From positions 1-58,931 of the forward strand of contig JAKQII010000378.1 in NCBI GenBank assembly GCA_029557535.1: a stretch of DNA of 58,931 bases. The letters are read 5' to 3'. The translations under genes were made by a program, and so were the position numbers. This stretch comes from Acidobacteriota bacterium. Its GTDB lineage: Bacteria; Acidobacteriota; Blastocatellia; Pyrinomonadales; Pyrinomonadaceae. The notes under the pieces were generated by a model. It was not told where the DNA came from and searched no databases. It saw nothing but the letters and a program-made list of their open reading frames with translations. Shown here one piece after another: positions 1-58,931 of the stretch (within the stretch, counting starts at the first letter, position 1; every line of letters begins with the position of its first letter).

Positions 1-10
1 CTTCGTTAGG

Positions 11-1474
11 CTAGTTGTAGCCTTCGGTGTCCGTGAAGTCTTCGTAGATCATCCCGCGCCGGTCGCGTTTCGTTTTCGTCACCGCCTCGTATCCGCCTTC
101 CTCGTTGCGCGAAATTTTGTTCTGCGCGTAGAGCCCTTCGAGAACGAACTCACAGGCGGAAACGAGCTTCGCCTTTTCGCCGCGGCCGAACTCGAGCGGG
201 ACGAGCGTAGATTCGATCAGTTCCGGAACCGTTTCGAGAAGCATGGCGCATTCTTCGGCGTCGGCTGTGTCCGACAAGAGCAACTTGTTTCCGCCGTCGA
301 ACCATTTGACGGCCGGTTCGAAATCGATCCCGAGAAAGAATCCTTCGAAGATCACGCCCGCCGCGCGTTTGATCAGGTCGCGGGCAACGCGGTTGGCGCC
401 GATCTGCTCGCCTTCATATTCGAGCTCGATCTTGCCGGTGATCGCCGGAAGAGCGGCGTAAATGTCGGAGACGCGGGGCACGATCTCCGTCTCCCCGGTG
501 ATCAGCGACCTGCGTTCGGCATTCGAAACAGCGGCTTCGAGGGCGGTGATCGGCAGGCGCTGGGAAACCCCCGAACGTTTGTCGATGCGGTTGTCGTCGC
601 GTGCTTCGAATGCGATCTGCTCGATCGTTTCGGCGATGAAGTCGGGAATCTCGACCTCCGAATCGCCCCGTGTCGTCCAAGCTTCCTGCCGCGTGATCGA
701 CGCGCCCAGACCGACGTTCGCCGGATAGTGCGTCTGGATCTCGGCGCCGATCCGATCCTTTAGCGGCGTGATGATCTTCCCGCGGGCGGTGTAATCCTCG
801 GGGTTCGCGGAAAAAACGAGCAGGACATCGAGCGGCAGCCGCACCGGATAGCCTTTGATCTGAACGTCGCCTTCCTGCATGATGTTGAACAGCCCGACCT
901 GGATCTTCCCCGCAAGATCGGGAAGTTCGTTGATCGCAAAGATCCCACGGTTCGCCCTCGGCAAAAGGCCGAAGTGGATCGTAAGCTCGTCCGACAAGAG
1001 GTGTCCGCCCTTCGCCGCCTTGATCGGATCGACGTCGCCGATGATGTCGGCGATCGTCACGTCGGGCGTCGCGAGCTTTTCGACAAATCGATTGTCGCGT
1101 TTCACCCAATCGATTTTCGTGTCGTCGCCGTGAAAATCGATCTGATGGCGTCCCAACGCCGACAGCGGCTGGAACGGGTTATCGTTGATCTCCGAGCCTG
1201 CGATGATCGGGATCTCCTCGTCAAGCAATTCGGTCAATTGCCGGATGATCCGGCTTTTCGCCTGCCCACGGGTTCCCAACAGAATGAAGTTGTGTTTCGA
1301 GAGAATCGCGTTCACGAGTTGCGGAATGACCGATTCCTCGTAGCCGACGATGCCGGTGAAAAGGCGCTTGCCGGTGCGGAGTTTCGCGATCAGGTTTGCG
1401 CGCAGTTCGTCCTTCACCGGCCGCGGAACGTAACCGCTCGCCTTTAGTTGTCCGAACGTCGTTGGTTTCGTCAT
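11..1474 (-). CDS. MoxR/magnesium-chelatase-I-like AAA+ ATPase
   Basis: A 487-residue AAA+ ATPase related to the ChlI/BchI-like magnesium chelatase ATPase and MoxR families. The P-loop near residue 65 reads GTRGQAKS, so the glycine before the Lys is replaced by Ala; a Walker B/sensor region follows (FAINELPDL, then LLVFSANPEDY). Such proteins usually work with a VWA-domain partner as a metal-chelatase or protein-remodelling pair; a partner would lie beyond the left edge and cannot be seen. The gene is complete: the stop is TAG at 11-13. The start ATG at 1474 has a GAGGTAAC-type ribosome site, with a TATAGT-like -10 just upstream. A true chlorophyll-type chelatase role is unlikely because no bch/chl gene is nearby. 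Family call is firm, substrate unknown. Confidence 0.8.
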   Translation of the reverse strand: MTKPTTFGQLKASGYVPRPVKDELRANLIAKLRTGKRLFTGIVGYEESVIPQLVNAILSKHNFILLGTRGQAKSRIIRQLTELLDEEIPIIAGSEINDNPFQPLSALGRHQIDFHGDDTKIDWVKRDNRFVEKLATPDVTIADIIGDVDPIKAAKGGHLLSDELTIHFGLLPRANRGIFAINELPDLAGKIQVGLFNIMQEGDVQIKGYPVRLPLDVLLVFSANPEDYTARGKIITPLKDRIGAEIQTHYPANVGLGASITRQEAWTTRGDSEVEIPDFIAETIEQIAFEARDDNRIDKRSGVSQRLPITALEAAVSNAERRSLITGETEIVPRVSDIYAALPAITGKIELEYEGEQIGANRVARDLIKRAAGVIFEGFFLGIDFEPAVKWFDGGNKLLLSDTADAEECAMLLETVPELIESTLVPLEFGRGEKAKLVSACEFVLEGLYAQNKISRNEEGGYEAVTKTKRDRRGMIYEDFTDTEGYN

Positions 1475-1605
1475 TATCGTTACCTCAAAGTTACACTATA
1501 TCGTAGCGCACGAACGAGATGCCTGCACCAAAACGTCAGCGCGACGGTGCCCGGCCACCGCTTTTCGCAATGATTCGCAGAGGTATGGAAGTTGCAGTAA
1601 AAATA

Positions 1606-1627
1606 GGCAAAAGTTGAGCTTTTTGCC
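1606..1627 (+). promoter_or_regulatory. Small hairpin in the leader of the FecR-domain gene
   Basis: GGCAAAA (1606-1612) and TTTTGCC (1621-1627) form a 7-bp stem about 45 nt before the ATG at 1673. A good Shine-Dalgarno (GAAGGAG) lies between. The rest of the 198-bp divergent gap (1475-1672) holds only the presumed promoters of the two flanking genes. Role of the hairpin is unknown. Confidence 0.3.
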
Positions 1628-1672
1628 CAACTTCTCTCCCCGAAGAAACAGAAAAACCTGAAGGAGCCTATT

Positions 1673-3763
1673 ATGAGTTCACCCCGACCAAATTCTTGGG
1701 CAGCAATTCTTCTTTTGCCCCTATTGTTAGTATTTGCGTTCCCGGTGCTCGGCGCCGACGAAGACGATGAATATGTACCTGACGTTACGGCCCGCGTCGT
1801 CAGGATCAGTCTGCTGAGCGGCGACGTTCAGGTCCGTCGCGGCGCTGAGGAGCAGACATGGGAACGCGCGACCCTTAATCTTCCGCTCGTCGAAGGTGAC
1901 GAGCTCGTGACCGGACCTTCGGCGCGTGTCGAGGTTCAATTCGATCGCGACAGTTACGTCCGTCTCGATGAGAACTCGACGCTGAAATTCACCACGGTCC
2001 GCGACGAAGGAATCGCGCTGAGTGTTCCGCAAGGCACGATCAGTCTGCGTGTCCTGAGTTTTAAGAAGTCAAAGGAATTCTTCGAGATCGACGCCCCGAG
2101 CACGACCGTTTCCGTCGAGAAGCCGGGAATGTACCGGATCGACTCCGGCGACGTCCAGAGTCCCGAGATCCGCGTCACGGTGACCGAAGGCGGCCAGGCG
2201 CGCATCTACTCCGACAATTCAGGGTTCACGCTCAACAACGGGCGCAGCGCGAAGCTGTTTCTAAGCGGAAACCTGGCCGGTGAATGGGAAACCTCGGACG
2301 CGGCGCGTTATGCCGATTCGTTTGACCGTTGGGTGATGGACCGTGAATCGGTCGTCGCCAAATTATTGAAGAACTCCTACTACGATCGCTATTACGACCG
2401 GGATATTTACGGGGCTGAGGATCTGAACGGCTACGGCGACTGGATCTACACGCGTGATTACGGCTATGTTTGGCGTCCGTACCGCAATTCGCTCTCGTCG
2501 TATTCGAACTGGTCGCCGTACCGCTATGGCCACTGGCGATGGGTACCGTTCTACGGCTGGACCTGGGTCAACGACGAACCCTGGGGCTGGGCGACATATC
2601 ACTACGGACGCTGGGTCTGGTACAACAATTATTGGATCTGGTCGCCGTATGCGAGTTACCGTTGGAGACGGAGCTGGTGGCGCCCGGCGATGGTTTCGAT
2701 CGTGACCTGGAACGGTTCGGTCTGCTGGTATCCGCTTTCCTATTACGATCGCTACTACGACTACAACCGTCGATTCCGTCGCGGCAACCGCAACCCGCGG
2801 AACAATAATCCGCCCGTCAATCCGAATCCGATCCCGCCGGTGAATCCGAATCCGTCGCCGAACAACGATGCGAGGATCACTCGGTCGCAAACTCCTCCGT
2901 TCCAACGGATCCCGCCGGGCGCGGTCGTCTCGGTCGACGAACGTGATTTCGGCCGCGGCCTGAGCAAGTACAAGACGCCGCCGCTTGAAACGAGTCGGTC
3001 GATCCTGACTCGAAAGATCGACGAGAATCAGTCGCCGCCGATCCTTCCGGACTACAAGAGCCTTGACGGCAAGGTGAGCCGGGAGATTCGGATCGAGCAG
3101 CCTCGATTGCCGAAGGTCGATACGGTGAAGACCGGAGCGACCGAGCGCAAGCCGGGCGTCTCGATGGACGAAGACCTGAAGAAGGAAAGGATCCTCGGCA
3201 ACCGGAATCCCGTGAACACGAAGCGGGAACCGAACGAGAGTCCCGGAATAATCGTCAACCCCAATTCGGATACCCGCAAGACGGGTGCGGTCAACCGTCC
3301 GACGACAAAGCAGGACGACGGAAATACGCGTCAGAACAATCCGACGGTCAACCAGGGTCCGGTCCGCGATACGGGAGCCGTGAAACGGGACAACCGCGAC
3401 TCCGAAAAGACAAAGCGCATTCCGAGTCAGGAAACACGGACGCCGCCGATCTATACTCCGCAGCCAAGGACCGACACCAAGGAGCAGCCGAAGCAGGATG
3501 AACGGCGGACTCAGCCGATGCCGCGCCCGAAGGAGACCCCGACGCCTCCGGTCTATACGCCGCAACCCAGACGGGAGGAGCCGCGACAGCAGCCGGTGCC
3601 GAGAGTTGAGCCGAGGCAACAGCCGACGCCGCGCGTCGAGCCGAGACAGCAGCCTCAGCCAAGACAGCCTGAGTCGAAGCCGCAGCCGAAACAGTCGGAA
3701 TCGAAGTCGAAACAACCGGAATCGAAGCCTGACAATCGGCGGACTAATCCGAAGGATAATTAA
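1673..3763 (+). CDS. Exported FecR-domain / DUF6600-type protein
   Basis: A 696-residue exported protein. Residues 1-27 form a Sec signal peptide ending at VLGA. Residues about 40-190 are a FecR-like beta domain (GDVQVRRG, then a V-D-RDSYVRLDENS stretch). Residues about 250-360 are rich in Tyr and Trp with repeated W-x-W/YGW/HYGRW motifs typical of the DUF6600 segment that follows FecR domains in many Acidobacteriota, Myxococcota and Proteobacteria proteins. The last 300 residues are low complexity, rich in Pro, Gln, Arg and Asn, with repeats such as PPIYTPQPR and EPRQQP. This looks like a periplasmic or surface protein with a disordered tail. No FecI-type sigma factor or TonB receptor is adjacent, so classic iron signalling is not supported. 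The start is fixed by GAAGGAG upstream. Confidence 0.75.
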   Translation: MSSPRPNSWAAILLLPLLLVFAFPVLGADEDDEYVPDVTARVVRISLLSGDVQVRRGAEEQTWERATLNLPLVEGDELVTGPSARVEVQFDRDSYVRLDENSTLKFTTVRDEGIALSVPQGTISLRVLSFKKSKEFFEIDAPSTTVSVEKPGMYRIDSGDVQSPEIRVTVTEGGQARIYSDNSGFTLNNGRSAKLFLSGNLAGEWETSDAARYADSFDRWVMDRESVVAKLLKNSYYDRYYDRDIYGAEDLNGYGDWIYTRDYGYVWRPYRNSLSSYSNWSPYRYGHWRWVPFYGWTWVNDEPWGWATYHYGRWVWYNNYWIWSPYASYRWRRSWWRPAMVSIVTWNGSVCWYPLSYYDRYYDYNRRFRRGNRNPRNNNPPVNPNPIPPVNPNPSPNNDARITRSQTPPFQRIPPGAVVSVDERDFGRGLSKYKTPPLETSRSILTRKIDENQSPPILPDYKSLDGKVSREIRIEQPRLPKVDTVKTGATERKPGVSMDEDLKKERILGNRNPVNTKREPNESPGIIVNPNSDTRKTGAVNRPTTKQDDGNTRQNNPTVNQGPVRDTGAVKRDNRDSEKTKRIPSQETRTPPIYTPQPRTDTKEQPKQDERRTQPMPRPKETPTPPVYTPQPRREEPRQQPVPRVEPRQQPTPRVEPRQQPQPRQPESKPQPKQSESKSKQPESKPDNRRTNPKDN

Positions 3764-3773
3764 CAACGACAAA

Positions 3774-3800
3774 AAAGGGCGGACACCACATCCGCCCTTT
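3774..3800. terminator. Bidirectional Rho-independent terminator
   Basis: Perfect 10-bp stem AAAGGGCGGA / TCCGCCCTTT (3774-3783, 3791-3800) with a 7-nt loop. It lies between two convergent genes. On the - strand it is followed by a run of six T; on the + strand by GATTTTC. It can therefore end both transcripts. Confidence 0.85.
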
Positions 3801-3819
3801 GATTTTCATTGCACAGCCT

Positions 3820-4212
3820 CTAATTTCGTCTTAACTCGATTAACTCGATCTTCGCGGTATAGACCGGCTTTTCTTCCGATCCCGCGCTTCCGGGATAGGG
3901 ATCCAACCCGACAAGTTTGATTTCGTAATCGTCAATCGTCGCACTGCCCGAGCCGGAGGTCGTGTTCAGTTCGACCGTCTTCCAGGCGCCGCGGCCCTTT
4001 CGAATCTCGAGTTTAATCTTCGCATTCCCTGCCCATATGCAAGCTGCGCCCTGAGGGCAGCGTGAGTCTTCAATAACCGCAACGAATTTAACGGTTAGAT
4101 CCCGGTGATCTTTCTGTTGTTGGAGTTTGATGTCAAGCCTGTTTGGAGTCTGCGCGTGCGCCAACCCGGAAAGAATAAGCAGCGAAACAACCGCGGCGGT
4201 CCTTTTGAACAT
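3820..4212 (-). CDS. Small exported protein with RCPxGxxCIWAG motif
   Basis: A 130-residue protein starting at the ATG at 4212, preceded by a strong GAGGGGG ribosome site; the longer reading from 4275 would add 21 residues without a good ribosome site. Residues 1-20 are a Sec signal peptide (LILSGLAHA). The mature part is a small beta-rich domain with the motif SRCPQGAACIWAG, whose two Cys probably form a disulfide after export. Similar small exported proteins with this motif occur in Acidobacteriota and Bacteroidota without known function. It converges on the FecR-domain gene across the shared terminator. No function is claimed. Confidence 0.65.
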   Translation of the reverse strand: MFKRTAAVVSLLILSGLAHAQTPNRLDIKLQQQKDHRDLTVKFVAVIEDSRCPQGAACIWAGNAKIKLEIRKGRGAWKTVELNTTSGSGSATIDDYEIKLVGLDPYPGSAGSEEKPVYTAKIELIELRRN

Positions 4213-4290
4213 TATCGATCCCCCTCGCGCGACCTGCGCGGTCCTTGGAAGAGATAGTTCGGCAAATCGTTGCAATCAATCAGTCGTGTC

Positions 4291-4382
4291 TCAGCTGACA
4301 CTTGTCCGTTCTCAGCTAATTCGAAATTGAACCCAACTATCGGCTGACACTATCCGTTCTCAGCTATTTCGAAGTCGAACCG
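4291..4382. repeat. Two-copy imperfect tandem repeat
   Basis: Two units of about 43 bp (4291-4333 and 4340-4382) share TCxGCTGACAC, then TCCGTTCTCAGCTA, then TTCGAA and TTGAACC/TCGAACC. They fill the gap between the end of the isocitrate dehydrogenase gene and the start of the small exported protein gene, so they may overlap the promoter of the latter or the terminator region of the former. Confidence 0.6.
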
Positions 4383-4401
4383 TTGTCGGCGGCCGATCAT
4401 C

Positions 4402-5409
<1,008 letters not shown>

Positions 5410-5515
5410 GTTTTAACTTCCGTCCTCAGTATTCCTCGAACTAATAAATGATATAGCAAAATTTCAGATCGGCTAAGTGCGGACGATTTCGGCAAAGTGC
5501 TAAACTCAGAGATTC

Positions 5516-6646
5516 ATGATGCAGGAAATCGGCCGCGAAATTCTGATCGTCGGAGCCGGTGTGATCGGTCTGTCGATCGCACGCGAGTTGTCACGCCGCG
5601 GAATCAAACGAATCACGATCATAGATCGCGGTCCGGCCGGACACGAAGCGACGTTCGCCGCAGGCGGAATGCTGGCGGTTCAGGCCGAGACCGACGAAGC
5701 AGGCGACTTTTTCGAGCTCTGCAGTGCTTCACGCGACCGTTACCCGCAATTCGCCGCCGAACTTGGCGACGAAACCGGGATCGACATCGGGCTCGATCAG
5801 GCCGGGACGCTGTACCTCGCCTTCACAGGGAATGATTCGCGCGAGATCGATCATCGCTACAACTGGCAGAAAAACGCCGGTTTGAATGTCGAAAGACTCT
5901 CGGCCTCCGAAACGCGCAAACTTGAGCCGTTCGTTTCGCCGGACGTGCGCGAGGGCCTCATATTTCCGGACGACTGGCAGGTCGAGAACCGCAAGCTTGC
6001 GGCGGCGTTATTGAAGTTCGTGGCGTTGAACGGAATCGAACTGATAGAAGGAACCGAGTGCCGCCGACTGATAGTAAAGAACGGACGCGTCATCGCGGCC
6101 GAGACCTCCTCCGGAAAGGTCTTCGCGCAACAGACGATCATTGCCGCCGGCGCATGGACCTCGATGATTGAAGCAGATCCGGTCCGCGTTCCCGAAATAC
6201 GGCCGATCAGGGGGCAGATCGTCGGATTTCAAACCGCCAAACGATTTTTCAGCCACGTGATCTACAGTCCTCGCGGCTATCTGATTCCGCGGGCCGATGG
6301 CAGGATCCTGGCCGGAGCGACGGTCGAGGATGTTGGCTTTGAAAACCTAATGACGCCGGCCGGCATCGAATATGTCCGCCGAAACGCGTTCGAGATCGCG
6401 CCGTCGATCTCCGGATTGAAGATCGCGGAAGAAATCTCGGGGCTGCGTCCGAAGGCGGCGGATGCGTTGCCGGTCATCGGAGGTTTTCCACATGTGGAAA
6501 ATCTGATCGTCGCGTCCGGACATTACCGGAACGGGATACTTCTGGCGCCGATCACTGCCGACGCGGTCGCTGATATCGTTGTCGGGAACCGCGTTTCGTC
6601 CCTGATCAGATCATTTGGGGTCGATCGGACCAGCCTCAGCGGCTGA
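5516..6646 (+). CDS. thiO: Glycine oxidase / FAD-dependent amine oxidase (ThiO-like)
   Basis: A 376-residue D-amino-acid-oxidase-fold flavoprotein. The Rossmann FAD-binding motif GAGVIGLS is at residues 13-20, followed by the ATFAAGGMLAVQAE segment typical of glycine oxidases. The C-terminal part contains GLRPKAADALPVIGG and ASGHYRNGILLAP, the usual ThiO ending that contacts FAD and substrate. In thiamine synthesis ThiO converts glycine to dehydroglycine for thiazole formation. No other thi gene is visible here, so the pathway assignment rests on sequence alone. Two ATG codons in tandem (5516, 5519) are possible starts. Confidence 0.8.
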   Translation: MMQEIGREILIVGAGVIGLSIARELSRRGIKRITIIDRGPAGHEATFAAGGMLAVQAETDEAGDFFELCSASRDRYPQFAAELGDETGIDIGLDQAGTLYLAFTGNDSREIDHRYNWQKNAGLNVERLSASETRKLEPFVSPDVREGLIFPDDWQVENRKLAAALLKFVALNGIELIEGTECRRLIVKNGRVIAAETSSGKVFAQQTIIAAGAWTSMIEADPVRVPEIRPIRGQIVGFQTAKRFFSHVIYSPRGYLIPRADGRILAGATVEDVGFENLMTPAGIEYVRRNAFEIAPSISGLKIAEEISGLRPKAADALPVIGGFPHVENLIVASGHYRNGILLAPITADAVADIVVGNRVSSLIRSFGVDRTSLSG

Positions 6647-6666
6647 CGCTTACCCGTTTTTTTTGT

Positions 6667-8097
6667 TTGCGATTTTTCCGTTGTTCGCTTAATTCTATTT
6701 TCGTGCGTGTGATCGTCTCAATTCTTTTCCTAGCGGCACTGGCGCTGGCGCAGTCTGGGCGGGTCGCGCCCGTCGCCGGCAAGGCGGATGCCGACGGGCC
6801 GTCGGCCGAACAGCTCTTCAAGGAAGCCGACACGTACCAGCGCACGAAGTTTCTCGAATACGAGAAGAGCAAGATCCCGTACAGCGAGAAGCTACACCGG
6901 GACACGATTCGGGAACAGAAGATCGTGGCGGCGAAGAACGCGGCGATTCTGGCGGCCCGGCAATCGATCGCGGACGGTGACCAGTACTTTCTCGGAATGC
7001 TGCACTGGCTCGCCGGAAATGAAGACGGTGCCGCGACCGCGCTCCGCAAGTTCACCGTGAGCCGTGAACCGCCAGCCGACCGGCTTCAGTCTGCGCGGCA
7101 CGTCATCGTCATCATCGACGCCCGGCGACGCGCGTTCGACGAAGCGGAAAAGATCCTCGCCGCCTATCTCGTGACCGATCCGATCGAGCTCAATCAACGG
7201 ATCAAGATGGAGTCGGCGTTGGCGCAGGCTTACCGAGCCGAGGCGAAATGGCCGCAGGCGCTGGTGCATGCCGAGGACGCGTACCGTCTCTCGAAGGCAA
7301 ACTTTCAGAAATTCTCATCGAGAGCACTCGCGCTGCAGGACCTTCACGATTTCGGCTCGCTCGTTTACGATATTCACCGCGACGCCGGCGAGACCGCGAA
7401 GGCAGAAAAGGCACTCTGGGAATTGCGCAAGACCGCGGCATTCGTCGAATCGACGACGATCTACTATTGGTCGGTCGATAAGATGGTCGCGCTCCTGACC
7501 GAGACCGGACGCAAGGAACAGGCGCTGACCTATTACCAAAAGGCGCTGATCGAATCGCAAACGGATTTCCCTTCGAAGGCGTGGCGCGATGATATTCTCC
7601 GCCGGCTCAAAAAGCGCGAAAAGCAATATCTGCTGCTCGGCGAACCCGCGCCCGCTCTGGAGAGCGTCGCGCAATGGCTGACCGCGGATGCGAAACCGCT
7701 CGCTGATCTTCGCGGCAAGGTCATCCTCATCGATTTTTGGGCGACGTGGTGCGGGCCATGCTACAAAACGTTCCCGTTGCTCAGCAAGTGGCAGAGCGAA
7801 CTTCAGAAGGACGGTTTGGTCGTCCTCGGATTGACCAGGTTTTATGGCCAGGCCAACGGTTCGAAGCTGGAAGAACCTGAAGAGATCGAGTACCTCCGCG
7901 AATTTCGCGCCCAACAGGAAATGAACTATGAGGTCGTCGTTAGCCGCGACATGACGAATCAGGTGAACTACGACGCGCTCGCGCTGCCGACGGTCGTCCT
8001 TATTGACCGCAAAGGAACCATCCGATACCTCGAAACCGGGACCGGAAAAGAAGAGGAGCTCGAACGGACGCTGCGGAGGTTGCTGGCCGAAAAATAG
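6667..8097 (+). CDS. Exported TlpA-like thioredoxin with helical repeat domain
   Basis: A 476-residue protein by the TTG start at 6667; a GTG at 6703 is an equally plausible start that leaves a cleaner signal peptide (VRVIVSILFLAALALAQ). Residues about 50-310 are helical and resemble TPR-type repeats. Residues about 325-475 are a thioredoxin-fold domain of the TlpA/ResA type, with WATWCGPCYKTFP holding the redox pair Cys362 and Cys365. ALPTVVLIDRKG near residue 440 carries the cis-Pro. It should act in the periplasm on thiols or cytochrome maturation. It begins 20 bp after the ThiO-like gene and may be co-transcribed. Confidence 0.75.
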   Translation: MRFFRCSLNSIFVRVIVSILFLAALALAQSGRVAPVAGKADADGPSAEQLFKEADTYQRTKFLEYEKSKIPYSEKLHRDTIREQKIVAAKNAAILAARQSIADGDQYFLGMLHWLAGNEDGAATALRKFTVSREPPADRLQSARHVIVIIDARRRAFDEAEKILAAYLVTDPIELNQRIKMESALAQAYRAEAKWPQALVHAEDAYRLSKANFQKFSSRALALQDLHDFGSLVYDIHRDAGETAKAEKALWELRKTAAFVESTTIYYWSVDKMVALLTETGRKEQALTYYQKALIESQTDFPSKAWRDDILRRLKKREKQYLLLGEPAPALESVAQWLTADAKPLADLRGKVILIDFWATWCGPCYKTFPLLSKWQSELQKDGLVVLGLTRFYGQANGSKLEEPEEIEYLREFRAQQEMNYEVVVSRDMTNQVNYDALALPTVVLIDRKGTIRYLETGTGKEEELERTLRRLLAEK

Positions 8098-8111
8098 GCC
8101 GATCCATTCCT

Positions 8112-8750
8112 ATGCAACGAGTCAAGAAATCAAGGACCGAGAACTTCTACGACCGCATAGCGGACGTCCATAATTTCGCCCTCAAACTCAATGGCTACCG
8201 TCGTTCGGTTGCGAAATACCTGCGTTCGCTCAACCTCGGTATCGACGAGAATTCGCTGGTACTTGACGCCGGGAGCGGCACCGGAATCGTCGCACTCGGA
8301 TTCCAAAGCGCCGGATTCAAGCCGCGAAAGATGATCGCGCTCGATCTGTCCCGCAATTCGCTCAAAGTCGCCCGCGATCAGTTCAAGAAAGACAAAAAGA
8401 CCAATGCGCGGAACATTTCGCCGGTTCAGGGAAACGTCCTCTCGCTGCCTTTTTCCGACAACTCGTTCGATTTGGTCCTTTCCTGCGGGGTACTCGAGTA
8501 TGTCCCGCTCGATGCCGGTCTTGCCGAGATGGCCCGCGTCCTCAAACACGGCGCGAAGCTAGTATTCATCCCCGTGAAACCGTCGTTGGTCGGATCAATG
8601 CTCGAAATTCTGTACAAGTTCAAGACACATCCGCTCAGTGAGGTTCGAAACACCGCTCAAAGGTATTTCAAAATCGTTGGAAGTCATGAATTCCCCTTCA
8701 CCGAGCCGATAAGCTGGTCGAAAAGAGTCTTTCTCCTCGAAAAGATCTGA
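8112..8750 (+). CDS. Class I SAM-dependent methyltransferase
   Basis: A 212-residue methyltransferase of the Methyltransf_11 type. Motif I is VLDAGSGTGIVALGF at about residues 49-63, the acidic residue closing strand beta-2 is in MIALDLS, and motif IV lies in FDLVLSCGVLEYVP. The substrate cannot be told; the fold fits a small-molecule or lipid methyltransferase. It starts 14 bp after the TlpA-like gene and stops 4 bp before the phosphodiesterase gene, so the three are likely one operon. No clear ribosome site is visible ahead of the ATG. Confidence 0.75.
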   Translation: MQRVKKSRTENFYDRIADVHNFALKLNGYRRSVAKYLRSLNLGIDENSLVLDAGSGTGIVALGFQSAGFKPRKMIALDLSRNSLKVARDQFKKDKKTNARNISPVQGNVLSLPFSDNSFDLVLSCGVLEYVPLDAGLAEMARVLKHGAKLVFIPVKPSLVGSMLEILYKFKTHPLSEVRNTAQRYFKIVGSHEFPFTEPISWSKRVFLLEKI

Positions 8751-8754
8751 ATCC

Positions 8755-9555
8755 ATGAAGAAACACCCCCGGGATCCTTTGATCGTAGCTCACCGCGGCT
8801 CATCGGCCTTGGCGCCCGAGAATACGCTGGCGGCCTTCCGGCGGGCGATCGCCGACGGCGCTGAGGGGATTGAATTCGACGTCCGACTTGCGAAGGATGA
8901 TGTCGTCGTTTTTCACGATCCGACGTTGACGCGGGTTGGAGGCGTCACCGGGCAGGTCGCGAAACTGACGGCCGGCGAGCTTGGACGCACGGACGTCGGA
9001 TCGTGGTTCAACGAACGCTTTCCGCGTCTCGCCGATCCGTCGTTTGCGAAAGAAACAGTTCCGACGCTGCGCCGGACCCTCGAACTCCTATCAGATTTCC
9101 GGGGATTGATTTACGTCGAGTTGAAGGCGCGCGAATCCGAAGTGGTCCGGCTGACGGAAGCGGTTGCCGAGATCCTTCGCGATTCTCCCCTCAAGCCGCA
9201 GGTGATCGTCAAGAGCTTTCAGCTTGACGCGATCCCGCTTTTCAAAAAGCTTCGCTCCGACGTACGGACCGCGGCGTTGTTTGCGCCGAAGATAATGACG
9301 ATCCTCCGCAAGGAAAAGCGCCTCGTCGCAGTCGCCGGCGACCTCGGGGCGGACATGATCTCGATCCATTACTCCCTGGCGACGCGAAAGCTCGTCGAAA
9401 AGGCTGAAAAACGGGGACTTCCGGTGACGATCTGGACGGCGGACAATCCGCGATGGGTAAAGCGTTCGTCTGAACTCGGGCTCTTTGCTGTGATCACGAA
9501 CGATCCGGCAGCGCTTCTAAAGCGGCGGCAAGCGGGATCGGATCGGCCTCGCTGA
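8755..9555 (+). CDS. Glycerophosphodiester phosphodiesterase (GDPD family)
   Basis: A 266-residue GDPD-family enzyme with a TIM-barrel fold. The active-site residues are visible: IVAHRGSS, PENTLAAF, EFDVRL and FHDPTL near the N terminus, an ELK motif about residue 120 and the terminal IWTADNPRW. No signal peptide is present, so it is probably cytoplasmic like UgpQ and hydrolyses glycerophosphodiesters from phospholipid turnover to glycerol 3-phosphate and an alcohol. It follows the methyltransferase gene by 4 bp. Confidence 0.85.
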   Translation: MKKHPRDPLIVAHRGSSALAPENTLAAFRRAIADGAEGIEFDVRLAKDDVVVFHDPTLTRVGGVTGQVAKLTAGELGRTDVGSWFNERFPRLADPSFAKETVPTLRRTLELLSDFRGLIYVELKARESEVVRLTEAVAEILRDSPLKPQVIVKSFQLDAIPLFKKLRSDVRTAALFAPKIMTILRKEKRLVAVAGDLGADMISIHYSLATRKLVEKAEKRGLPVTIWTADNPRWVKRSSELGLFAVITNDPAALLKRRQAGSDRPR

Positions 9556-9584
9556 CGATTCCGATTTTCGGGTACCCAATTTTG

Positions 9585-9643
9585 CTGAGCGATGAAGTAA
9601 GGCTAAAATTATCCTGATATAGCCACAATCTTGGACAATCCAA
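9585..9643 (+). promoter_or_regulatory. Promoter-like hexamers and palindrome upstream of the cystathionine beta-synthase gene
   Basis: A candidate sigma-70 pair is TTGCTG and TAAAAT with a 16-nt spacer. Downstream, TTGGA-CAA-TCCAA (9631-9643) is a perfect 5-bp palindrome ending 7 nt before the start codon, in the place where a Shine-Dalgarno would be expected. It could be an operator for a sulfur-responsive regulator. This is inference from position only. Confidence 0.35.
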
Positions 9644-9650
9644 ATTTAAG

Positions 9651-11018
9651 ATGAAAGTTTACGACGACGTATTGGGCATCATCGGCAACACGCCGTTGGT
9701 GCGAATCAACAACATCACAAGGCAGCACGGGATAAAGGCCCAGATCTACGCCAAGATGGAGTCGCTCAATCCGGGATACTCGGTCAAGGACCGGATCGGT
9801 GTCTCGATGATCGACGACGCCGAGTCGAAGGGAATCCTCAGGAAAGGCGGAACATTGATCGAAGCGACTTCCGGGAACACGGGAATCGGAATGGCGCTCG
9901 TGGCGGCGGTACGGGGGTATCGGTGCATTTTCGTCATGACCGACAAGGTTTCGGTTGAAAAGCGCCGCTACCTCAAGGCACTCGGCGCCGATATCGTGAT
10001 CTGTTCTGCGGCAGCCAAATACGGTTCGCCGGATCATTACGTCGCGACCGCGAAACGGATCGCCGAAGAGACTCCTAATTCCTTCTACCCCGATCAGTAC
10101 AATCACCCGGCGAATCCGTTGGCGCACTATCGCACGACCGGTCCGGAGATCTGGCGCGATACCGAGGGCAAGATCACGCATTTCGTGGCGTCGATCGGTA
10201 CCGGCGGTACGATCACCGGAACGGCACGTTACCTCAAGGAAATGAATCCGAATATCAAGGTAATCGGCGCCGACCCGTACGGTTCGATCTTCAAGACATA
10301 CAAGGAAACTGGACAGGTTCCCGAGGCGACGCCATATCTCGTCGAGGGAATCGGCCAGAACATTCCCGTCGGCAACGCGGATGTGAGGATCATTGACGAG
10401 ATCATCAACATTACCGACCGCGAGTCGTTTGAGATGTCGCGGCAGCTCGGCCGGCAGGAAGGCATTTTCTGCGGAGGTTCTGCCGGAACGATCTTCGCCG
10501 GCGCGTTGCGCGCAGCGAAAGACCTTGACGAGAACGCGGTCGTCGTTTTTATCGTCTGCGATACCGGAGAGCACTACCTGACGAAACACCATTCCGACGA
10601 ATGGATGAAGGAAAAACTCCTTCTCGAACCGCAGAAGATCACCGCCGGGCTGATCGTCGAGACGAAGAATTCCGGCGCTCCGGAGGAACTGATCTCGGTC
10701 TCGCCGGAAGAGACGGTCGTTTCGGCGCTCGATATCATGGGCGCCGCCGGCGTGACCCAGATCCCGGTGATCGAGAACGGAGCTTCGGTCGGGAGTCTGC
10801 GTGAGAGCCAGATTCTGCAGAAGCTCGTCCAAAACAGGGATTTGCTTGAGGCGCGCGTCGGCGACGTCATGGACAAGGGATTCCCGACCGTCGATGTCGA
10901 TACCGGCGCGGGAGAGATCAAGCGAAAGCTGCAGAAATCGCCGGCGGTGCTGATCGAAAGTTTCGGACGGATCACCGGAATCATTACACGTTCGGACGTC
11001 TTGGATCTCCCGAGATGA
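9651..11018 (+). CDS. Cystathionine beta-synthase (PLP domain plus CBS pair)
   Basis: A 455-residue PLP fold-type II enzyme. Residues 1-315 are the cysteine synthase/CBS catalytic domain: GNTPLVRI, the PLP lysine Lys46 in YSVKDRIG, the substrate loop TSGNTG, and the phosphate-binding GTGGT loop. Residues about 335-455 hold two CBS motifs ([19 protein letters not shown] and the final [18 protein letters not shown]). The domain order matches cystathionine beta-synthase, which condenses serine or homocysteine-linked substrates in trans-sulfuration; an O-acetylserine sulfhydrylase with CBS domains is the alternative. It ends 52 bp before the SUMF1-fold gene. Confidence 0.85.
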
Positions 11019-11070
11019 ATTCCGCCCGCGATCCGTGGTCGACGGCTCGCGGGCGGCACAGGAAGTGGAT

Positions 11071-12438
11071 ATGAGCGAAGATAACAAGGACGATTGGGGA
11101 ATGACGATGCCGCATCAGCGGCTCGACGACGAAACGCGAGAGGCGATCGAGAACGGGGACCCGTTGCCGGCGGCTCCGGCTGCCGCCGATTGGGAAACGC
11201 CCGCCAATCCGGCTCCGGCTCCGGGGGACTTCGACAAAACGACGCCGAACATCAGGTTCGACTCGGATCTTCCGGCTGATGACTGGGGATCGACCGGGAC
11301 CCGGAATACCTCGGAGGAGAATAAAGACAATTGGCGAATGCCCGAACCGGTGTTCAGGATCTCAGCCGGGGAAACGCCGCGTTTCGATCGCCGATCGGAC
11401 CTCGGGGACGACGATTTCAGCGAGGGATACGGAACGCCGCCCGGCTCCGATCCGGTCGTCGCCGATGCCGCGCCGCAAGAAGCGCCGGTCGCCAAAAAGA
11501 GCGGCAACGGCAAGTTGGTCTTGATATTGGTCGGGGTCTTCGCAATTCTCGCGGTGTTCGCAGTCGGTCTGGTCGGAGCCTATCTGGTTTATTTCAATCA
11601 GAACTCGGAGATTCGATCGGCATCCAACACTTCGGCGCCGACGCCGGATTCGACGTCGAGCGAAACCAAGCCCGTTGCAATGCCCAGCGTTGCGGCGCTC
11701 CCGCAGTCGATCGACGTGAAAGGCCCGATGGTTCTCGTCGACGCCGGTGATTTTATGTTCGGCAGCGACAACGGCCCCGACGAATCGAGGCCGGCGCACA
11801 GTGAAAACGTTGCCGCTTTCTACATCGATAAGTACGAGGTTTCGAACGCCCAGTTCAAGGAATTCTGCGATGCTACCGGTCGCCCATATCCGGCGAGCCA
11901 GGATTGGGATCGCGAGTATTTCACGGCGCGGCCGAACGCGCCCGTGATCGGCGTTTCGTTCAATGACGCCCGGGCCTATGCCGAATGGGCGGGAAAACGT
12001 CTTCCGACCGAGGCGGAATGGGAGAAGGCGGCCTCCTGGGACGCATCGAAGCGCGTCAAGTTCGATTTCCCGTGGGGTAATTCGTTCGATAAAGGGAACG
12101 CCGCGTACGATCTCTCGTCGCCCTCCGACGTCGGCAGTTTTCCGGGAGGCGCGAGCCCGTACGGCGCACTCGACATGGCGGGAAACGTCGGTGAATGGGT
12201 CGACAATTACTTCAAGGCCTATCCGAACGCGTCGGGATCCAATCCCAATTTCGGCGAAACGAACCGCGTTGTTCGCGGCGGGCATTTTGGATCAAGATCG
12301 AGTGAAAATCTGAAGACCACGAAGCGCTCTTACATCCCTCCGGATTTTCAGCCGACACACGATCAGCCGAGCTACATCGGATTCCGTTGCGCGATCTCAG
12401 CAAACGATCCGCGGCTTGGAGACAAGCTTAACAAGTAA
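11071..12438 (+). CDS. Membrane-anchored SUMF1/FGE-fold protein with Thr-Pro motif tail
   Basis: A 455-residue protein from the ATG at 11071, which has AGGAAGTG upstream. Residues 1-145 are acidic, disordered and contain repeated short motifs (DDWGMTMPHQR, DFDKTTPNIRF, DNWRMPEPVFR). A single membrane segment is at about 148-174. Residues about 215-445 are a formylglycine-generating-enzyme (SUMF1) fold: GDFMFGSDNGPDESRPAH, the KRLPTEAEWEKAA motif, GNVGEWV and the end GFRC. Only the last Cys of the usual catalytic pair is visible, so formylglycine synthesis is doubtful; a structural or binding role like PvdO-type proteins fits better. The tail would face the cytoplasm and the SUMF1 fold the periplasm. 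Three FHA proteins lie just downstream, so the Thr-Pro motifs could be phosphothreonine ligands; no kinase is in the window. Confidence 0.75.
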   Translation: MSEDNKDDWGMTMPHQRLDDETREAIENGDPLPAAPAAADWETPANPAPAPGDFDKTTPNIRFDSDLPADDWGSTGTRNTSEENKDNWRMPEPVFRISAGETPRFDRRSDLGDDDFSEGYGTPPGSDPVVADAAPQEAPVAKKSGNGKLVLILVGVFAILAVFAVGLVGAYLVYFNQNSEIRSASNTSAPTPDSTSSETKPVAMPSVAALPQSIDVKGPMVLVDAGDFMFGSDNGPDESRPAHSENVAAFYIDKYEVSNAQFKEFCDATGRPYPASQDWDREYFTARPNAPVIGVSFNDARAYAEWAGKRLPTEAEWEKAASWDASKRVKFDFPWGNSFDKGNAAYDLSSPSDVGSFPGGASPYGALDMAGNVGEWVDNYFKAYPNASGSNPNFGETNRVVRGGHFGSRSSENLKTTKRSYIPPDFQPTHDQPSYIGFRCAISANDPRLGDKLNK

Positions 12439-12490
12439 CTTTAGCAACGCCCGGACGGCAATTTCCGCGCCGCCGAGCGTCAACAGGCGT

Positions 12491-13360
12491 ATGATGAATA
12501 CCGATACGACACAATTGAACCGCGCGGCTCATGCCCGAAGATCGCTTGTTTTGGCGACGGGGCTGTTCGTTGCCGCGTTTCTGGCCGCGCCGTTCGCGCC
12601 GGCCCAAATCGACGATTATTCCGCAAACAAACAGAAGGCGAAGACAGTGATCCGTCCGAAGGCAAAGCCGGTCTCGAAGAAGGTCGATATCCGCCGTAAG
12701 GTTACGATCACCCGCGTCGAGAAGAAAAGCCGCTCAAATTATTCAAAGAAACGGACGGTTCGGCGGATCGTCGTTCCGCTGTTGGCGGCCCAACTCCGGC
12801 TCTTGACGGTAAACGGCGAGGGAAAAGAGATCGAAACGAATCCGCTCGCGGCGTTCACTCCCGGCGATCGTCTCCGTCTTTCGATCAAGACGAACCAACG
12901 GGGCTATCTCTATATCGTGCGGCAGATGTCGCCCGATTCGGACGGCGAGATCATATTCCCGACGACCCTTGTCAATAACGGCAGCAATTACGTAGCGGCC
13001 AACACCGAGTATGTGTTACCGCGCGGGTGCCCGGCGGACTATGTGCCCGAGCCGCGCGACTGCGCATTGCGGCTCGCTTCGTTCGATGACGCTCCGCAAG
13101 AGTATTTCACGTTGATTTTTACGCGTGATTCGCTGGTTGATCTGCCCAATGACGTCAAGAACACGCGCGTCAGTCTCGCGAACCTGATGAGTGCCGGCAA
13201 ACTTGAAGCGAAGACGCTTGTCGGGCTGATCGACGACTCCGGTCAGGACCTTATTTCACAGCAGGGCGACACGCCGTATGCCGTCCGGATCGTCAATATC
13301 AATCCGAAGGACAACGAAGAGATCATCGAGACGTTCGTACTCGGTAAGATGAAGCATTAA
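12491..13360 (+). CDS. Exported DUF4384-type protein
   Basis: About 289 residues from the tandem ATGs at 12491/12494; the longer reading from 12416 would overlap the previous gene. A long basic N-region and a hydrophobic core (VLATGLFVAAFLAAPFAPAQ) give a signal peptide. A Lys/Arg-rich stretch follows. Residues from about 95 onward form a beta domain like DUF4384 (LRLSIKTNQRGYLYIVRQM, then GEIIFPT), a domain often fused or next to protein kinases and surface signalling genes. The context between the SUMF1-fold protein and the FHA proteins suggests a part in the same envelope module. Function unknown. Confidence 0.65.
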   Translation: MMNTDTTQLNRAAHARRSLVLATGLFVAAFLAAPFAPAQIDDYSANKQKAKTVIRPKAKPVSKKVDIRRKVTITRVEKKSRSNYSKKRTVRRIVVPLLAAQLRLLTVNGEGKEIETNPLAAFTPGDRLRLSIKTNQRGYLYIVRQMSPDSDGEIIFPTTLVNNGSNYVAANTEYVLPRGCPADYVPEPRDCALRLASFDDAPQEYFTLIFTRDSLVDLPNDVKNTRVSLANLMSAGKLEAKTLVGLIDDSGQDLISQQGDTPYAVRIVNINPKDNEEIIETFVLGKMKH

Positions 13361-13416
13361 GAGACGTTTTGTTTCGGGAATTCGGTCTATGCCCGGATTC
13401 CCGATGTGTCTGAAGA

Positions 13417-14892
13417 ATGGCGAGTGCGCGGATAAAAATCGACGAAAAGGAAGTCGCGATCAGCGAGGAGGCGGTGACCTTCGGCCGCACGGGCGACAAT
13501 ACATTTTCGTTTGCGGGAAACTCGAACATCTCCCGCAATCACGCGCTGATCGAATACCGTGACGGCGCCTTCCATCTGCTCGATCTTGGCAGCAGCAACG
13601 GAACGACCCTCAATGGCCAACGTGTCGACGGCGACGCCGAACTGAACGACGGCGATTACGTCACGCTCGGAAACTCGGTCATCGTCCAGTTCTTTGAAGA
13701 GGAAGTTCCGGAAGAGGAGGCTACTGAAAAATCTCCGGCCGTCGCGGAGTCCGAAAAAAAAGCGCGTCGTTCGACCGCGATGCTCGGACTCACGGGCGGC
13801 GTGCTCGGAATTGCGGTCGTCGCCGCAGCCGTCGCCGGCTACGTCGCCTTGTCCGGCGGGAGCTCGTCGGGCTGCAACGCGACCGCGCGGATCGCCAGTC
13901 CGCGAAACGGTGATGTGATCTCCGATCAGACCGAGATCCGCGTCAACGTCAGCGATTCGACATGCGTCAGCCGGGTGGTCGTTACGCTCAACGGGCAGGA
14001 GATCGCGTCGTTCAGCGAAGCGCCGTACACGGCCACGCTCGATCCCGACAAGTTTGCCGATCTTTCCGACGGCCGGCTCTACCCGCTGCAGGTCGCGCTC
14101 GAAGACGTCGAGGGAAACCGAATTCCGCAGGACGTAGCCGTCAATTTGCAGTTCGAGACCCGCGAGATCGCGACACCGACTCCGGAAGAGATCGTCGAAA
14201 CGACCGCGACGCCGACGCCCAAACAACAGCAGGGCGGACAGACCTCGCTCGTCGAGACACGAACGATGACCGCAAATATTGTCAAGAAGTTCACCGGCGC
14301 CTCGGCACGTTACAATCTTTCGAATCCCGAGTTTCTGCAGGAGGTTCGGAAGAGCGTTCCCGAATTCACCGTCGACGGTTACTACGCGAGGGCGTCTCAG
14401 TACCGCGATGTCATTAACCAGTCGTTTGTTCGCGAGAAAACCCTCGACCCGTCACTTGGATACGTTCTCGCGATGAGCCGGAGCAAGTTTCAGGTGACTC
14501 AACAAGGTGTTGATGCGGGGCTTTGGCAGATGTCCGCCGATTTCGTGAATGCCAATGCCTACAATGTCGTCTGTCCGGTTTTCAGTTTGACGGATCCGAA
14601 TCAGGAATGCGCTTCGAGGGTCGCCGCGTTCTATATGAAGGACCTCGTTGACGCCTTCGACGGCGACATCGTTTATGCGGTCGCCGCGTTCGGCAAGACG
14701 CCCGGTGAAGCCAACGTGTTCAAGACGACGCTGCCTCCCGATCGGTCCGATTTTTGGAAAGTGCTGAGTGACGCCGGCATGAAAGATCGAGTCGCTCGGT
14801 TCTTTGCCGCCGCGATCGTGGCCGAGAATCCGCAGCGGTTCAAACTCAAGAACGACCGTCCGATCTCAGAGCTTTACCCTTTGCAGAACTGA
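13417..14892 (+). CDS. FHA domain, membrane segment, Ig-like and inactive SLT-like domain protein
   Basis: A 491-residue protein. Residues about 15-92 are an FHA phosphothreonine-binding domain (FGRTGDN, ISRNHA, SSNGTTLNG). A membrane segment lies at 122-146, so the FHA domain is cytoplasmic. Residues about 152-240 resemble a bacterial Ig-like domain with a Cys pair. After a Thr/Pro linker, residues about 285-491 are helical and align by eye with the soluble-transglycosylase domain of the next gene, including the ending (FFAAAIVAENPQRF). At the catalytic position the motif reads AMSRSKF, so the Glu is Arg355: a probable pseudo-enzyme that may bind peptidoglycan. First of three related genes; the next starts 3 bp after its stop. 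Confidence 0.75.
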   Translation: MASARIKIDEKEVAISEEAVTFGRTGDNTFSFAGNSNISRNHALIEYRDGAFHLLDLGSSNGTTLNGQRVDGDAELNDGDYVTLGNSVIVQFFEEEVPEEEATEKSPAVAESEKKARRSTAMLGLTGGVLGIAVVAAAVAGYVALSGGSSSGCNATARIASPRNGDVISDQTEIRVNVSDSTCVSRVVVTLNGQEIASFSEAPYTATLDPDKFADLSDGRLYPLQVALEDVEGNRIPQDVAVNLQFETREIATPTPEEIVETTATPTPKQQQGGQTSLVETRTMTANIVKKFTGASARYNLSNPEFLQEVRKSVPEFTVDGYYARASQYRDVINQSFVREKTLDPSLGYVLAMSRSKFQVTQQGVDAGLWQMSADFVNANAYNVVCPVFSLTDPNQECASRVAAFYMKDLVDAFDGDIVYAVAAFGKTPGEANVFKTTLPPDRSDFWKVLSDAGMKDRVARFFAAAIVAENPQRFKLKNDRPISELYPLQN

Positions 14893-14895
14893 CCT

Positions 14896-16335
14896 ATGGC
14901 CCGAGCGATACTTATTTGCCAAGGTGAATCAGGGACCCGCGAGATTCGTCTTGGTGAGGGACGGACGACGTTTGGGCGCGGCACCGACGCGAATGAACGG
15001 ATCGACGATTCGGGCCTTTCGCGCATCCACGCGAGCGTGTATTTCGAAAACGGCCGTTTGTGGGTCGTCGATGAGAATTCGACGAACGGCAGCCTGGTCA
15101 ATGGCGTTCGGGTCGGTTCATCGGGAACTCCCCTCGGCGAGGCCGACCGGATCGAGATCGGCAATCATACGAAGCTGACGGTCCGGCTCGATAGTGATGA
15201 AGCAGCGCCTGCGCCGGCCGCGCCAAAAACGGCTGCGGTGTCGGCGAGACCCGCCGAGTCGGTCGAATCGAGCGGATTTCCGATGCTGATCGTCCTTGGG
15301 GCGCTCGCGTTCGGACTTCTAGTGATCGGCGTCTCCGCTACCGTCATCGGAATTCGCTATTGGCCGGACAAACCCGCCGAAATCACGCAGGATCTTGAAG
15401 ACGAGGACCCGACCCCGACGCCTGACAAGGGGAACAAGAACGGGTCGAAATCGGCGACGCCCGAGAGTTCGTCAACCACGACGCCGGCCGGCAGCCCTGA
15501 AGATCCGATCGGGAACACGATCGTCGAGACGAGAACGAACGGCACGACGGTGGAGTTGCCGAAGGGCCGCTATCAGGACATGTCCGAGGCGGACAAGGAT
15601 CGTTACATCGCGGTAAAGGCTGAGAAGATCGCGCAGATCATCGGCAACCAGAAGGCCGAACCGATCCCGCCCGCGGCGGTCGCGAGGATCAAGCGCGACC
15701 TGAACGAGTACGTGCGGCGTTTGTCCCAGAGTAAGAACGACAACTGCAATCAGGGAAGTTGGACTCGCAGCGATTTCACGAGCGTGCTCCAGCGTGCGAC
15801 GAAAACCAGTCCGTTCGTTATCCGCAGTTTCAGGGCGAAAGGCCTTGAGCCTCAGATCGGAATATACGTCGCGATGATCGAAAGCGAACACTGTTCGTGC
15901 CTCACGAGTCCCACCGGCGCCAAGGGAATGTTCCAGTTTCTCGCCTCGACTTGGAGAGATTACGATCCCGAGAACAATCCCGACAACAGATGCGTTCCTG
16001 AAAAGGCGGCAAATGCCGGCGCGGATTATCTGAAGGTGCTGATCACGCGATACGGGACGGCGCCCGACAGCATCTTGCTGGCGATCGCGAGCTTTAACAG
16101 CGGTCAGGGAAACCTGAGCCGGAATCTTGACCAAGTGTTGTCCAACGCGGTTGGTCAGGATCGGAGTTTTTGGACCATCATGGCCAATACGGAATTGCTC
16201 GAAGGCAAGTCCGGCCAGCAGTTCAAAGGCGAGAACATCAAATACGTCCCGAAGTTCTTCGCCACCGCGATCATCGGCGAGAATCCGCAGGATTTCGGAG
16301 CGCCTATCAGGCCGCTTTCGACCTACACGCAATGA
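14896..16335 (+). CDS. FHA domain, membrane segment and lytic transglycosylase domain protein
   Basis: A 479-residue protein with the same plan as its neighbour. FHA domain residues about 20-98 (FGRGTDANERIDD, LSRIHAS, STNGSLVNG), membrane segment 128-153, an acidic Thr/Pro/Ser linker, then a soluble lytic transglycosylase domain at about 290-470. The catalytic Glu329 is in AMIESEHCSC, followed by the family motif GAKGMFQFLASTWRDY and the AIASFNSGQGNL motif. It should cleave peptidoglycan glycan strands in the periplasm and be tied to a cytoplasmic phosphothreonine signal. This is the only one of the three with an intact active site. The stop overlaps the next start. Confidence 0.85.
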   Translation: MARAILICQGESGTREIRLGEGRTTFGRGTDANERIDDSGLSRIHASVYFENGRLWVVDENSTNGSLVNGVRVGSSGTPLGEADRIEIGNHTKLTVRLDSDEAAPAPAAPKTAAVSARPAESVESSGFPMLIVLGALAFGLLVIGVSATVIGIRYWPDKPAEITQDLEDEDPTPTPDKGNKNGSKSATPESSSTTTPAGSPEDPIGNTIVETRTNGTTVELPKGRYQDMSEADKDRYIAVKAEKIAQIIGNQKAEPIPPAAVARIKRDLNEYVRRLSQSKNDNCNQGSWTRSDFTSVLQRATKTSPFVIRSFRAKGLEPQIGIYVAMIESEHCSCLTSPTGAKGMFQFLASTWRDYDPENNPDNRCVPEKAANAGADYLKVLITRYGTAPDSILLAIASFNSGQGNLSRNLDQVLSNAVGQDRSFWTIMANTELLEGKSGQQFKGENIKYVPKFFATAIIGENPQDFGAPIRPLSTYTQ

Positions 16336-17567
16336 CCGAACTTTGGCTGAACTTCAAGGACGAGTCGGGACACGACCGGCGCGAGTCGGTGGGGAAAAGT
16401 CCGTATTCGATCGGCCGGCAACCGGGCAATGATCTGACGATCGCCGATTCGCGGCTTTCGCGGACGCATCTCAAAATCGATCGTTTCGGCGAAGTTTTCG
16501 TGGTGTCGGATTGCGGCTCAAGCAACGGTTCGGAACTGAACGGATCGCCGCTCACTGAGCCTGAATCGCTCAAGAACGGAGACCGGCTCGTTCTTGGCGG
16601 CGGGTTTGTCATTTCGGTCGAGATGATAGCCGAGCAGGTCGAGTCGAGGCGTCCGCGGCGCACGGCCGCACCGCAAACCACGGTCGGGGCGGACTCGTCA
16701 TCGATCCCGACCGTCGTCTTCATCGTTGGCCCGTTGCTGGTTCTGTTCGTTTTGATCTGCGGCGGCGGCGTTTATTTTTTCGGAACGTCCGGGCCGGACA
16801 TTTCCCAGGTTTCGGAGACGCCCTTCCCGACGCCGATCATTGACTCCGAGACGCCTGAGAAGAGCCCCGATTCGAGTCCGTCGGTTTCGCCCACCGCCAG
16901 CGCGACCGCCGATCCCGATTCGTCCGTGACTCCGGCCGTCACGCCCGTCAATGACGAGGACCGCAAGATCGAAGAGAACTCGGCGAAGTTTCTCAGGAAG
17001 ATCGCACTGAGCGATCCGAACGCCTTCTTGGCAACGGCGCAGGTTCAGATCGTGAAGGGCAAACTGAGTCCGCTCAGAGGATCGTCCGCGCTCGGCGCTA
17101 ACCTCAAGGCCGTCAAGGCTAACGCCTCGCAGTTTGAGTCAATGGCATCGTCGCAAGGCCTGAAGGCCCAGTTTCTCGCCGCCGCGGCGCTGACGAAGAT
17201 CGGTAACCGGACCGGCGATCCGGTCGCGACGGCAAAGTCGATGCTGCCTTATCTTGGCGATCTGCGAATTTCGCTCGGCAATAGTCTATCCGACGACTGC
17301 CTTCTGATCATGGCCGATTACCTTCGTCGCGAACGCAAAGGGACCGGAGGAGGAGGCGGTCCGTCCCTGCAATCGATCCTCGAGGGCATTCCGCGATCGA
17401 AGATCGGCGGCGCCGATCCGAGGGAGATACGGACGATCTGGTTCTTGCGAAAAAACAACAAGATCTCGGAAGAATCGTACCAATTTGCCCTGACTTTTCT
17501 CGCGATCGGATCGATTATGCAAAATCCGTCCGATTTCGGCGTCAACTCTGAGCCCGTAACTTTTTAA
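16332..17567 (+). CDS. FHA domain, membrane segment and degenerate SLT-like domain protein
   Basis: A 411-residue protein; the start is the ATG at 16332, which overlaps the previous TGA (ATGA), and is chosen over a longer reading from 16170 because the FHA domain begins immediately (GRQPGND, LSRTHLK, SSNGSELNG). The membrane segment is at 126-150. The periplasmic part has a Ser/Thr/Pro linker and a helical domain of about 220 residues that keeps the length and the ending (AIGSIMQNPSDFG) of its neighbours but has no transglycosylase catalytic Glu motif. A Gly run interrupts it near residue 340. Likely an inactive paralogue that forms a complex with the two others. Confidence 0.75.
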   Translation: MTELWLNFKDESGHDRRESVGKSPYSIGRQPGNDLTIADSRLSRTHLKIDRFGEVFVVSDCGSSNGSELNGSPLTEPESLKNGDRLVLGGGFVISVEMIAEQVESRRPRRTAAPQTTVGADSSSIPTVVFIVGPLLVLFVLICGGGVYFFGTSGPDISQVSETPFPTPIIDSETPEKSPDSSPSVSPTASATADPDSSVTPAVTPVNDEDRKIEENSAKFLRKIALSDPNAFLATAQVQIVKGKLSPLRGSSALGANLKAVKANASQFESMASSQGLKAQFLAAAALTKIGNRTGDPVATAKSMLPYLGDLRISLGNSLSDDCLLIMADYLRRERKGTGGGGGPSLQSILEGIPRSKIGGADPREIRTIWFLRKNNKISEESYQFALTFLAIGSIMQNPSDFGVNSEPVTF

Positions 17568-17575
17568 GAGCAGTA

Positions 17576-18349
17576 GTGAAAGAAATCACCGAGTGGATCA
17601 CCGGAAACGTCACGTTGACCGTAAATGGACAACCGCTCGAACTGCAGATGACGGTTCCGGCGACTCCGGTCAAACCGCAAAGGATGCTTCCGATTTTTCA
17701 GCGAATGACCGATTCGTTCGTCGAAATGGGGGCGTCGGCGGCCCAAGCTCGGGGGCAAAATGTAAGTTGTCGTGCCGGTTGCGGAGCATGCTGCCGTCAG
17801 ATGGTTCCGGTCGCCGAGATCGAGACACACCGGCTCGCTGAAGTCGTCGCGGCGATGCCGGAACCTCAACGTAGCGAGGTTTATGAACGGTTCGACCGGG
17901 CTTTGGCGGAATTGGCCGAGACAGACATTTTCGAGCGTATGTCGGAATGGGAAGGGTTGAAGCCCGACGACCGGGAGCGGATCGTTCGGGAGTATTTCAA
18001 ATTGAACATACCGTGTCCGTTCCTTGAGGACGAGTCGTGCTCGATCCATCAGGAGCGCCCGGTTTCGTGTCGCGAGTACCTTGTGACCTCACCGGCTGAA
18101 CATTGCGCGGAGCTAAGTCCGGAAAAAATTCGGCGGATTGAAATCCCCGTCAAGCCGTCAACTCCGCTGCGCCATCTCGGGCAGACGAACAGAGTCGTCG
18201 GCGCCGATTTCATTCCACTCGTTTTAGCGTTAAGATGGGTTGAAAAGAATCCAGATCGTTTCCACGAGAAAAGCGGCGAAGAATGGATGGCGGATTTCTT
18301 CAGGATACTTACGAACAAGACCGTTCCAATCCCGCCGAAACTCCCGTAG
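17576..18349 (+). CDS. YkgJ-family cysteine cluster protein
   Basis: A 257-residue protein starting at GTG, 8 bp after the third FHA gene. It has the YkgJ (zinc- or iron-chelating) cysteine pattern: VSCRAGCGACCRQ near residues 63-75 and CPFLEDESCSIHQERPVSCREY around 145-165. The family binds a metal or Fe-S cluster of unknown function. The N-terminal 50 residues and the C-terminal 60 are outside the motif region. It is probably in the same transcript as the FHA genes. Whether it serves the secretion system is not known. Confidence 0.75.
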   Translation: MKEITEWITGNVTLTVNGQPLELQMTVPATPVKPQRMLPIFQRMTDSFVEMGASAAQARGQNVSCRAGCGACCRQMVPVAEIETHRLAEVVAAMPEPQRSEVYERFDRALAELAETDIFERMSEWEGLKPDDRERIVREYFKLNIPCPFLEDESCSIHQERPVSCREYLVTSPAEHCAELSPEKIRRIEIPVKPSTPLRHLGQTNRVVGADFIPLVLALRWVEKNPDRFHEKSGEEWMADFFRILTNKTVPIPPKLP

Positions 18350-18380
18350 AGATTGTTTAAGAAGTTTGGTATCTAGTGTT

Positions 18381-18424
18381 TACTAATTTTGACATTAGAT
18401 TTACCATGATGTTCACAGCGGCAT
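18381..18424 (+). promoter_or_regulatory. AT-rich leader and possible promoter of the T6SS genes
   Basis: The 75-bp gap ahead of tssK is much more AT-rich than its surroundings. It contains a perfect -35 hexamer TTGACA (18389-18394), but no good -10 at the right distance. It is the natural place for a promoter of the secretion operon; an alternative sigma factor or an activator may be needed. Confidence 0.35.
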
Positions 18425-19777
18425 ATGAGCAAGTACCGTAAGATCGTCTGGAACGAGGGGATGCTGATGACTCCCCATCACTTCCAGCAGTGGGACAACT
18501 ATCACGAAGAGTTGCTCAATTCACGAGTGCGTTCGATGATGCCGTACGAATACGGGATCCTCGATCTTCAGATCAATCGCGAGGCGATTGCCAACGGGAA
18601 TTTTCAGATCATCAACTGTCATGCCGTTTTGCCTGACGGGCTGATGGTCAACGTTCCGGACGCCGAGGCGGTCCCGGACCTTCGCCCCGTCGGCAATCAC
18701 TTCCACCCCGAGGCCGAGAAACTGGGCGTACATATCGCGATCCCCGCGCGGAAGACCGGCGAGGCGAACTTTCAGGCCAACGGCGCGAAACCGACGTCAA
18801 ACGTCCGGTTTCTTCAGGAAGGTCTCGCCGTCAAGGACGAAACGACCGGGACGAACGAGCAGACGCTCGCCTACGCCAGAAGCAATCTCCGGATCATTTT
18901 CGACGACGAAGTTCGCGACGGATTCACTTCGATGAAGATCGCCGAACTCAAACGAACCCCGACCGGGCAGCTCCAGATCAACGAAGATTACATTCCGGCT
19001 ACGCTCAAAACGTCGTCGTCGGCGTGGCTTGTCAGCATGTTGCGTCAGCTGGTCGAGATTCTGAACACAAAAAGCGGATCGCTCGGAGAACAGCGACGCC
19101 AGCGGAACGCTTCGCTCGCCGATTTCACGACGTCAGAGGTCGCGGTCTTCTGGCTCCTGCACACGATCAACTCGGCGATTCCCACAATGGCGCATTTTTT
19201 CAGGTCGCCGATGCTTCATCCGGAGCCGCTTTATCTTGAAATGGCGGAACTTGTCGGGAAGCTGATGACATTCTCGACGGAGCTATATCCGCGCGACATC
19301 GTCAAGTACGATCACGACGACCTGCATTTTACGTTCTTCAATCTTTCGACGCAGCTGAAAGAATTGCTCGAAACGGTAATTCCGAGCCGTTGCGTCCCGA
19401 TCCCGCTCGAAAAGACGCGCGACACTCTTTACGTCGGCCGGGTCGAGGACGAACGTCTGCTCAAGGAAGCTGGATTCTACCTTGCCGTTCGCGCCCAAAT
19501 GCCAGAGTCAAAGCTGATCGAGGGCGTGCCGCGTGTCGTCAAGATAGGTTCCCGGGACGTGATCGACACGATCATCGGATCGGCGCTGCCGGGCGTCGTG
19601 CTGACACATGCGAGCCCGCCGCCGGCCCCGATCCCGACACGCGTCGGTTTCCGTTATTTCATGCTCGACACGATCGGTCCGTATTGGGACGGGATCAAGG
19701 GTTCGAAGGTGATCGCGGTTTATGTTCCGGATGAGATCCCGGACGAGCTGCTTGAGATGTACGCCGTGAAACCATGA
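18425..19777 (+). CDS. tssK: T6SS baseplate subunit TssK
   Basis: A 450-residue TssK/ImpJ/VasE protein. The N terminus is typical (VWNEGMLMTPHHFQQWDNYHE), where the family docks to the baseplate wedge, and the C-terminal domain that contacts the TssJLM membrane complex is full length. TssK joins the TssF-TssG-TssE wedge to TssL and TssM. It opens the T6SS gene cluster. The ribosome site is weak. The stop is followed by a hairpin of 7-nt units and then tssL. Confidence 0.95.
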   Translation: MSKYRKIVWNEGMLMTPHHFQQWDNYHEELLNSRVRSMMPYEYGILDLQINREAIANGNFQIINCHAVLPDGLMVNVPDAEAVPDLRPVGNHFHPEAEKLGVHIAIPARKTGEANFQANGAKPTSNVRFLQEGLAVKDETTGTNEQTLAYARSNLRIIFDDEVRDGFTSMKIAELKRTPTGQLQINEDYIPATLKTSSSAWLVSMLRQLVEILNTKSGSLGEQRRQRNASLADFTTSEVAVFWLLHTINSAIPTMAHFFRSPMLHPEPLYLEMAELVGKLMTFSTELYPRDIVKYDHDDLHFTFFNLSTQLKELLETVIPSRCVPIPLEKTRDTLYVGRVEDERLLKEAGFYLAVRAQMPESKLIEGVPRVVKIGSRDVIDTIIGSALPGVVLTHASPPPAPIPTRVGFRYFMLDTIGPYWDGIKGSKVIAVYVPDEIPDELLEMYAVKP

Positions 19778-19780
19778 TGA

Positions 19781-19853
19781 CATTTGGGAATTGGGAATGC
19801 GGATTGGCGATTTTGTTCCCAAATCCGACATCCCAAATCCCAAATCCAAAATG
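19781..19853 (+). repeat. Heptad-unit intergenic hairpin (copy 1, tssK-tssL)
   Basis: Left arm 19781-19815 is built of units like TTTGGGAA and GCGGATTG; right arm 19817-19853 is built of CCCAAATC units. The arms are imperfect reverse complements that can form a stem of about 33 bp with almost no loop. The element ends 3 nt before the tssL start codon and takes the place of a Shine-Dalgarno. Confidence 0.75.
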
Positions 19854-19855
19854 TG

Positions 19856-20533
19856 ATGTCTGAACCAAGCAACAAGAATGATCTGGTGGCGTTTGCCGGG
19901 CCGGTTTTCGACCTGATCCTAAGGCTGAAGGCGGGGATCGTCCAACCGTCGATGGATTTGCGCCCGAAGATCGCGTCGTTGCTTGAGGATTTCGAGCGGC
20001 GTGCCGAGCGTTACAGGTTCAGCAGCAAGATCATCCAGGTCGCGAAGTTCGCGCTCGCGTCGTTCGTTGATGAAACCGTCCTGACCAACAATTTCCATCT
20101 CAAGGAAGAGTGGGAAAAGTACCCGCTGCAGCTCGAGTATTTCGGAGAACAACTCGCCGGCAACAAGTATTTCGAGAAGCTGGCGGCGATGCTGAAACAG
20201 ATCGACGTTACAGCGGACGCGGTCGAGGTTTATTACGTCTGTATGCTCCTTGGTTTCAAGGGCCGCTACGCCGTTTATGAGAAGGACAGGCTGCTTTCGA
20301 TCATGCAGCAGACGGCGAACGCGTTAGTGAAAGCAGGGAAGATCCGTCCGGTTGAATTGTCGCCGCATTGGCTGGCGGACGATCAGCCGGAACCGCCGAA
20401 ACCGAAGAAGATGCCCACCTGGGCAAAAGTCACGGCCTTCGGCGGTCTCGGATTCGCGTTCATCGTTTACTTGATCATGTTTGTGATGACGTCGTTTTTC
20501 TTGAGTGAAGCGATCAAAAAGCTTCCGTTCTGA
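19856..20533 (+). CDS. tssL: T6SS membrane subunit TssL (DotU/IcmH-like), short form
   Basis: A 225-residue DotU-like protein; the ATG at 19856 is chosen because upstream codons derive from the intergenic hairpin. Residues about 10-180 are the cytoplasmic helical domain (FASFVDETVLTNN is the conserved region). One C-terminal membrane helix is at about 190-220. There is no periplasmic OmpA-like peptidoglycan-binding extension, so wall anchoring must come from another protein. It forms the inner-membrane complex with TssM. Confidence 0.9.
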   Translation: MSEPSNKNDLVAFAGPVFDLILRLKAGIVQPSMDLRPKIASLLEDFERRAERYRFSSKIIQVAKFALASFVDETVLTNNFHLKEEWEKYPLQLEYFGEQLAGNKYFEKLAAMLKQIDVTADAVEVYYVCMLLGFKGRYAVYEKDRLLSIMQQTANALVKAGKIRPVELSPHWLADDQPEPPKPKKMPTWAKVTAFGGLGFAFIVYLIMFVMTSFFLSEAIKKLPF

Positions 20534-20601
20534 TTGTGTTTATCTGATCGGCTCGATGGCGCCGGCGCGCGCCAGGAACGCCGCGTTTCGGCCCGTAATT
20601 T

Positions 20602-23600
20602 ATGAGTTCGTGGCACGTCCAACAACTTAAGTTCGCCTTCGGCATCGGTGGCCTGATGTCATTCTACGGAATCGTCGGCTTCCTGACCTGGTTCGGAGGG
20701 CAAAAGTTGGGACTTCCGGTCAACACGCGGATCATGGTGATCATCGTTCTGCTGTTGACGCTTCCGTTCACGCTTCTCACCGGCTACGTCGTTAGCCGTC
20801 GTTCCAAGAAGAAGGAAGAAAAAGCGAAGAAGGAGGCGGAAGAGAAAAAAGAGGCGAAGGAGAGCGCTCCGGCAGCCGAGCAACCGGCGCCTGTGGCGGC
20901 GGCCAAGCCATCGGGCGAGAACCTGCAGGGCGCGGAAGAAGTGGTCAAATTTCTCCGCTCGTCGAACCTTGGCGACGGAGCCGACGCGCTTTACTCGTTG
21001 CCGTGGTACATCGTCGCCGGCGTTCCGAAATCGGGAAAATCCTCGGTCGTCGTTGGCTCCAATCTCAATTTTCAAGCGCTCCCGAGTCAACGTCAGTCGG
21101 AGATGAAGATCATCAAGCCGACTCAGAACGTCGACTGGCGGGTAACAACCGACGCCGTTTTCATCGACACCGCCGGCCGTTTCCAAACCGAGGGCGGCGA
21201 TACGGACGAATGGGCGTCGCTGCTGGAGACCATCCGCAAAACCCGTCCGAACAGACCGCTCGACGGGATGTTGCTATTTGCCGACACCGATCGCGTTCTC
21301 GAGGCAGACGAGCGTGAACTCGAGGAGTCGGCGAAGATCATGCGAACCCGGCTCGATGAGGCGATGCAGCGCCTGAAGGTCCGTTTCCCGGTTTATCTGA
21401 TCTTCAATCACGCAGACTCGATCGAGGGTTTCAGGGATTCGTTCTCGACATCGAAGAAGGAGGGTGAAACGCTCGTCTGGGGAGCGACGATACCGCTAGA
21501 AAAGAGCGAGAACGCGCACTCGATGTTCGACGACGAGTTTGCGCTGCTCAACGATTCGATCATGAAGCGCCGCCTCATGAGGCTCAGCGCTCCGTTCCCG
21601 CCGGTTCGCCAACTTCGCATCTTCAACTTCCCGCTTCATTTCAGTGCGGCCCGACGCAAACTGGGCGCGTTCGTGACGGCATTGTTCCGGCCGAACCCGT
21701 TCACTGAGAATCCGTTCTTCCGTGGATTCTATTTCACATCGACACCGGCCGCCGGTCGCGGCGACGCACCGGCGACGGTTGGCACGACCTATTTCGTCGA
21801 ACGCCTGATCCGCGACGTCGTGCTTCGCGACAAAGACCTCGTCCGTACATTTCAGGAGCAGAGGCAGCGGCCGCCGATTTTCGGTTGGCTTGTGACAATG
21901 CTCGGAGCCGCGATCGTCGCGACGCTTTTGATCATTGCCGGGGTCTCGACCTACAACAACCAGAAAATGCTGGACGATGCGTCCAAGCGCGCGCTTTCGG
22001 TGCTGAACAACGCGAAGGCTGACGTTAACCGGGATCCGCTGACGAAGAGCCCTGACGAGTCGACGTCGGAGATCAATGCGCTTGAGAACCTTCGTCTCCT
22101 GATGGATCAGCTCGACCGGTATAACCGTGAGGGCGCTCCGATCAAGATGCGGATGGGGCTCTATTCAGGAGATCGGATCTACACTGAGCGGCTGCTGCCG
22201 ATCTACTACACCGCGGTCAGCCGGCGTTTCATGGATCCGACACGGCGCCGGATGGAAGAGGAGATGAAGAAATTCGTCGCGAGTCCGCCGATAAAGGATT
22301 CGAAGCAGTTGTCGCCCGAGGAAGAGACCTTTTTAGGGGCAAATTACGATTTGCTCAAGGTGTACCTGATGCTCACCGACGAGTACCGCGACAAAGCGAA
22401 CGAGACTGACGTTTACAACACGCTCAACACCTACTGGTTCGCGTCGTCGAAGCTTCCGGAAAGTCTGGAGACGGACGCCGAGAAGCAGCTGAAATTCTAC
22501 GCGCGGCAAGTCGATCGTACCGAGGGTGTTGACCGGTTCCCGCGATACCAGGCCAACGGCAATCTCGTCACGGAGGTGAGGAACAAGCTCAAGGCGTTTC
22601 CGGCCGAACAACGTTATTACCGTCGAAAAGTGACCGAGATCTCGAAGGAGATCGACGCGAAGAAGATCATGTCGGTCGATGCGATCCTCCAGCGCGAAGG
22701 GGGCGTCACAGGGATCGTTACGGGAGACTACACGGTGCCGGGCGCGTACACGGTCGAAGGCTTCAAGGAAATGGAAAAGGCGATCGCGCTTTCCTCGACC
22801 GAACTCGCCGGCTGCGACTGGGTGATCGAAGAGAAGTGCGACGCCGTCGCCGAGGTCAGCAAGGTGGCGCAGACTGCCGACGGCGGTAAGATCCGCGACC
22901 GGTACTTCCGCGACTACTCGGATAAGTGGAAGACATTCACGAAAAGTATCCGAGTCAAACAGTTCAAAAAGGAGAATGCGGCGGAGAATGATCGTGTGGC
23001 GGCCAAAGAAGCGTTGTCGGTTCTCTCCTCCGCGAGTTCGCCGCTCAAGATTCTATTGATCGAGGTCTCGCGGAACACCAATCTGGCCGGCGGAGCTCCG
23101 CAGGGGCAGGGATGGTGGGACTGGATGACGAGCTTTTTCAGCTCCGACACCATGCCGACGACGGGTGCGGATTCTCAGGTCGTCAGGGACTTTCTGCCGT
23201 TGACGACGTATGTGCGCAGCGACAGCAAGGACAAGAAGTCGCCGATCGACGAATACGGTTCGGTGATCGAAACCGTTTCCGGCAAATACAGCACGATGGT
23301 CGACGACAACCGGATCGCCGAGTTGACGGCGATGCCGGAAGAGGAGCGCAACAAGCAGCTCAATCTGACGAACGCGACAACTTCGATCAACAACTCGACA
23401 AAAGCGTTCAACAAGGATTTGCCGTTCATCGCCGATCTGCTGAAACAGCCGCTCGACAATCTGAAAGCGCTATTCGGCGCGGATACGATCAAGCAGATCG
23501 CCGAACTCTGGAAATCCGAGGTCGTCCCGATCGCGCGCAAGGCAGAGGTGGGATATCCTTTCGAAGAATCCGACAGCAACGCCGATTTCGCGAACTTGCG

Positions 23601-24252
23601 GGAATACTTCGCGAAGGGCAAGGGCTTGACGAAGTTCTACGATGAGAAGCTCAAGCGCTATTTCGACGGAACTCCGGGCCAGCTGAAACTTAAGGATCCG
23701 CAGAATACGCCGTTCAGTCAGGATTTTGTGGATTATCTGAACAAGGCGCTCACATTGCGGCAGTCGCTGTTCAGCAAGGCTGATGACGTCAAGTTCACGT
23801 ACAACTTCGAACTTCTGAATCCGTCTGACGCCGTCGTCGAGATCACGATCGACGGTGTATTGATCTCGTCGAACGAAAAGCCGTCGGCTCCGATCGACTT
23901 CCCGGCGACAAGCGGAGGCGGCAGCGGCGTGATAATAAAGGCGCTCGGGTCCGGCACCGTTTCGACCTCCGGAACGCCTTCGGCAAATTCTTCCCCGGCA
24001 CCCGTCAATCCAGTGTCGACCCCGGCCAAATCGAATACGACCTCTGGTGACGAGAAGCAATTCCTCGGACCATGGGGGCTATTCAGGTTTATGGCCGCGG
24101 CGGGAATGCAGAAACAATCGGACAACTCGTACAAGGTTTCGTACCGGCTGAAGAACGGAAAGGTCGTTGAGGCCAAGATCACTCCTTCGGGCATCGACCC
24201 GTTCAACCGGGAAATCTACAAGCTGCGGGCGCCGGAGAACATATTGAGGTGA
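20602..24252 (+). CDS. tssM: T6SS membrane subunit TssM (IcmF)
   Basis: A 1,216-residue IcmF/TssM protein. Two membrane helices lie at about 12-33 and 42-64, then a highly charged Lys/Glu/Ala segment, then a cytoplasmic NTPase-like domain with an intact Walker A (AGVPKSGKSS, about residue 137) and a Walker B-like DAVFIDTAGR. A third membrane helix at about 427-449 leads into a large periplasmic region of about 760 residues with the IcmF-related and C-terminal domains. It spans the envelope and, with TssL and usually TssJ, forms the channel. It is preceded by a 68-bp gap after tssL. Length is in the normal family range. Confidence 0.95.
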   Translation: MSSWHVQQLKFAFGIGGLMSFYGIVGFLTWFGGQKLGLPVNTRIMVIIVLLLTLPFTLLTGYVVSRRSKKKEEKAKKEAEEKKEAKESAPAAEQPAPVAAAKPSGENLQGAEEVVKFLRSSNLGDGADALYSLPWYIVAGVPKSGKSSVVVGSNLNFQALPSQRQSEMKIIKPTQNVDWRVTTDAVFIDTAGRFQTEGGDTDEWASLLETIRKTRPNRPLDGMLLFADTDRVLEADERELEESAKIMRTRLDEAMQRLKVRFPVYLIFNHADSIEGFRDSFSTSKKEGETLVWGATIPLEKSENAHSMFDDEFALLNDSIMKRRLMRLSAPFPPVRQLRIFNFPLHFSAARRKLGAFVTALFRPNPFTENPFFRGFYFTSTPAAGRGDAPATVGTTYFVERLIRDVVLRDKDLVRTFQEQRQRPPIFGWLVTMLGAAIVATLLIIAGVSTYNNQKMLDDASKRALSVLNNAKADVNRDPLTKSPDESTSEINALENLRLLMDQLDRYNREGAPIKMRMGLYSGDRIYTERLLPIYYTAVSRRFMDPTRRRMEEEMKKFVASPPIKDSKQLSPEEETFLGANYDLLKVYLMLTDEYRDKANETDVYNTLNTYWFASSKLPESLETDAEKQLKFYARQVDRTEGVDRFPRYQANGNLVTEVRNKLKAFPAEQRYYRRKVTEISKEIDAKKIMSVDAILQREGGVTGIVTGDYTVPGAYTVEGFKEMEKAIALSSTELAGCDWVIEEKCDAVAEVSKVAQTADGGKIRDRYFRDYSDKWKTFTKSIRVKQFKKENAAENDRVAAKEALSVLSSASSPLKILLIEVSRNTNLAGGAPQGQGWWDWMTSFFSSDTMPTTGADSQVVRDFLPLTTYVRSDSKDKKSPIDEYGSVIETVSGKYSTMVDDNRIAELTAMPEEERNKQLNLTNATTSINNSTKAFNKDLPFIADLLKQPLDNLKALFGADTIKQIAELWKSEVVPIARKAEVGYPFEESDSNADFANLREYFAKGKGLTKFYDEKLKRYFDGTPGQLKLKDPQNTPFSQDFVDYLNKALTLRQSLFSKADDVKFTYNFELLNPSDAVVEITIDGVLISSNEKPSAPIDFPATSGGGSGVIIKALGSGTVSTSGTPSANSSPAPVNPVSTPAKSNTTSGDEKQFLGPWGLFRFMAAAGMQKQSDNSYKVSYRLKNGKVVEAKITPSGIDPFNREIYKLRAPENILR

Positions 24253-24255
24253 GAA

Positions 24256-25065
24256 ATGAACGAAGCAAAAAGTCTCGTTGAATCGGGGAATCTGAATGGC
24301 GCGATCGAAGCTGCCCTGGCGTTCGTCAAGGCACACCCGACCGATTACTCGGCACGCATCTTTCTGTTCGAACTTGCGTGTTTTGCAGGTGATTGGGACC
24401 GCGCCGGACGTCAACTGGATGTGATCGGTCATCAGGACACGACCGCGATGGTTGGCTCGCTGATCTTCCGGCAGTGCATCGAAGCCGAGAAAAAACGTGC
24501 CGATTATTTTGCGAAGGGATCGAAACCCGAGTTTCTTCAGACGCCGCCGGACTACATTTACGGACTCTTGACCGCGAATAATCGTCTCCGGGAAGGAAAG
24601 CCCGAGGAGGCGCGCGAGATCCTTGACACCGTCGAGGAGCAGCGTCCGGTGTTTGCCTGTAAGGTCAACGGTAAGGAAGTCAGTGATCTTCGCGACTTTA
24701 ACGACCTGACGTCGGCGGTGCTAGAAGTCATCATCAAGGACAGTTACGTTTGGGTGCCGTTCGAGGAGATCGAGCGAATCGAGTTTCTCGAACGCAAATC
24801 GCTCCGCGATAATTTCTGGACCCAGGCGAAACTCGAGACCTCGAACGGTACGAACGGTGAGGTTTTCATTCCGGCACTTTACAACGAATCGTGGAAGGCC
24901 GATGACGAGAATGTCCGGCTCGGCCGCATCACCGATTGGCGCGATCTTGGAAACGAGATCTACGCCGGAGAGGGAATGAAGCTATTCGCCGCCGGGTCTG
25001 AGCACTTCCCGATCGTCGAGATCTCGTCGATCGAATTTGTGAATGAACTTGCAGCGGGCGAATAG
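24256..25065 (+). CDS. tagJ: T6SS accessory protein TagJ (ImpE)
   Basis: A 269-residue ImpE/TagJ protein starting 3 bp after tssM. The N-terminal half has TPR-like helices (GNLNGAIEAALAFVKAHPTDYSARIFLFEL). The C-terminal half holds the ImpE signature, including SYVWVPFEEIERIEF and a WxDLGNEIYAGEGMKLF-like ending. TagJ binds the N-terminal helix of the sheath protein TssB in several systems and may modulate ClpV-driven sheath disassembly. Its presence points to a system of the HSI-I/ImpE-containing type. Confidence 0.9.
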   Translation: MNEAKSLVESGNLNGAIEAALAFVKAHPTDYSARIFLFELACFAGDWDRAGRQLDVIGHQDTTAMVGSLIFRQCIEAEKKRADYFAKGSKPEFLQTPPDYIYGLLTANNRLREGKPEEAREILDTVEEQRPVFACKVNGKEVSDLRDFNDLTSAVLEVIIKDSYVWVPFEEIERIEFLERKSLRDNFWTQAKLETSNGTNGEVFIPALYNESWKADDENVRLGRITDWRDLGNEIYAGEGMKLFAAGSEHFPIVEISSIEFVNELAAGE

Positions 25066-25193
25066 GGCTTGACCCGTACGGTCGCCGTCAATGGCAAAGA
25101 CCGGCGCGCGCCGGCAGTGACGGCGAGGCCGTTCCTGAACCGAAATTGGGCGATCGTCGATTCATCAGACGCTGAGGAATTAGGGAGCACACC

Positions 25194-26327
25194 ATGGCAG
25201 AGTTCGAACCAAAACCGGCAGTTATCAACATCGACGCGTTGCTGACACCGATCTCTGAAGAGAGCCCGTCGGGTGAGTACCTAAGGTATTCGGGGTTGTA
25301 CGACGAGATCTCGGAAGCCCGACGTGCCGACGACGTTCTCAACCAGGGCGAGTGGCAGACGGATTTCAAGGTGGCCGACTTCAAGAAGGTCATCGAACTT
25401 GGGTCGGTGGCGATCGAAAAGGAATCGAAGGATTTGCAGATCGCTGCCTGGCTCTCGGAGGCGCTCGCCAAAGAGCACGGGTTAGTCGGGCTGCGAGACT
25501 GTTTGCGCATGATCGTCGGTCTTCTTGAGACGTTCTGGGATTCATGCCACCCGATCGTCGACGAGGGCGACATGGAGGGTCGGGCAAATGCGATCGCCTG
25601 GATGGAAGCCCAGGCCGCATTCGCGGTCAAGCAGGCGAAGATCACGGGTTACAACGGATACAGTTACGTCGATTTCGAAGATTCGAAGACTTTCGACATC
25701 CCCGAAAACCTTGAGTCGCTCGATACCGCGGAGCAGCAGAAGTACAACGAGCTGCGTGCCCAGGCCGAACGCGAAAACCGCGTGACCGCGAACAAATGGC
25801 GTGCGGAACTGCAGCAAACCCGACGCGCTTTTTGCGAAGAGCTAAATTTTCTTATCGGAGAGTGCTGGACGGCGTATAATGAGCTCAATCGGGTAATCGA
25901 AGAGAAGTTCGACCTAAAACAGGCACCGGCGACGAATAACCTTAAAAAGTCGCTCGACGATGTTCATACGCTCGTCAAGAAGATTCTCGAAGAGAAGCGT
26001 CTTGAAGAGCCCGACGCCGAACCCGAAGTCACCGAAGAGACGGTTGCGGAAGACGGAACGGTCGTCGCCGCCAAGGGCCCGGCGGTCGCGACCGGCGCCA
26101 TTCAAAACCGGCAGGATGCCCTGAAACGATTGAACGACGTCGCCGACTGGTTCAAAAAGAACGAGCCGCACAGCCCGATCGCTTACATCGTCGGGCGCGC
26201 GGTCAAATGGGGAAACATGCCGTTCGAGGTGTGGCTGCAGGATGTCATCAAGGATGAGACGGTAATTTACAATCTTCGTCAAACGCTTGGATTCAACACC
26301 AACTTGCCGGATTCGTCGGATCAATAG
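25194..26327 (+). CDS. tssA: T6SS cap/assembly protein TssA
   Basis: A 377-residue protein with the ImpA N-terminal domain (residues about 10-130: ISEESPSGEYLRY, then WLSEALAKEHGLVGLRDCLRMI and the WDSCHPIVDEGDMEGR motif), a variable middle and a C-terminal VasJ-like segment containing RAVKWGNMPFEVWLQDVI. TssA starts baseplate assembly and caps the growing sheath. It follows a 128-bp gap after tagJ that contains a GC-rich palindrome around CCGGCGCGCGCCGG but no gene. A GGGAG ribosome site precedes the ATG. Confidence 0.9.
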   Translation: MAEFEPKPAVINIDALLTPISEESPSGEYLRYSGLYDEISEARRADDVLNQGEWQTDFKVADFKKVIELGSVAIEKESKDLQIAAWLSEALAKEHGLVGLRDCLRMIVGLLETFWDSCHPIVDEGDMEGRANAIAWMEAQAAFAVKQAKITGYNGYSYVDFEDSKTFDIPENLESLDTAEQQKYNELRAQAERENRVTANKWRAELQQTRRAFCEELNFLIGECWTAYNELNRVIEEKFDLKQAPATNNLKKSLDDVHTLVKKILEEKRLEEPDAEPEVTEETVAEDGTVVAAKGPAVATGAIQNRQDALKRLNDVADWFKKNEPHSPIAYIVGRAVKWGNMPFEVWLQDVIKDETVIYNLRQTLGFNTNLPDSSDQ

Positions 26328-26381
26328 CGCGAGGTACGAGAACGAAATTAGGAAAAACCAAAACGAAAAGGAGCAGGAACA

Positions 26382-26894
26382 ATGCCAAGTAAAGAGAGCA
26401 TACAACACAAAATTGACCGCGTTCGCCCCCCGCGTGTCCAGATCACCTACGATGTGGAAGTTGGCGGAGCGATCGAGCTGAAGGAGTTGCCGTTTGTTAT
26501 CGGCGTGATGGGTGACTTTGTCGGAAAGCCCGAGGATCCGCTTCCGCCACTCAAGAACCGCAAGTTCGTTGAGGTCGACCCCGACAACTTTAATCAGGTG
26601 ATGGCCGGCATGAAGCCGCGGATCGCGTACAACGTCGAGAACAAGATGCAGGAAGACGGCAGCAAGGTCGGTGTCGAACTCAAGTTCAGCAACATCGAAG
26701 ACTTTGAGCCGGACAATGTCGTCCAGCAGATCGAGCCGCTTAGAAAGCTCGTCGAAGCGCGTCAGAAGCTCTCTGACCTCCGTTCGAAGATGGACGGCAA
26801 CGAGAAGCTTGAGAATATGTTGAACGACATCATCGGCGACGCAGGCAAGCAGAAAGAGCTGAGCGATGCGCTCGGCCTGGATAAGGAGGAATAG
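26382..26894 (+). CDS. tssB: T6SS contractile sheath small subunit TssB (VipA)
   Basis: A 170-residue TssB/VipA protein with the canonical core (RPPRVQITYDVEVGGAIE, KELPFVIGVMGDF, and NVENKMQEDG). It pairs with TssC to form the contractile sheath. A strong ribosome site (AAAAGGAG) lies ahead of the start, fitting the large number of copies needed. It is followed by tssC with a 2-bp gap. Confidence 0.97.
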   Translation: MPSKESIQHKIDRVRPPRVQITYDVEVGGAIELKELPFVIGVMGDFVGKPEDPLPPLKNRKFVEVDPDNFNQVMAGMKPRIAYNVENKMQEDGSKVGVELKFSNIEDFEPDNVVQQIEPLRKLVEARQKLSDLRSKMDGNEKLENMLNDIIGDAGKQKELSDALGLDKEE

Positions 26895-26896
26895 TC

Positions 26897-28381
26897 ATGG
26901 CAGACAAAGCAAAACAACAAGAAGCTCAAGCTCAGGAACAGGTTCAGGAAGTTTCGCTGCTTGACCAGATCCTGACCGAGGGCCGGCTTGCCCGCGACGA
27001 CTATCAGAAAGCGCAGGCGAAGGACATGATCGGCGAATTCGTCAATCAGGTTATGAGCGGCGAGCTGACGATGTCCAAGAACATGGACGTCGCGATCAAC
27101 GCGCGCATCGCCGAGATCGACCGGGTTATCTCCGCTCAGCTGAACGAGGTCATGCACCACAGCGACTTCCAGAAGCTGGAAGGTTCCTGGCGCGGGCTTC
27201 ACTACCTCGTCAAGAACAGCCTGACGGGGCCGCAACTGAAGATCCGCGTGATGAACGCGACCAAGAAGGAGTTGCTGAAAGACTTTGAACGGGCTCTTGA
27301 GTTCGATCAGTCGGCGCTCTTCAAGAAGATCTACGAGGACGAATATGGCACGTTCGGCGGCGCGCCCTACGGCGCGATCATCGGCGACTACGAGTTCGGC
27401 AACCACCCGCAGGATCTGGCACTGCTCGAAAGCTTGTCCCAGGTCGCGGCGGCGGCCCATGCACCGTTCATCAGCGCCGCTTCGGCCGACATGTTCGGTT
27501 GGGACGAGTTCTCGCAGATGACCGAGGTCCGCGATATCTCGAAGATCTTCGACACGACGATGTACGCCAAATGGCGCAGTTTCCGCGATTCGGAAGACTC
27601 GCGCTACGTCGGCCTGACGCTGCCGCACGTCCTCGGACGCGTTCCGTACGGCGCGGCGACGAAACCGACCGAGTCGTTCAACTTTGAAGAAGATGTCGAC
27701 GGCACGGATCACAAGAAGTACCTCTGGTCGAACGCCGCTTACGCCATGGCGACGCGGCTGACCGAGGCCTTTTCGATGCACGGCTGGTGCGTCGCGATCC
27801 GCGGCGTCGAAGGCGGCGGTCTCGTTGACGGACTTCCGACGCATACCTTCGAAACGGACGAGGGCGAAGTCGCCATGAAGTGTCCGACCGAGGTCGCGAT
27901 CACGGATCGTCGTGAGAAGGAGTTCTCGGACAACGGGTTCATCCCGCTCGTTCACTGCAAAGGCACCGATTATGCCGCGTTCTTCGCGACCCAATCGGCC
28001 AACAAGGCGAAGAAGTACGACACGGACGCCGCCAACGCAAATGCGCGTCTCTCGTCGCAGCTTCAGTATATCTTCGCTGTTTCTCGCTTCGCTCATTATT
28101 TGAAGTCGATGATGCGCGACAAGATCGGATCGTTCATGTCACGCAAAGAAGCAGAGATCTTCCTGAACCGCTGGATCAGCAAGTACGTTCTCGAGAACGA
28201 CGTTGCCCCGGCAGCCCAAAAGGCGAAATACCCGCTGCGCGAAGCTCGGGTGGATGTCTCCGAAATTCCTGGCAAGCCCGGTTGCTACCGTGCCGTCGCG
28301 TTCCTGCGGCCGCACTTCCAGCTGGACGAACTTTCGGTTTCGCTGAGACTCGTTGCCGAACTTCCGCCGCCTGCTAAGTAG
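26897..28381 (+). CDS. tssC: T6SS contractile sheath large subunit TssC (VipB)
   Basis: A 494-residue TssC/VipB protein. The N-terminal region binds TssB; signatures include SWRGLHYLVKNS, the FGGAPYGAIIGDYEF segment, and the C-terminal end with GCYRAVAFLRPHFQLDELSVSLRLVAELP that forms the handshake strands. A GGAGG ribosome site overlaps the end of tssB. Full length, with no anomalies. Confidence 0.97.
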   Translation: MADKAKQQEAQAQEQVQEVSLLDQILTEGRLARDDYQKAQAKDMIGEFVNQVMSGELTMSKNMDVAINARIAEIDRVISAQLNEVMHHSDFQKLEGSWRGLHYLVKNSLTGPQLKIRVMNATKKELLKDFERALEFDQSALFKKIYEDEYGTFGGAPYGAIIGDYEFGNHPQDLALLESLSQVAAAAHAPFISAASADMFGWDEFSQMTEVRDISKIFDTTMYAKWRSFRDSEDSRYVGLTLPHVLGRVPYGAATKPTESFNFEEDVDGTDHKKYLWSNAAYAMATRLTEAFSMHGWCVAIRGVEGGGLVDGLPTHTFETDEGEVAMKCPTEVAITDRREKEFSDNGFIPLVHCKGTDYAAFFATQSANKAKKYDTDAANANARLSSQLQYIFAVSRFAHYLKSMMRDKIGSFMSRKEAEIFLNRWISKYVLENDVAPAAQKAKYPLREARVDVSEIPGKPGCYRAVAFLRPHFQLDELSVSLRLVAELPPPAK

Positions 28382-28499
28382 TCTGAAATCAACGAGATAG
28401 AGAATTTTTCTCGAATTTCGGCAAAAGCATAACGGTGCTGCGTCTTACATACGAAGCGAGAGGTAAGACTCGGAATCATTGATAAGAAAAGGCAGGACC

Positions 28500-28529
28500 G
28501 GATCGCGCAAAGCTTCGTTGAGGCGATCC
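28500..28529 (+). promoter_or_regulatory. Hairpin in the hcp leader
   Basis: GGATCGC (28500-28506) and GCGATCC (28523-28529) form a perfect 7-bp stem. It lies between tssC and hcp in a 176-nt gap, directly before a doubled purine-rich ribosome site (two AAGGAGCAA units). It could mark an RNA-processing or stability element giving hcp separate expression. The rest of the gap has no gene. Confidence 0.4.
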
Positions 28530-28557
28530 ACCTAAAAAGGAGCAAAAGGAGCAAGAT

Positions 28558-29058
28558 ATGGCACAGGCTGATTACTATTTGAAAATCGATACGATCGAAG
28601 GCGAATCGGATGCGGTGGGTTTTGAAAAGCAGATGCAGATCGAATCATGGTCGTTTGGAGCGACCAACTCGGGTTCGGCTGTTCAGGGAACGGGTCTCGG
28701 CGTCGGCAAAGTGAGTCTTCAGGATTTCCACTTCGTCGTTCAAAACGGCAAGGCTTCCCCGCAGCTCTTCCTGGCTTGCGCAAAGGGCAACCACATCCCG
28801 CAGGCAATCCTGAGCTGCCGGAAGACCGGTGGTGACGGCAATCCGTACACCTACACCAAGGTAACGTTCGGCGACATCGTGATCTCGTCGTTCCAGACGG
28901 GCGGTTCGAACGGAAGCACGATTCTTCCGATGGAGCAGATCTCGTTCAACTTCACGAACATTACGTTCGAGTACTTCCAGCAGAAACCGGATGGTACGGT
29001 CGCGCTGACGAACACGACGAGCTACGACATCAAGAAGGTCGAAGGCACCGGCGCCTAG
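28558..29058 (+). CDS. hcp: T6SS tube protein Hcp (TssD)
   Basis: A 166-residue Hcp protein: YYLKIDTIEGES at the N terminus, IESWSFGATN, and the C-terminal ISFNFTNITFEYF pattern typical of the family. It forms hexameric rings that stack into the inner tube and can carry small effectors. A strong ribosome site precedes it and a perfect terminator follows it, so it can be made as an abundant mRNA end. Length is normal. Confidence 0.97.
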   Translation: MAQADYYLKIDTIEGESDAVGFEKQMQIESWSFGATNSGSAVQGTGLGVGKVSLQDFHFVVQNGKASPQLFLACAKGNHIPQAILSCRKTGGDGNPYTYTKVTFGDIVISSFQTGGSNGSTILPMEQISFNFTNITFEYFQQKPDGTVALTNTTSYDIKKVEGTGA

Positions 29059-29123
29059 TTGGCAAAACACGGTCAAGGCCGGAATCCATCCGGTCCGACC
29101 GATTCGAAGAAGTCAAAAAACGC

Positions 29124-29168
29124 TGTACCGTCACTCGATCGCGGGTGACGGTACATTTATCTTTTTTT
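29124..29168 (+). terminator. Rho-independent terminator after hcp
   Basis: Perfect 11-bp stem TGTACCGTCAC / GTGACGGTACA (29124-29134, 29145-29155) with a 10-nt loop and a T-rich tail ending in seven T. It stands inside the T6SS gene run, so transcription of tssE and later genes must read through it or start anew. Confidence 0.9.
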
Positions 29169-29173
29169 GGGTC

Positions 29174-29659
29174 ATGTCGCGAATCGATAATGAAATTCGG
29201 GTCACGCCGTCGGTCCTTGACCGGCTGCTCGACTTCGAACCCGACGTCTCGCGCGAGGCGCCCAAGTCACGTTCGAAATCTCTCCGCGAGCTGAAGATAT
29301 CCGTGCGGCGCGATCTCGAGTGGCTTTTGAACACTCGCACCGTTCATGTCGAGATCGACGAGCGGCTGCAGGAGATCAAGAAATCGGTACTGACGTACGG
29401 ACTGCCCGATATCACCGGGATCAGTGCGAAAAACCAGAACGAACAAAAAAGACTGACAAAGGCGATCGAGAACGCGATCCGGATGTTCGAACCGCGGTTC
29501 ATTGACGTTCATGTATCGCTCGAGCCGGTGAATCAGATCGACCGGTCGCTGCGGTTTCGGATCGAGGCGAGGCTGAATATCGAACCGACGCCCGAGCCGA
29601 TTGCGTTCGATACGGTATTGCAACTCGGAAGCGGCGATTTCGAGGTTCGCGAGAAATGA
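29174..29659 (+). CDS. tssE: T6SS baseplate wedge protein TssE (gp25-like)
   Basis: A 161-residue gp25/TssE protein. The core motif is near residues 40-75 (SLRELKISVRRDLEWLLNTR), where the EXR-like residues that contact the sheath are expected, followed by LTYGLPDITG and the IRMFEPRFIDVHV ending. It sits 16 bp after the start of the hcp terminator tail and has no obvious ribosome site. Function: starts sheath polymerisation on the baseplate. Confidence 0.93.
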   Translation: MSRIDNEIRVTPSVLDRLLDFEPDVSREAPKSRSKSLRELKISVRRDLEWLLNTRTVHVEIDERLQEIKKSVLTYGLPDITGISAKNQNEQKRLTKAIENAIRMFEPRFIDVHVSLEPVNQIDRSLRFRIEARLNIEPTPEPIAFDTVLQLGSGDFEVREK

Positions 29660-29669
29660 AGGAGGATCG

Positions 29670-30095
29670 ATGGGGGCATACGAACAATGGAGCCGGCTAA
29701 CACCTGCCGAAAAGGCAGTGATCGCCTCGATGGGAGCAAACCCGCTGACGGCGATCAAGATCCCGCTGGTCAAAATGAGCAAGGATACGGCCTTCAACGA
29801 AACGACGTCGCGTTTCGGTTACAACGGCCATAACGACCGTTCAGATGCGTTTCGTCACTGTTTTTGGTCGGCGGTTCTGGCCCGTGACATCGGCTACTAC
29901 TGGGCAAAAGCGTTTACTGACGCGCACGAATCGAATCCCGGCCAGCCGCCCGAGGAAAAGGACATGGATTTGCACAACAACTCGGTCGGCCTCAATATCG
30001 GGTTCCACTATTTCATTCCGGATTCGAACTCGTCGCTTTCCGACAAGTGCTTCAAAGCGCTGCAGAACGGCGAGCTAAAGGTCCTGAACCCCTGA
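29670..30095 (+). CDS. Candidate T6SS cargo, DUF6973-like protein
   Basis: A 141-residue protein from the ATG at 29670 with GGAGG just upstream. No signal peptide. It contains a conserved-looking pattern of polar residues: RSDAFRHCFWSAVLARDIG, then TDAHESNPG and MDLHNNSVGLNIG. This His/Asp/Asn layout resembles the DUF6973 family, in which metal binding and hydrolysis are plausible but unproven. It lies between tssE and tssF, where structural genes are normally continuous, and is followed within 3 bp by an exported lipoprotein gene. This arrangement fits an effector-immunity pair. It could also be an accessory factor. Confidence 0.6.
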   Translation: MGAYEQWSRLTPAEKAVIASMGANPLTAIKIPLVKMSKDTAFNETTSRFGYNGHNDRSDAFRHCFWSAVLARDIGYYWAKAFTDAHESNPGQPPEEKDMDLHNNSVGLNIGFHYFIPDSNSSLSDKCFKALQNGELKVLNP

Positions 30096-30098
30096 TCG

Positions 30099-30584
30099 AT
30101 GAAGCGCCTGGCGTTGTTCTCATTGACCGTGTTTGTGTTTGCGTGCCTTTCCGGTCCGGGGTGTCGTGTTCAAACCGGACCCGAAGACGCACCGCTTCGC
30201 ACGGTCGCGGGCAAGGTCGGCGTCGGGCCCGAATGGGTGGAGATCGATCCCGTTCCCCCGCTCGAGGCGACGTCGAGATTCCAATTCATCGGACTTCGAA
30301 TACCGGATGTCGCCGGGACCGCGGATGACCGAAGGGAAACGATTCGCCTCCGCGACGGTTCACAACTGCGAATAGACCTGGAAATCGTCGGGACCGATGG
30401 CAACGTGACAAGGTTGTACCCGAACGGATTTGCGGAACGTGTGGAATTCGGCAAGCGGACGGAAAACAGGACGCGGCCTGAGGAGGCGGAATTCCGAGTT
30501 GGTTCCAAGTTCTCCAAGATTCGACTTCGATCCGATAAAGTCATTGAAATTCAAGAGGTTGTCTGGATGGAATCCGGATTTTAG
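30099..30584 (+). CDS. Exported lipoprotein, candidate immunity protein
   Basis: A 161-residue protein with a lipoprotein-type signal (MKRLALFSLTVFVFACLSG; Cys16 or Cys22 could be the lipidated residue). The mature part is beta-rich and charged (RLRDGSQLRIDLEIVG, FRVGSKFSKIRL). It starts 3 bp after the DUF6973-like gene. A periplasmic lipoprotein beside a cargo gene is typical of immunity proteins. The alternative, a diverged TssJ lipoprotein of the membrane complex, deserves testing because no other tssJ is present, but its sequence does not resemble TssJ to me. Confidence 0.55.
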   Translation: MKRLALFSLTVFVFACLSGPGCRVQTGPEDAPLRTVAGKVGVGPEWVEIDPVPPLEATSRFQFIGLRIPDVAGTADDRRETIRLRDGSQLRIDLEIVGTDGNVTRLYPNGFAERVEFGKRTENRTRPEEAEFRVGSKFSKIRLRSDKVIEIQEVVWMESGF

Positions 30585-30626
30585 GGTTACAATGGACCTG
30601 CGGGAGCATAACTATTTGTATTAAGC

Positions 30627-32519
30627 ATGCGTGACGAACTCCTCGGATTTTATGAACGCGAGCTCATCTTCTTGCGAAGGATGGGAGCGGAGTTTGCGCG
30701 TAAATACCCGAAGATCGCGGCCCGGCTCCAGCTCGAAGACGAGAAGATCGAGGATCCGCATGTCGAACGGATCATCGAGGCCTTCGCATTCCTCGGCGCG
30801 CGGATCGGTCTCAAACTCGACGACGAACTTCCGGAGATCACCGAAAGTTTCATCAATGTCGTATATCCTCACTACCTGGCGCCGATCCCGTCGATGTCGA
30901 TCGCGCAGTTCTCATTCGGCTCGCCAAACGACAAACTGACCGCGGTTCAAAAGCTCGCCCGCGGATCCAAACTTAATTCACGCCCGGTCGACGGTACACC
31001 GTGTCAGTTTCGGACCGGTTACGACGTCAATCTTTATCCGCTCGAAATTCAATCCGCCTCGCTTGAGTCGCCGGCACCGAAGGACGGCCGCGGACGGTTT
31101 TCGGAAGCTTCGATCCGCCTTGGGATACGGTGTTTCGGTAACGCGAATCTCCATGAAATGCGGGTCGGCGAGACCGGTGAGCCGCCCGAGTTCCTGAGGT
31201 TTTATCTCAATGGCGATCCGCAGCTCGTCTTTCCGCTGTACGAACTGTTGCTGAACCACGCGACGACGGTCGAGTTTCAGCCGCGCGATACTCCGATCTC
31301 GAGCAAATCGCTGAAGACGTTGTCGAATATTCAGCTTCGCCTTCCGGATCCGGTCGTCATTCCGGCGGCCGAGGCGATCAGGCAGGTCGGCTTCGACGAA
31401 GTGGATTCGCTGCTTCCGTACACGAAGCGCTCGTTCCCGGGCTATCGTCTGCTGTCCGAGTACTTCGCGTTTCCATACAAGTTCCTGTTTGTGGACATAT
31501 ACGGCCTCGACAAAGCGATCGGCTCAAAATTCGCGAGTCATTTCGATCTCGTCATCAATCTCAAGGATGTCTTGCCGCCTAAGGCGCCCGTGACGACCGA
31601 GACGTTTCGGCTCGGCTGCACGCCGATCATCAACCTGTTCACGCGAATGGCGGATCCGCTTTATGTTTCCCAGCAGAAATACGAGTACCACGTGATCCCG
31701 GACGTGCACCGGCAGCTGACGACAGAGGTCTATTCGGTCGATGATGTCATTACCTCGGATCCGAAGACCAACACGACCCGTGAGTTCTCGCCGTTTTATT
31801 CGCTGCGCCACGCCTACGGCGAGCAGATGGAAAAGAGTTTTTGGTATGCGGCGCGGCGCGACTCGCAACGCGACGATGACGAGGGGACCGAAATCTACAT
31901 GTCGCTTGTGGACATGAATTTCAATCCGCGGGTACCGGCGGTCGAAGTTCTGAACGTGAAGACCACCTGCACCAATCGCGACCTTCCCGCACGCCTTCCG
32001 TTCGGCGGGCGCGAAGGAGATTTCGAGGTCGAGGGCAGCGGACTTCTTTCGAAGGCCCGGTGTTTGACGAAACCGACCGAGACGATCAGGCCGGCGCGGC
32101 GACGATCGCTCCAGTGGCGGTTGATCTCGCATTTCAACTTGAACTATTTGTCGATCGTCGAGAATGTGAACGGGACGCCCGAGGCGCTGCAGGAGATACT
32201 GCAGCTATACAATTTTGACGATTCCGCGGTCGCGCGGCGGCAGATCCTCGGAATCACCGGAATCAGCACCCGAAAGGTCGTGCGACGGATCGGCGAACAC
32301 ATCGGCGCCGGCTTTGTACGGGGAATGGAAACCACGCTGACGTTTGACGAGGAGCAGTTTGTGGGCAGCGGGATGTTCCTGTTCGCGTGTGTCCTTGAAC
32401 GATTCCTTGGGCTTTATTCGTCGCTGAACTCATTCAATCAGATGATACTTCGCACCGAACAACGGGAAGAGGACGTTAAAATCTTCCCGACGCGCACCGG
32501 TGAACAGGCGCTATTGTGA
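30627..32519 (+). CDS. tssF: T6SS baseplate subunit TssF
   Basis: A 630-residue TssF/VasA/ImpG protein. The N terminus is canonical (LLGFYERELIFLRRMGAEFARKYP in the family style), followed by ARLQLEDEKIEDPHVERIIEAFAFL. The C terminus ends with the FACVLERFLGLYSSLNSFNQM stretch usual for the family. Two TssF copies join one TssG to build the wedge. Full length. Confidence 0.95.
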   Translation: MRDELLGFYERELIFLRRMGAEFARKYPKIAARLQLEDEKIEDPHVERIIEAFAFLGARIGLKLDDELPEITESFINVVYPHYLAPIPSMSIAQFSFGSPNDKLTAVQKLARGSKLNSRPVDGTPCQFRTGYDVNLYPLEIQSASLESPAPKDGRGRFSEASIRLGIRCFGNANLHEMRVGETGEPPEFLRFYLNGDPQLVFPLYELLLNHATTVEFQPRDTPISSKSLKTLSNIQLRLPDPVVIPAAEAIRQVGFDEVDSLLPYTKRSFPGYRLLSEYFAFPYKFLFVDIYGLDKAIGSKFASHFDLVINLKDVLPPKAPVTTETFRLGCTPIINLFTRMADPLYVSQQKYEYHVIPDVHRQLTTEVYSVDDVITSDPKTNTTREFSPFYSLRHAYGEQMEKSFWYAARRDSQRDDDEGTEIYMSLVDMNFNPRVPAVEVLNVKTTCTNRDLPARLPFGGREGDFEVEGSGLLSKARCLTKPTETIRPARRRSLQWRLISHFNLNYLSIVENVNGTPEALQEILQLYNFDDSAVARRQILGITGISTRKVVRRIGEHIGAGFVRGMETTLTFDEEQFVGSGMFLFACVLERFLGLYSSLNSFNQMILRTEQREEDVKIFPTRTGEQALL

Positions 32520-32622
32520 TTTTAGATTTTGAATTTTGGATTTTGGACTTGTCGTTCGTGTGAGCGATCGAGATTCGTGAGCCCAAAATCAAAAATCCAA
32601 AACCCAAAATCAAAAGTCGAAA
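32520..32622 (+). repeat. Heptad-unit intergenic hairpin (copy 2, tssF-tssG)
   Basis: Left arm (32520-32551) repeats ATTTTGG-type units; right arm (32580-32622) repeats CCAAAAT and AATCAAAA units. The two arms are imperfect reverse complements separated by about 28 nt. The right arm runs directly into the ATG of tssG at 32623, with no Shine-Dalgarno visible. Confidence 0.75.
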
Positions 32623-33633
32623 ATGGAGAATCGTCCTCTAAATCAGGAACTTGCCGACGAGCCGTACCGCTTTGAATTCTTCCAAGCGGTCCGGTTGCTC
32701 GAAAAGTTGTACCCCGAGCGCAAGGTTGTCGGCGGCGACGCGCTGCCGCATGAGGAGGCCGTTCGATTCAGGTCCCGCCTCGGACTCTTCTTTCCGGCCA
32801 GCGAAGTTCATGAAATAAAGCAATCGTTCGACGAGTTCACGGAATCCGAGAAGACCGAGATGTTCGTCAATTTTATGGGAATGGTCGGCATCAACGGCAC
32901 GATGCCGATACATTACACCGAACTGATCATGGACCGGGCGCGATACCGCGATACGGCGATGTGGTCGTTTCTGGACATCTTCACGCACCGGACCGTCTCG
33001 CTTTTTTTTCGTGCATGGGAGAAATACAGGTTTCCGGTCAAATATGAACGCGGCAACGACGACTTCACGTCGTATCTTTTCGATATCGTCGGACTCGGGA
33101 CGGCCGGACTTCGCGGCCGAATGGACATCGAGGACGAATCACTGCTCCCATACGCGGGACTGATTGCCCAAAAACCCCACTCGGCGGTCTCGCTCGGCAA
33201 CATTCTCAGCGATTACTTCGGCGTTCCGGCAAAAATTCTCCAATTTTTCGGTCAATGGTTAGACCTGGACAAAGCGAGCATCACGCGGCTCGGCACGGTG
33301 AACAACGTGCTCGGGCAAACCGCCATTCTCGGAACGCGGGTTTGGGATCAGCAGTCGAAGTTTCGGATCGTCTTCGGTCCGCTAACATTCAAACAGTTTC
33401 AAGGGTTCCTGCCGAACGGCACGGCCTACAAACCGATGAAGGCCATCGTCAAGTTCATGAACGGGACCGATTTTGATTTCGATGTCAGGCTCGTGCTGAA
33501 GGCGAAGGAAGTTCCGGGCACCGTCCTGACAACGCGCGCAAAGCGCAAACCGTACCTCGGTTGGACTTCGTTTCTGAAAACGAAGCCGGTGAAGGCCGAT
33601 GACGATCAGGTCGTACTTCAGATCAGTAGTTGA
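32623..33633 (+). CDS. tssG: T6SS baseplate subunit TssG
   Basis: A 336-residue TssG/VasB/ImpH protein. The start shows the family pattern EPYRFEFFQAVRLLEKLYP, then VRFRSRLGLFFPASEV and the MGMVGINGTMPIHYTELIMDRAR segment; the region RLGTVNNVLGQTAILGTRVWD is also typical. It is the adaptor that binds two TssF, TssE and TssK. The gene abuts the intergenic hairpin and is followed by tssH after 32 bp. Confidence 0.95.
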   Translation: MENRPLNQELADEPYRFEFFQAVRLLEKLYPERKVVGGDALPHEEAVRFRSRLGLFFPASEVHEIKQSFDEFTESEKTEMFVNFMGMVGINGTMPIHYTELIMDRARYRDTAMWSFLDIFTHRTVSLFFRAWEKYRFPVKYERGNDDFTSYLFDIVGLGTAGLRGRMDIEDESLLPYAGLIAQKPHSAVSLGNILSDYFGVPAKILQFFGQWLDLDKASITRLGTVNNVLGQTAILGTRVWDQQSKFRIVFGPLTFKQFQGFLPNGTAYKPMKAIVKFMNGTDFDFDVRLVLKAKEVPGTVLTTRAKRKPYLGWTSFLKTKPVKADDDQVVLQISS

Positions 33634-33665
33634 AAAAACGGATATATCAGCAAAGGAGTGAGGAA

Positions 33666-36455
33666 ATGAACGTAAATTTGAAATCGCTTGTGGGCCGTTT
33701 GAACGACACTTGCCGCGGCGCGCTTGAGCTGGCCGCCGGGCTTTGTATGTCGCGCACCAATTACGATGTCGAGATCGAGCACATTCTGGCCAAGATCCTC
33801 GACCAGGATGACACCGACCTGCACCGGATATGCCGCCATTTTGAGATCAACGTCGATCGTCTTACAAAAGATGTCGAGACCGCGTTGAATCGATTGAAAA
33901 CAGGAAATTCACGAAATCCGGGACTTTCCGATCGTCTCCCGCGCTGGTTTCAGGAAGCTTGGCTCGTGGCATCCGTCGATTTCGGTGAGTCGCGTGTCAG
34001 GTCGGGACATTTGATTCTCGCCCTTGTTGGTAACGAGGGAACTTCGCGAATCGCACGTGAGATCTCACGCGAGTTCAACCATGTTTCGGTCGAAGTTCTC
34101 GAGCAGAGACTTGCGGAGATCACCGCGGAATCGAGCGAGGGGCGCGAGGCAATGGCGCTTGGCGAAACGGGCGGAGTTTCAGGCGGCGCGCCGGTCGCTT
34201 CGGGTGTTCCCGGAAAGACGAAGGCGCTCGAACAGTACACCGAAGACCTGACCGCCAAGGCGGCGGCGGGCAAGATCGATCCGATCCTCGGTCGCGATTT
34301 CGAGATCCGGCAGGTGATCGACATTCTGACCCGCCGGCGGCAGAACAATCCGATCCTGACCGGCGAGGCCGGCGTCGGAAAGACTGCGGTGGTCGAGGGA
34401 TTCGCACTCCGCATCTCGCAGGGCGACGTTCCGGAACCGCTCAAAAATGTCGCGGTCCGGACGCTCGATCTCGGTCTGCTGCAGGCCGGCGCGGGCGTCA
34501 AGGGTGAATTCGAGAACCGCCTGAAATCGGTGATCGATGAGGTCAAGGCATCACCGAAACCGATCATTCTTTTTATCGACGAAGCGCACACGATGATCGG
34601 CGCCGGCGGCCAGGCTGGCCAGAACGACGCCGCGAACCTTCTCAAACCGGCCTTGGCCCGCGGCGAACTAAGAACGATCGCCGCGACAACGTGGGCCGAA
34701 TACAAAAAGTACTTCGAAAAAGACGCGGCGCTTGCGCGTCGATTCCAGGTCGTGAGGGTCGAGGAACCCGATGAGGAAAAAGCGGTTACAATGATGCGCG
34801 GCATCGCCGGCATCATGGAAGACCACCACGGCGTTCGGATCCTCGACGAAGCGATCATCGACTGCGTTAAACTCTCGCATCGTTACATAACCGGCCGACA
34901 GTTGCCGGACAAATCGGTCTCGGTCCTCGATACGGCCTGCGCCAAGGTCGCGATCGGGCAGGGTGCGACCCCGGCTCCGGTTGAGGACGCGACGCGGCGT
35001 ATCCAACAACTGACGTCGGAGATCGATTCGCTCGAACGTGAACAGATCACCGGCACGGATCATTCGGAACGTCTCGCGGAATTGACGGCGCGCCGCTCGG
35101 AATCAGAGGCTGAGCTCGCCCGTCTCAAGGAACAATGGGAAAAGGAAAAGGATTACGTCGAGAAGATCCGCAATATCCGGATCAAGCTCGAAATGTCGCG
35201 GCTCGACACTGTCGCTCCGGCAACAGCGGTTGACGCCGTGTTGGCCGAGGCGGCTGCGACGGCCGACGGAACAGCAGCAGAGATCGCGGCTGAGAGCGAC
35301 GGCGCCGCCGCGGTGGCACAAGCCGTCGAAGAGGCGCCTGCTGAAGAAGTGAAGCCGATCGACGTCGAATTCCTGAAAACCGAACTCAAACGACTAAATG
35401 ACGAGTTGACCGCGCTTCAGGGCGAAAATCCGCTGATGGCACCGGTCGTAAACAGCCAGGCGGTTGCCGAGATCATCTCCGGTTGGACGGGTATCCCGAT
35501 CGGGAAGATGGTTGCCGACGAGATAAATGCGGTTCTTAATCTGCGGCAGACGCTCGGCGAGCGCGTTCTCGGTCAGGACCACGCGCTTGAAGTCATAGCG
35601 CAGCGGATCCGGACATCGCGTGCCGGCCTGACCGATCCGAAACGCCCGATCGGGGTCTTTCTGCTCGTCGGGACATCCGGTGTCGGAAAGACCGAAACGG
35701 CGCTCGCACTGGCAGACACTTTGTATGGCGGCGAACGCAACCTGATCTCAATCAATATGAGCGAGTACCAAGAGGCCCACACGGTTTCGAGCTTGAAGGG
35801 CTCGCCTCCGGGATACGTCGGTTACGGAGAGGGCGGTGTTTTGACCGAAGCAGTTCGGCGCAAGCCGTATGCGGTCGTACTTCTCGACGAGGTCGAAAAG
35901 GCGCATCCCGACGTGATGGAGCTCTTCTTCCAGGTGTTCGACAAGGGTGTGCTCGAAGACGGCGAGGGACGCGAGATCGATTTCAAAAACACGATCATTC
36001 TTTTGACGTCGAACGTCGGCACCGACACGATTATGAAGCTGTGCGCGGATCCGGACACGAAACCCGATCCCGACGGACTTGTCGACGCGGTCAAGCCGGA
36101 ACTGGTCAAGCACTTCAAGCCCGCGTTGCTCGGCCGCATGGTCACTGTTCCGTTTTACCCGATCTCAGACGATATTTTGCGGCTGATCATCAAATTGCAG
36201 CTGAAGAAGATCAAGAATCGGATCGCGGACAACCACGGTGCGCAATTTTCGTACGACGATTCCGTCATCGATACGGTGGCGAGACGATGCACCGACGTCG
36301 ACAGCGGCGCTCGCAATGTCATCAACATTCTGACCGGATCGCTTTTGCCGGAAATGTCGGGAGAAGTTCTGACGCGGATGGCAACCGGAGAGGGAATCAA
36401 GAGCGTTCACGTATCGGTCGGGGCAGATGAGAAATTTGTTTATGACATCAAGTGA
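33666..36455 (+). CDS. tssH: T6SS sheath-recycling ATPase TssH (ClpV)
   Basis: About 929 residues from the ATG at 33666 (strong AAAGGAG upstream; the reading from 33630 is less likely). The N-domain (residues about 1-150) is the ClpV type that binds TssC. Two AAA modules follow, with Walker A motifs GEAGVGKT and GTSGVGKT and Walker B motifs ILFIDEAHT and VLLDEVEKAHP. Between them is the coiled-coil middle domain, extended by an Ala/Glu/Asp-rich stretch of about 50 residues (around 525-575) that most ClpV proteins lack. It unfolds contracted sheaths for reuse. Full length. Confidence 0.96.
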   Translation: MNVNLKSLVGRLNDTCRGALELAAGLCMSRTNYDVEIEHILAKILDQDDTDLHRICRHFEINVDRLTKDVETALNRLKTGNSRNPGLSDRLPRWFQEAWLVASVDFGESRVRSGHLILALVGNEGTSRIAREISREFNHVSVEVLEQRLAEITAESSEGREAMALGETGGVSGGAPVASGVPGKTKALEQYTEDLTAKAAAGKIDPILGRDFEIRQVIDILTRRRQNNPILTGEAGVGKTAVVEGFALRISQGDVPEPLKNVAVRTLDLGLLQAGAGVKGEFENRLKSVIDEVKASPKPIILFIDEAHTMIGAGGQAGQNDAANLLKPALARGELRTIAATTWAEYKKYFEKDAALARRFQVVRVEEPDEEKAVTMMRGIAGIMEDHHGVRILDEAIIDCVKLSHRYITGRQLPDKSVSVLDTACAKVAIGQGATPAPVEDATRRIQQLTSEIDSLEREQITGTDHSERLAELTARRSESEAELARLKEQWEKEKDYVEKIRNIRIKLEMSRLDTVAPATAVDAVLAEAAATADGTAAEIAAESDGAAAVAQAVEEAPAEEVKPIDVEFLKTELKRLNDELTALQGENPLMAPVVNSQAVAEIISGWTGIPIGKMVADEINAVLNLRQTLGERVLGQDHALEVIAQRIRTSRAGLTDPKRPIGVFLLVGTSGVGKTETALALADTLYGGERNLISINMSEYQEAHTVSSLKGSPPGYVGYGEGGVLTEAVRRKPYAVVLLDEVEKAHPDVMELFFQVFDKGVLEDGEGREIDFKNTIILLTSNVGTDTIMKLCADPDTKPDPDGLVDAVKPELVKHFKPALLGRMVTVPFYPISDDILRLIIKLQLKKIKNRIADNHGAQFSYDDSVIDTVARRCTDVDSGARNVINILTGSLLPEMSGEVLTRMATGEGIKSVHVSVGADEKFVYDIK

Positions 36456-36469
36456 CGATTGTTGAATCG

Positions 36470-36516
36470 AAAAGGGGCCGGTCGGATCGGGGAGGTCCCG
36501 TCTGACTGGCCCTTTT
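36470..36516 (+). terminator. Rho-independent terminator after tssH
   Basis: AAAAGGGGCCGGTCGGA (36470-36486) pairs with TCTGACTGGCCCTTTT (36501-36516) with G-U pairs and one bulge; the 3' arm ends in TTTT. It separates tssH from the cargo block that follows. Confidence 0.7.
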
Positions 36517-36535
36517 GAGTATTTGGGAGGTGCTG

Positions 36536-37066
36536 GTGGCAACCACGCGAAAGGAATGCATACAAAACGGTGAGACCTGTCCCGGACTTTTCATGGTTTC
36601 GGGAAATTCATCGGCGAGCGGAGACGCTCCGTGGTACGAAGCCTCTTCCCAATCGATGGTGGACACATATTCGGGATATATCGATATCGCGGCCTTCGAA
36701 TCGAAGGTCGATGCCCGGTTGATTCGCGCGATCATGTACATGGAAACGACACACGGCTATTACGACGCACCTCTTAGCCTGATCGGGAAAAACAAGTCGA
36801 TCCTGCCGATGAACATCAACGTCGAGTATTGGGGCAACACGTTCGGGACGCGCGAGGACATGCAGGATGCGCTCAAGAATGTCAGGGCCGGCGCCGAGAT
36901 GCTCCGTCGCATAATCCAAAATCTCCCGACGGACTCCCCGATCGAGAAGATCGCGACGCTTTACAACAACATCAACGCCACGACGGTCAACAACTACGGA
37001 AAGCGCGTCAAGAAGATCTATGACGAGAAACCCTGGTCCGAGTTAGCGGTTCCGGGACTGGAGTAG
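36536..37066 (+). CDS. Transglycosylase-like / muramidase-like protein, candidate T6SS cargo
   Basis: About 176 residues if it starts at the GTG at 36536, which has GGGAGG at the right spacing; a TTG at 36515 is an alternative. No signal peptide. The fold looks like a small lysozyme/SLT-type domain: DARLIRAIMYMETTHGYYDAP holds a likely catalytic Glu at the end of a helix, MNINVEYWG follows, and the last part has KIATLYNNINATTVNNYGKRV like the substrate-side motif of muramidases. It lies 27 bp before vgrG, so it could be a cargo hydrolase or an enzyme that helps the apparatus cross the wall. No dedicated immunity gene is adjacent, but lysozyme-inhibitor-like genes occur 10 kb downstream. Confidence 0.65.
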   Translation: MATTRKECIQNGETCPGLFMVSGNSSASGDAPWYEASSQSMVDTYSGYIDIAAFESKVDARLIRAIMYMETTHGYYDAPLSLIGKNKSILPMNINVEYWGNTFGTREDMQDALKNVRAGAEMLRRIIQNLPTDSPIEKIATLYNNINATTVNNYGKRVKKIYDEKPWSELAVPGLE

Positions 37067-37093
37067 GTTTTCGACGTTTGGCGAGAGAAGACG

Positions 37094-39481
37094 ATGGCAG
37101 AAACAACACAGGACGACAGAATACTCAGTATCGCGACGCCACTCGGCAAGGACTATGTGCTTCTGAGCAAGTTCACGGCCGAGGAAGGAATGTCGAAACT
37201 GTTTCGGATCGAGGCTGAACTTCTCCACGAAGAGACGGAAGCCAAGTTTGAGCCGACGGTAATCGATCCGCATTCTCTGCTCGGTCAGGGCGTGACGATC
37301 ACCGTGACGTCGAACGACGGCGTGACGCGCGATTTCTCCGGAATGGTATGCGAATTCGATCAGGGAATGCGCGACGTTCGGTTCACGGTTTACAACATCA
37401 CGATCGTGCCGCATGTTTGGATGCTCACGCAAAAAGGTCAGTCGCAGATCTTCCAGCAGATGAGCGTTCCTGACATTCTCCGCAAGATATTTGCGGGATT
37501 CGAGTTCAAGATCGAACTTCAGGGGCAGTACGAACCGCGCAATTACTGTGTCCAGTATCGCGAAACGGACTGGGATTTCGCGGCGCGTCTTATGGAAGAA
37601 GAGGGCATGTTCTACTTCTTCGAGCATACCGGCGGCAAGGACAAGATGATCATTGCCGATACGGCACAATCGAACGCCGAGTGTCTTGGAAAGCATCAGA
37701 TCAAATATCACCGGATCGGCGAAGAAGAGTATTTTTATGGCTCGATCAGCAAGTTCCTGAACGATTACCGGATCAAAACCGGCAAGGTAACGCTTTGGGA
37801 CCACAACTTCCAACTTCCGTCGAGCCGACTCGACATGGAGAAAACGAGCATTCACCAGTTCGGCGACAGCCAGAAACTGGAGATGTATGATTATCCGGGC
37901 GGCTACGGCAGAAAGTACGACGGTATCGACCCCTCGGGTGGGGAACAGAGCGGCGAATTGAACAAAGTGTTCCCGGACCGCGAGCGCACGCTTCAAAACC
38001 GGATCGAAATGCTCGATTCGGGTGTCACTGGCGCCTATGGAAACTCGGACTGCTGCGCCATCACTGCCGGCTATCGGTTCACGCTCGCAAATCATCCGAA
38101 CTCGGCGCTGAACCGCCAGTATGTGCTGACGACGGTCAAACATTCCGGTCAGCAAAGTCCGTCGTATGTTTCGAACGAGGCTGTCACCGATCCGTACACC
38201 AACGAATTCAACTGTATCGGTTACGGCTCGGGCGCGCCGCCGTTCAGACCCGCGAGGTCGACTCCAAAACCGTATGTCTACGGTACGCAAACAGCGATCG
38301 TCGTCGGGCCTTCCGGCGAGGAAATCTTCACCGACAAGTACGGACGGGTGAAGGTCCAGTTCTTTTGGGACCGAGACGGCCAAGACAACGAGTCGAGTTC
38401 CTGCTGGGTCCGCGTCGCGCAGACCTGGGCCGGAAACAAATGGGGAACGATGTTCATTCCCCGCATCGGAATGGAGGTCGTGATTACGTTTCTCGAGGGC
38501 GACCCGGACAGGCCGCTGATCGTCGGTTGTGTTTACAATCCCCTGACGATGCCGCCGTACACGCTTCCAGACGAGAAGACGAAGTCAACCATCAAGTCGA
38601 ACTCCTCGAAAGGCGGTCAGGGCTTTAACGAATTTCGATTTGAAGACAAAAAGGGCGAGGAGCAGATCTTCGTCCACGGGCAAAAGGATCAGGACATCCG
38701 GATCAAAAACGACCGGCGAGAGCTGATCGGAAACGACCGGCATCTGATCGTAACCCGCGACAAGCGCGAACGCGTGAAACGCGACGAGCATATCCTTATC
38801 GAACGTGATCTCATCGAGAAGGTCGAGCGCGATTACCATCGGCATGTCGAAGGGAAGATCGCATTCAAGACCGACCAGTCGGTCTCGCACGAGATCGGCG
38901 GAGCAAAGTCCGAAAAGGTCGGCGGCAACTATGCGATCGATGCCGGCGATTTCAACGTCAAGGCCCGGAACATCGTCCTCGAGGCAAGCACGGGATTGAC
39001 GATCAAGGTCGGCGGCAATTTCGTCACGGTCAATGCGGCCGGCGTCCAGATCAACGGCACGATGGTCATGATCAACAGCGGCGGCGCCGCGCTTCCGCTT
39101 ATTCCGGGCAACTGCGTTCCGCCGCTCGATCCCGACGAGGCCGAGATCGCCGACAACGCCGACCCCGGCAGCGATGCACCGACGTACAAGAACCAACGCC
39201 GGCAGGTCCCGCCGGAAATGCAACCGACTTACAGCAAGCCGTGGCATAATCCAAAGTCTCCGAAGAACAAGGACAAGAAGTCCTGGGTCGAGGTCGAGCT
39301 CAAGGATGAACAGGGCGAACCGGTCGTGGGCGAGAGATACCGGGTCGAACTTCCCGATAACAAGACGATCGCCGAGGGAACGCTGGACGAGAATGGTTCC
39401 GCTAAGGTCACGAACATCGATCCGGGCAGCTGCAAGATCTCGTTCCCGAAGGTCGACGGCCGCGCATGGAAGAAGAAATAG
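37094..39481 (+). CDS. vgrG: T6SS spike protein VgrG (TssI)
   Basis: A 795-residue VgrG. Residues about 10-390 are the gp27-like part (LIVGR-type TADTAQ segment, YRETDWDFAARLMEEEGMFYFFEH). Residues about 395-485 are the gp5 OB-fold (GRVKVQFFWDRDG, SCWVRVAQTWAGNKWG). Residues about 490-690 form the beta-helix needle with repeats (RIKNDRRELIGNDRHLIV and so on). Residues about 725-795 are an added small beta domain like carboxypeptidase-regulatory or transthyretin folds (GEPVVGERYRVELPD), which often adapts cargo to the spike. It is the first gene of the cargo island and is followed 21 bp later by the metalloprotease-like gene. Confidence 0.95.
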   Translation: MAETTQDDRILSIATPLGKDYVLLSKFTAEEGMSKLFRIEAELLHEETEAKFEPTVIDPHSLLGQGVTITVTSNDGVTRDFSGMVCEFDQGMRDVRFTVYNITIVPHVWMLTQKGQSQIFQQMSVPDILRKIFAGFEFKIELQGQYEPRNYCVQYRETDWDFAARLMEEEGMFYFFEHTGGKDKMIIADTAQSNAECLGKHQIKYHRIGEEEYFYGSISKFLNDYRIKTGKVTLWDHNFQLPSSRLDMEKTSIHQFGDSQKLEMYDYPGGYGRKYDGIDPSGGEQSGELNKVFPDRERTLQNRIEMLDSGVTGAYGNSDCCAITAGYRFTLANHPNSALNRQYVLTTVKHSGQQSPSYVSNEAVTDPYTNEFNCIGYGSGAPPFRPARSTPKPYVYGTQTAIVVGPSGEEIFTDKYGRVKVQFFWDRDGQDNESSSCWVRVAQTWAGNKWGTMFIPRIGMEVVITFLEGDPDRPLIVGCVYNPLTMPPYTLPDEKTKSTIKSNSSKGGQGFNEFRFEDKKGEEQIFVHGQKDQDIRIKNDRRELIGNDRHLIVTRDKRERVKRDEHILIERDLIEKVERDYHRHVEGKIAFKTDQSVSHEIGGAKSEKVGGNYAIDAGDFNVKARNIVLEASTGLTIKVGGNFVTVNAAGVQINGTMVMINSGGAALPLIPGNCVPPLDPDEAEIADNADPGSDAPTYKNQRRQVPPEMQPTYSKPWHNPKSPKNKDKKSWVEVELKDEQGEPVVGERYRVELPDNKTIAEGTLDENGSAKVTNIDPGSCKISFPKVDGRAWKKK

Positions 39482-39502
39482 CTTGCGAGCTGAGAAATCA
39501 AA

Positions 39503-41317
39503 ATGGCGAAAAAGACAGTAAAAGCAAGAGTCGGCGATTCGCTCTGCAACATTGCGTACCTTAACGGCTTCGGCGACTGCAAGCCGCTTCGTGAAGAACC
39601 AGCGAACGCATACATACTCAATCGGACCGAAGATCCCGGTCAGTTGCATCCCGGCGACGTCGTCACAATTCCGGAATTTCAGATCCGCGACGAATCCGGC
39701 GGAACCGAAGCGACGCATAAATACGTTCGGCGCGGCACGCTCGCGATGCTCAGGTTCGTCCACGGTTCCGCGTCGGCGACGGTTGCAGGTGACGCAACGC
39801 TGAGTTTCCTCAATGTCAGCAATTTTGTGACGAACAAGGCGGGGACGCCTGATGGAAATGTAGCTTTTCCGGGCAGCGGGGTACGAAGTTTCAATTCCGA
39901 CGCCGATAAGGATCCGGACGTCTTCAAAGTCGAGGTACTGGACATCAAGGCCACCGGCGATTTGGATGTCGAACTTGAAATGCTCAAGCCGAAATACGAC
40001 GCAGCCGGAAAACTAAACGGACATGAACGGTTTCCCGGTGCGGTCCGCGGTCCGCGTCAGCTAAAGACAGTGGCGTCGAAACAAGGATCTACGAAGCGAT
40101 TCCGGAGTTGTTATCTTCGGTTGGTCGTGGATCCGGGCGACAAAGCGGCCGCGCCGGACCAAACACTGCTGGCTTCGGATATGCACGATGCAGGCGACTC
40201 GAAGGTCGAAATTCTTGATCAGACCGTGAAGGCGTTTTATGAGATCAAGACCTGCCCGATGAACCCAAAATGCAGATCTACGGTCGTTTTGCCGATCGGG
40301 CAGGACCGGCGCCGCATCCGACTTGCTATAAATGTCCTCAGGAAAGCGCCCGGCGGCGACCCGGTTGTGCCGATCGCCGATGCCGAACGCAGGGTTTGGA
40401 CTTGGTTCCGGCGTGTTTACGCTCAGGCCAACATCGCACCGAAGTTGGTGCAGGCTACCCGCGCGATAGATCCGGTTGAGAATCTGATCTCGATCTCAAA
40501 TGACAGCGGTCTATCGGCGCGTGGCGACGGACAGATCGGTTTCACCATTCATGCCAGCGGAAAACCCGATCAAGTCGTTGGTCCGATCACTCCGGCGGCC
40601 AATGATACGCCCATCAAAACAGCGCGCGCGCTGGCTGCCCTGGTGAGGGCGCCTTTCAAGGCCGAGGTGAGCGAAAATCCGGCAAGGTTCGTCGATCCTG
40701 TCAGCCGCAAGTCAGCCGATATCGTGGTCACTGAACAAGGTGGTGCGCGCGTAACGCTGACGATCGGTGTTCCGATCGCGAACCGTGATACACGGCAGAC
40801 GATCTCGATCGGAGTTGTAAACCCGCTGGCCTTGGAATCGTGGGCCGTTCCGAATGGAAACAACAACTGGAATGCGGGTTCGCTCCAGCAGCGAACGGTT
40901 TTGAAGAATTACGATAGCCACGTCAGTACTGCGGATGACACAGTCGACATTTTCGTCGTTGACACTGTCACCGGCGGTAATCGCGGCGAAGCGATGATGT
41001 CGAATCACAGGATCGATCCGCAGCGGCCGTCGACCACAAAGGTCAAGTGGTCCGCATTTCTGATCAGCAGCACCATGAACGCCGGCGACGGCAACCCGTT
41101 CTCCTTCCCGCACGAGGTGGGACACGTTTCGGGAGAGGTGGTACATGCAACGGGGGCGAATGCACAGCTCATGAGAAACGGAACGAGCGGTACCAATGCG
41201 GTCGGCGGGTCAAAGCGGATCCGCGACGGAGCGGTCACATACGACGCACCTGCAAGCGATTTTAATCTCATCACGCGCATCCGGACCGAAGGAGCGAACC
41301 TGCTCGAGAGATGGTAG
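39503..41317 (+). CDS. Candidate T6SS effector: LysM-like domain plus zinc metalloprotease motif
   Basis: A 604-residue protein without a signal peptide. Residues about 5-58 are a LysM-like domain (VKARVGDSLCNIAYLNGF, then LHPGDVVTIPE), a common N-terminal unit in VgrG-linked cargo. The middle is beta-rich and unrecognised. Residues about 480-560 look like a zincin: DIFVVDTVTGG, then SFPHEVGHVSGEVVH, where His537, Glu538 and His541 form HExxH and His548 is a possible third ligand with one more residue than the classic HExxHxxGxxH spacing; NAQLM may be the Met-turn. It lies between vgrG and PAAR and overlaps or abuts a lipoprotein gene, so it is a strong effector candidate attacking periplasmic proteins. 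Activity is inferred. Confidence 0.7.
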   Translation: MAKKTVKARVGDSLCNIAYLNGFGDCKPLREEPANAYILNRTEDPGQLHPGDVVTIPEFQIRDESGGTEATHKYVRRGTLAMLRFVHGSASATVAGDATLSFLNVSNFVTNKAGTPDGNVAFPGSGVRSFNSDADKDPDVFKVEVLDIKATGDLDVELEMLKPKYDAAGKLNGHERFPGAVRGPRQLKTVASKQGSTKRFRSCYLRLVVDPGDKAAAPDQTLLASDMHDAGDSKVEILDQTVKAFYEIKTCPMNPKCRSTVVLPIGQDRRRIRLAINVLRKAPGGDPVVPIADAERRVWTWFRRVYAQANIAPKLVQATRAIDPVENLISISNDSGLSARGDGQIGFTIHASGKPDQVVGPITPAANDTPIKTARALAALVRAPFKAEVSENPARFVDPVSRKSADIVVTEQGGARVTLTIGVPIANRDTRQTISIGVVNPLALESWAVPNGNNNWNAGSLQQRTVLKNYDSHVSTADDTVDIFVVDTVTGGNRGEAMMSNHRIDPQRPSTTKVKWSAFLISSTMNAGDGNPFSFPHEVGHVSGEVVHATGANAQLMRNGTSGTNAVGGSKRIRDGAVTYDAPASDFNLITRIRTEGANLLERW

Positions 41318-41319
41318 TA

Positions 41320-42399
41320 ATGAGACGGTTTCGAACAATTTGCGGACTGATTGTCATCATCGCCCTCGTGGGTGCCGCGAGTTGTCGAGGAGTTCATAAT
41401 ATGGCGCAAGAAAACAACAATCCGGATACGATCGAACCGCGCGGCGATGCCCCGCGGATACCTGAATTAGACAAATATATATTCGAGGCCGATCCGTACA
41501 CGTCGGGAGTCGTCCCGAGAAAGCTAAAAGCCGCTGAAGTTGCCCGTTATCTCGAACACAAGGTCAAGCGGGACATCGCTCTGAAATCAGTGAATCGCGT
41601 GGTCGATGTCGTAAGGTTTTACGAGACTGTCGAATCAGTGAAGTTCTTCAGATCGCTTCTTGACGGCAAGGAGTCCGGCGAAGATGCGGTGCGTCGCTCG
41701 GCGGCTTTCGCGAGCATAGTAGCGATTCTCGGCGACGCTGACGATATCGAGTTTGTCAGGCAGTATTATCGAACGCTGGTGAGACGGGCGCAGTCCGTGG
41801 CGGCCTTCGAAGATCTGATCGCGCTTCATGAAGCAGCCGGGCTCGGCGAGGCCTCGACGGACCTGAAGCAGATTTTTGAAGCCAAGGCGGCGGCGCTCGA
41901 ATCGAAAAAAGAGACGGATTTCGGGGCAAGGATCGAATATCAGAAATTCAATGAGGAACTGGCTCAAAAGCTATTCCGCGCGTCCCGAGTAAAATCCGTC
42001 AAAGACGGCGTTCTTTCGATATCCGATCGCCACAAACGCATCCGCGAAGAGATCAAAATTTATCTCTCGCTTGAATACGGCTTTCTTGAATATCTGCAGC
42101 CGTGGGCCGCGAGCCGTCTCAGACGCGAAACTTGGGGCACGATACCGTCGGAGCAGGTTAATCGTGGCGAAAAGCCGGAATTGAAGGAGAATCTGGTGTC
42201 CGAGCTTCGTGCCGCGCTGAAAGACCTCTCGTCGATCCCTGGATATGTGCGCGAAGACGATGAGTCGCTACGACTTCGATTGCTGCGGGCCATCAAATTT
42301 TTTGGCGGTACGCTGAGCGACGAAGAGGATGGCGAACTTCGAATCGGTAAGGGGAAGCAGTTTGATCTGCTCGCTGACGAGGGATTTGGTTTAGATTAA
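41320..42399 (+). CDS. Exported helical lipoprotein, candidate immunity protein
   Basis: About 359 residues from the ATG at 41320; an ATG at 41311 overlaps the end of the preceding gene. The lipoprotein signal is clear (GLIVIIALVGAASC). The mature part is mostly alpha-helical, with charged repeats that resemble HEAT-like or TPR-like helices (VVRFYETVESVKFFRSLL, VRRSAAFASIVAILGDADD). Its export, helical build and position directly after the zincin gene fit a periplasmic immunity protein that binds the protease. No family is recognised. Confidence 0.6.
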   Translation: MRRFRTICGLIVIIALVGAASCRGVHNMAQENNNPDTIEPRGDAPRIPELDKYIFEADPYTSGVVPRKLKAAEVARYLEHKVKRDIALKSVNRVVDVVRFYETVESVKFFRSLLDGKESGEDAVRRSAAFASIVAILGDADDIEFVRQYYRTLVRRAQSVAAFEDLIALHEAAGLGEASTDLKQIFEAKAAALESKKETDFGARIEYQKFNEELAQKLFRASRVKSVKDGVLSISDRHKRIREEIKIYLSLEYGFLEYLQPWAASRLRRETWGTIPSEQVNRGEKPELKENLVSELRAALKDLSSIPGYVREDDESLRLRLLRAIKFFGGTLSDEEDGELRIGKGKQFDLLADEGFGLD

Positions 42400-42410
42400 A
42401 GGTAAGAATT

Positions 42411-42911
42411 ATGCCGACAGGACCAGCTGCCCGAATCACAGACAACGTGATGCATCCGTTGCCGCCCGTATTGACTCCCGGACCCGGTAGTCCCAACGTG
42501 CTTATCGGCTTTCTCCCGCCGTGGCGGGGAATCCCGGCCGCGGCGGCCGCCGCCTTGCAGGCTGCGAAACAGGTTTCCGATGTCGCGATTCAGGCCGCCG
42601 AGGCCGCAACTACAGCCGCGGCCGGAACGCCCGGCGCTCCTGCCGCCTACGCCGCCGAACAAGCCGCGAAGACCGCAGCATTGTCGGCACTCAGCAGCAT
42701 GATCAGCGGGATGGCCGGAATGTCGGACATTCACGCCTGTACGACTCCGTCGCCCGTTCCGCCGCATGGCCCGGGCGTGGTCATCGACGGATCGCAAACC
42801 GTATTGATCAACAACATGCCCGCCTGCCGGATGGGCGACACGATCATCGAGCCGCTCGGCCCGCCGAACAAGATCATGAAAGGCGAGATGACCGTCATCA
42901 TCGGCGGATGA
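42411..42911 (+). CDS. PAAR-domain T6SS spike-tip protein with Ala-rich insertion
   Basis: A 166-residue PAAR protein. The N-terminal part (PAARITDNVMHPLPPVLTPG, then PNVLIG) and the C-terminal part (VVIDGSQTVLINNMPACRMGD, then KIMKGEMTVIIGG) are the PAAR halves, with His and Cys residues that bind the tip metal. Between them is an Ala-rich helical insertion of about 65 residues (around 38-100), seen in some PAAR families and possibly a cargo or chaperone-contact hairpin. It closes the secretion locus. Confidence 0.85.
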   Translation: MPTGPAARITDNVMHPLPPVLTPGPGSPNVLIGFLPPWRGIPAAAAAALQAAKQVSDVAIQAAEAATTAAAGTPGAPAAYAAEQAAKTAALSALSSMISGMAGMSDIHACTTPSPVPPHGPGVVIDGSQTVLINNMPACRMGDTIIEPLGPPNKIMKGEMTVIIGG

Positions 42912-42913
42912 AC

Positions 42914-43007
42914 CGATTTTGGATTTGCGATTTGCGATTTTCAATTTGCAATTTCGGATTCAATGGTCTGACTCATCGAGAATTGCAAATCGCAAATCGC
43001 AAATCCC
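42914..43007. repeat. Heptad-unit intergenic hairpin (copy 3, PAAR-fumC)
   Basis: Left arm (42914-42955) repeats GATTTGC-type units; right arm (42978-43006) repeats GCAAATC units. It fills the space between the convergent PAAR and fumarase genes and ends at the fumC stop codon, so it can act as a bidirectional transcript end. Confidence 0.75.
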
Positions 43008-44417
43008 TCACGGGTGTGTCATGTCGACCGGAACGACCCATTCGTCAAACTGCTCGCTCGTCAGCAGTCCCAATTCGAGAGCACTTTCCTTGAGCTTGAT
43101 CCCCTTCTTGTGCGCGTTCTTCGCGATCTTCGCCGCGTTGTCGTAACCGATGTGCTGGTTCAAAGCCGTGACGAGCATCAGCGAATCGTTCAGGTAATGA
43201 TCGATCTTCTCGCGGTTCAGCTCGATCCCGGCGACGCAGAACTCGACGAATCCCTTGCAGGCGTCGTTCAGCAGCCTGACCGAATGAAGGAAATTGTGGA
43301 TCATTACCGGCTTGAAAACGTTGAGTTCGAAATTTCCCTGCGAACCTGCGAATCCGATCGCCGCGTCGTTGCCCATGACCTGCGCCGCGACCATTGTTAT
43401 CGCCTCCGACTGTGTCGGATTCACCTTGCCGGGCATGATCGAGCTTCCCGGCTCGTTCTCCGGGATTACGAGTTCGCCGATCCCGCAGCGCGGTCCCGAC
43501 GCAAGCCAGCGGACATCGTTGGCGATCTTCATCAGCGAAGCGGCAAGCGTCTTCAAAGCCCCGGACGCGTAAACGACTTCATCGTGTGCCGAGAGCGCCG
43601 CGAACTTGTTTGGGTGCGCGCGGAATGGCAGGCGCGTCAGCTCGGCGATACGTGCCGCGGCCTTGTCCGCGAAATCCGGATGCGCGTTCAGTCCGGTGCC
43701 GACGGCGGTCCCGCCGATCGCCAGATCGAGTAGTCCGTCGAGAACCTGGCGGAGGCGGGCGATGTCGCGCTCGATCAGCGACGCCCAGCCGCCGAATTCC
43801 TGCCCGACCGTGATCGGCGTCGCGTCCTGCAAATGCGTGCGGCCGATCTTGACGACGTCGGCGAACTCCTTCGCCTTTGCGGCAATGGCATCGTGGAGCA
43901 ACTGGACTGTCGGGATCATCGCGTTCAAGCGTTCCGCCGCGGCGATGTACATGGCCGTCGGAAACGTATCGTTCGAAGACTGCGACATGTTCACGTCATC
44001 GTTCGGATGCACCGGCTTTTTCGACCCCATGACGCCGCCGGCGATCTCGATCGCGCGGTTCGAGATGACCTCGTTGGCGTTCATGTTGGTCTGTGTTCCG
44101 GATCCGGTCTGCCAGACGCGCAGCGGGAAATGGGCGTCGAGCTTGCCGTCGATCACTTCGTCGGCAGCCTGAACGATCAGGTCCAGTTTCTCTTTGGTCA
44201 GAAGATGCGGCTTAAGCTCGTGGTTTGTCAGCGCCGCTGCCTTTTTCAGCACGCCGAGCGCTCGGATGAGTTCGCGCGGCATCGTGTCAAAACCGATGTC
44301 GAAATGATGAAGCGAGCGCTCGGTCTGCGCGCCCCAATACTTGTCGGACTCGACGGCGATCTCGCCCATCGAATCGGTCTCGATCCTTGTCGTTTTTCCG
44401 TTTTTTGCTTCTGTCAT
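43008..44417 (-). CDS. fumC: Class II fumarate hydratase (FumC)
   Basis: A 469-residue class II fumarase. The family signature [16 protein letters not shown], which includes the catalytic loop, is present, as are [19 protein letters not shown] and the [20 protein letters not shown] region. It interconverts fumarate and malate in the TCA cycle without an Fe-S cluster. Aspartase and argininosuccinate lyase share the fold, but the [11 protein letters not shown] and FEARAAKDALVE-type surroundings fit fumarase. It stands alone on the - strand, convergent with the PAAR gene. Confidence 0.93.
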
Positions 44418-44599
44418 AAAAGGTATCGATAAGAAAGTGAATTCAATGTCGATTATACGTGCGTTCGAAGCGGCAATAAACTCCGAACCGCGCGATTGAA
44501 CCGAGCCGGCGGTATTAGTGCTGCAAGCCGGATGAGCGGTCCGGCACCGGGTCGCAGATAGGTCGATTTAGCCCAAATTACCCAATAGAAGGAAGTTCC

Positions 44600-44756
44600 C
44601 GCCCGCGAATCTGCGCCAATGAACGCGAATCAAGCTGAGAAAGACCGCTGCAACTAGTTAGATCTTGCTGCAAGTCTCCTTTTGACCCATTGCTGATCCA
44701 CGTTTCTTCTGTCAGAAGGCCGTCTATTCGCGCTGATTGGCGGAAATTCGCGGGCA
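44600..44756. repeat. Intergenic element with long imperfect inverted repeats
   Basis: The arms 44600-44632 and 44724-44756 are reverse complements over about 32 bp with some mismatches; both contain an ATTCGCG, a TTGGCG and an ATTCGCGGGC block. The 91-bp core has no gene. The gap 44418-44858 otherwise shows no coding signal. The layout resembles a small non-autonomous (MITE-like) or palindromic intergenic element. Confidence 0.6.
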
Positions 44757-44810
44757 AGAATCACTAACGCGTAATTCGGGTTTAGCTGGGAATTGAAGGA
44801 AACACGCATA

Positions 44811-44837
44811 AAGAAAGGCCGCCTGGAACGGCGGCCT
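44811..44837 (-). terminator. Rho-independent terminator of the S41 protease gene
   Basis: Perfect 8-bp stem AGGCCGCC / GGCGGCCT (44816-44823, 44830-44837). On the - strand the stem is followed by TTTCTT. It begins 22 bp after the stop of the S41 protease gene. Confidence 0.85.
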
Positions 44838-44858
44838 GAGCTGATTTGAGATGGCTGA

Positions 44859-46853
44859 TCAGGGCTCCTTCGGTGCGTTTTTGTCGAGATACTTGATCGC
44901 CGCGGCAAGCACGACATCCTCACCGCCATGCCGGCGCCGGACATAGTCGTCGTTGATCGGGACGCGGACATCGGCGGTAACACCCTTACCTTCGAGATTT
45001 ACCTCTCTCGTGCCGGCAAAGTACATCCGGCCGCCGGTGTAGGTGAACCCGAAGCCGCCCGGCAGGGTTACGGACCTGATGGTTCCGCCGGCCCCGTCCG
45101 TACCGGAGTCCGCAATGACGACGGCGCGTCCTTTGTACTGCAGGAATTGCGAGAAGAACTCGGCCGAACTGGCCGAATCTCCGTCGACGAGGACAACCAC
45201 TTTCCCCGTATAGGCGAGTTCAGGCCGCGGTGCCGAAACCGATCGGACAACGCCCTCCGGCGCCGTTACCCATTTTCGGGTGACATCGTCGTAAAGGTAA
45301 GTGTCCAACCAGTTTAGGGAGACCGGCTTTTCCGTTGGAAACATGTAGGACGCCATCGTGTACATCAACGCCAATAGTCCGCCGCCGTTTCCCCGAAGAT
45401 CGATAATGATCCCGGGCGCCGTGTTCGATCGCCCAAGAAACGTCTCGAATCCGGCGATATTCATTTGGGTGTTCTCAAAGTCATTCCATCTGACATACCC
45501 GTAGCGGCGTTCGCCCACCACTTTCATGCTTATCGGGTTCGAGTCGCGAAGTTCAGGAAAGGCATTGCCCGTTTGAAAATCACCCGAAACGAGCACGGCC
45601 GAAACACCGGACGTTTCACCGGGGCGACGAAATTCAAGCGTTACGGATTCGCCGATCGGGAAAAAGAAAGCCTGACGCACGGCATCGGCGATTGCCCTTT
45701 CTTCGGTGCCGACAAAGCCGATCTTAGGGAGCGACCTCAAATAGGTCAAAACGTCGCGTCCGTTGATCTTCAATATCTCGGAACCGACGACCAATCCTGC
45801 CTTTTCCGCAGCCGAGTCTTCGCCGACGGCAAACACGATGAATCGTCCGTCGGAATAGCGGATCAATTGTGCCCCGAGATTACCCGACAATCGTTTTCGG
45901 ATCATCTCCTGGCGTTTTCCGGCGATTTTTGGATCATATGTTCCCGTTTGCACGTGCCCGTCGTTCATGCCCGACGCGAAATCATATATCGCGAGGTAGT
46001 AGTCCTGAAGATCTTGCTTTGCCTCAGCCGCACGAATCCGCGGAAGATACTCGCTCCTCTTTTGTTCCCAGTCGATTTTTCTGAGTTCGGTATATGCGTA
46101 CCGCTCTTTCAATAAATCGATGAGGCTATTGAAGCTTTCGACAAATCCCTGGCTCGAAAAGTCCGGACTTTTTGATTCCCCGGGCTGAGCGATATCCATG
46201 CGAAGCTCCGTCCCGCGCTCAAATTCGACCTTTCCGCCGCTGATCTTCATCAACGTGTATCCGGCCGCGACTGGCACGGTCGGATCATCTTCCGTAAACA
46301 GCTTTCCGTCGGAACCGAAACCGGATGAGATCCGTTGATTGGCGTCGGGGGCAAAAACCAAAAGCGTCCCTGTCCGAATCGAAGCGGAGTTCGAATCTGC
46401 CACGACGGACGTGAAACCCGATTCTTGTTCGAGTTGTTCGAGGTACGAGTCGCCAAACAGATTGATCGCGGTAATGGCGGCAAATACCTTGACGCCGACG
46501 TTCTTTCGCCCGTTGTTGTCAAGATCGATGTCTGCGCACTGCGGCTCGACGGGGAGCGGGATCTCAAACTTCAGCGGAGGAGGATAGATCGGGGTTGTGA
46601 ATCGGCCGAGGATCTGTTCGGCTTTCGGCACGTATTCGTTGTTGTCTGCACGCAGCGATCTGGAGACGCATATCAGTTCGGCCGTCGCTCCACCGGTGAA
46701 ATACTTCGCGACGACGGTGCTCTGGTAGTTGAATTCTCCGACGACGCGAACCGGTTTACGGTCCTTGGAAGTCTGCGCAACGGAAAGGACCGCAAAGGAT
46801 AGCGTGACGACAGCGATGGTCGTCAACCGTAGCATTTTAATTGATCTGATCAT
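44859..46853 (-). CDS. Exported S41-family (tail-specific) serine protease with PDZ-like domain
   Basis: About 664 residues; the start may be the ATG at 46853 or the one at 46835, neither with a good ribosome site. A signal peptide is present (LRLTTIAVVTLSFAVLSVAQ). Residues about 290-450 include a PDZ-like segment (DSAAEKAGLVVGSEILKINGRDV). Residues about 450-640 are the S41 catalytic core: GIIIDLRGNGGG, then VDGDSASSAEFFSQFLQ with the likely nucleophile Ser. The family degrades or processes periplasmic proteins. Function in this strain unknown. Confidence 0.8.
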   Translation of the reverse strand: MIRSIKMLRLTTIAVVTLSFAVLSVAQTSKDRKPVRVVGEFNYQSTVVAKYFTGGATAELICVSRSLRADNNEYVPKAEQILGRFTTPIYPPPLKFEIPLPVEPQCADIDLDNNGRKNVGVKVFAAITAINLFGDSYLEQLEQESGFTSVVADSNSASIRTGTLLVFAPDANQRISSGFGSDGKLFTEDDPTVPVAAGYTLMKISGGKVEFERGTELRMDIAQPGESKSPDFSSQGFVESFNSLIDLLKERYAYTELRKIDWEQKRSEYLPRIRAAEAKQDLQDYYLAIYDFASGMNDGHVQTGTYDPKIAGKRQEMIRKRLSGNLGAQLIRYSDGRFIVFAVGEDSAAEKAGLVVGSEILKINGRDVLTYLRSLPKIGFVGTEERAIADAVRQAFFFPIGESVTLEFRRPGETSGVSAVLVSGDFQTGNAFPELRDSNPISMKVVGERRYGYVRWNDFENTQMNIAGFETFLGRSNTAPGIIIDLRGNGGGLLALMYTMASYMFPTEKPVSLNWLDTYLYDDVTRKWVTAPEGVVRSVSAPRPELAYTGKVVVLVDGDSASSAEFFSQFLQYKGRAVVIADSGTDGAGGTIRSVTLPGGFGFTYTGGRMYFAGTREVNLEGKGVTADVRVPINDDYVRRRHGGEDVVLAAAIKYLDKNAPKEP

Positions 46854-46910
46854 TGATTCTTGATTGCGCAGGAAACACGGACAGGCTCACTGAGCGAATA
46901 CCGCTCAGGC

Positions 46911-46952
46911 AAAAAAAAATAGGGCGACGCCTCCCCCGCGAGCGCCACCCCT
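46911..46952 (-). terminator. Rho-independent terminator of the PliG-like gene
   Basis: On the - strand an AGGGGTGGCG / CGTCGCCCT stem with one bulge and two G-U pairs is followed by A and a run of nine T. A second hairpin, CTGAGCG / CGCTCAG (46890-46908), lies just beyond it. Confidence 0.75.
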
Positions 46953-46961
46953 TAAGCCGGA

Positions 46962-47363
46962 TCAGCGAATCCGGAAGCTGATTCTATAACTGGAAGAACG
47001 ACCATTCTGGCGATCGCCCTTTTCCATATAAACGCGAACGACGTAGGTCCCGTCGTTCGGCAATTCGCCGCTCCAGTTCGTCGATTGACGGGCGTCATCC
47101 GAGATCGCGACTTCGCTGCCAAGCGGCAATATGTTGAACAGTGCTGGCGCGCCGCTCCTTTTCGTCAGCACGACGGTCAAGAACTGGCCGCCCGACGCCT
47201 TCAGCACGTAGTCGACATAACGTTCTCCGCGAATCGAGCCGCTCACTGTCGCGCTGCTTGCGCCGCGAGCGAAACGCACGTTCACTTTTGATTGTGCCGA
47301 AGCTTCGATCGCACCGATCGCGAAAACGAATGCCAAGGCTATTACAAATGAAATCTTTTTCAT
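46962..47363 (-). CDS. Small exported protein resembling g-type lysozyme inhibitor (PliG)
   Basis: A 133-residue exported protein. The signal peptide is clear (KKISFVIALAFVFAIGAIEASAQ). The mature part is a beta-sandwich-type sequence with FARGASSATVSGSIRGERY, then DYVLKASGGQFLTVVL, FNILPLGSEVAI and a GTYVVRVYMEK strand near the end. This layout resembles PliG-type inhibitors of goose-type lysozyme and, more loosely, PPC domains. The neighbour 44 bp upstream in transcription order resembles another lysozyme inhibitor, which supports the call. TGGAG ribosome site precedes the start. The exact family needs a profile search. Confidence 0.55.
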   Translation of the reverse strand: MKKISFVIALAFVFAIGAIEASAQSKVNVRFARGASSATVSGSIRGERYVDYVLKASGGQFLTVVLTKRSGAPALFNILPLGSEVAISDDARQSTNWSGELPNDGTYVVRVYMEKGDRQNGRSSSYRISFRIR

Positions 47364-47407
47364 GTAGTGGACTCCAAAATCTAGTTCTTTTTTTGATCGG
47401 ACCAGAT

Positions 47408-48088
47408 CTAGTATTGGTCAGATCTGAAGACATAAAACTGCCAGGACGCTTCACCCGGCTTGATCTTGTATTGAACGATCCGTGTTTTTCCCGTCTTTTT
47501 CGCGTCGGCGCCGGTACCCTCGAAAATCGGGAAGCGGCGCGAAAGGACGTTCTCGACGACCGCGAACTCGTCCTCGCCGTTATAGCCGGCGTATTCCTTG
47601 CTCTTCACGTCCGGATCGGCGAGCGCGAACTGGCTCATTGATTTCTTCGCGTTGGCCGCGAATCCGTAAACCGTCGAGCGTTTCAGCCCGGACCGTTCGC
47701 GAACGAAGACGTAAATTTCCGGCGATTGGTCGATGTTGAGGTCGCCGACCTCAGCCCCGTAAACGTCGCCGCCAACCGATTGAGTGAACGGTTCGTTCGA
47801 TTCCTTCAATCCCGACGGCGTGACGGTGAACTTGTTACCGGCCGCGGAATTCGGGGATTCGACGACGAACTTCACCCCGTGAAGTTCAACCGTGGCAGCA
47901 AATGCCTTTGACTCCTTGGGGTCGGTAGTGGCGCCTGTTTCGTTCATTTTCGGCGTGTCTTCCGATCGAGACGGGCCGGTGTTGGACTTGACCTCGGCGT
48001 TCGGTGCCGAGTTTGACTGTAAACCGCCGCAAGCCGACGCCGATGCAATTGCCGCGATCGCTAAACTCGCAATTATGGATCTGCTCAT
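47408..48088 (-). CDS. Lipoprotein with PliI-like lysozyme-inhibitor domain
   Basis: About 226 residues from the ATG at 48088 (GAGGAAAG just upstream; the ATG at 48100 is less likely). The signal ends in SASACGG, a lipobox. After a linker of about 60 residues a domain of about 150 residues begins (AATVELHGVKFVVESPN). It contains YGAEVGDLNIDQSPEIYVFV, then GYNGEDEFAVVENVLSRRFPIF and the ending TRIVQYKIKPGEASWQF, which I recognise as the pattern of PliI, the periplasmic inhibitor of invertebrate-type lysozyme. It would protect the wall from lysozyme-like attack. It lies 44 bp before the PliG-like gene, presumably in one operon. Confidence 0.75.
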   Translation of the reverse strand: MSRSIIASLAIAAIASASACGGLQSNSAPNAEVKSNTGPSRSEDTPKMNETGATTDPKESKAFAATVELHGVKFVVESPNSAAGNKFTVTPSGLKESNEPFTQSVGGDVYGAEVGDLNIDQSPEIYVFVRERSGLKRSTVYGFAANAKKSMSQFALADPDVKSKEYAGYNGEDEFAVVENVLSRRFPIFEGTGADAKKTGKTRIVQYKIKPGEASWQFYVFRSDQY

Positions 48089-48187
48089 CTTTCCTCGCAT
48101 TCTCAGACTGTTCCGGCCCGCAGGACGCGTTCCGCCGATTCTCGCCTGGACAGTGAATGCCTCAATGATAGTTGACGGTCCGCGCGA

Positions 48188-48224
48188 TAGGAATACGCAG
48201 AACTACGTGTTTTGCGTATTCCTA
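48188..48224. promoter_or_regulatory. Perfect 12-bp inverted repeat in a divergent promoter region
   Basis: TAGGAATACGCA (48188-48199) and TGCGTATTCCTA (48213-48224) flank a 13-nt centre. It lies between the PliI-like gene (- strand) and the cystatin-like gene (+ strand). The arms are AT-rich, so an operator for a dimeric regulator is as likely as an RNA hairpin. Confidence 0.55.
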
Positions 48225-48300
48225 GCCGCTTTCGGCATACTTTGTTTGCAGAGCTGAACGGTTGAAAGCGAAAGACTTTCAGTGTTAATCTCAACGCGCC

Positions 48301-48717
48301 ATGAATCTCCAAAATATGTCTCGATCAACCCACGCAACAAATCTGATTCGAAGGACACTTTCGATCGCGATTTTCATCTTCATCCTCGGTGCGGCATCGG
48401 TCTGTTTCGGTCAGATCACCGGCGGATACGGCGCTGCCGACACCAAAGACAAGGATGTCAAAGCGGCCGCCGCCTTCGCCGTCGGCAAGCTCGCGACCGA
48501 CGAGGCCGCGACGATCAAACTGACGAAGATCGGATCGGCGCGGCTGCAGGTCGTTGCCGGGATCAATTACGAGCTTTGCTTCGAAGTAACCGTTAAACGC
48601 GGCGAACGGCGCGCAACGCGCCGGTTTGTCAAAGCCGTCGTCTACCGGAACCTGAAGAACGTCTACAAATTGACGAACTGGACGATTTCGACCGATCCGC
48701 TGTCCTGCGAGGAATGA
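48301..48717 (+). CDS. Exported cystatin-like protein A
   Basis: A 138-residue protein with a Sec signal peptide (LSIAIFIFILGAASVCFGQ). The mature part looks like a single cystatin domain: GGYGAADTKDKDVKAAAAFAVGKL as the helix-forming N-terminal part after an ITGGY start, then LQVVAGINYELCFEV, where QVVAG matches the QxVxG inhibitory loop of cystatins. The typical conserved glycine near the start is present. It would inhibit papain-like cysteine proteases outside or in the periplasm. A second copy lies at 53613-53996. The stop overlaps the start of the carboxypeptidase gene. Confidence 0.75.
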   Translation: MNLQNMSRSTHATNLIRRTLSIAIFIFILGAASVCFGQITGGYGAADTKDKDVKAAAAFAVGKLATDEAATIKLTKIGSARLQVVAGINYELCFEVTVKRGERRATRRFVKAVVYRNLKNVYKLTNWTISTDPLSCEE

Positions 48718-50351
48718 AAATGAAGATCGCCGCCGTTCTGTTTGTCGTCGCCGCAAGTGTGTTCGGGGTCGTGGCGCAGACCTCTGGTTTGCCGCGCACC
48801 CGTGCCGAACTGTCGAATTTTGAGGAAACGAGCCGTTACGACGAGGTAACGGCATTCGTCGCTGAACTGCAACGCAAAAGCCCGTTTCTTCGCGTGGAGA
48901 ATTTCGGTAGGTCGGAAGGCGGCCGCGCACTTCCGATGATGGTTCTTTCGGACCGCGCGATCTCGACCCCGGAAGAGGCGCGCGCACTCGGCCGTCCGAT
49001 CGTTTTCGTGATGGCGAACATCCACGCGGGCGAGGTCGAAGGTAAAGAGGCGTCATTGATCATCGCCCGCCGATTGCTTTTCGGGGATCTCAAGCCGTTG
49101 CTTTCGAAGATCACCGTTTTGATCGCGCCGATTTACAACGCGGACGGCAATGAGAAGATCTCGACCGACAATCGCTGGAACCAGAACGGCCCGATCGGCG
49201 GCGTCGGGGTACGCGAAAACAACCAACGGCTGGATCTGAACCGCGATTATATGAAGCTCGAGTCGTCCGAAGCGCAGTCGCTGATCGGCGTGTTCAATCG
49301 CTGGGATCCGCAGTTGACCGTTGATCTGCACACCACGAACGGCTCATATCACGGTTATCATTTGACGTATTCGCAGCCGCTCAATCCGAACACTGATCAG
49401 GCGATCCTCGATTATCAGCGGAACATGATGATGCCCTCGATCGCGGCATCGCTGCTCAGGAAGTTCAAGTTCCGGAGCTATTACTACGGCAATTTCACCG
49501 GATTCTCGAACACGCCGAAGGAAGGCCAGAAGACGACCTGGGAAGCATTTACTCACCAGCCGCGGATCGGACAGAACTACGGCGGCATCCGCAACCGGTT
49601 CACGATTCTTTCCGAGGCGTACAGTTACCTCTCGTTCAAACGGCGGATCGAGGCCACCGAGAGATTTGTCGAAGAGATCTTGCGGTTTTGCGTTTTGAAC
49701 GCGGCGTCGATCAAGTCGATTCCGAAGGCCGCCGACGTGCGGACGATCGCCGGGTTCTCGGGGAAGGGTTTCGAGTTCGGCGTCGAGTTCAAGATGATCC
49801 CGCTTCCGAAGCCGGTGGAGATACTTGTCGGCGAGGTCGAGAAGATCAAGAATCCGCGTTCCGGCAAGGAAATGACGGCGATGATCGAGGACAAGTACAA
49901 ACCGTTGCGGATGGAAGACTTCGGAATGTTCGAAGCCGTCCGCAAAGTCGCCGCGCCGAAAGCATATCTGATCATTGCCGACAAGTCGGTCAGGGAGAAA
50001 CTGCTTCAGCATGGCATCATCGTCGAAGAACTGTCGGCTGACCTCGAGACGAACGTTGACGGGTTCAAGGTCGAGAGTTTCGAGAAGGCAAAGCGACCGT
50101 TTCAGGGCCACAACGAGATGAAGATCAAGGGAGCGTATTCGACATCGACGCAGAAATTCCCGACCGGAACGCTCTTGGTGAGAACCGCCCAGCCGCTAGG
50201 ACGACTTGTTTTTTACCTTCTCGAACCGACAAGCGATGATGGACTGGTCGCGTGGAATTTCTTCGACTCGGTGATCGGCGTTGGAAAACCGCTCCCGATT
50301 TTCAAATTAATGCGCGATGAGAAACTGCCGAGCCGAATCGTCGACCGCTAG
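48714..50351 (+). CDS. Exported M14-family zinc carboxypeptidase
   Basis: A 545-residue protein. The start overlaps the preceding TGA as ATGA (48714; ATG at 48720 also possible). A signal peptide precedes TSGLPRTR. The M14 zinc-site motif is ANIHAGEVEGKE with His104 and Glu107, and the third ligand may be in DLHTTNGSYHGYHLTYSQ. The C-terminal region after about residue 370 is a separate beta domain. It probably trims peptides in the periplasm or outside. Co-transcription with the cystatin-like gene seems likely. Confidence 0.8.
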   Translation: MKMKIAAVLFVVAASVFGVVAQTSGLPRTRAELSNFEETSRYDEVTAFVAELQRKSPFLRVENFGRSEGGRALPMMVLSDRAISTPEEARALGRPIVFVMANIHAGEVEGKEASLIIARRLLFGDLKPLLSKITVLIAPIYNADGNEKISTDNRWNQNGPIGGVGVRENNQRLDLNRDYMKLESSEAQSLIGVFNRWDPQLTVDLHTTNGSYHGYHLTYSQPLNPNTDQAILDYQRNMMMPSIAASLLRKFKFRSYYYGNFTGFSNTPKEGQKTTWEAFTHQPRIGQNYGGIRNRFTILSEAYSYLSFKRRIEATERFVEEILRFCVLNAASIKSIPKAADVRTIAGFSGKGFEFGVEFKMIPLPKPVEILVGEVEKIKNPRSGKEMTAMIEDKYKPLRMEDFGMFEAVRKVAAPKAYLIIADKSVREKLLQHGIIVEELSADLETNVDGFKVESFEKAKRPFQGHNEMKIKGAYSTSTQKFPTGTLLVRTAQPLGRLVFYLLEPTSDDGLVAWNFFDSVIGVGKPLPIFKLMRDEKLPSRIVDR

Positions 50352-50367
50352 GACGATCAATGTGTTT

Positions 50368-50392
50368 CGGGCTCCGGAGATCCCGGAGCCCG
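50368..50392. terminator. Hairpin between convergent genes
   Basis: Perfect 9-bp stem CGGGCTCCG / CGGAGCCCG with a 7-nt loop, lying between the M14 peptidase and the BNR-repeat gene. No long T tract follows, so its strength as a terminator is uncertain; it could serve both strands. Confidence 0.6.
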
Positions 50393-50397
50393 CCAAC

Positions 50398-53300
50398 TTA
50401 TTTCACCAACTTGGCCTTTATTAACTTCCATTCGGAAATCGCACGTTCAAGTCCGGATTGAAGTTCCGTCATCCCTTTGACCGCCTGCGACGTCGGCTCC
50501 GCGTCGGCGTCCTGTAGCACGTCGAGCAACGAGCCGAACGCGCCGTTCAAACGGCTAACCGGGAAGCTCGTCGGGTCTGAAGGCGACGTCGACCGCCCGC
50601 CTCCGAAGAGCGATGCGACCTCTTTTTCGAGCCCCTTCGTCTTAATCTTGTCCGCCAACGACTTTGCCTCTTCCATCATTGACCTTGTCGCCAGGATCGC
50701 GTTGTACGCTTGCATCGAAAGGTCGAACTGCCGTTGAAGCTCTGCTGACGAAACCGTGACTCGCGGATCCATCCTTACTTTCAGGGTTTGGGTGTACGAC
50801 TTACCGTCGACCGTGAGTTTCACCGTATATGTTCCGGGCATAACGAACGGTCCCTCCGGAACGAAGGGCGTGTCGCGAACGATCGCCGAGATCGGCAGGT
50901 CGTACGAATCAGCGGGCGGATTCGGGTACTGAAGATTCCAGACAAACCGTTGCATACCCGCCTCATTCTTCAGTATTTGCGGCGGACGCAACCAGTATGT
51001 CGGAAACCTGAGCTTGTTCTCATCGTACGGAAGAGGCTTGTCGTCGCTCGAGAACTTGCGAACGAGATTGCCTGCCGGATTGACGATCTCGAGCGTGACC
51101 GGCGAAGAAGCCTTCGACCGCAAATAGTAATTGATGATCGCTCCGTCCGGCGGATTCTGACCCGCCGGTTCTTCGGGAGGAAACGGCGTGTCCGTATGAA
51201 CGCTCCGGCGAACCCGCGTCGCGAGTTGCGGAGCAAAGAGTAGCGCTCCGGTTGACCTGGTCTGGGCCGTGATCTGCCGCAGCGGCGTGATGTCGTCAAG
51301 GATCCAGAACGACCGCCCGTGCGTTCCGACGACGACGTCGTCGTCCTTGATCACGAGGTCGCGGATGGATGTCGCCGGCATGTTAAGCCGCAACGGCTGC
51401 CAGTTGTCGCCGTCGTCGATCGAGAAGTACACGGCCAGCTCGGTTCCGCAGTAGAGAAGACCCTTCCGTACCGGATCTTCCCGGACCGCATTGACGATGC
51501 CGCCGTCGGGAATGCCGTTCGTGATCTCCTTCCAGGTCTTTCCGCCGTCATGCGTTCGCAGGATATGCGGGCGAAGGTCGTCAAGTCGGAACGTGTTGAT
51601 CGCGGCATACGCGGTGTTCGCGTCAAATCTGCCGGCGTCGATCAGCGAGACTTTCGCCCACGACTTGAGTTGGGGCGGCGTGACGTTCGTCCATTTCTTC
51701 CCGCCGTCGCGCGTCACGTGAATCAGTCCGTCGTCGGTTCCGGCCCAGATTGTGTTGATGTCCTTGTACGACGGCCCTACGGTGTAGATCACGCCTCGAC
51801 GAGCCATCGTCTCCATTTCAGGCAACTTGTAAACACCGACATTTTCAGGTACGTCCCATTTCTCGCGGGAGAGATCCGGGCTGATGATTTCCCAATCCTT
51901 GCCGCCGTTCAACGTCTTGAAGAGGACATTTCCCGCAAGATAGAGCGTTTTGTTGTCGACCGGCGAGAAAAGGATCGGCGCCGTACGCAGGAATCGGTAT
52001 TTGCCTGTCCGAATCGCCTCCGGAGCGATGTTCTGGACTTGCCCGGTGCGCTTGTCGAAGCGCGTCGCTTTGCCGCCGTAGATGATGTTTGGATCGAGCG
52101 GATCCGGCGCAACGTATCCGTATTCTTCGACGCCGACGGTGCGCCAGTCACGGGCAATGATCGCTCCGGTGTCGCCCCGCGAAGCGACTCCGGCCGAACC
52201 CGATTCCTGCTGTCCGCCGTAAACCCAGTAAGGCCATTGATTGTCGGTGCTGACGTGATAGAACTGCGCGGTCGGCTGGTTGTACCAACTCGACCATGTC
52301 TCGCCGCCGTTGACGGTGATCGTTGCGCCCTGGTCGGTCGCGAAGAGCATGACATCCGGTTGGTCGGGATTGATCCAGATTCGGTGATAGTCATCGCCCC
52401 CGGGCGCGCCCTTGAATCCTTTGAACGTTTTGCCGCCGTCGGTCGATTTGTATGACGCGACGTTGCCGACAAAGATCGTATTCGCGTCTTTCGGATGGAC
52501 CTTCAATTCGGCGAAATCGCTGCCGCGGCCCCAAAGTCGCGGATCGGCGTTGACGCGCGTCCAGGTCTCACCGGCGTCGGCCGAGGCGTAAATTCCGGCA
52601 AACTGCGGGTTCGCATCGACGGTCGCGTAGATGCGATTCGGATCGCTTCGCGAGATCGCGAACCCGATGCGCCCCAGCCCCTGATCGAAAGTCGGCAGGC
52701 CTTTCGTGAGCGGTTTCCACGTGTTGCCGCCGTCGGACGATTTGAACAAACCGCTTCCAGGGCCTTGCCACGCACCGTTCTCCCACGGACCCTGACGGCC
52801 CGCCCAGAGATCGGCGTAGATCGTATTCGGATCATTCGGCGCGAATTCAACCTGCATCGCTCCGGTGTCAACGTCTTTGTAGAGAACGCGCTGGAAGGTC
52901 GCGCCGCCGTCTGTCGAGCGATAAATTCCGCGCTCCTCATTCGGGCCGTACGGATGTCCGAGAACGGCGACGAACAGTCGGTTCTCGTTATTCGGGTCGA
53001 CCGCGATCGAGGCGATCTGCTGGCCTTCGCGCAATCCGAGGTGCGTCCAGCTCTTTCCGCCGTCGGTCGATCTGTACATTCCGTCGCCGGTTGAAAGATC
53101 GGGCCGCTGCAGTCCCTCGCCGCTTCCGACGTAGATCACGTTCGGATTCGACGGCGCGATCGCCAGATCGCCGATAGAACCAGTTGGCTGTTCGTCGAAG
53201 ATCGGTCGCCAGGTCCGCCCGGCGTCGGTCGTTTTCCAAACTCCGCCGTTATTGACGCCAATATAGAAGACGTTGGGCTGCGACGGGATACCGGCTGCTC

Positions 53301-53439
53301 CGACGGTCCGTCCGGCACGGAACGGCCCGATCATGCGCCATTGCATGCTTTGATAAAGTGTTGGATCGACGCTTTGGGCGGATGCGAACACGACGACTGA
53401 AACGATCAAAAGAACGATTGCGGAAAGTCTCCGAAACAT
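50398..53439 (-). CDS. Large exported BNR/sortilin-like repeat protein
   Basis: About 1,013 residues from the ATG at 53439, which has AAAGGAG upstream; the ATG at 53466 is less likely. A Sec signal peptide ends near VVVFASAQS. Residues about 30-700 hold many BNR/Asp-box motifs (STDGGKSW, TTDAGRTW, SSDGGNTW) forming beta-propeller blades, like the VPS10/sortilin or HCF136-type family often annotated as glycosyl hydrolase. The last 280 residues include a beta domain (GTYTVKLTVDGKSYTQTLKV) and a helical end. Such proteins are abundant in Acidobacteriota and lack proven enzymatic activity. It is transcribed away from the cystatin-like gene B. Confidence 0.8.
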   Translation of the reverse strand: MFRRLSAIVLLIVSVVVFASAQSVDPTLYQSMQWRMIGPFRAGRTVGAAGIPSQPNVFYIGVNNGGVWKTTDAGRTWRPIFDEQPTGSIGDLAIAPSNPNVIYVGSGEGLQRPDLSTGDGMYRSTDGGKSWTHLGLREGQQIASIAVDPNNENRLFVAVLGHPYGPNEERGIYRSTDGGATFQRVLYKDVDTGAMQVEFAPNDPNTIYADLWAGRQGPWENGAWQGPGSGLFKSSDGGNTWKPLTKGLPTFDQGLGRIGFAISRSDPNRIYATVDANPQFAGIYASADAGETWTRVNADPRLWGRGSDFAELKVHPKDANTIFVGNVASYKSTDGGKTFKGFKGAPGGDDYHRIWINPDQPDVMLFATDQGATITVNGGETWSSWYNQPTAQFYHVSTDNQWPYWVYGGQQESGSAGVASRGDTGAIIARDWRTVGVEEYGYVAPDPLDPNIIYGGKATRFDKRTGQVQNIAPEAIRTGKYRFLRTAPILFSPVDNKTLYLAGNVLFKTLNGGKDWEIISPDLSREKWDVPENVGVYKLPEMETMARRGVIYTVGPSYKDINTIWAGTDDGLIHVTRDGGKKWTNVTPPQLKSWAKVSLIDAGRFDANTAYAAINTFRLDDLRPHILRTHDGGKTWKEITNGIPDGGIVNAVREDPVRKGLLYCGTELAVYFSIDDGDNWQPLRLNMPATSIRDLVIKDDDVVVGTHGRSFWILDDITPLRQITAQTRSTGALLFAPQLATRVRRSVHTDTPFPPEEPAGQNPPDGAIINYYLRSKASSPVTLEIVNPAGNLVRKFSSDDKPLPYDENKLRFPTYWLRPPQILKNEAGMQRFVWNLQYPNPPADSYDLPISAIVRDTPFVPEGPFVMPGTYTVKLTVDGKSYTQTLKVRMDPRVTVSSAELQRQFDLSMQAYNAILATRSMMEEAKSLADKIKTKGLEKEVASLFGGGRSTSPSDPTSFPVSRLNGAFGSLLDVLQDADAEPTSQAVKGMTELQSGLERAISEWKLIKAKLVK

Positions 53440-53612
53440 GGCTGGAACTCCTTTTGCGGGAAACAATTAGAACGAATCCAAAGAATTGACGTTTGCGATT
53501 GCGAAAACGCTATGCCGCGATTATATTTGGGTTTCGTCCGGCGGACAAATCCTTATCGATTCGTCGACGGCACAAATAGTTTTCCAGTTCAATCGATGCA
53601 AAAAGGCGTTAG

Positions 53613-53996
53613 ATGAAGTCCACTTTTCGATTTGTTTTCCTGACGGTCGCGATGATCGTCGCGTTGGGGGCGGTCTCGGTTTGCAATGCGCAGGACGACG
53701 ACGATGAGGCCGGCGGCTATGTCACGGCGAGAGTCAACGACGCCAACGTTGTCGCGGCGGCCAATTTCGCGGTTCGTGAACGCGGACGAACAAGCGGGAC
53801 GGCCGTCCGTTTGGTCCGGATCAATTCGGCGAAACAACAGGTTGTCGCCGGAATGAACTACGAACTCTGCATGCAGGTCGGAGTGAAGTCCGGACAGAAT
53901 CAGGAATCGGTCTATTTCGTGACGGCGGTCGTGTATCAGGATCTGAAAAAGGTCTTTTCGCTGACGTCGTGGGCCAGAGAGAACTGCGACGATTGA
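53613..53996 (+). CDS. Exported cystatin-like protein B
   Basis: A 127-residue protein with a Sec signal peptide (FVFLTVAMIVALGAVSVCNAQ). After an Asp/Glu stretch the mature sequence follows cystatin-like protein A: GGYVTARVNDANVVAAANFAV, then KQQVVAGMNYELCMQV with a QQVVAG loop, and the YFVTAVVYQDLKKVFSLTSW end. The paralogues keep a Cys in the NYELC motif and one near the C terminus, suggesting a disulfide. It stands alone between the BNR-repeat gene and rplU, with a presumed promoter in the 146-bp gap upstream. Confidence 0.75.
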   Translation: MKSTFRFVFLTVAMIVALGAVSVCNAQDDDDEAGGYVTARVNDANVVAAANFAVRERGRTSGTAVRLVRINSAKQQVVAGMNYELCMQVGVKSGQNQESVYFVTAVVYQDLKKVFSLTSWARENCDD

Positions 53997-54035
53997 ACAT
54001 AATTGCGTCGGTTTCTTCGATTTTGACTTTTTCGT

Positions 54036-54064
54036 TTGACCGACCCCTTCGGTTTCAATATAAT
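54036..54064 (+). promoter_or_regulatory. Sigma-70 promoter of rplU-rpmA
   Basis: TTGACC (54036-54041) and a consensus TATAAT (54059-54064) with a 17-nt spacer. It is the best promoter in the window and lies 57 nt before the rplU start. Confidence 0.9.
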
Positions 54065-54079
54065 TTTAACTTTTCGACT

Positions 54080-54094
54080 GGCGGAACATCCGCC
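54080..54094 (+). promoter_or_regulatory. Hairpin in the rplU leader
   Basis: GGCGGA-ACA-TCCGCC is a perfect 6-bp stem close to the predicted mRNA start and 15 nt or so before the GAAGGAG ribosome site. Ribosomal-protein leaders often carry autogenous control elements; this one is inferred from position alone. Confidence 0.4.
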
Positions 54095-54121
54095 GCTTAG
54101 GCCGAAGGAGATTGAGAAACA

Positions 54122-54415
54122 ATGAGTTACGCAATTATCAGAACTGGCGGAAAGCAGTTTCCCGTGACGACCGGACAAACGCTCCGCGTTCCGACGATCG
54201 ATGCCGAGGCCGGAAAAAAGGTCGAGCTTGAAGCGCTCCTCGTCGGCGAAGGCAAGGATGCCGTGATCGGCAGCGGCGCGACGGTCAAGGCGACCGTGGT
54301 CAGCCACGGCCGCGGCGAAAAGGTGATCGTTTTCAAGAAGAAGCGCCGCAAGCAGTACAAGCGCAAACAAGGTCACCGTCAGGGTTACACGGAGATCACG
54401 ATCGAGAAGTTCTAA
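54122..54415 (+). CDS. rplU: 50S ribosomal protein L21
   Basis: A 97-residue L21 with the normal start (YAIIRTGGKQFPV), the VLIVG-type EALLVGEGKDAVIGSG region, VVSHGRGEKVIVFKKKRRKQY and the GHRQGYTEITIE end. It binds 23S rRNA in the large subunit. It is followed by rpmA, the usual order, with a heptad hairpin between them. Confidence 0.97.
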   Translation: MSYAIIRTGGKQFPVTTGQTLRVPTIDAEAGKKVELEALLVGEGKDAVIGSGATVKATVVSHGRGEKVIVFKKKRRKQYKRKQGHRQGYTEITIEKF

Positions 54416-54423
54416 GGAGGGCG

Positions 54424-54497
54424 GCGATTTGCGATTTGCGAATTGCGATTTGCGATTGAAAGCGAATCCGAATTCCGAAATCCCAAATCCCAAATGG
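54424..54497 (+). repeat. Heptad-unit intergenic hairpin (copy 4, rplU-rpmA)
   Basis: Left arm (54424-54458) is four or five GATTTGC/GAATTGC units; right arm (54463-54497) has CCAAATC and GAAATCC units. It ends 4 nt before the rpmA ATG. Only partial complementarity exists between the arms, as if they have diverged. Confidence 0.7.
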
Positions 54498-54501
54498 AAT
54501 T

Positions 54502-54786
54502 ATGGCTCATAAGAAAGGTGTAGGATCATCACGCAACGGCCGCGATTCAGCGGCACAAAGATTGGGACTGAAGAAATTCGGCGGTGAGCATGTGCTGGGC
54601 GGCAACATTCTGGCCCGTCAGCGCGGAACGAAATGGAAGCCGGGCAAAAATGTCGGACGCGGTAAGGACGACACGCTGTTCTCGCTGATCGAAGGATTCG
54701 TGAAGTTTGAGGACAAAGGCCGCAAGGGCAAGTTCATCAGCGTCTACGCTGAAGGTGCGCAGGAGTTGGCTCCGAAGGCGGCCTAG
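54502..54786 (+). CDS. rpmA: 50S ribosomal protein L27
   Basis: A 94-residue L27: [21 protein letters not shown] at the start, then [20 protein letters not shown] and [15 protein letters not shown]. The N terminus reaches the peptidyl-transferase centre. There is no Shine-Dalgarno; the heptad hairpin lies at that place. A terminator follows. Confidence 0.97.
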
Positions 54787-54802
54787 TTCATTTCCATAGT
54801 TT

Positions 54803-54843
54803 TAAGACGGCACAGTGTCAATCGCACTGCGCCGTCTTTTTTC
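54803..54843 (+). terminator. Rho-independent terminator of rplU-rpmA
   Basis: AAGACGGCACAGTG pairs with CACTGCGCCGTCTT across a short loop, followed by a run of T. It lies 17 bp after the rpmA stop. Confidence 0.88.
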
Positions 54844-54875
54844 GTCCGAGCTCAAAATCTCCGGCCCGAAGTCCC

Positions 54876-55124
54876 TTACCAATTCCACGGAAACCATCCG
54901 CTCGCCGGCGGCGTGCAGACATGGCCGGCGACGGCTTCGGAATAGCCGCGAGCCATCTGCGTCCAGATCTGGAATTCGCCTGAAGTCACGGAGTGCCTCA
55001 CGGCGTGGTTCGACGCCTTCTGCGCGAGCGATTTGACGGCAAAGCAATCAGCTGATCGGCGGTTGAGGTTCGGCAAAACCACCGCGATCTGGCGGAAAAC
55101 TGAACTTGAAGTAGCGGAAAACAT
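54876..55124 (-). CDS. Possible small ORF of unknown function
   Basis: An 82-residue reading from the ATG at 55124. Third codon positions are mostly C or G, as in nearby genes, and the ending GHVCTPPASGWFPWNW is not low complexity. It has no recognised family and no clear ribosome site. It lies in the gap between the rpmA terminator and the structured RNA gene. It may be a real small gene, a gene remnant or chance; evidence is thin. The rest of the stretch 54844-55240 shows no other coding signal. Confidence 0.3.
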   Translation of the reverse strand: MFSATSSSVFRQIAVVLPNLNRRSADCFAVKSLAQKASNHAVRHSVTSGEFQIWTQMARGYSEAVAGHVCTPPASGWFPWNW

Positions 55125-55171
55125 ACCCAAACTTTCGACTTTGAACTTTTTTTTCGAAACGCGGCATCGCG

Positions 55172-55289
55172 ATTTCCACAGGTGACATGGGAGCCGGCCA
55201 CCGATTACAAAAGCGTTAAATTAAGTGATGATGGCCGTTGCGATGTTTTCCACAGAATTATCCACAGGCCTGCGGAAATCTTATCCACA
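55172..55289 (+). promoter_or_regulatory. DnaA-box-like array upstream of structured RNA copy A
   Basis: Three 9-mers close to the DnaA consensus TTATCCACA: TTTTCCACA (55246-55254), TTATCCACA (55258-55266) and TTATCCACA (55281-55289). A weaker ATTTCCACA lies at 55172-55180. The last perfect box ends 52 nt before the -35 hexamer. The spacing is repeated exactly in copy B. Confidence 0.75.
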
Positions 55290-55341
55290 GACCATGAAAA
55301 ATATTCTCGATTTATGGTGCAAAACCTAAAGTATTTTCTAC

Positions 55342-55377
55342 TTGACCGTGGAAAAAACGGGTGTAGGATGATTACAC
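55342..55377 (+). promoter_or_regulatory. Promoter of structured RNA copy A, with inverted repeat over the -10
   Basis: TTGACC (55342-55347) and TAGGAT (55364-55369) with a 16-nt spacer, preceded by an AT-rich segment like an UP element. GTGTA (55361-55365) and TACAC (55373-55377) flank the -10 as an inverted repeat, a possible operator. Predicted start of transcription is near 55376. Confidence 0.7.
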
Positions 55378-55890
55378 AGTCAAGATTGCTTACGGGCATC
55401 ATGACCGGTCCAGGGAGAGGCGAGCGGAGCGGCGACGTTCCGGTTCGAGAGCGGAAGTCAACGGAGACGGAAGCTATTACGCCTTGGATCGAAGCCGAAA
55501 GGCTTGGCTCGCGGAACGGCTGCAAAGCGGTTCCAGGCCGCCCGGATAAAAACGGGATGGCACTTGCCGGCAAGGAACCACCGGTGGGGAGCGAAAGTCG
55601 TCTACAGGCGAAAGCAGGTAGGCCTCGTTGCCGGGAACGTAACCGGCGGTGGAGGAAAGCCACCAGAAAAAAAACCTATTGGCACACCTGACCGAAAGGA
55701 AAGGGCGGGAAGCGAAAGCGGAACGCGGGTGCTGACCGGACGCGACGAGCCGTCGGACGCGGTCGGAATACAAAAATCGGCAGCCGGTAGGGTGTACATC
55801 TGAAAGCTGCCAACCTTAAGCGAAAGACTTCGGTTGGAAACTTAAGGACAAAATTAGGGGTCGTGGCGAGCAATCGTTACGGCCCCTGAT
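55376..55890 (+). ncRNA. Structured noncoding RNA, copy A (about 515 nt, GNRA-rich)
   Basis: No reading frame here has coding character, but hairpins fill the whole region. Examples: GAC/GTC plus TTCCG/CGGAA (55434-55459); AAGCC-GAAA-GGCTT (55492-55505); GGAAC/GTTCC enclosing GCT-GCAA-AGC (55513-55534); CCCG/CGGG (55541-55556); CTAC/GTAG with tandem G-A mismatches and a GAAA loop (55602-55621); GCCGG/CCGGC (55630-55647); GGTGG/CCACC (55648-55664); CCTTAAG/CTTAAGG (55814-55847). Several GAAA or GCAA tetraloops suggest tertiary contacts as in large ribozyme-like RNAs. I could not match it to RNase P RNA, tmRNA, 6S RNA, SRP RNA or a group II intron domain V. Copy B starts at the right edge of the window. 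Confidence 0.75.
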
Positions 55891-55895
55891 TTCGT
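55856..55895 (+). terminator. Terminal stem of structured RNA copy A
   Basis: AGGGGTCGT (55856-55864) pairs with ACGGCCCCT (55879-55887) over 9 bp with one G-U pair. A short GATTTCGTTT tail follows, so this is probably the end of the RNA and its terminator. Confidence 0.65.
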
Positions 55896-55900
55896 TTGGG

Positions 55901-55990
55901 ATCGGGGATTGCGGAATTCGGACTTGGATTCAAGATTCAAGATTCAAAAGGCGGTCCGTCTTGAATTTTGAACCTCGAATTTAGATTCCG
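55901..55990. repeat. Heptad-unit intergenic hairpin (copy 5, RNA gene-permease)
   Basis: Left arm contains GATTCAA and AAGATTCAAGATTC units; right arm has TTGAATTTTGAA and CGAATTTAGATTCC. The two can pair over about 25 bp. It lies between the convergent RNA gene and permease gene and ends just before the permease stop codon region. Confidence 0.65.
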
Positions 55991-55993
55991 GGT

Positions 55994-57262
55994 CTACTCG
56001 TATCGCAGCGCCTCGATCGGATCGAGCCGAGCCGCCTTCCAAGCGGGCCAGATCCCAAAAGCGAGCCCGAGCCCGACCGACACCACAAAGCCGGCAATCG
56101 GCGCCCAGACCGGGATGTAAGTCGGGAGGATCATCCGGATCAGAAACGAAAGGCCAACGCCGATAACGATTCCGATTATTCCGCCGCTTCCGGTCAGAGT
56201 GGCAGCTTCGATCAGAAACTGAATCACGATATCCGAACGCTTCGCTCCGACCGCCTTTCGAACACCTATTTCGCGAGTCCGCTCGGTCACCGAAACCAGC
56301 ATTATGTTCATCACGCCGATGCCGCCGATCAGCAATCCAACGCTCGAAATCGCGACCATTAGCAGAAAGATCCCGCTCGTGATCGCGCCGAACTGCTCGA
56401 TTATTTGATCCGACGTCTGAAGTCCAAAGTTGTCGGGTTTGTCAGACGGCACATTTCGATTTCGGCGGAGTATGTTGCGGACCTCTTCGAGGGCTTCGTT
56501 CATCTGCCCCTGCTTGGCGGAGATCATAATGAAACAGTCCTCGTTGCCCGGGTATTGCTGTTTGATCGTCTTGAAGGGAATGTAAACCGCCTTGTTCTCA
56601 TTGTTCGGATCGTCCGAGCTGACGAGAAAGAGCTCGCGTTCCTTAAGAATGCCGATCACGCGATAGTTTCGTCCTTCGATCTGGATGTTTTGATCGATCG
56701 CATTCTGATAGGGGAACAGCGTGTTCGCGACGTCGATACCGATAACCGCGACCCGCGCGCGACGCAATTCCTCTTCGGGCGTGAAATACCGGCCTTCTTG
56801 CAGCTCCGAAACACCCATCCGGAAATAGTCGCCGGAAGCGCCGGTCACGGCGGCGTTCGTCATTTCGATCTCCCGGTTTCGGATGTTGACGCGTTCCGCG
56901 AACGGACCGACGGTAAAATCGACGGGCGACATGAACGGCGAAACTAGTTCGCAGGCCAAACATTCGGCGCGGATCGAATCTGCGTCCTCTTCGCGAAGCG
57001 GTTTTCGCGTCCGTTCTTCCATCGACGGGTTGATGTTGAATCCCGGGTCAAACTTGAACGCGTAGATCGTGTTCGTTCCAAACGACTCGATCTCTTTCGC
57101 AACCCGTGCGTCAATTCCGGAAACGAACGCGGCGATCACAATGACCGTCACCGTTCCGATCACGACCCCGAGCATTGTCAAGAACGATCGCAGTTTGTTC
57201 TGTCGCACCGTGTCGAGCGCGATCATGAGATTCTCGGTCAATCCGGAGCTGTGAAACGGCAT
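55994..57262 (-). CDS. MacB/FtsX-type ABC transporter permease (second of pair)
   Basis: About 422 residues from the ATG at 57262; the longer reading would overlap the upstream gene deeply. It starts 5 nt after that gene's stop. Plan: one N-terminal membrane helix (LRSFLTMLGVVIGTVTVIVIAAF), a MacB-like periplasmic domain (about 75-300), then an FtsX domain with three helices and the motif VSVTERTREIGVRKAVGAKRSDI. The family works with an ABC ATPase to move peptides or lipoproteins or to drive an outer-membrane partner. No ATPase gene is within the window. Confidence 0.85.
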   Translation of the reverse strand: MPFHSSGLTENLMIALDTVRQNKLRSFLTMLGVVIGTVTVIVIAAFVSGIDARVAKEIESFGTNTIYAFKFDPGFNINPSMEERTRKPLREEDADSIRAECLACELVSPFMSPVDFTVGPFAERVNIRNREIEMTNAAVTGASGDYFRMGVSELQEGRYFTPEEELRRARVAVIGIDVANTLFPYQNAIDQNIQIEGRNYRVIGILKERELFLVSSDDPNNENKAVYIPFKTIKQQYPGNEDCFIMISAKQGQMNEALEEVRNILRRNRNVPSDKPDNFGLQTSDQIIEQFGAITSGIFLLMVAISSVGLLIGGIGVMNIMLVSVTERTREIGVRKAVGAKRSDIVIQFLIEAATLTGSGGIIGIVIGVGLSFLIRMILPTYIPVWAPIAGFVVSVGLGLAFGIWPAWKAARLDPIEALRYE

Positions 57263-57267
57263 GTTAC

Positions 57268-58494
57268 CTATTCCGAGCGCAAGGCGTCGATCGGATTCAG
57301 TCCCGCCGCTCGCCACGCGGGATAAACCCCTGATACCAAACCGACTCCGCTCGAGACGACGAGCGCAATCGTCACCCAAAGAAAGGGCAACGAAGTCGGA
57401 ATCGAGAACAAAAGATCGACCGATTTTGCGATCGTGTACGCGACGCCAACTCCGATCGATCCGCCGATCAGCGCAAGCATCGTTGATTCGCAGAGAAACT
57501 GTCTCAGGATGTCGCTGCGGCGTGCCCCGATGCTCTTCCGGATCCCGATCTCCTTCGTTCGTTCGGTGACGCTCACCAACATGATGTTCATGATCACGAT
57601 GCCGCCGACAACGAGCGAGATCGACGTCACTCCGATCGCCGCGATCTGAACTGTCCCGAATATCTTGTCGCGGAGTTCGTTGATCGCGCTCGGCGTAACG
57701 ATGCCGAAATTGTCAGCATCTCCCGGCCCCAGTTTCCGCCTTACTCTCATCAACGTTCTCGCTTCGTCGATCGCGGCCGCATATGACGCGGAATTCACCG
57801 ATGTGACGCTGATCGATATGGACCGTCTTGAACCGTAGATCGAGAGAAACGTCGATAGCGGGATCGCGGCGTACATGTCGCGGGTCTGGCCGAACGCCGA
57901 TCCCAGTGGTTTGCCGACTCCGATAACCTGAAACGGCCGGCCGTCGATCTTGATCGTCTGTCCGACGGCCGAACCTCTTGGAAACAGCTTTTCGGATGTT
58001 TCGGGCCCGATGAAGCAGACGTATTTGCGATTCTGCTCCTCGATATTTACGAAGTAGCGACCTTCAGCCGAGTCGATCTTCTCGATGTCTGCGATGTTCG
58101 GTGTGGTCGCGTTGACCCGAACATTGCGGAGCGTCGTGTCCTCGAACTTAAGCTCCGAGACGGTGCCTGACTTTCCGCCGGCGTCCCTGATCTCGCCGCC
58201 GGCCGCAGCGAGAGCGTCGAGGTCTTCGACGGTGACGTCTCGATTACGGCGTCGGGCGGAATTCAGGGCCTCGACGCTTGAGTAGTCTTCAATCGAAAAA
58301 CGCTGGACGCTGAATGCGTTCGTTCCGATGTTCGCGATCTTTTCGTCGACATAGGAATTGAATCCTTCTATCAAGGCAACGACGACGATGACCGTCGCGA
58401 CGCCGAAAATGACGCCGAGCAGTGTCAGGAACGAACGGAGCTTGTGCGCCAGGATCGCGCCGACTGCCAATTTTAGTGCTTCCGTGAATTTCAC
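57268..58494 (-). CDS. MacB/FtsX-type ABC transporter permease (first of pair)
   Basis: A 408-residue permease with the same plan: N-terminal helix (LRSFLTLLGVIFGVATVIVVVAL), MacB-like periplasmic domain (about 50-275), FtsX helices and VSVTERTKEIGIRKSIGARRSDI, then the SLPFLWVTIALVVSSGVGLVSGVYPA end. It is a paralogue of the next gene and probably forms a heterodimer with it. The two genes lie between the two copies of the structured RNA gene. The ATPase partner must be elsewhere. Confidence 0.87.
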   Translation of the reverse strand: MKFTEALKLAVGAILAHKLRSFLTLLGVIFGVATVIVVVALIEGFNSYVDEKIANIGTNAFSVQRFSIEDYSSVEALNSARRRNRDVTVEDLDALAAAGGEIRDAGGKSGTVSELKFEDTTLRNVRVNATTPNIADIEKIDSAEGRYFVNIEEQNRKYVCFIGPETSEKLFPRGSAVGQTIKIDGRPFQVIGVGKPLGSAFGQTRDMYAAIPLSTFLSIYGSRRSISISVTSVNSASYAAAIDEARTLMRVRRKLGPGDADNFGIVTPSAINELRDKIFGTVQIAAIGVTSISLVVGGIVIMNIMLVSVTERTKEIGIRKSIGARRSDILRQFLCESTMLALIGGSIGVGVAYTIAKSVDLLFSIPTSLPFLWVTIALVVSSGVGLVSGVYPAWRAAGLNPIDALRSE

Positions 58495-58661
58495 TTTTGA
58501 AACCAGTTCTCAAGCTGATACGGGACAAATTTCGATAGGTTGCAAGCGGCGTGCAATGTGACAAACGCGATTTCGGAATCGTTAGTAGAAATCCGGCGAG
58601 ATTTCACCAATATCGAGAATGGATTCCGCTTCTTTGAGTTCCGCGAACGACTTTTCTGGGT

Positions 58662-58793
58662 TGTGGAAAAAAAGATATTCACAGGACAGGGCATCGCCGT
58701 TTTACTCATACTGCAGGAGCGGTCTGAGCAACGATAAGGTACGCGGATTTTTTCCACATGTTTTTCCACAAGCTCGCGGGAAAGTTATCCACA
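58662..58793 (+). promoter_or_regulatory. DnaA-box-like array upstream of structured RNA copy B
   Basis: TTTTCCACA (58750-58758), TTTTCCACA (58762-58770) and TTATCCACA (58785-58793) are each exactly 3,504 bp from the corresponding box of copy A. A reverse box (TGTGGAAAA, 58662-58670) and a weak TATTCACAG near 58677 lie further upstream. Between the boxes the sequences of the two copies differ. Confidence 0.75.
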
Positions 58794-58845
58794 GGTCCCG
58801 AGCATTTTGGATCAAGAACACATCAAAACCTAAAGTATTTTCTAC

Positions 58846-58881
58846 TTGACCTTGGAAAAAACGGGTGTAGGATGATTACAC
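58846..58881 (+). promoter_or_regulatory. Promoter of structured RNA copy B
   Basis: TTGACC (58846-58851) and TAGGAT (58868-58873), with the same 16-nt spacer and the same GTGTA/TACAC inverted repeat as copy A. The only difference from copy A in the shared 108 bp is one base at 58852. Confidence 0.7.
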
Positions 58882-58931
58882 AGTCAAGATTGCTTACGGG
58901 CATCATGACCGGTCCAGGGAGAGGCGAGCGG
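58880..58931 (+). ncRNA. Structured noncoding RNA, copy B (5' part only)
   Basis: The first 52 or so bases of a second copy, identical to copy A, cut by the right edge of the window. The shared block runs from 58824 to 58931 and corresponds to 55320-55427. Confidence 0.65.

Follow-up and report, generated by a model that had tools for sequence, protein, structure and literature searches.

Organization of the trio and its surroundings

The window, that is, the whole stretch of 58,931 nucleotides that was analysed, contains three adjacent genes just upstream of a T6SS cluster on the same strand (Table 1). They encode proteins of 491, 479 and 411 amino acids, hereafter proteins 1, 2 and 3. Genes 1 and 2 are spaced by 3 bases, and genes 2 and 3 overlap as ATGA, with the ATG of gene 3 lying on the TGA of gene 2. 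For gene 3, the listed TTG start at 16170 was rejected in favor of the ATG at 16332, the N-terminus from which is conserved across orthologues.

All three proteins have an N-terminal FHA domain, a single hydrophobic segment around residue 125, a low-complexity linker and a C-terminal globular domain, and no signal peptide was found in any of them. A previous sequence-only reading of the locus had described this common plan as FHA, membrane helix and periplasmic SLT-like domain, and it is borne out by the Pfam FHA matches of all three and by the SLT folds and profiles described below. An N-in, C-out topology would fit two features: cysteines conserved in the C-terminal domains of both protein 1 and protein 2 and, in proteins 1 and 3, Lys/Arg-rich stretches that precede the helix. 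Protein 1 additionally contains an Ig-like Big_7 domain (Pfam 8e-12), which the reading had missed. Among PHROGs phage families, protein 2 has only generic lysozyme-domain matches, and proteins 1 and 3 have none. A scan of the trio region for sigma-70-like promoters returned none, which is uninformative in this phylum.

Table 1 Features of the trio and its neighbors in the window
Feature	Position	Strand	Evidence
FGE-sulfatase protein: cytoplasmic Thr-rich tail, TM, FGE domain	11035..12438, likely ATG 11071	+	Pfam 1.2e-50
DUF4384 protein, N-terminal hydrophobic segment	12416..13360	+	Pfam 9.8e-9; synteny
Protein 1 (FHA1): FHA - TM - Big_7 Ig - pseudo-SLT	13417..14892	+	Catalytic Glu replaced by Arg355
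FHA domain, protein 1 residues 20-85	13474..13671	+	Pfam 2.8e-17; phosphothreonine-site Gly/Arg/Ser/His/Asn kept
Pseudo-lytic-transglycosylase domain, protein 1 residues 276-491	14242..14889	+	AlphaFold2 pLDDT 94.2; MltD, Slt, MltF, MltE matches
Arg355 codon at catalytic-Glu position, protein 1	14479..14481	+	Arg in 45/47 orthologues
Protein 2 (FHA2): FHA - TM - SLT, predicted active lytic transglycosylase	14896..16335	+	Pfam; conserved residues
FHA domain, protein 2 residues 24-89	14965..15162	+	Pfam 3.5e-14
SLT domain, protein 2 residues 314-414	15835..16137	+	Pfam 1.6e-14
Catalytic Glu329 codon, protein 2	15880..15882	+	Glu in 54/54 orthologues
Protein 3 (FHA3): FHA - TM - degenerate SLT fold, lacking the active-site segment	16332..17567	+	
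FHA domain, protein 3 residues 25-89	16404..16598	+	Pfam 1.9e-15
Degenerate SLT-like domain, protein 3	16938..17564	+	hhalign to domain 2 E 1.9e-8; AlphaFold2 pLDDT 94.9; MltD Z 9.8
CxxCxxCC protein	17576..18349	+	Pfam 1.1e-9; synteny
tssK, tssL, tssM, directly downstream	18425..24252	+	NCBIfam TssK 7e-115, DotU/TssL 4e-44, TssM 5e-150

On the 3′ side of the trio, the gene order is CxxCxxCC, tssK, tssL, tssM, tagJ, tssA, tssB, tssC, hcp and tssE, followed by tssF, tssG, tssH, vgrG and PAAR. Family models back TssK, TssL, TssM, TagJ and PAAR, and the remaining tss names were given by reading the translations. In synteny, the CxxCxxCC gene commonly sits between the trio and tssK, and the DUF4384 gene belongs to the upstream module in some genomes. 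The TssL of this cluster is short and has no OmpA domain. Pfam detected no TssJ in the source genome, nor in 29 T6SS-bearing relatives from the class. Replacement of TssJ by the trio is unsupported, as of 7 further Acidobacteriota genomes with T6SS and no trio, 6 likewise showed no TssJ.

One kept and two lost active sites

The catalytic-site motif is AMSRSKF in protein 1, with Arg at the catalytic position, and AMIESEH in protein 2, with Glu, while protein 3 has no Glu. This pattern, already read off the window by the sequence-only reading, is kept across the orthologues. The catalytic Glu of protein 2 is present in all 54 orthologues. At the same position of protein 1, the 47 orthologues comprise 45 with Arg and one each with Gln and Glu, and because the lone Glu occurs in a divergent lineage (L111), protein 1 seems to descend from an active enzyme. 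At the aligned column of protein 3, 45 of the 46 orthologues have L, I or V, and when protein 3 is aligned to protein 2, the segment running from the Glu to the GMFQF motif falls in a gap. Such a pattern is not due to chance because it is kept across dozens of species.

Apart from the Glu, the invariant residues of protein 2 include the Gln of GMFQF, the Asn of the YNSG segment, and the tail motifs ENxxYVP and GExPxxFG, and these are the residues that would be expected of a working enzyme. By profile score and catalytic Glu, only protein 2 qualifies as a family 1 lytic transglycosylase (PF01464), at 53.9 bits above the curated cut-off of 21.3. Protein 1 scores 17.3 bits, under the cut-off, with Glu in 1/47 orthologues. 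Protein 3 has Glu in 0/46 and no SLT match, nor any other Pfam match C-terminal of its helix. The dead partners are under purifying selection, with dN/dS of 0.17 and 0.34 compared with 0.14 for the enzyme, a rough estimate from a single congeneric pair whose dS is near 1.

Fold and descent of the periplasmic domains

In profile-profile comparison, domain 1 matches domain 2 with an E value of 2.7e-22, and domain 3 matches domains 2 and 1 with 1.9e-8 and 1.4e-6, respectively. The AlphaFold2 model of domain 1 finds MltD as its best Foldseek match (E 1.2e-4), and MltD is also matched by VIA (Z 13.9, rmsd 4.0, 181 aligned). With the model of domain 3, Foldseek matches are weak (best E 0.13), and VIA gives MltD at Z 9.8 (rmsd 3.4, 150 aligned); the first 33 among the VIA matches listed are all lytic transglycosylases or goose-type lysozymes. 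Because middling Z values are common among helical proteins, the profile match of domain 3 weighs as much as its fold. The sequence-only reading had called for structure models and had named unrelated C-terminal folds beforehand as the outcome that would speak against it; the folds of the dead domains are not unrelated to those of lytic transglycosylases.

In a maximum-likelihood tree, where long branches were flagged and the order among groups is not settled, domains 1 and 3 each form a single group (support 100/99), and the catalytic domains group with kinase-fused and free SLTs. The inactive domains form two clades, both ancient and separate. Taken together, site conservation, models and profile comparison agree with one enzyme accompanied by two pseudo-enzyme paralogues, as had been proposed.

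Co-inheritance of the trio with T6SS

We searched 60 relatives with the periplasmic region of protein 2. Strong matches (E < 1e-40) came from 17 genomes, each of which has TssK, and the 39 relatives lacking TssK gave none. A match of 4.5e-40, just outside this threshold, is a kinase fusion of G014. When 347 genomes were drawn from the phylum, full-length protein 2 was present in 22, exactly the 22 TssK-positive genomes of the class, and in 0/19 TssK-negative genomes of the class; the count of 22 includes one genome with the protein split over two contigs (G228) and one whose protein lacks the FHA part (G038). For 75 class genomes, the enzyme was present in 30/34 with TssK vs 0/41 without (Fisher 6e-17, ignoring kinship). 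Within one genus (g9), two genomes (G197 and G366) have neither the enzyme nor TssK. The four TssK-positive exceptions are G033, which is 71% complete and carries an enzyme fragment, G017, where the contig stops about 290 bases upstream of tssK, and G009 and G015, which have a divergent TssK.

Both partners and TssK are present in 30/30 enzyme-bearing class genomes, including that of the window itself. The set is complete even where its genes and those of the T6SS are scattered over two to four contigs, as in G018, G023, G029, G038, G042 and G336. For example, proteins 1, 2 and 3 and the tss genes of G023 lie on four contigs, protein 3 of G018 lies beside tssK with proteins 1 and 2 elsewhere, and the trio and the tss cluster of G029 are on separate contigs. 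Because the set is complete where its genes are dispersed, physical linkage alone is insufficient to account for the co-inheritance. Public genomes contain 45 contiguous trios, 39 of them immediately before tssK. Public records in which FHA-SLT was matched belong to Acidobacteriota, with Pyrinomonadaceae, Blastocatellia or Chloracidobacterium as finer names, and the class name Blastocatellia is used for our set after the names of these public records.

Thus, within the class Blastocatellia, the trio is all-or-none and tied to T6SS, which is one mark of accessory wall enzymes of the MltE or TagX type. The T6SS link drawn in the sequence-only reading is upheld by this co-occurrence with TssK, and the trio is not common in genomes without T6SS, an outcome that the reading had said would count against it. 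Could these be housekeeping wall-remodelling genes that merely adjoin a T6SS cluster? The catalytic clade does have non-T6SS members, kinase fusions and free SLTs, in T6SS-negative genomes, and solitary FHA-SLT genes exist in other classes, but presence and absence of the trio track TssK even where the genes are unlinked, making this explanation very improbable.

The solitary FHA-TM-SLT proteins were found in Acidobacteriota outside the class (G236, G168 and G301), in genomes with T6SS, and their genes are not beside tss genes. The history of the fusion is therefore broader than that of the trio, which forms a set of its own across the class; the FHA-SLT fusion by itself is not T6SS-specific, but the trio is. 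The sequence-only reading had regarded the FHA-SLT fusion as undescribed for T6SS. This agrees with the open-access literature (most subscription journals lie outside it), where no published description of FHA with SLT, or of T6SS in Blastocatellia, was found.

Natural fusions and a probable complex

In two loci (L111 and L107), the FHA-TM-SLT enzyme runs on into a type-3 dead domain in one chain, with HMM scores for types 2 and 3 of 334 and 153 bits in L111, and 328 and 162 bits in L107. In a third (L110), a 1403-aa chain combines an FGE domain, a type-2 catalytic domain (334 bits) and a type-1 dead domain (171 bits) with the Glu changed to Lys. The L110 gene directly follows Ser/Thr-kinase-like and MoxR-like ATPase genes, both named by reading their translations. 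Fused parts usually act together, and because natural fusions join the domain types of the trio, a physical complex is likely, presumably a single one in the periplasm.

The catalytic SLT clade is also fused to Ser/Thr kinases in relatives (e.g., L055:9316-11475). These receptor-like fusions would suit inward signaling too, where the trio senses the periplasmic wall state and signals inward via FHA-bound phosphoproteins to time T6SS firing, with cutting secondary. We consider such a checkpoint improbable, as FHA domains recognize phosphates but do not add them, the cluster has no kinase, and the active-site residues of the enzyme are invariant.

FHA domains and a possible phospho-signal

The phosphothreonine-binding residues of FHA (Gly-Arg, Ser-Arg-x-His and Asn-Gly) are kept in nearly all orthologues of all three proteins, and each protein can be assigned to the FHA family (PF00498) by both profile and these residues. 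A possible ligand lies in the neighboring FGE-protein. In this genus, its tail contains repeats such as DDWGMTTPNV and FDQTTPNINIP, with one to four TPN[V/I/F] motifs observed vs 0.01-0.04 expected. Outside this genus, the TTPN repeat is clear in a single near relative only, and a general motif of Thr with a hydrophobic residue at +3 is not enriched in the tails of most orthologues. Other genera lack the periplasmic FGE domain but keep, at the same place, a helix and a tail with W-x-MPEP-x-F. The Thr-rich tail is a candidate phospho-ligand or scaffold for the FHA domains, not more.

No Ser/Thr kinase or phosphatase was found in the cluster and no kinase on this contig; the source genome has about 30 kinase genes elsewhere, with no specific candidate among them. 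In one genome (G038), proteins 2 and 3 have lost FHA and protein 1 has kept it. This suggests that a single FHA can be enough or, alternatively, that the FHA domains act in recruitment and do not gate each subunit.

The sequence-only reading had proposed a phosphorylation-gated wall-cutting complex. The complex is made likely by the fusions, while the gating is weakened by the absence of kinase and phosphatase from the cluster and by the FHA loss in G038. Phospho-logic of this kind does have precedents, because Fha of Agrobacterium binds phosphorylated TssL (PMC3953482) and a PpkA-Fha pathway of threonine phosphorylation operates in Acidovorax (PMC12607579).

Discussion

A T6SS membrane complex must pass the cell's own wall without lysis, and the studied systems differ in how they do so, either borrowing MltE or using TagX. 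We lean towards the trio being a T6SS-dedicated, inner-membrane-anchored lytic transglycosylase complex that is recruited by phosphothreonine and opens the wall for TssL-TssM. Protein 2 would cleave the glycan strands of peptidoglycan, and its dead paralogues, proteins 1 and 3, would hold, position or restrain it and may also grip peptidoglycan. The three cytoplasmic FHA domains would recruit the complex to a T6SS component that carries phosphothreonine where the apparatus is assembled. The leading candidate for this ligand is the FGE-protein's Thr-rich tail, and the local cut would let the TssL-TssM membrane complex through. More tentatively, and with rather less confidence than an even chance would deserve, the trio may be a phosphothreonine-controlled wall opener, a heterotrimer with obligatory dead paralogues in which a phospho-signal on the Thr-rich tail crosses the membrane and licenses local cleavage.

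The main rival to wall opening is an anchor: the trio would serve mainly to fasten the T6SS membrane complex to peptidoglycan, a task performed elsewhere by OmpA-like extensions of TagL or TssL. The dead domains would then bind glycan, the active domain would trim or process the anchoring strand, and FHA would be a constitutive scaffold. Dead lysozyme folds can retain sugar binding, and the short TssL without an OmpA domain, together with TssJ unseen in the source genome and its class relatives, would leave room for such a role. In Myxococcus, it is a lytic transglycosylase that enables a motility machine to engage peptidoglycan (PMC11444678). On the other hand, protein 3 has lost the whole active-site segment, which makes glycan binding by it doubtful; the absence of TssJ is not explained by the trio, and the enzyme has kept its Glu throughout. 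On balance, we regard the anchor as unlikely, though less so than the checkpoint described above.

The Fha proteins of studied systems read phosphothreonine without wall domains. The trio unites wall-enzyme domains and phosphothreonine readers in the same polypeptides and adds two conserved dead enzymes, in soil bacteria of a phylum where T6SS has barely been studied. With a set inherited all-or-none, the idea can be put to a direct test, and the domains expected to touch can be predicted from the natural fusions.

Comparison with known systems

MltE (EmtA) is the lytic transglycosylase used by the T6SS of enteroaggregative E. coli, according to PMC5841429 citing Santin and Cascales 2017. The trio has the same lysozyme-like SLT fold, with domains 1 and 3 matching MltE at Z 12.8 and 7.5, respectively, and glycan cleavage for T6SS assembly, reported there for MltE, is what we propose for the trio. 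However, MltE is a housekeeping outer-membrane lipoprotein with no FHA and no dead partners, whereas the trio is predicted to be in the inner membrane, T6SS-dedicated and tripartite. The best solved structural matches of both dead domains, the family 1 lytic transglycosylases MltD, Slt and MltF, are active and have no FHA, unlike the trio with two dead of three.

TagX, the T6SS peptidoglycan hydrolase of Acinetobacter, is an L,D-endopeptidase of LAS type (PMC5061870, PMC10564176). Like the trio, it is a wall enzyme anchored in the membrane, dedicated to T6SS and encoded within the cluster. TagX differs in having no SLT domain, and neither FHA nor pseudo-enzyme partners are described for it; for the trio, Pfam gives SLT and no peptidase domain, so that it is not of LAS type. 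Nor is the trio an OmpA anchor of TagL type, as Pfam finds no OmpA-like domain in it.

The kinase-TM-SLT fusions share with the trio the SLT clade, the FFAAAIIGENP tail and a position one TM away from a phospho-signaling domain. They differ in having a kinase in place of FHA, no dead partners seen, and mostly T6SS-negative genomes. Finally, Fha1/TagH of the PpkA/PppA pathway resembles the trio in bringing a cytoplasmic FHA with conserved phosphothreonine-binding residues into a T6SS component (PMC3953482, PMC12607579), but TagH has no SLT and the trio cluster has no PpkA. Against the TagH/Fha1 model (TIGR03354), proteins 1, 2 and 3 score 44.9, 35 and 47.7 bits compared with a cut-off of 120.25, and only over the FHA region. 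Thus, on the tests made, the trio belongs to neither TagX nor TagH, and it resembles MltE and TagX by its proposed role and Fha1 by its cytoplasmic part.

Effector candidates and the T6SS core

In the T6SS cluster of the window, the small protein encoded between tssH and vgrG is possibly a second wall enzyme or an effector. The 604-aa protein 3′ of vgrG, to which no Pfam match was found, is a candidate effector; a possible lipoprotein and then PAAR follow it. A candidate effector/immunity pair, a DUF6973 protein and, after it, a small lipoprotein-like gene, lies between tssE and tssF.

The TssJ lipoprotein was not found by Pfam in this cluster or the whole genome, nor in 29 Blastocatellia relatives with T6SS and six of the seven other Acidobacteriota T6SS genomes tried. 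In relative G018, VipA-like and VipB-like sheath parts are united in one 532-aa protein, and proteins 1 and 2 of the trio are found on the same contig.

Locations of the features (bare coordinates, window; L-numbers, loci of other genomes or records)
Feature	Location	Remark
DUF6973 and lipoprotein-like genes	29601-30584
Small protein	36515-37066	weak SLT match (0.0072); Glu within MYMETTHG
604-aa protein	39503-41317	HEVGH metallopeptidase-like motif
Possible lipoprotein	41311-42399
PAAR	42411
United sheath protein, G018	L054:13675-15273
Protein 2, G038	L052:12949-13917	FHA absent
Protein 3, G038	L052:13983-14780	FHA absent
Kinase-TM-SLT	L055:9316-11475
Kinase-TM-SLT	L056:8647-10752
Kinase-TM-SLT	L057:9896-11977
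Kinase-TM-SLT	L058:9492-11504
Solitary FHA-TM-SLT	L176:8243-9652	distant from tss
Solitary FHA-TM-SLT	L178:9000-10538	distant from tss
Solitary FHA-TM-SLT	L179:8939-10528	distant from tss
Three-gene row	L110:373-7448

Related architectures

In genome G038, the FHA domain has been lost from proteins 2 and 3, which retain the helix and periplasmic domain. Solitary FHA-TM-SLT genes occur in other Acidobacteriota families.

Four kinase-TM-SLT proteins of relatives belong to the SLT clade of protein 2, the kinase part being confirmed by Pfam in L055. Each has close by, on the opposite strand, a gene for a free SLT protein of about 273-297 aa, and this arrangement is hosted mainly by T6SS-negative genomes.

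At L110, a Ser/Thr-kinase-like gene, a MoxR-like ATPase gene and one for an FGE-SLT-pseudoSLT fusion (FGE, FGE-sulfatase domain; 1403 aa) stand in a row, which has the appearance of a distinct signalling system that shares its wall domains with the trio.

What the first reader, a model, noticed from the sequence alone, without database searches (positions are those of the whole stretch)
55376..55890. Unassigned large structured RNA with many GNRA tetraloops
About 515 nt between a sigma-70-like promoter and a 9-bp terminal stem are packed with short stems capped by GAAA or GCAA loops, one with tandem G-A mismatches, and no frame looks coding. A second copy begins 3.5 kb away. Large RNAs of this type (OLE, GOLLD, ROOL, HEARO) are few and each has proved interesting. 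I could not match this one to RNase P, tmRNA, 6S, SRP or intron signatures by eye.
Basis: partly seen in the sequence, partly recalled or inferred. Interest (0 to 1): 0.92.

Follow-up and report, generated by a model that had tools for sequence, protein, structure and literature searches.

The report
New large ornate RNA in Acidobacteriota
A ~515-nucleotide RNA gene that codes for no protein keeps an elaborate folded shape across one family of soil bacteria (Pyrinomonadaceae), matches no known RNA family, and in most species has a promoter preceded by regularly spaced DnaA boxes, so it is probably a previously undescribed RNA whose production is tied to DNA replication.

Summary
Window 55376-~55896 (+) is a discrete ncRNA gene: sigma-70 promoter, ~515-nt structured body, 19-bp intrinsic-terminator hairpin. 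It folds far better than shuffles (z -6.4; antisense -1.7), and 64 full-length homologues show strong covariation: 35 of 136 consensus pairs significant against a tree-based null, 0 with partners slid; 102 of 131 pairs change on both sides. It is not protein-coding. No Rfam family matches it or 15 tested homologue loci; RNase P RNA, tmRNA, 6S and SRP RNA lie elsewhere in the same genome. It is confined to Pyrinomonadaceae (83 of 119 genomes with a strong match, usually one copy; nothing credible elsewhere in 396 phylum genomes). Its commonest site is between rpmA and obgE, but other genera carry it beside unrelated genes, which argues for a trans-acting RNA. Upstream lie DnaA boxes (TTWTCCACA), about 300-fold enriched, locked at -97, -85, -62 and -51 from the -35 hexamer, the same boxes that flank dnaA. 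Most likely a new family of large ornate RNA acting in trans as a scaffold, with DnaA-linked transcription. Its molecular task is unknown; expression is supported only indirectly, by RNA-phage contigs fused to it.

The parts
55246..55289 (+). Three DnaA boxes: TTTTCCACA 55246-55254, TTATCCACA 55258-55266, TTATCCACA 55281-55289 (steps of 12 and 23 bp)
55325..55341 (+). Conserved UP-like element CCTAAAGTATTTTCTAC just upstream of the -35
   Evidence: consensus; UP-element reading is own knowledge
55342..55369 (+). Sigma-70 promoter TTGACC-16-TAGGAT
55376..55896 (+). Large structured ncRNA, copy 1
55379..55405 (+). P1 hairpin
   Evidence: covarying pairs
55406..55491 (+). P2 (55406-55415 with 55482-55491), enclosing P2a (GNRA-type loop, 55429-55438) and P2b (55450-55475)
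55492..55505 (+). P3 with GAAA tetraloop (CCGAAAGG invariant)
55537..55561 (+). P5, conserved loop GAUAAAAA
   Evidence: six significant pairs
55563..55589 (+). P6
55600..55623 (+). P7
55627..55675 (+). Sequence-invariant core: GUU/AAC closing P8 (55630-55647) and P9 (55648-55664), A-rich linker
   Evidence: hardly varies, so not testable by covariation
55680..55734 (+). P10 with hairpins P10a (55689-55702) and P10b (55706-55727)
55736..55766 (+). P11
55779..55811 (+). P12, loop GUGUACAU
55812..55846 (+). P13, UUCG-capped hairpin (poorly aligned)
55851..55892 (+). P14, intrinsic-terminator hairpin, U-rich tail follows
   Evidence: 12 significant pairs
58750..58793 (+). DnaA boxes of copy 2
58824..58931 (+). 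Copy 2: promoter and first ~52 nt of the RNA, cut by the contig end; its 3' end is C341:1-39, before obgE

Best explanation
It is the gene of a new family of large, highly structured, trans-acting bacterial RNA. Shown by computation: the body folds into about 14 conserved helices, has its own sigma-70 promoter and intrinsic terminator, is not coding, is confined to Pyrinomonadaceae, and in most members carries a helically phased array of DnaA boxes upstream of a UP-like element. Inferred: DnaA binds the array and modulates transcription (probably activates, since the boxes lie upstream of the -35 and do not overlap the promoter), so that the RNA level follows replication or growth. The RNA then works in trans as a scaffold or RNP whose nearly invariant P8-P9-linker-P10-P11 core is the binding or active site. 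What it binds is not known.
For: Structure: z -6.4; 35 of 136 pairs significant at E<0.05, 0 in five slid controls; 90.1% of cells paired against 77.1% shuffled and 33-41% slid. Independent gene: promoter, covarying terminator, and changing neighbours: rpmA/obgE, HIT hydrolase/VOC protein, MacB permeases, ClC channel, antisense genes (Pfam for MacB and L27, other gene names by reading sequences). Family: 83 of 119 family genomes at >=56 bits; outside the family nothing above 22 bits in 396 phylum genomes. DnaA: boxes 6.87 per kb in the 300 bp upstream against 0.02 per kb in flanks; positions -97/-85/-62/-51 from the -35 over 69 loci; the same boxes flank a dnaA-like ORF next to a dnaN-like ORF in relatives. 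Expression: two IMG/VR contigs with RNA-phage genes (Phage_mat-A; RNA_replicase_B in one) are fused to this RNA; such contigs must come from RNA sequencing, so the fused RNA was probably a transcript.
Against: No transcript data for this organism. 36 of 119 family genomes lack a strong match, some nearly complete, so it is not essential to the family. The clade with HIT/VOC neighbours has no boxes, so DnaA control is not universal. DnaA binding is by sequence only. No protein partner was identified. The structure was derived from the same alignment used to test it.
Confidence: 0.6

Rival explanations
1. Cis-acting leader: the RNA is the 5' leader of obgE and regulates the obgE-nadD-rsfS operon.
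For: In the commonest arrangement obgE starts roughly 20-160 nt after the terminator on the same strand.
Against: Own covarying terminator; in other genera the RNA lies elsewhere and rpmA-obgE no longer holds it; often followed by antisense genes; 8 of the tabulated genomes outside the family show a 0-118 nt gap without it.
Confidence: 0.08
2. DnaA-titration or timing locus (datA-like): the box array is the functional part and the RNA is secondary.
For: Boxes are strongly enriched and position-locked.
Against: The RNA is conserved by covariation and persists in a clade without boxes.
Confidence: 0.1
3. Mobile or selfish RNA element that spreads copies in the genome.
For: Two copies flank a permease pair here; location differs among genera.
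Against: One strong match in nearly all genomes; no mobility gene recognised next to it; stable site between rpmA and obgE in one large clade.
Confidence: 0.07
4. RNA-only homo-oligomer like OLE, ROOL or GOLLD, assembling through loop-loop contacts such as the palindromic P12 loop.
For: Palindromic UGUACA in 55 of 64 loops and UGGCCA in one; such assemblies are known for the other ornate RNAs (PMC12286853).
Against: Loop not palindromic in a subclade; no other loop-loop complementarity found.
Confidence: 0.15
5. Diverged housekeeping RNA (RNase P RNA, tmRNA, 6S or SRP RNA).
For: Size and structure.
Against: All four are present elsewhere in the genome; no Rfam match.
Confidence: 0.01

Closest known systems
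OLE RNA
   Same: Large chromosomal structured ncRNA restricted to some bacterial lineages
   Different: No match in Rfam scans; different phylum; DnaA-box promoter; no partner gene known
ROOL and GOLLD RNAs
   Same: Large ornate RNA with many capped stems
   Different: Those are encoded in phages and prophages, often near tRNA islands (PMC12286853); here chromosomal, no tRNA in the window, no match in phage records
HEARO RNA
   Same: Long structured bacterial RNA
   Different: No Rfam match; no HNH/TnpB-type gene recognised among the neighbours looked at
CcnA (Caulobacter cell-cycle ncRNA; PMC8959179)
   Same: ncRNA tied to cell-cycle control
   Different: CcnA lies at the origin and is presumably CtrA-activated; this RNA lies away from dnaA and has DnaA boxes
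datA/DARS-type DnaA-box clusters (own knowledge)
   Same: DnaA boxes clustered outside oriC
   Different: Here phased upstream of the promoter of a large structured RNA

Membership tests
Known Rfam families (4227 models) | Score above gathering threshold | tested here: not met
   0 matches for the window and 15 homologue loci; only chance matches at E<=5
Large structured bacterial ncRNA (general kind) | Conserved secondary structure with covariation | tested here: met
Large structured bacterial ncRNA (general kind) | Non-coding | tested here: met
Large structured bacterial ncRNA (general kind) | Discrete stable transcript | not testable with these tools
   Only promoter, terminator and indirect RNA-phage chimeras
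RNase P RNA | Is the RF00010 match of the genome | tested here: not met
   RF00010 lies on C99
6S, tmRNA, SRP RNA | Is the RF00013, RF00023 or RF00169 match of the genome | tested here: not met
   They lie on C355, C370 and C89
ROOL/GOLLD | Phage or prophage location near tRNAs | tested here: not met
obgE leader (cis-regulatory RNA) | Constant position upstream of the regulated gene | tested here: not met
DnaA-controlled gene | DnaA boxes of the species' own type at the promoter | tested here: met
   52 of 69 loci; same boxes at oriC
DnaA-controlled gene | DnaA binds and changes transcription | not testable with these tools
   needs binding and reporter assays

The most novel reading that the evidence does not exclude
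A large ornate RNA class whose transcription is set by DnaA through a helically phased box array: a replication-coupled RNA machine or regulator acting in trans in Pyrinomonadaceae.
Probability: 0.4. Interest if true: 0.9.

Novelty: new variant of a known kind. Interest (0 to 1): 0.8.

Why it matters
Only a handful of bacterial RNA classes of this size and complexity are known, and the ones solved recently proved to be unexpected RNA-only assemblies. This one is chromosomal, conserved across a soil bacterial family, and has a promoter that looks wired to the replication initiator. That gives a handle on when it acts and direct experiments (DnaA binding, box mutation, deletion) that most other orphan large RNAs lack.

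Tried and rejected
Unrestricted all-pairs covariation test: with about 130,000 comparisons only 5 pairs reached E<=0.5 and one E<0.01, so pairs of the proposed structure were tested instead. Kissing of P1 loop UUACG with P8 loop CGUAA: complementary in the window, but P1-loop variants (UCACGG, UUAAGG) break it while CGUAA stays fixed; not supported. Scan for conserved loop-loop complementarity of 5 nt: nothing above threshold. Palindromic P12 loop as dimer site: suggestive only. Pattern hits in a Sphingomonas MAG and Conexibacter (L051, L105) and L204 do not match the profile. RNA as a true part of an RNA-phage genome: L120's replicase-side ORF runs straight into the RNA at the contig end, and L121 has the RNA between unrelated sequence and the phage 5' end, so chimeric cDNA or assembly is the simpler reading. 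No match in phage, plasmid or E. coli collections. No paper describing it in the held library.

Full report
What is there. Between rpmA (54502-54786) and a pair of MacB-type permease genes on the other strand, the window holds a promoter (TTGACC-16-TAGGAT, 55342-55369), then about 520 nt without a conserved reading frame, ending in a ~19-bp hairpin with a U-rich tail. The sense strand folds with z -6.38 against dinucleotide shuffles, the antisense with -1.68. GNRA-capped stems are in excess: 11 of >=2 bp against 3.8 expected, and GAAA/GCAA-capped 7 against 1.2; with stems of >=3 bp the excess is modest. A copy of the promoter and RNA start lies at 58824-58931 (99% identical) and is cut by the contig end. 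Contig C341 starts with the last 39 nt of the query and continues into obgE, so the probable order is rplU-rpmA-[RNA]-two permeases-[RNA]-obgE. The middle of copy 2 is missing from the assembly, as expected if the two copies are nearly identical.

Known families. No Rfam 15 family reaches its gathering score anywhere in the window or in 15 homologue loci; at E<=5 only chance matches appear. RNase P RNA, 6S RNA, tmRNA and SRP RNA are each present elsewhere in this genome, which removes the usual alternatives. BLASTN found nothing in phage, plasmid or E. coli records.

Homologues. BLASTN over 97 relatives found homologues, mostly 65-77% identical over long stretches, in many genomes of the same family. 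A pattern from the most conserved stretch, scanned over the GTDB genomes, gave 73 loci, nearly all labelled Pyrinomonadaceae, Blastocatellia or Acidobacteria(ota); a profile search confirmed all but the Sphingomonas and Conexibacter hits as full or partial members (E<=1e-49). A covariance model of the core found a match of at least 56 bits in 83 of 119 family genomes, normally one per genome, and in 396 genomes of the phylum nothing above 22 bits outside the family. Of the family members without it, most of those examined have a short rpmA-obgE gap (125-230 nt); the rest have no rpmA just upstream of obgE. On an ObgE tree, bearers and non-bearers are interspersed in both main clades of the family, so it has been lost or moved repeatedly and is not essential to the family.

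Structure. 64 full-length sequences were aligned (A1). RNAalifold gave a 136-pair consensus. With a null that replays each column's inferred changes at random on a tree, 35 pairs covary at E<0.05, and none do when partners are slid by 1, 2, 3, 5 or 8 positions. This null is my own implementation of the idea behind R-scape, not R-scape itself. The counting tool agrees: 90.1% of cells paired against 77.1% in shuffles and 33-41% when slid; 102 of 131 pairs have changes on both sides. Significant pairs occur in P1, P2, P2b, P3, P5, P6, P7, P10 with its side hairpins, P11, P12, P13 and the terminator. The core (P8, P9 GGUGGAGGnnnAGCCACC, linker CAACAAAAACCUA, closing pairs of P10 and P11) hardly varies and so is barely testable by covariation; its invariance marks it as the likely functional centre. 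Gap lengths are mostly not multiples of three and no open frame is shared, so it is not coding.

Context and control. The commonest context is rplU-rpmA-[RNA]-obgE-nadD-rsfS (L27 by Pfam, ObgE, NadD and RsfS by reading the sequences). Other genera carry it between a HIT-family hydrolase and a VOC protein, next to permeases, a ClC channel or antisense genes, and their rpmA-obgE gap mostly no longer has room for it. A leader function is therefore unlikely. In 52 of 69 loci the region upstream of the promoter holds forward copies of TTWTCCACA, which occur at 6.87 per kb there against 0.02 per kb in the flanks. Measured from the -35 hexamer they sit at -97, -85, -62 and -51 (some also near -170), nearly all in one orientation; steps of 12, 23 and 11 bp keep them on one face of the helix. 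In relatives, pairs of the same boxes lie around an ORF I read as dnaA, in several cases next to an ORF I read as dnaN, as expected at oriC; otherwise they are few per genome. They are therefore probably the species' own DnaA boxes; DnaA and DnaN were identified by reading the ORFs, not by a family scan. Between boxes and -35 lies a near-invariant TTAAAGTATTTTCTAC resembling an UP element (own knowledge). A second clade lacks boxes but has another conserved A-rich stretch there.

Expression. Two IMG/VR contigs match the RNA. Their ORFs include RNA-phage maturation protein and, in one, replicase (Pfam). RNA phages have no DNA stage (own knowledge), so these contigs come from RNA sequencing, and the fused RNA was probably there as transcript. 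The joins look chimeric. This supports transcription somewhere in the family but does not measure it.

How it probably works. Shown by sequence: own promoter and terminator, conserved fold, phased DnaA boxes. Inferred: DnaA modulates transcription, probably as an activator; the RNA acts in trans through its invariant core, as a scaffold or RNP. I give about 0.95 that it is a real structured RNA of a family not in Rfam, about 0.7 that DnaA binds its promoter, about 0.85 that it acts in trans, and have no evidence for a particular target.

Novelty. By size and ornateness it belongs with OLE, ROOL and GOLLD, but it shows no match to them in Rfam and differs from the two phage RNAs in location. 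I found no description of it in the held library, which lacks most subscription journals.

Noticed in passing
L120:1-313 and L121:~206-391: Contigs with RNA-phage genes (Phage_mat-A; RNA_replicase_B in L121) are joined to pieces of this RNA, in the same sense as the phage genes; most likely cDNA or assembly chimeras, but a captured element was not excluded.
   Followed up: partly
window 55242-58931 and contig C341: Two RNA copies flank a MacB-type permease pair; in L074, L112, L084 and L116 a permease pair also adjoins the RNA. The box regions of the two copies have diverged (78%) while promoter and RNA start are 99% identical, suggesting gene conversion or recent duplication.
   Followed up: partly
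G000 C58:15310, C249:15622, C308:278: Further pairs of DnaA-type boxes at 12-bp spacing elsewhere in this genome, not at this RNA; nature not determined.
   Followed up: no
window 55790-55801: P12 loop holds a palindromic UGUACA in most homologues, UGGCCA in L089, lost in a subclade; a possible self-kissing dimer site.
   Followed up: partly
window 55648-55664: Invariant P9 contains GGAGG followed by A-rich sequence, resembling a Shine-Dalgarno motif with no start codon after it.
   Followed up: no
window 53613-53996 and 48301-48717: The 127-aa protein at 53613-53996 matches cystatin/SQAPI proteinase-inhibitor families; the ORF at 48301-48717 looks like a relative by eye.
   Followed up: no
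window 54428-54490: Short repeats of the type GATTTGCGATTTGCGAA between rplU and rpmA; similar sequence occurs in rpmA-obgE gaps of relatives L124-L126.
   Followed up: no
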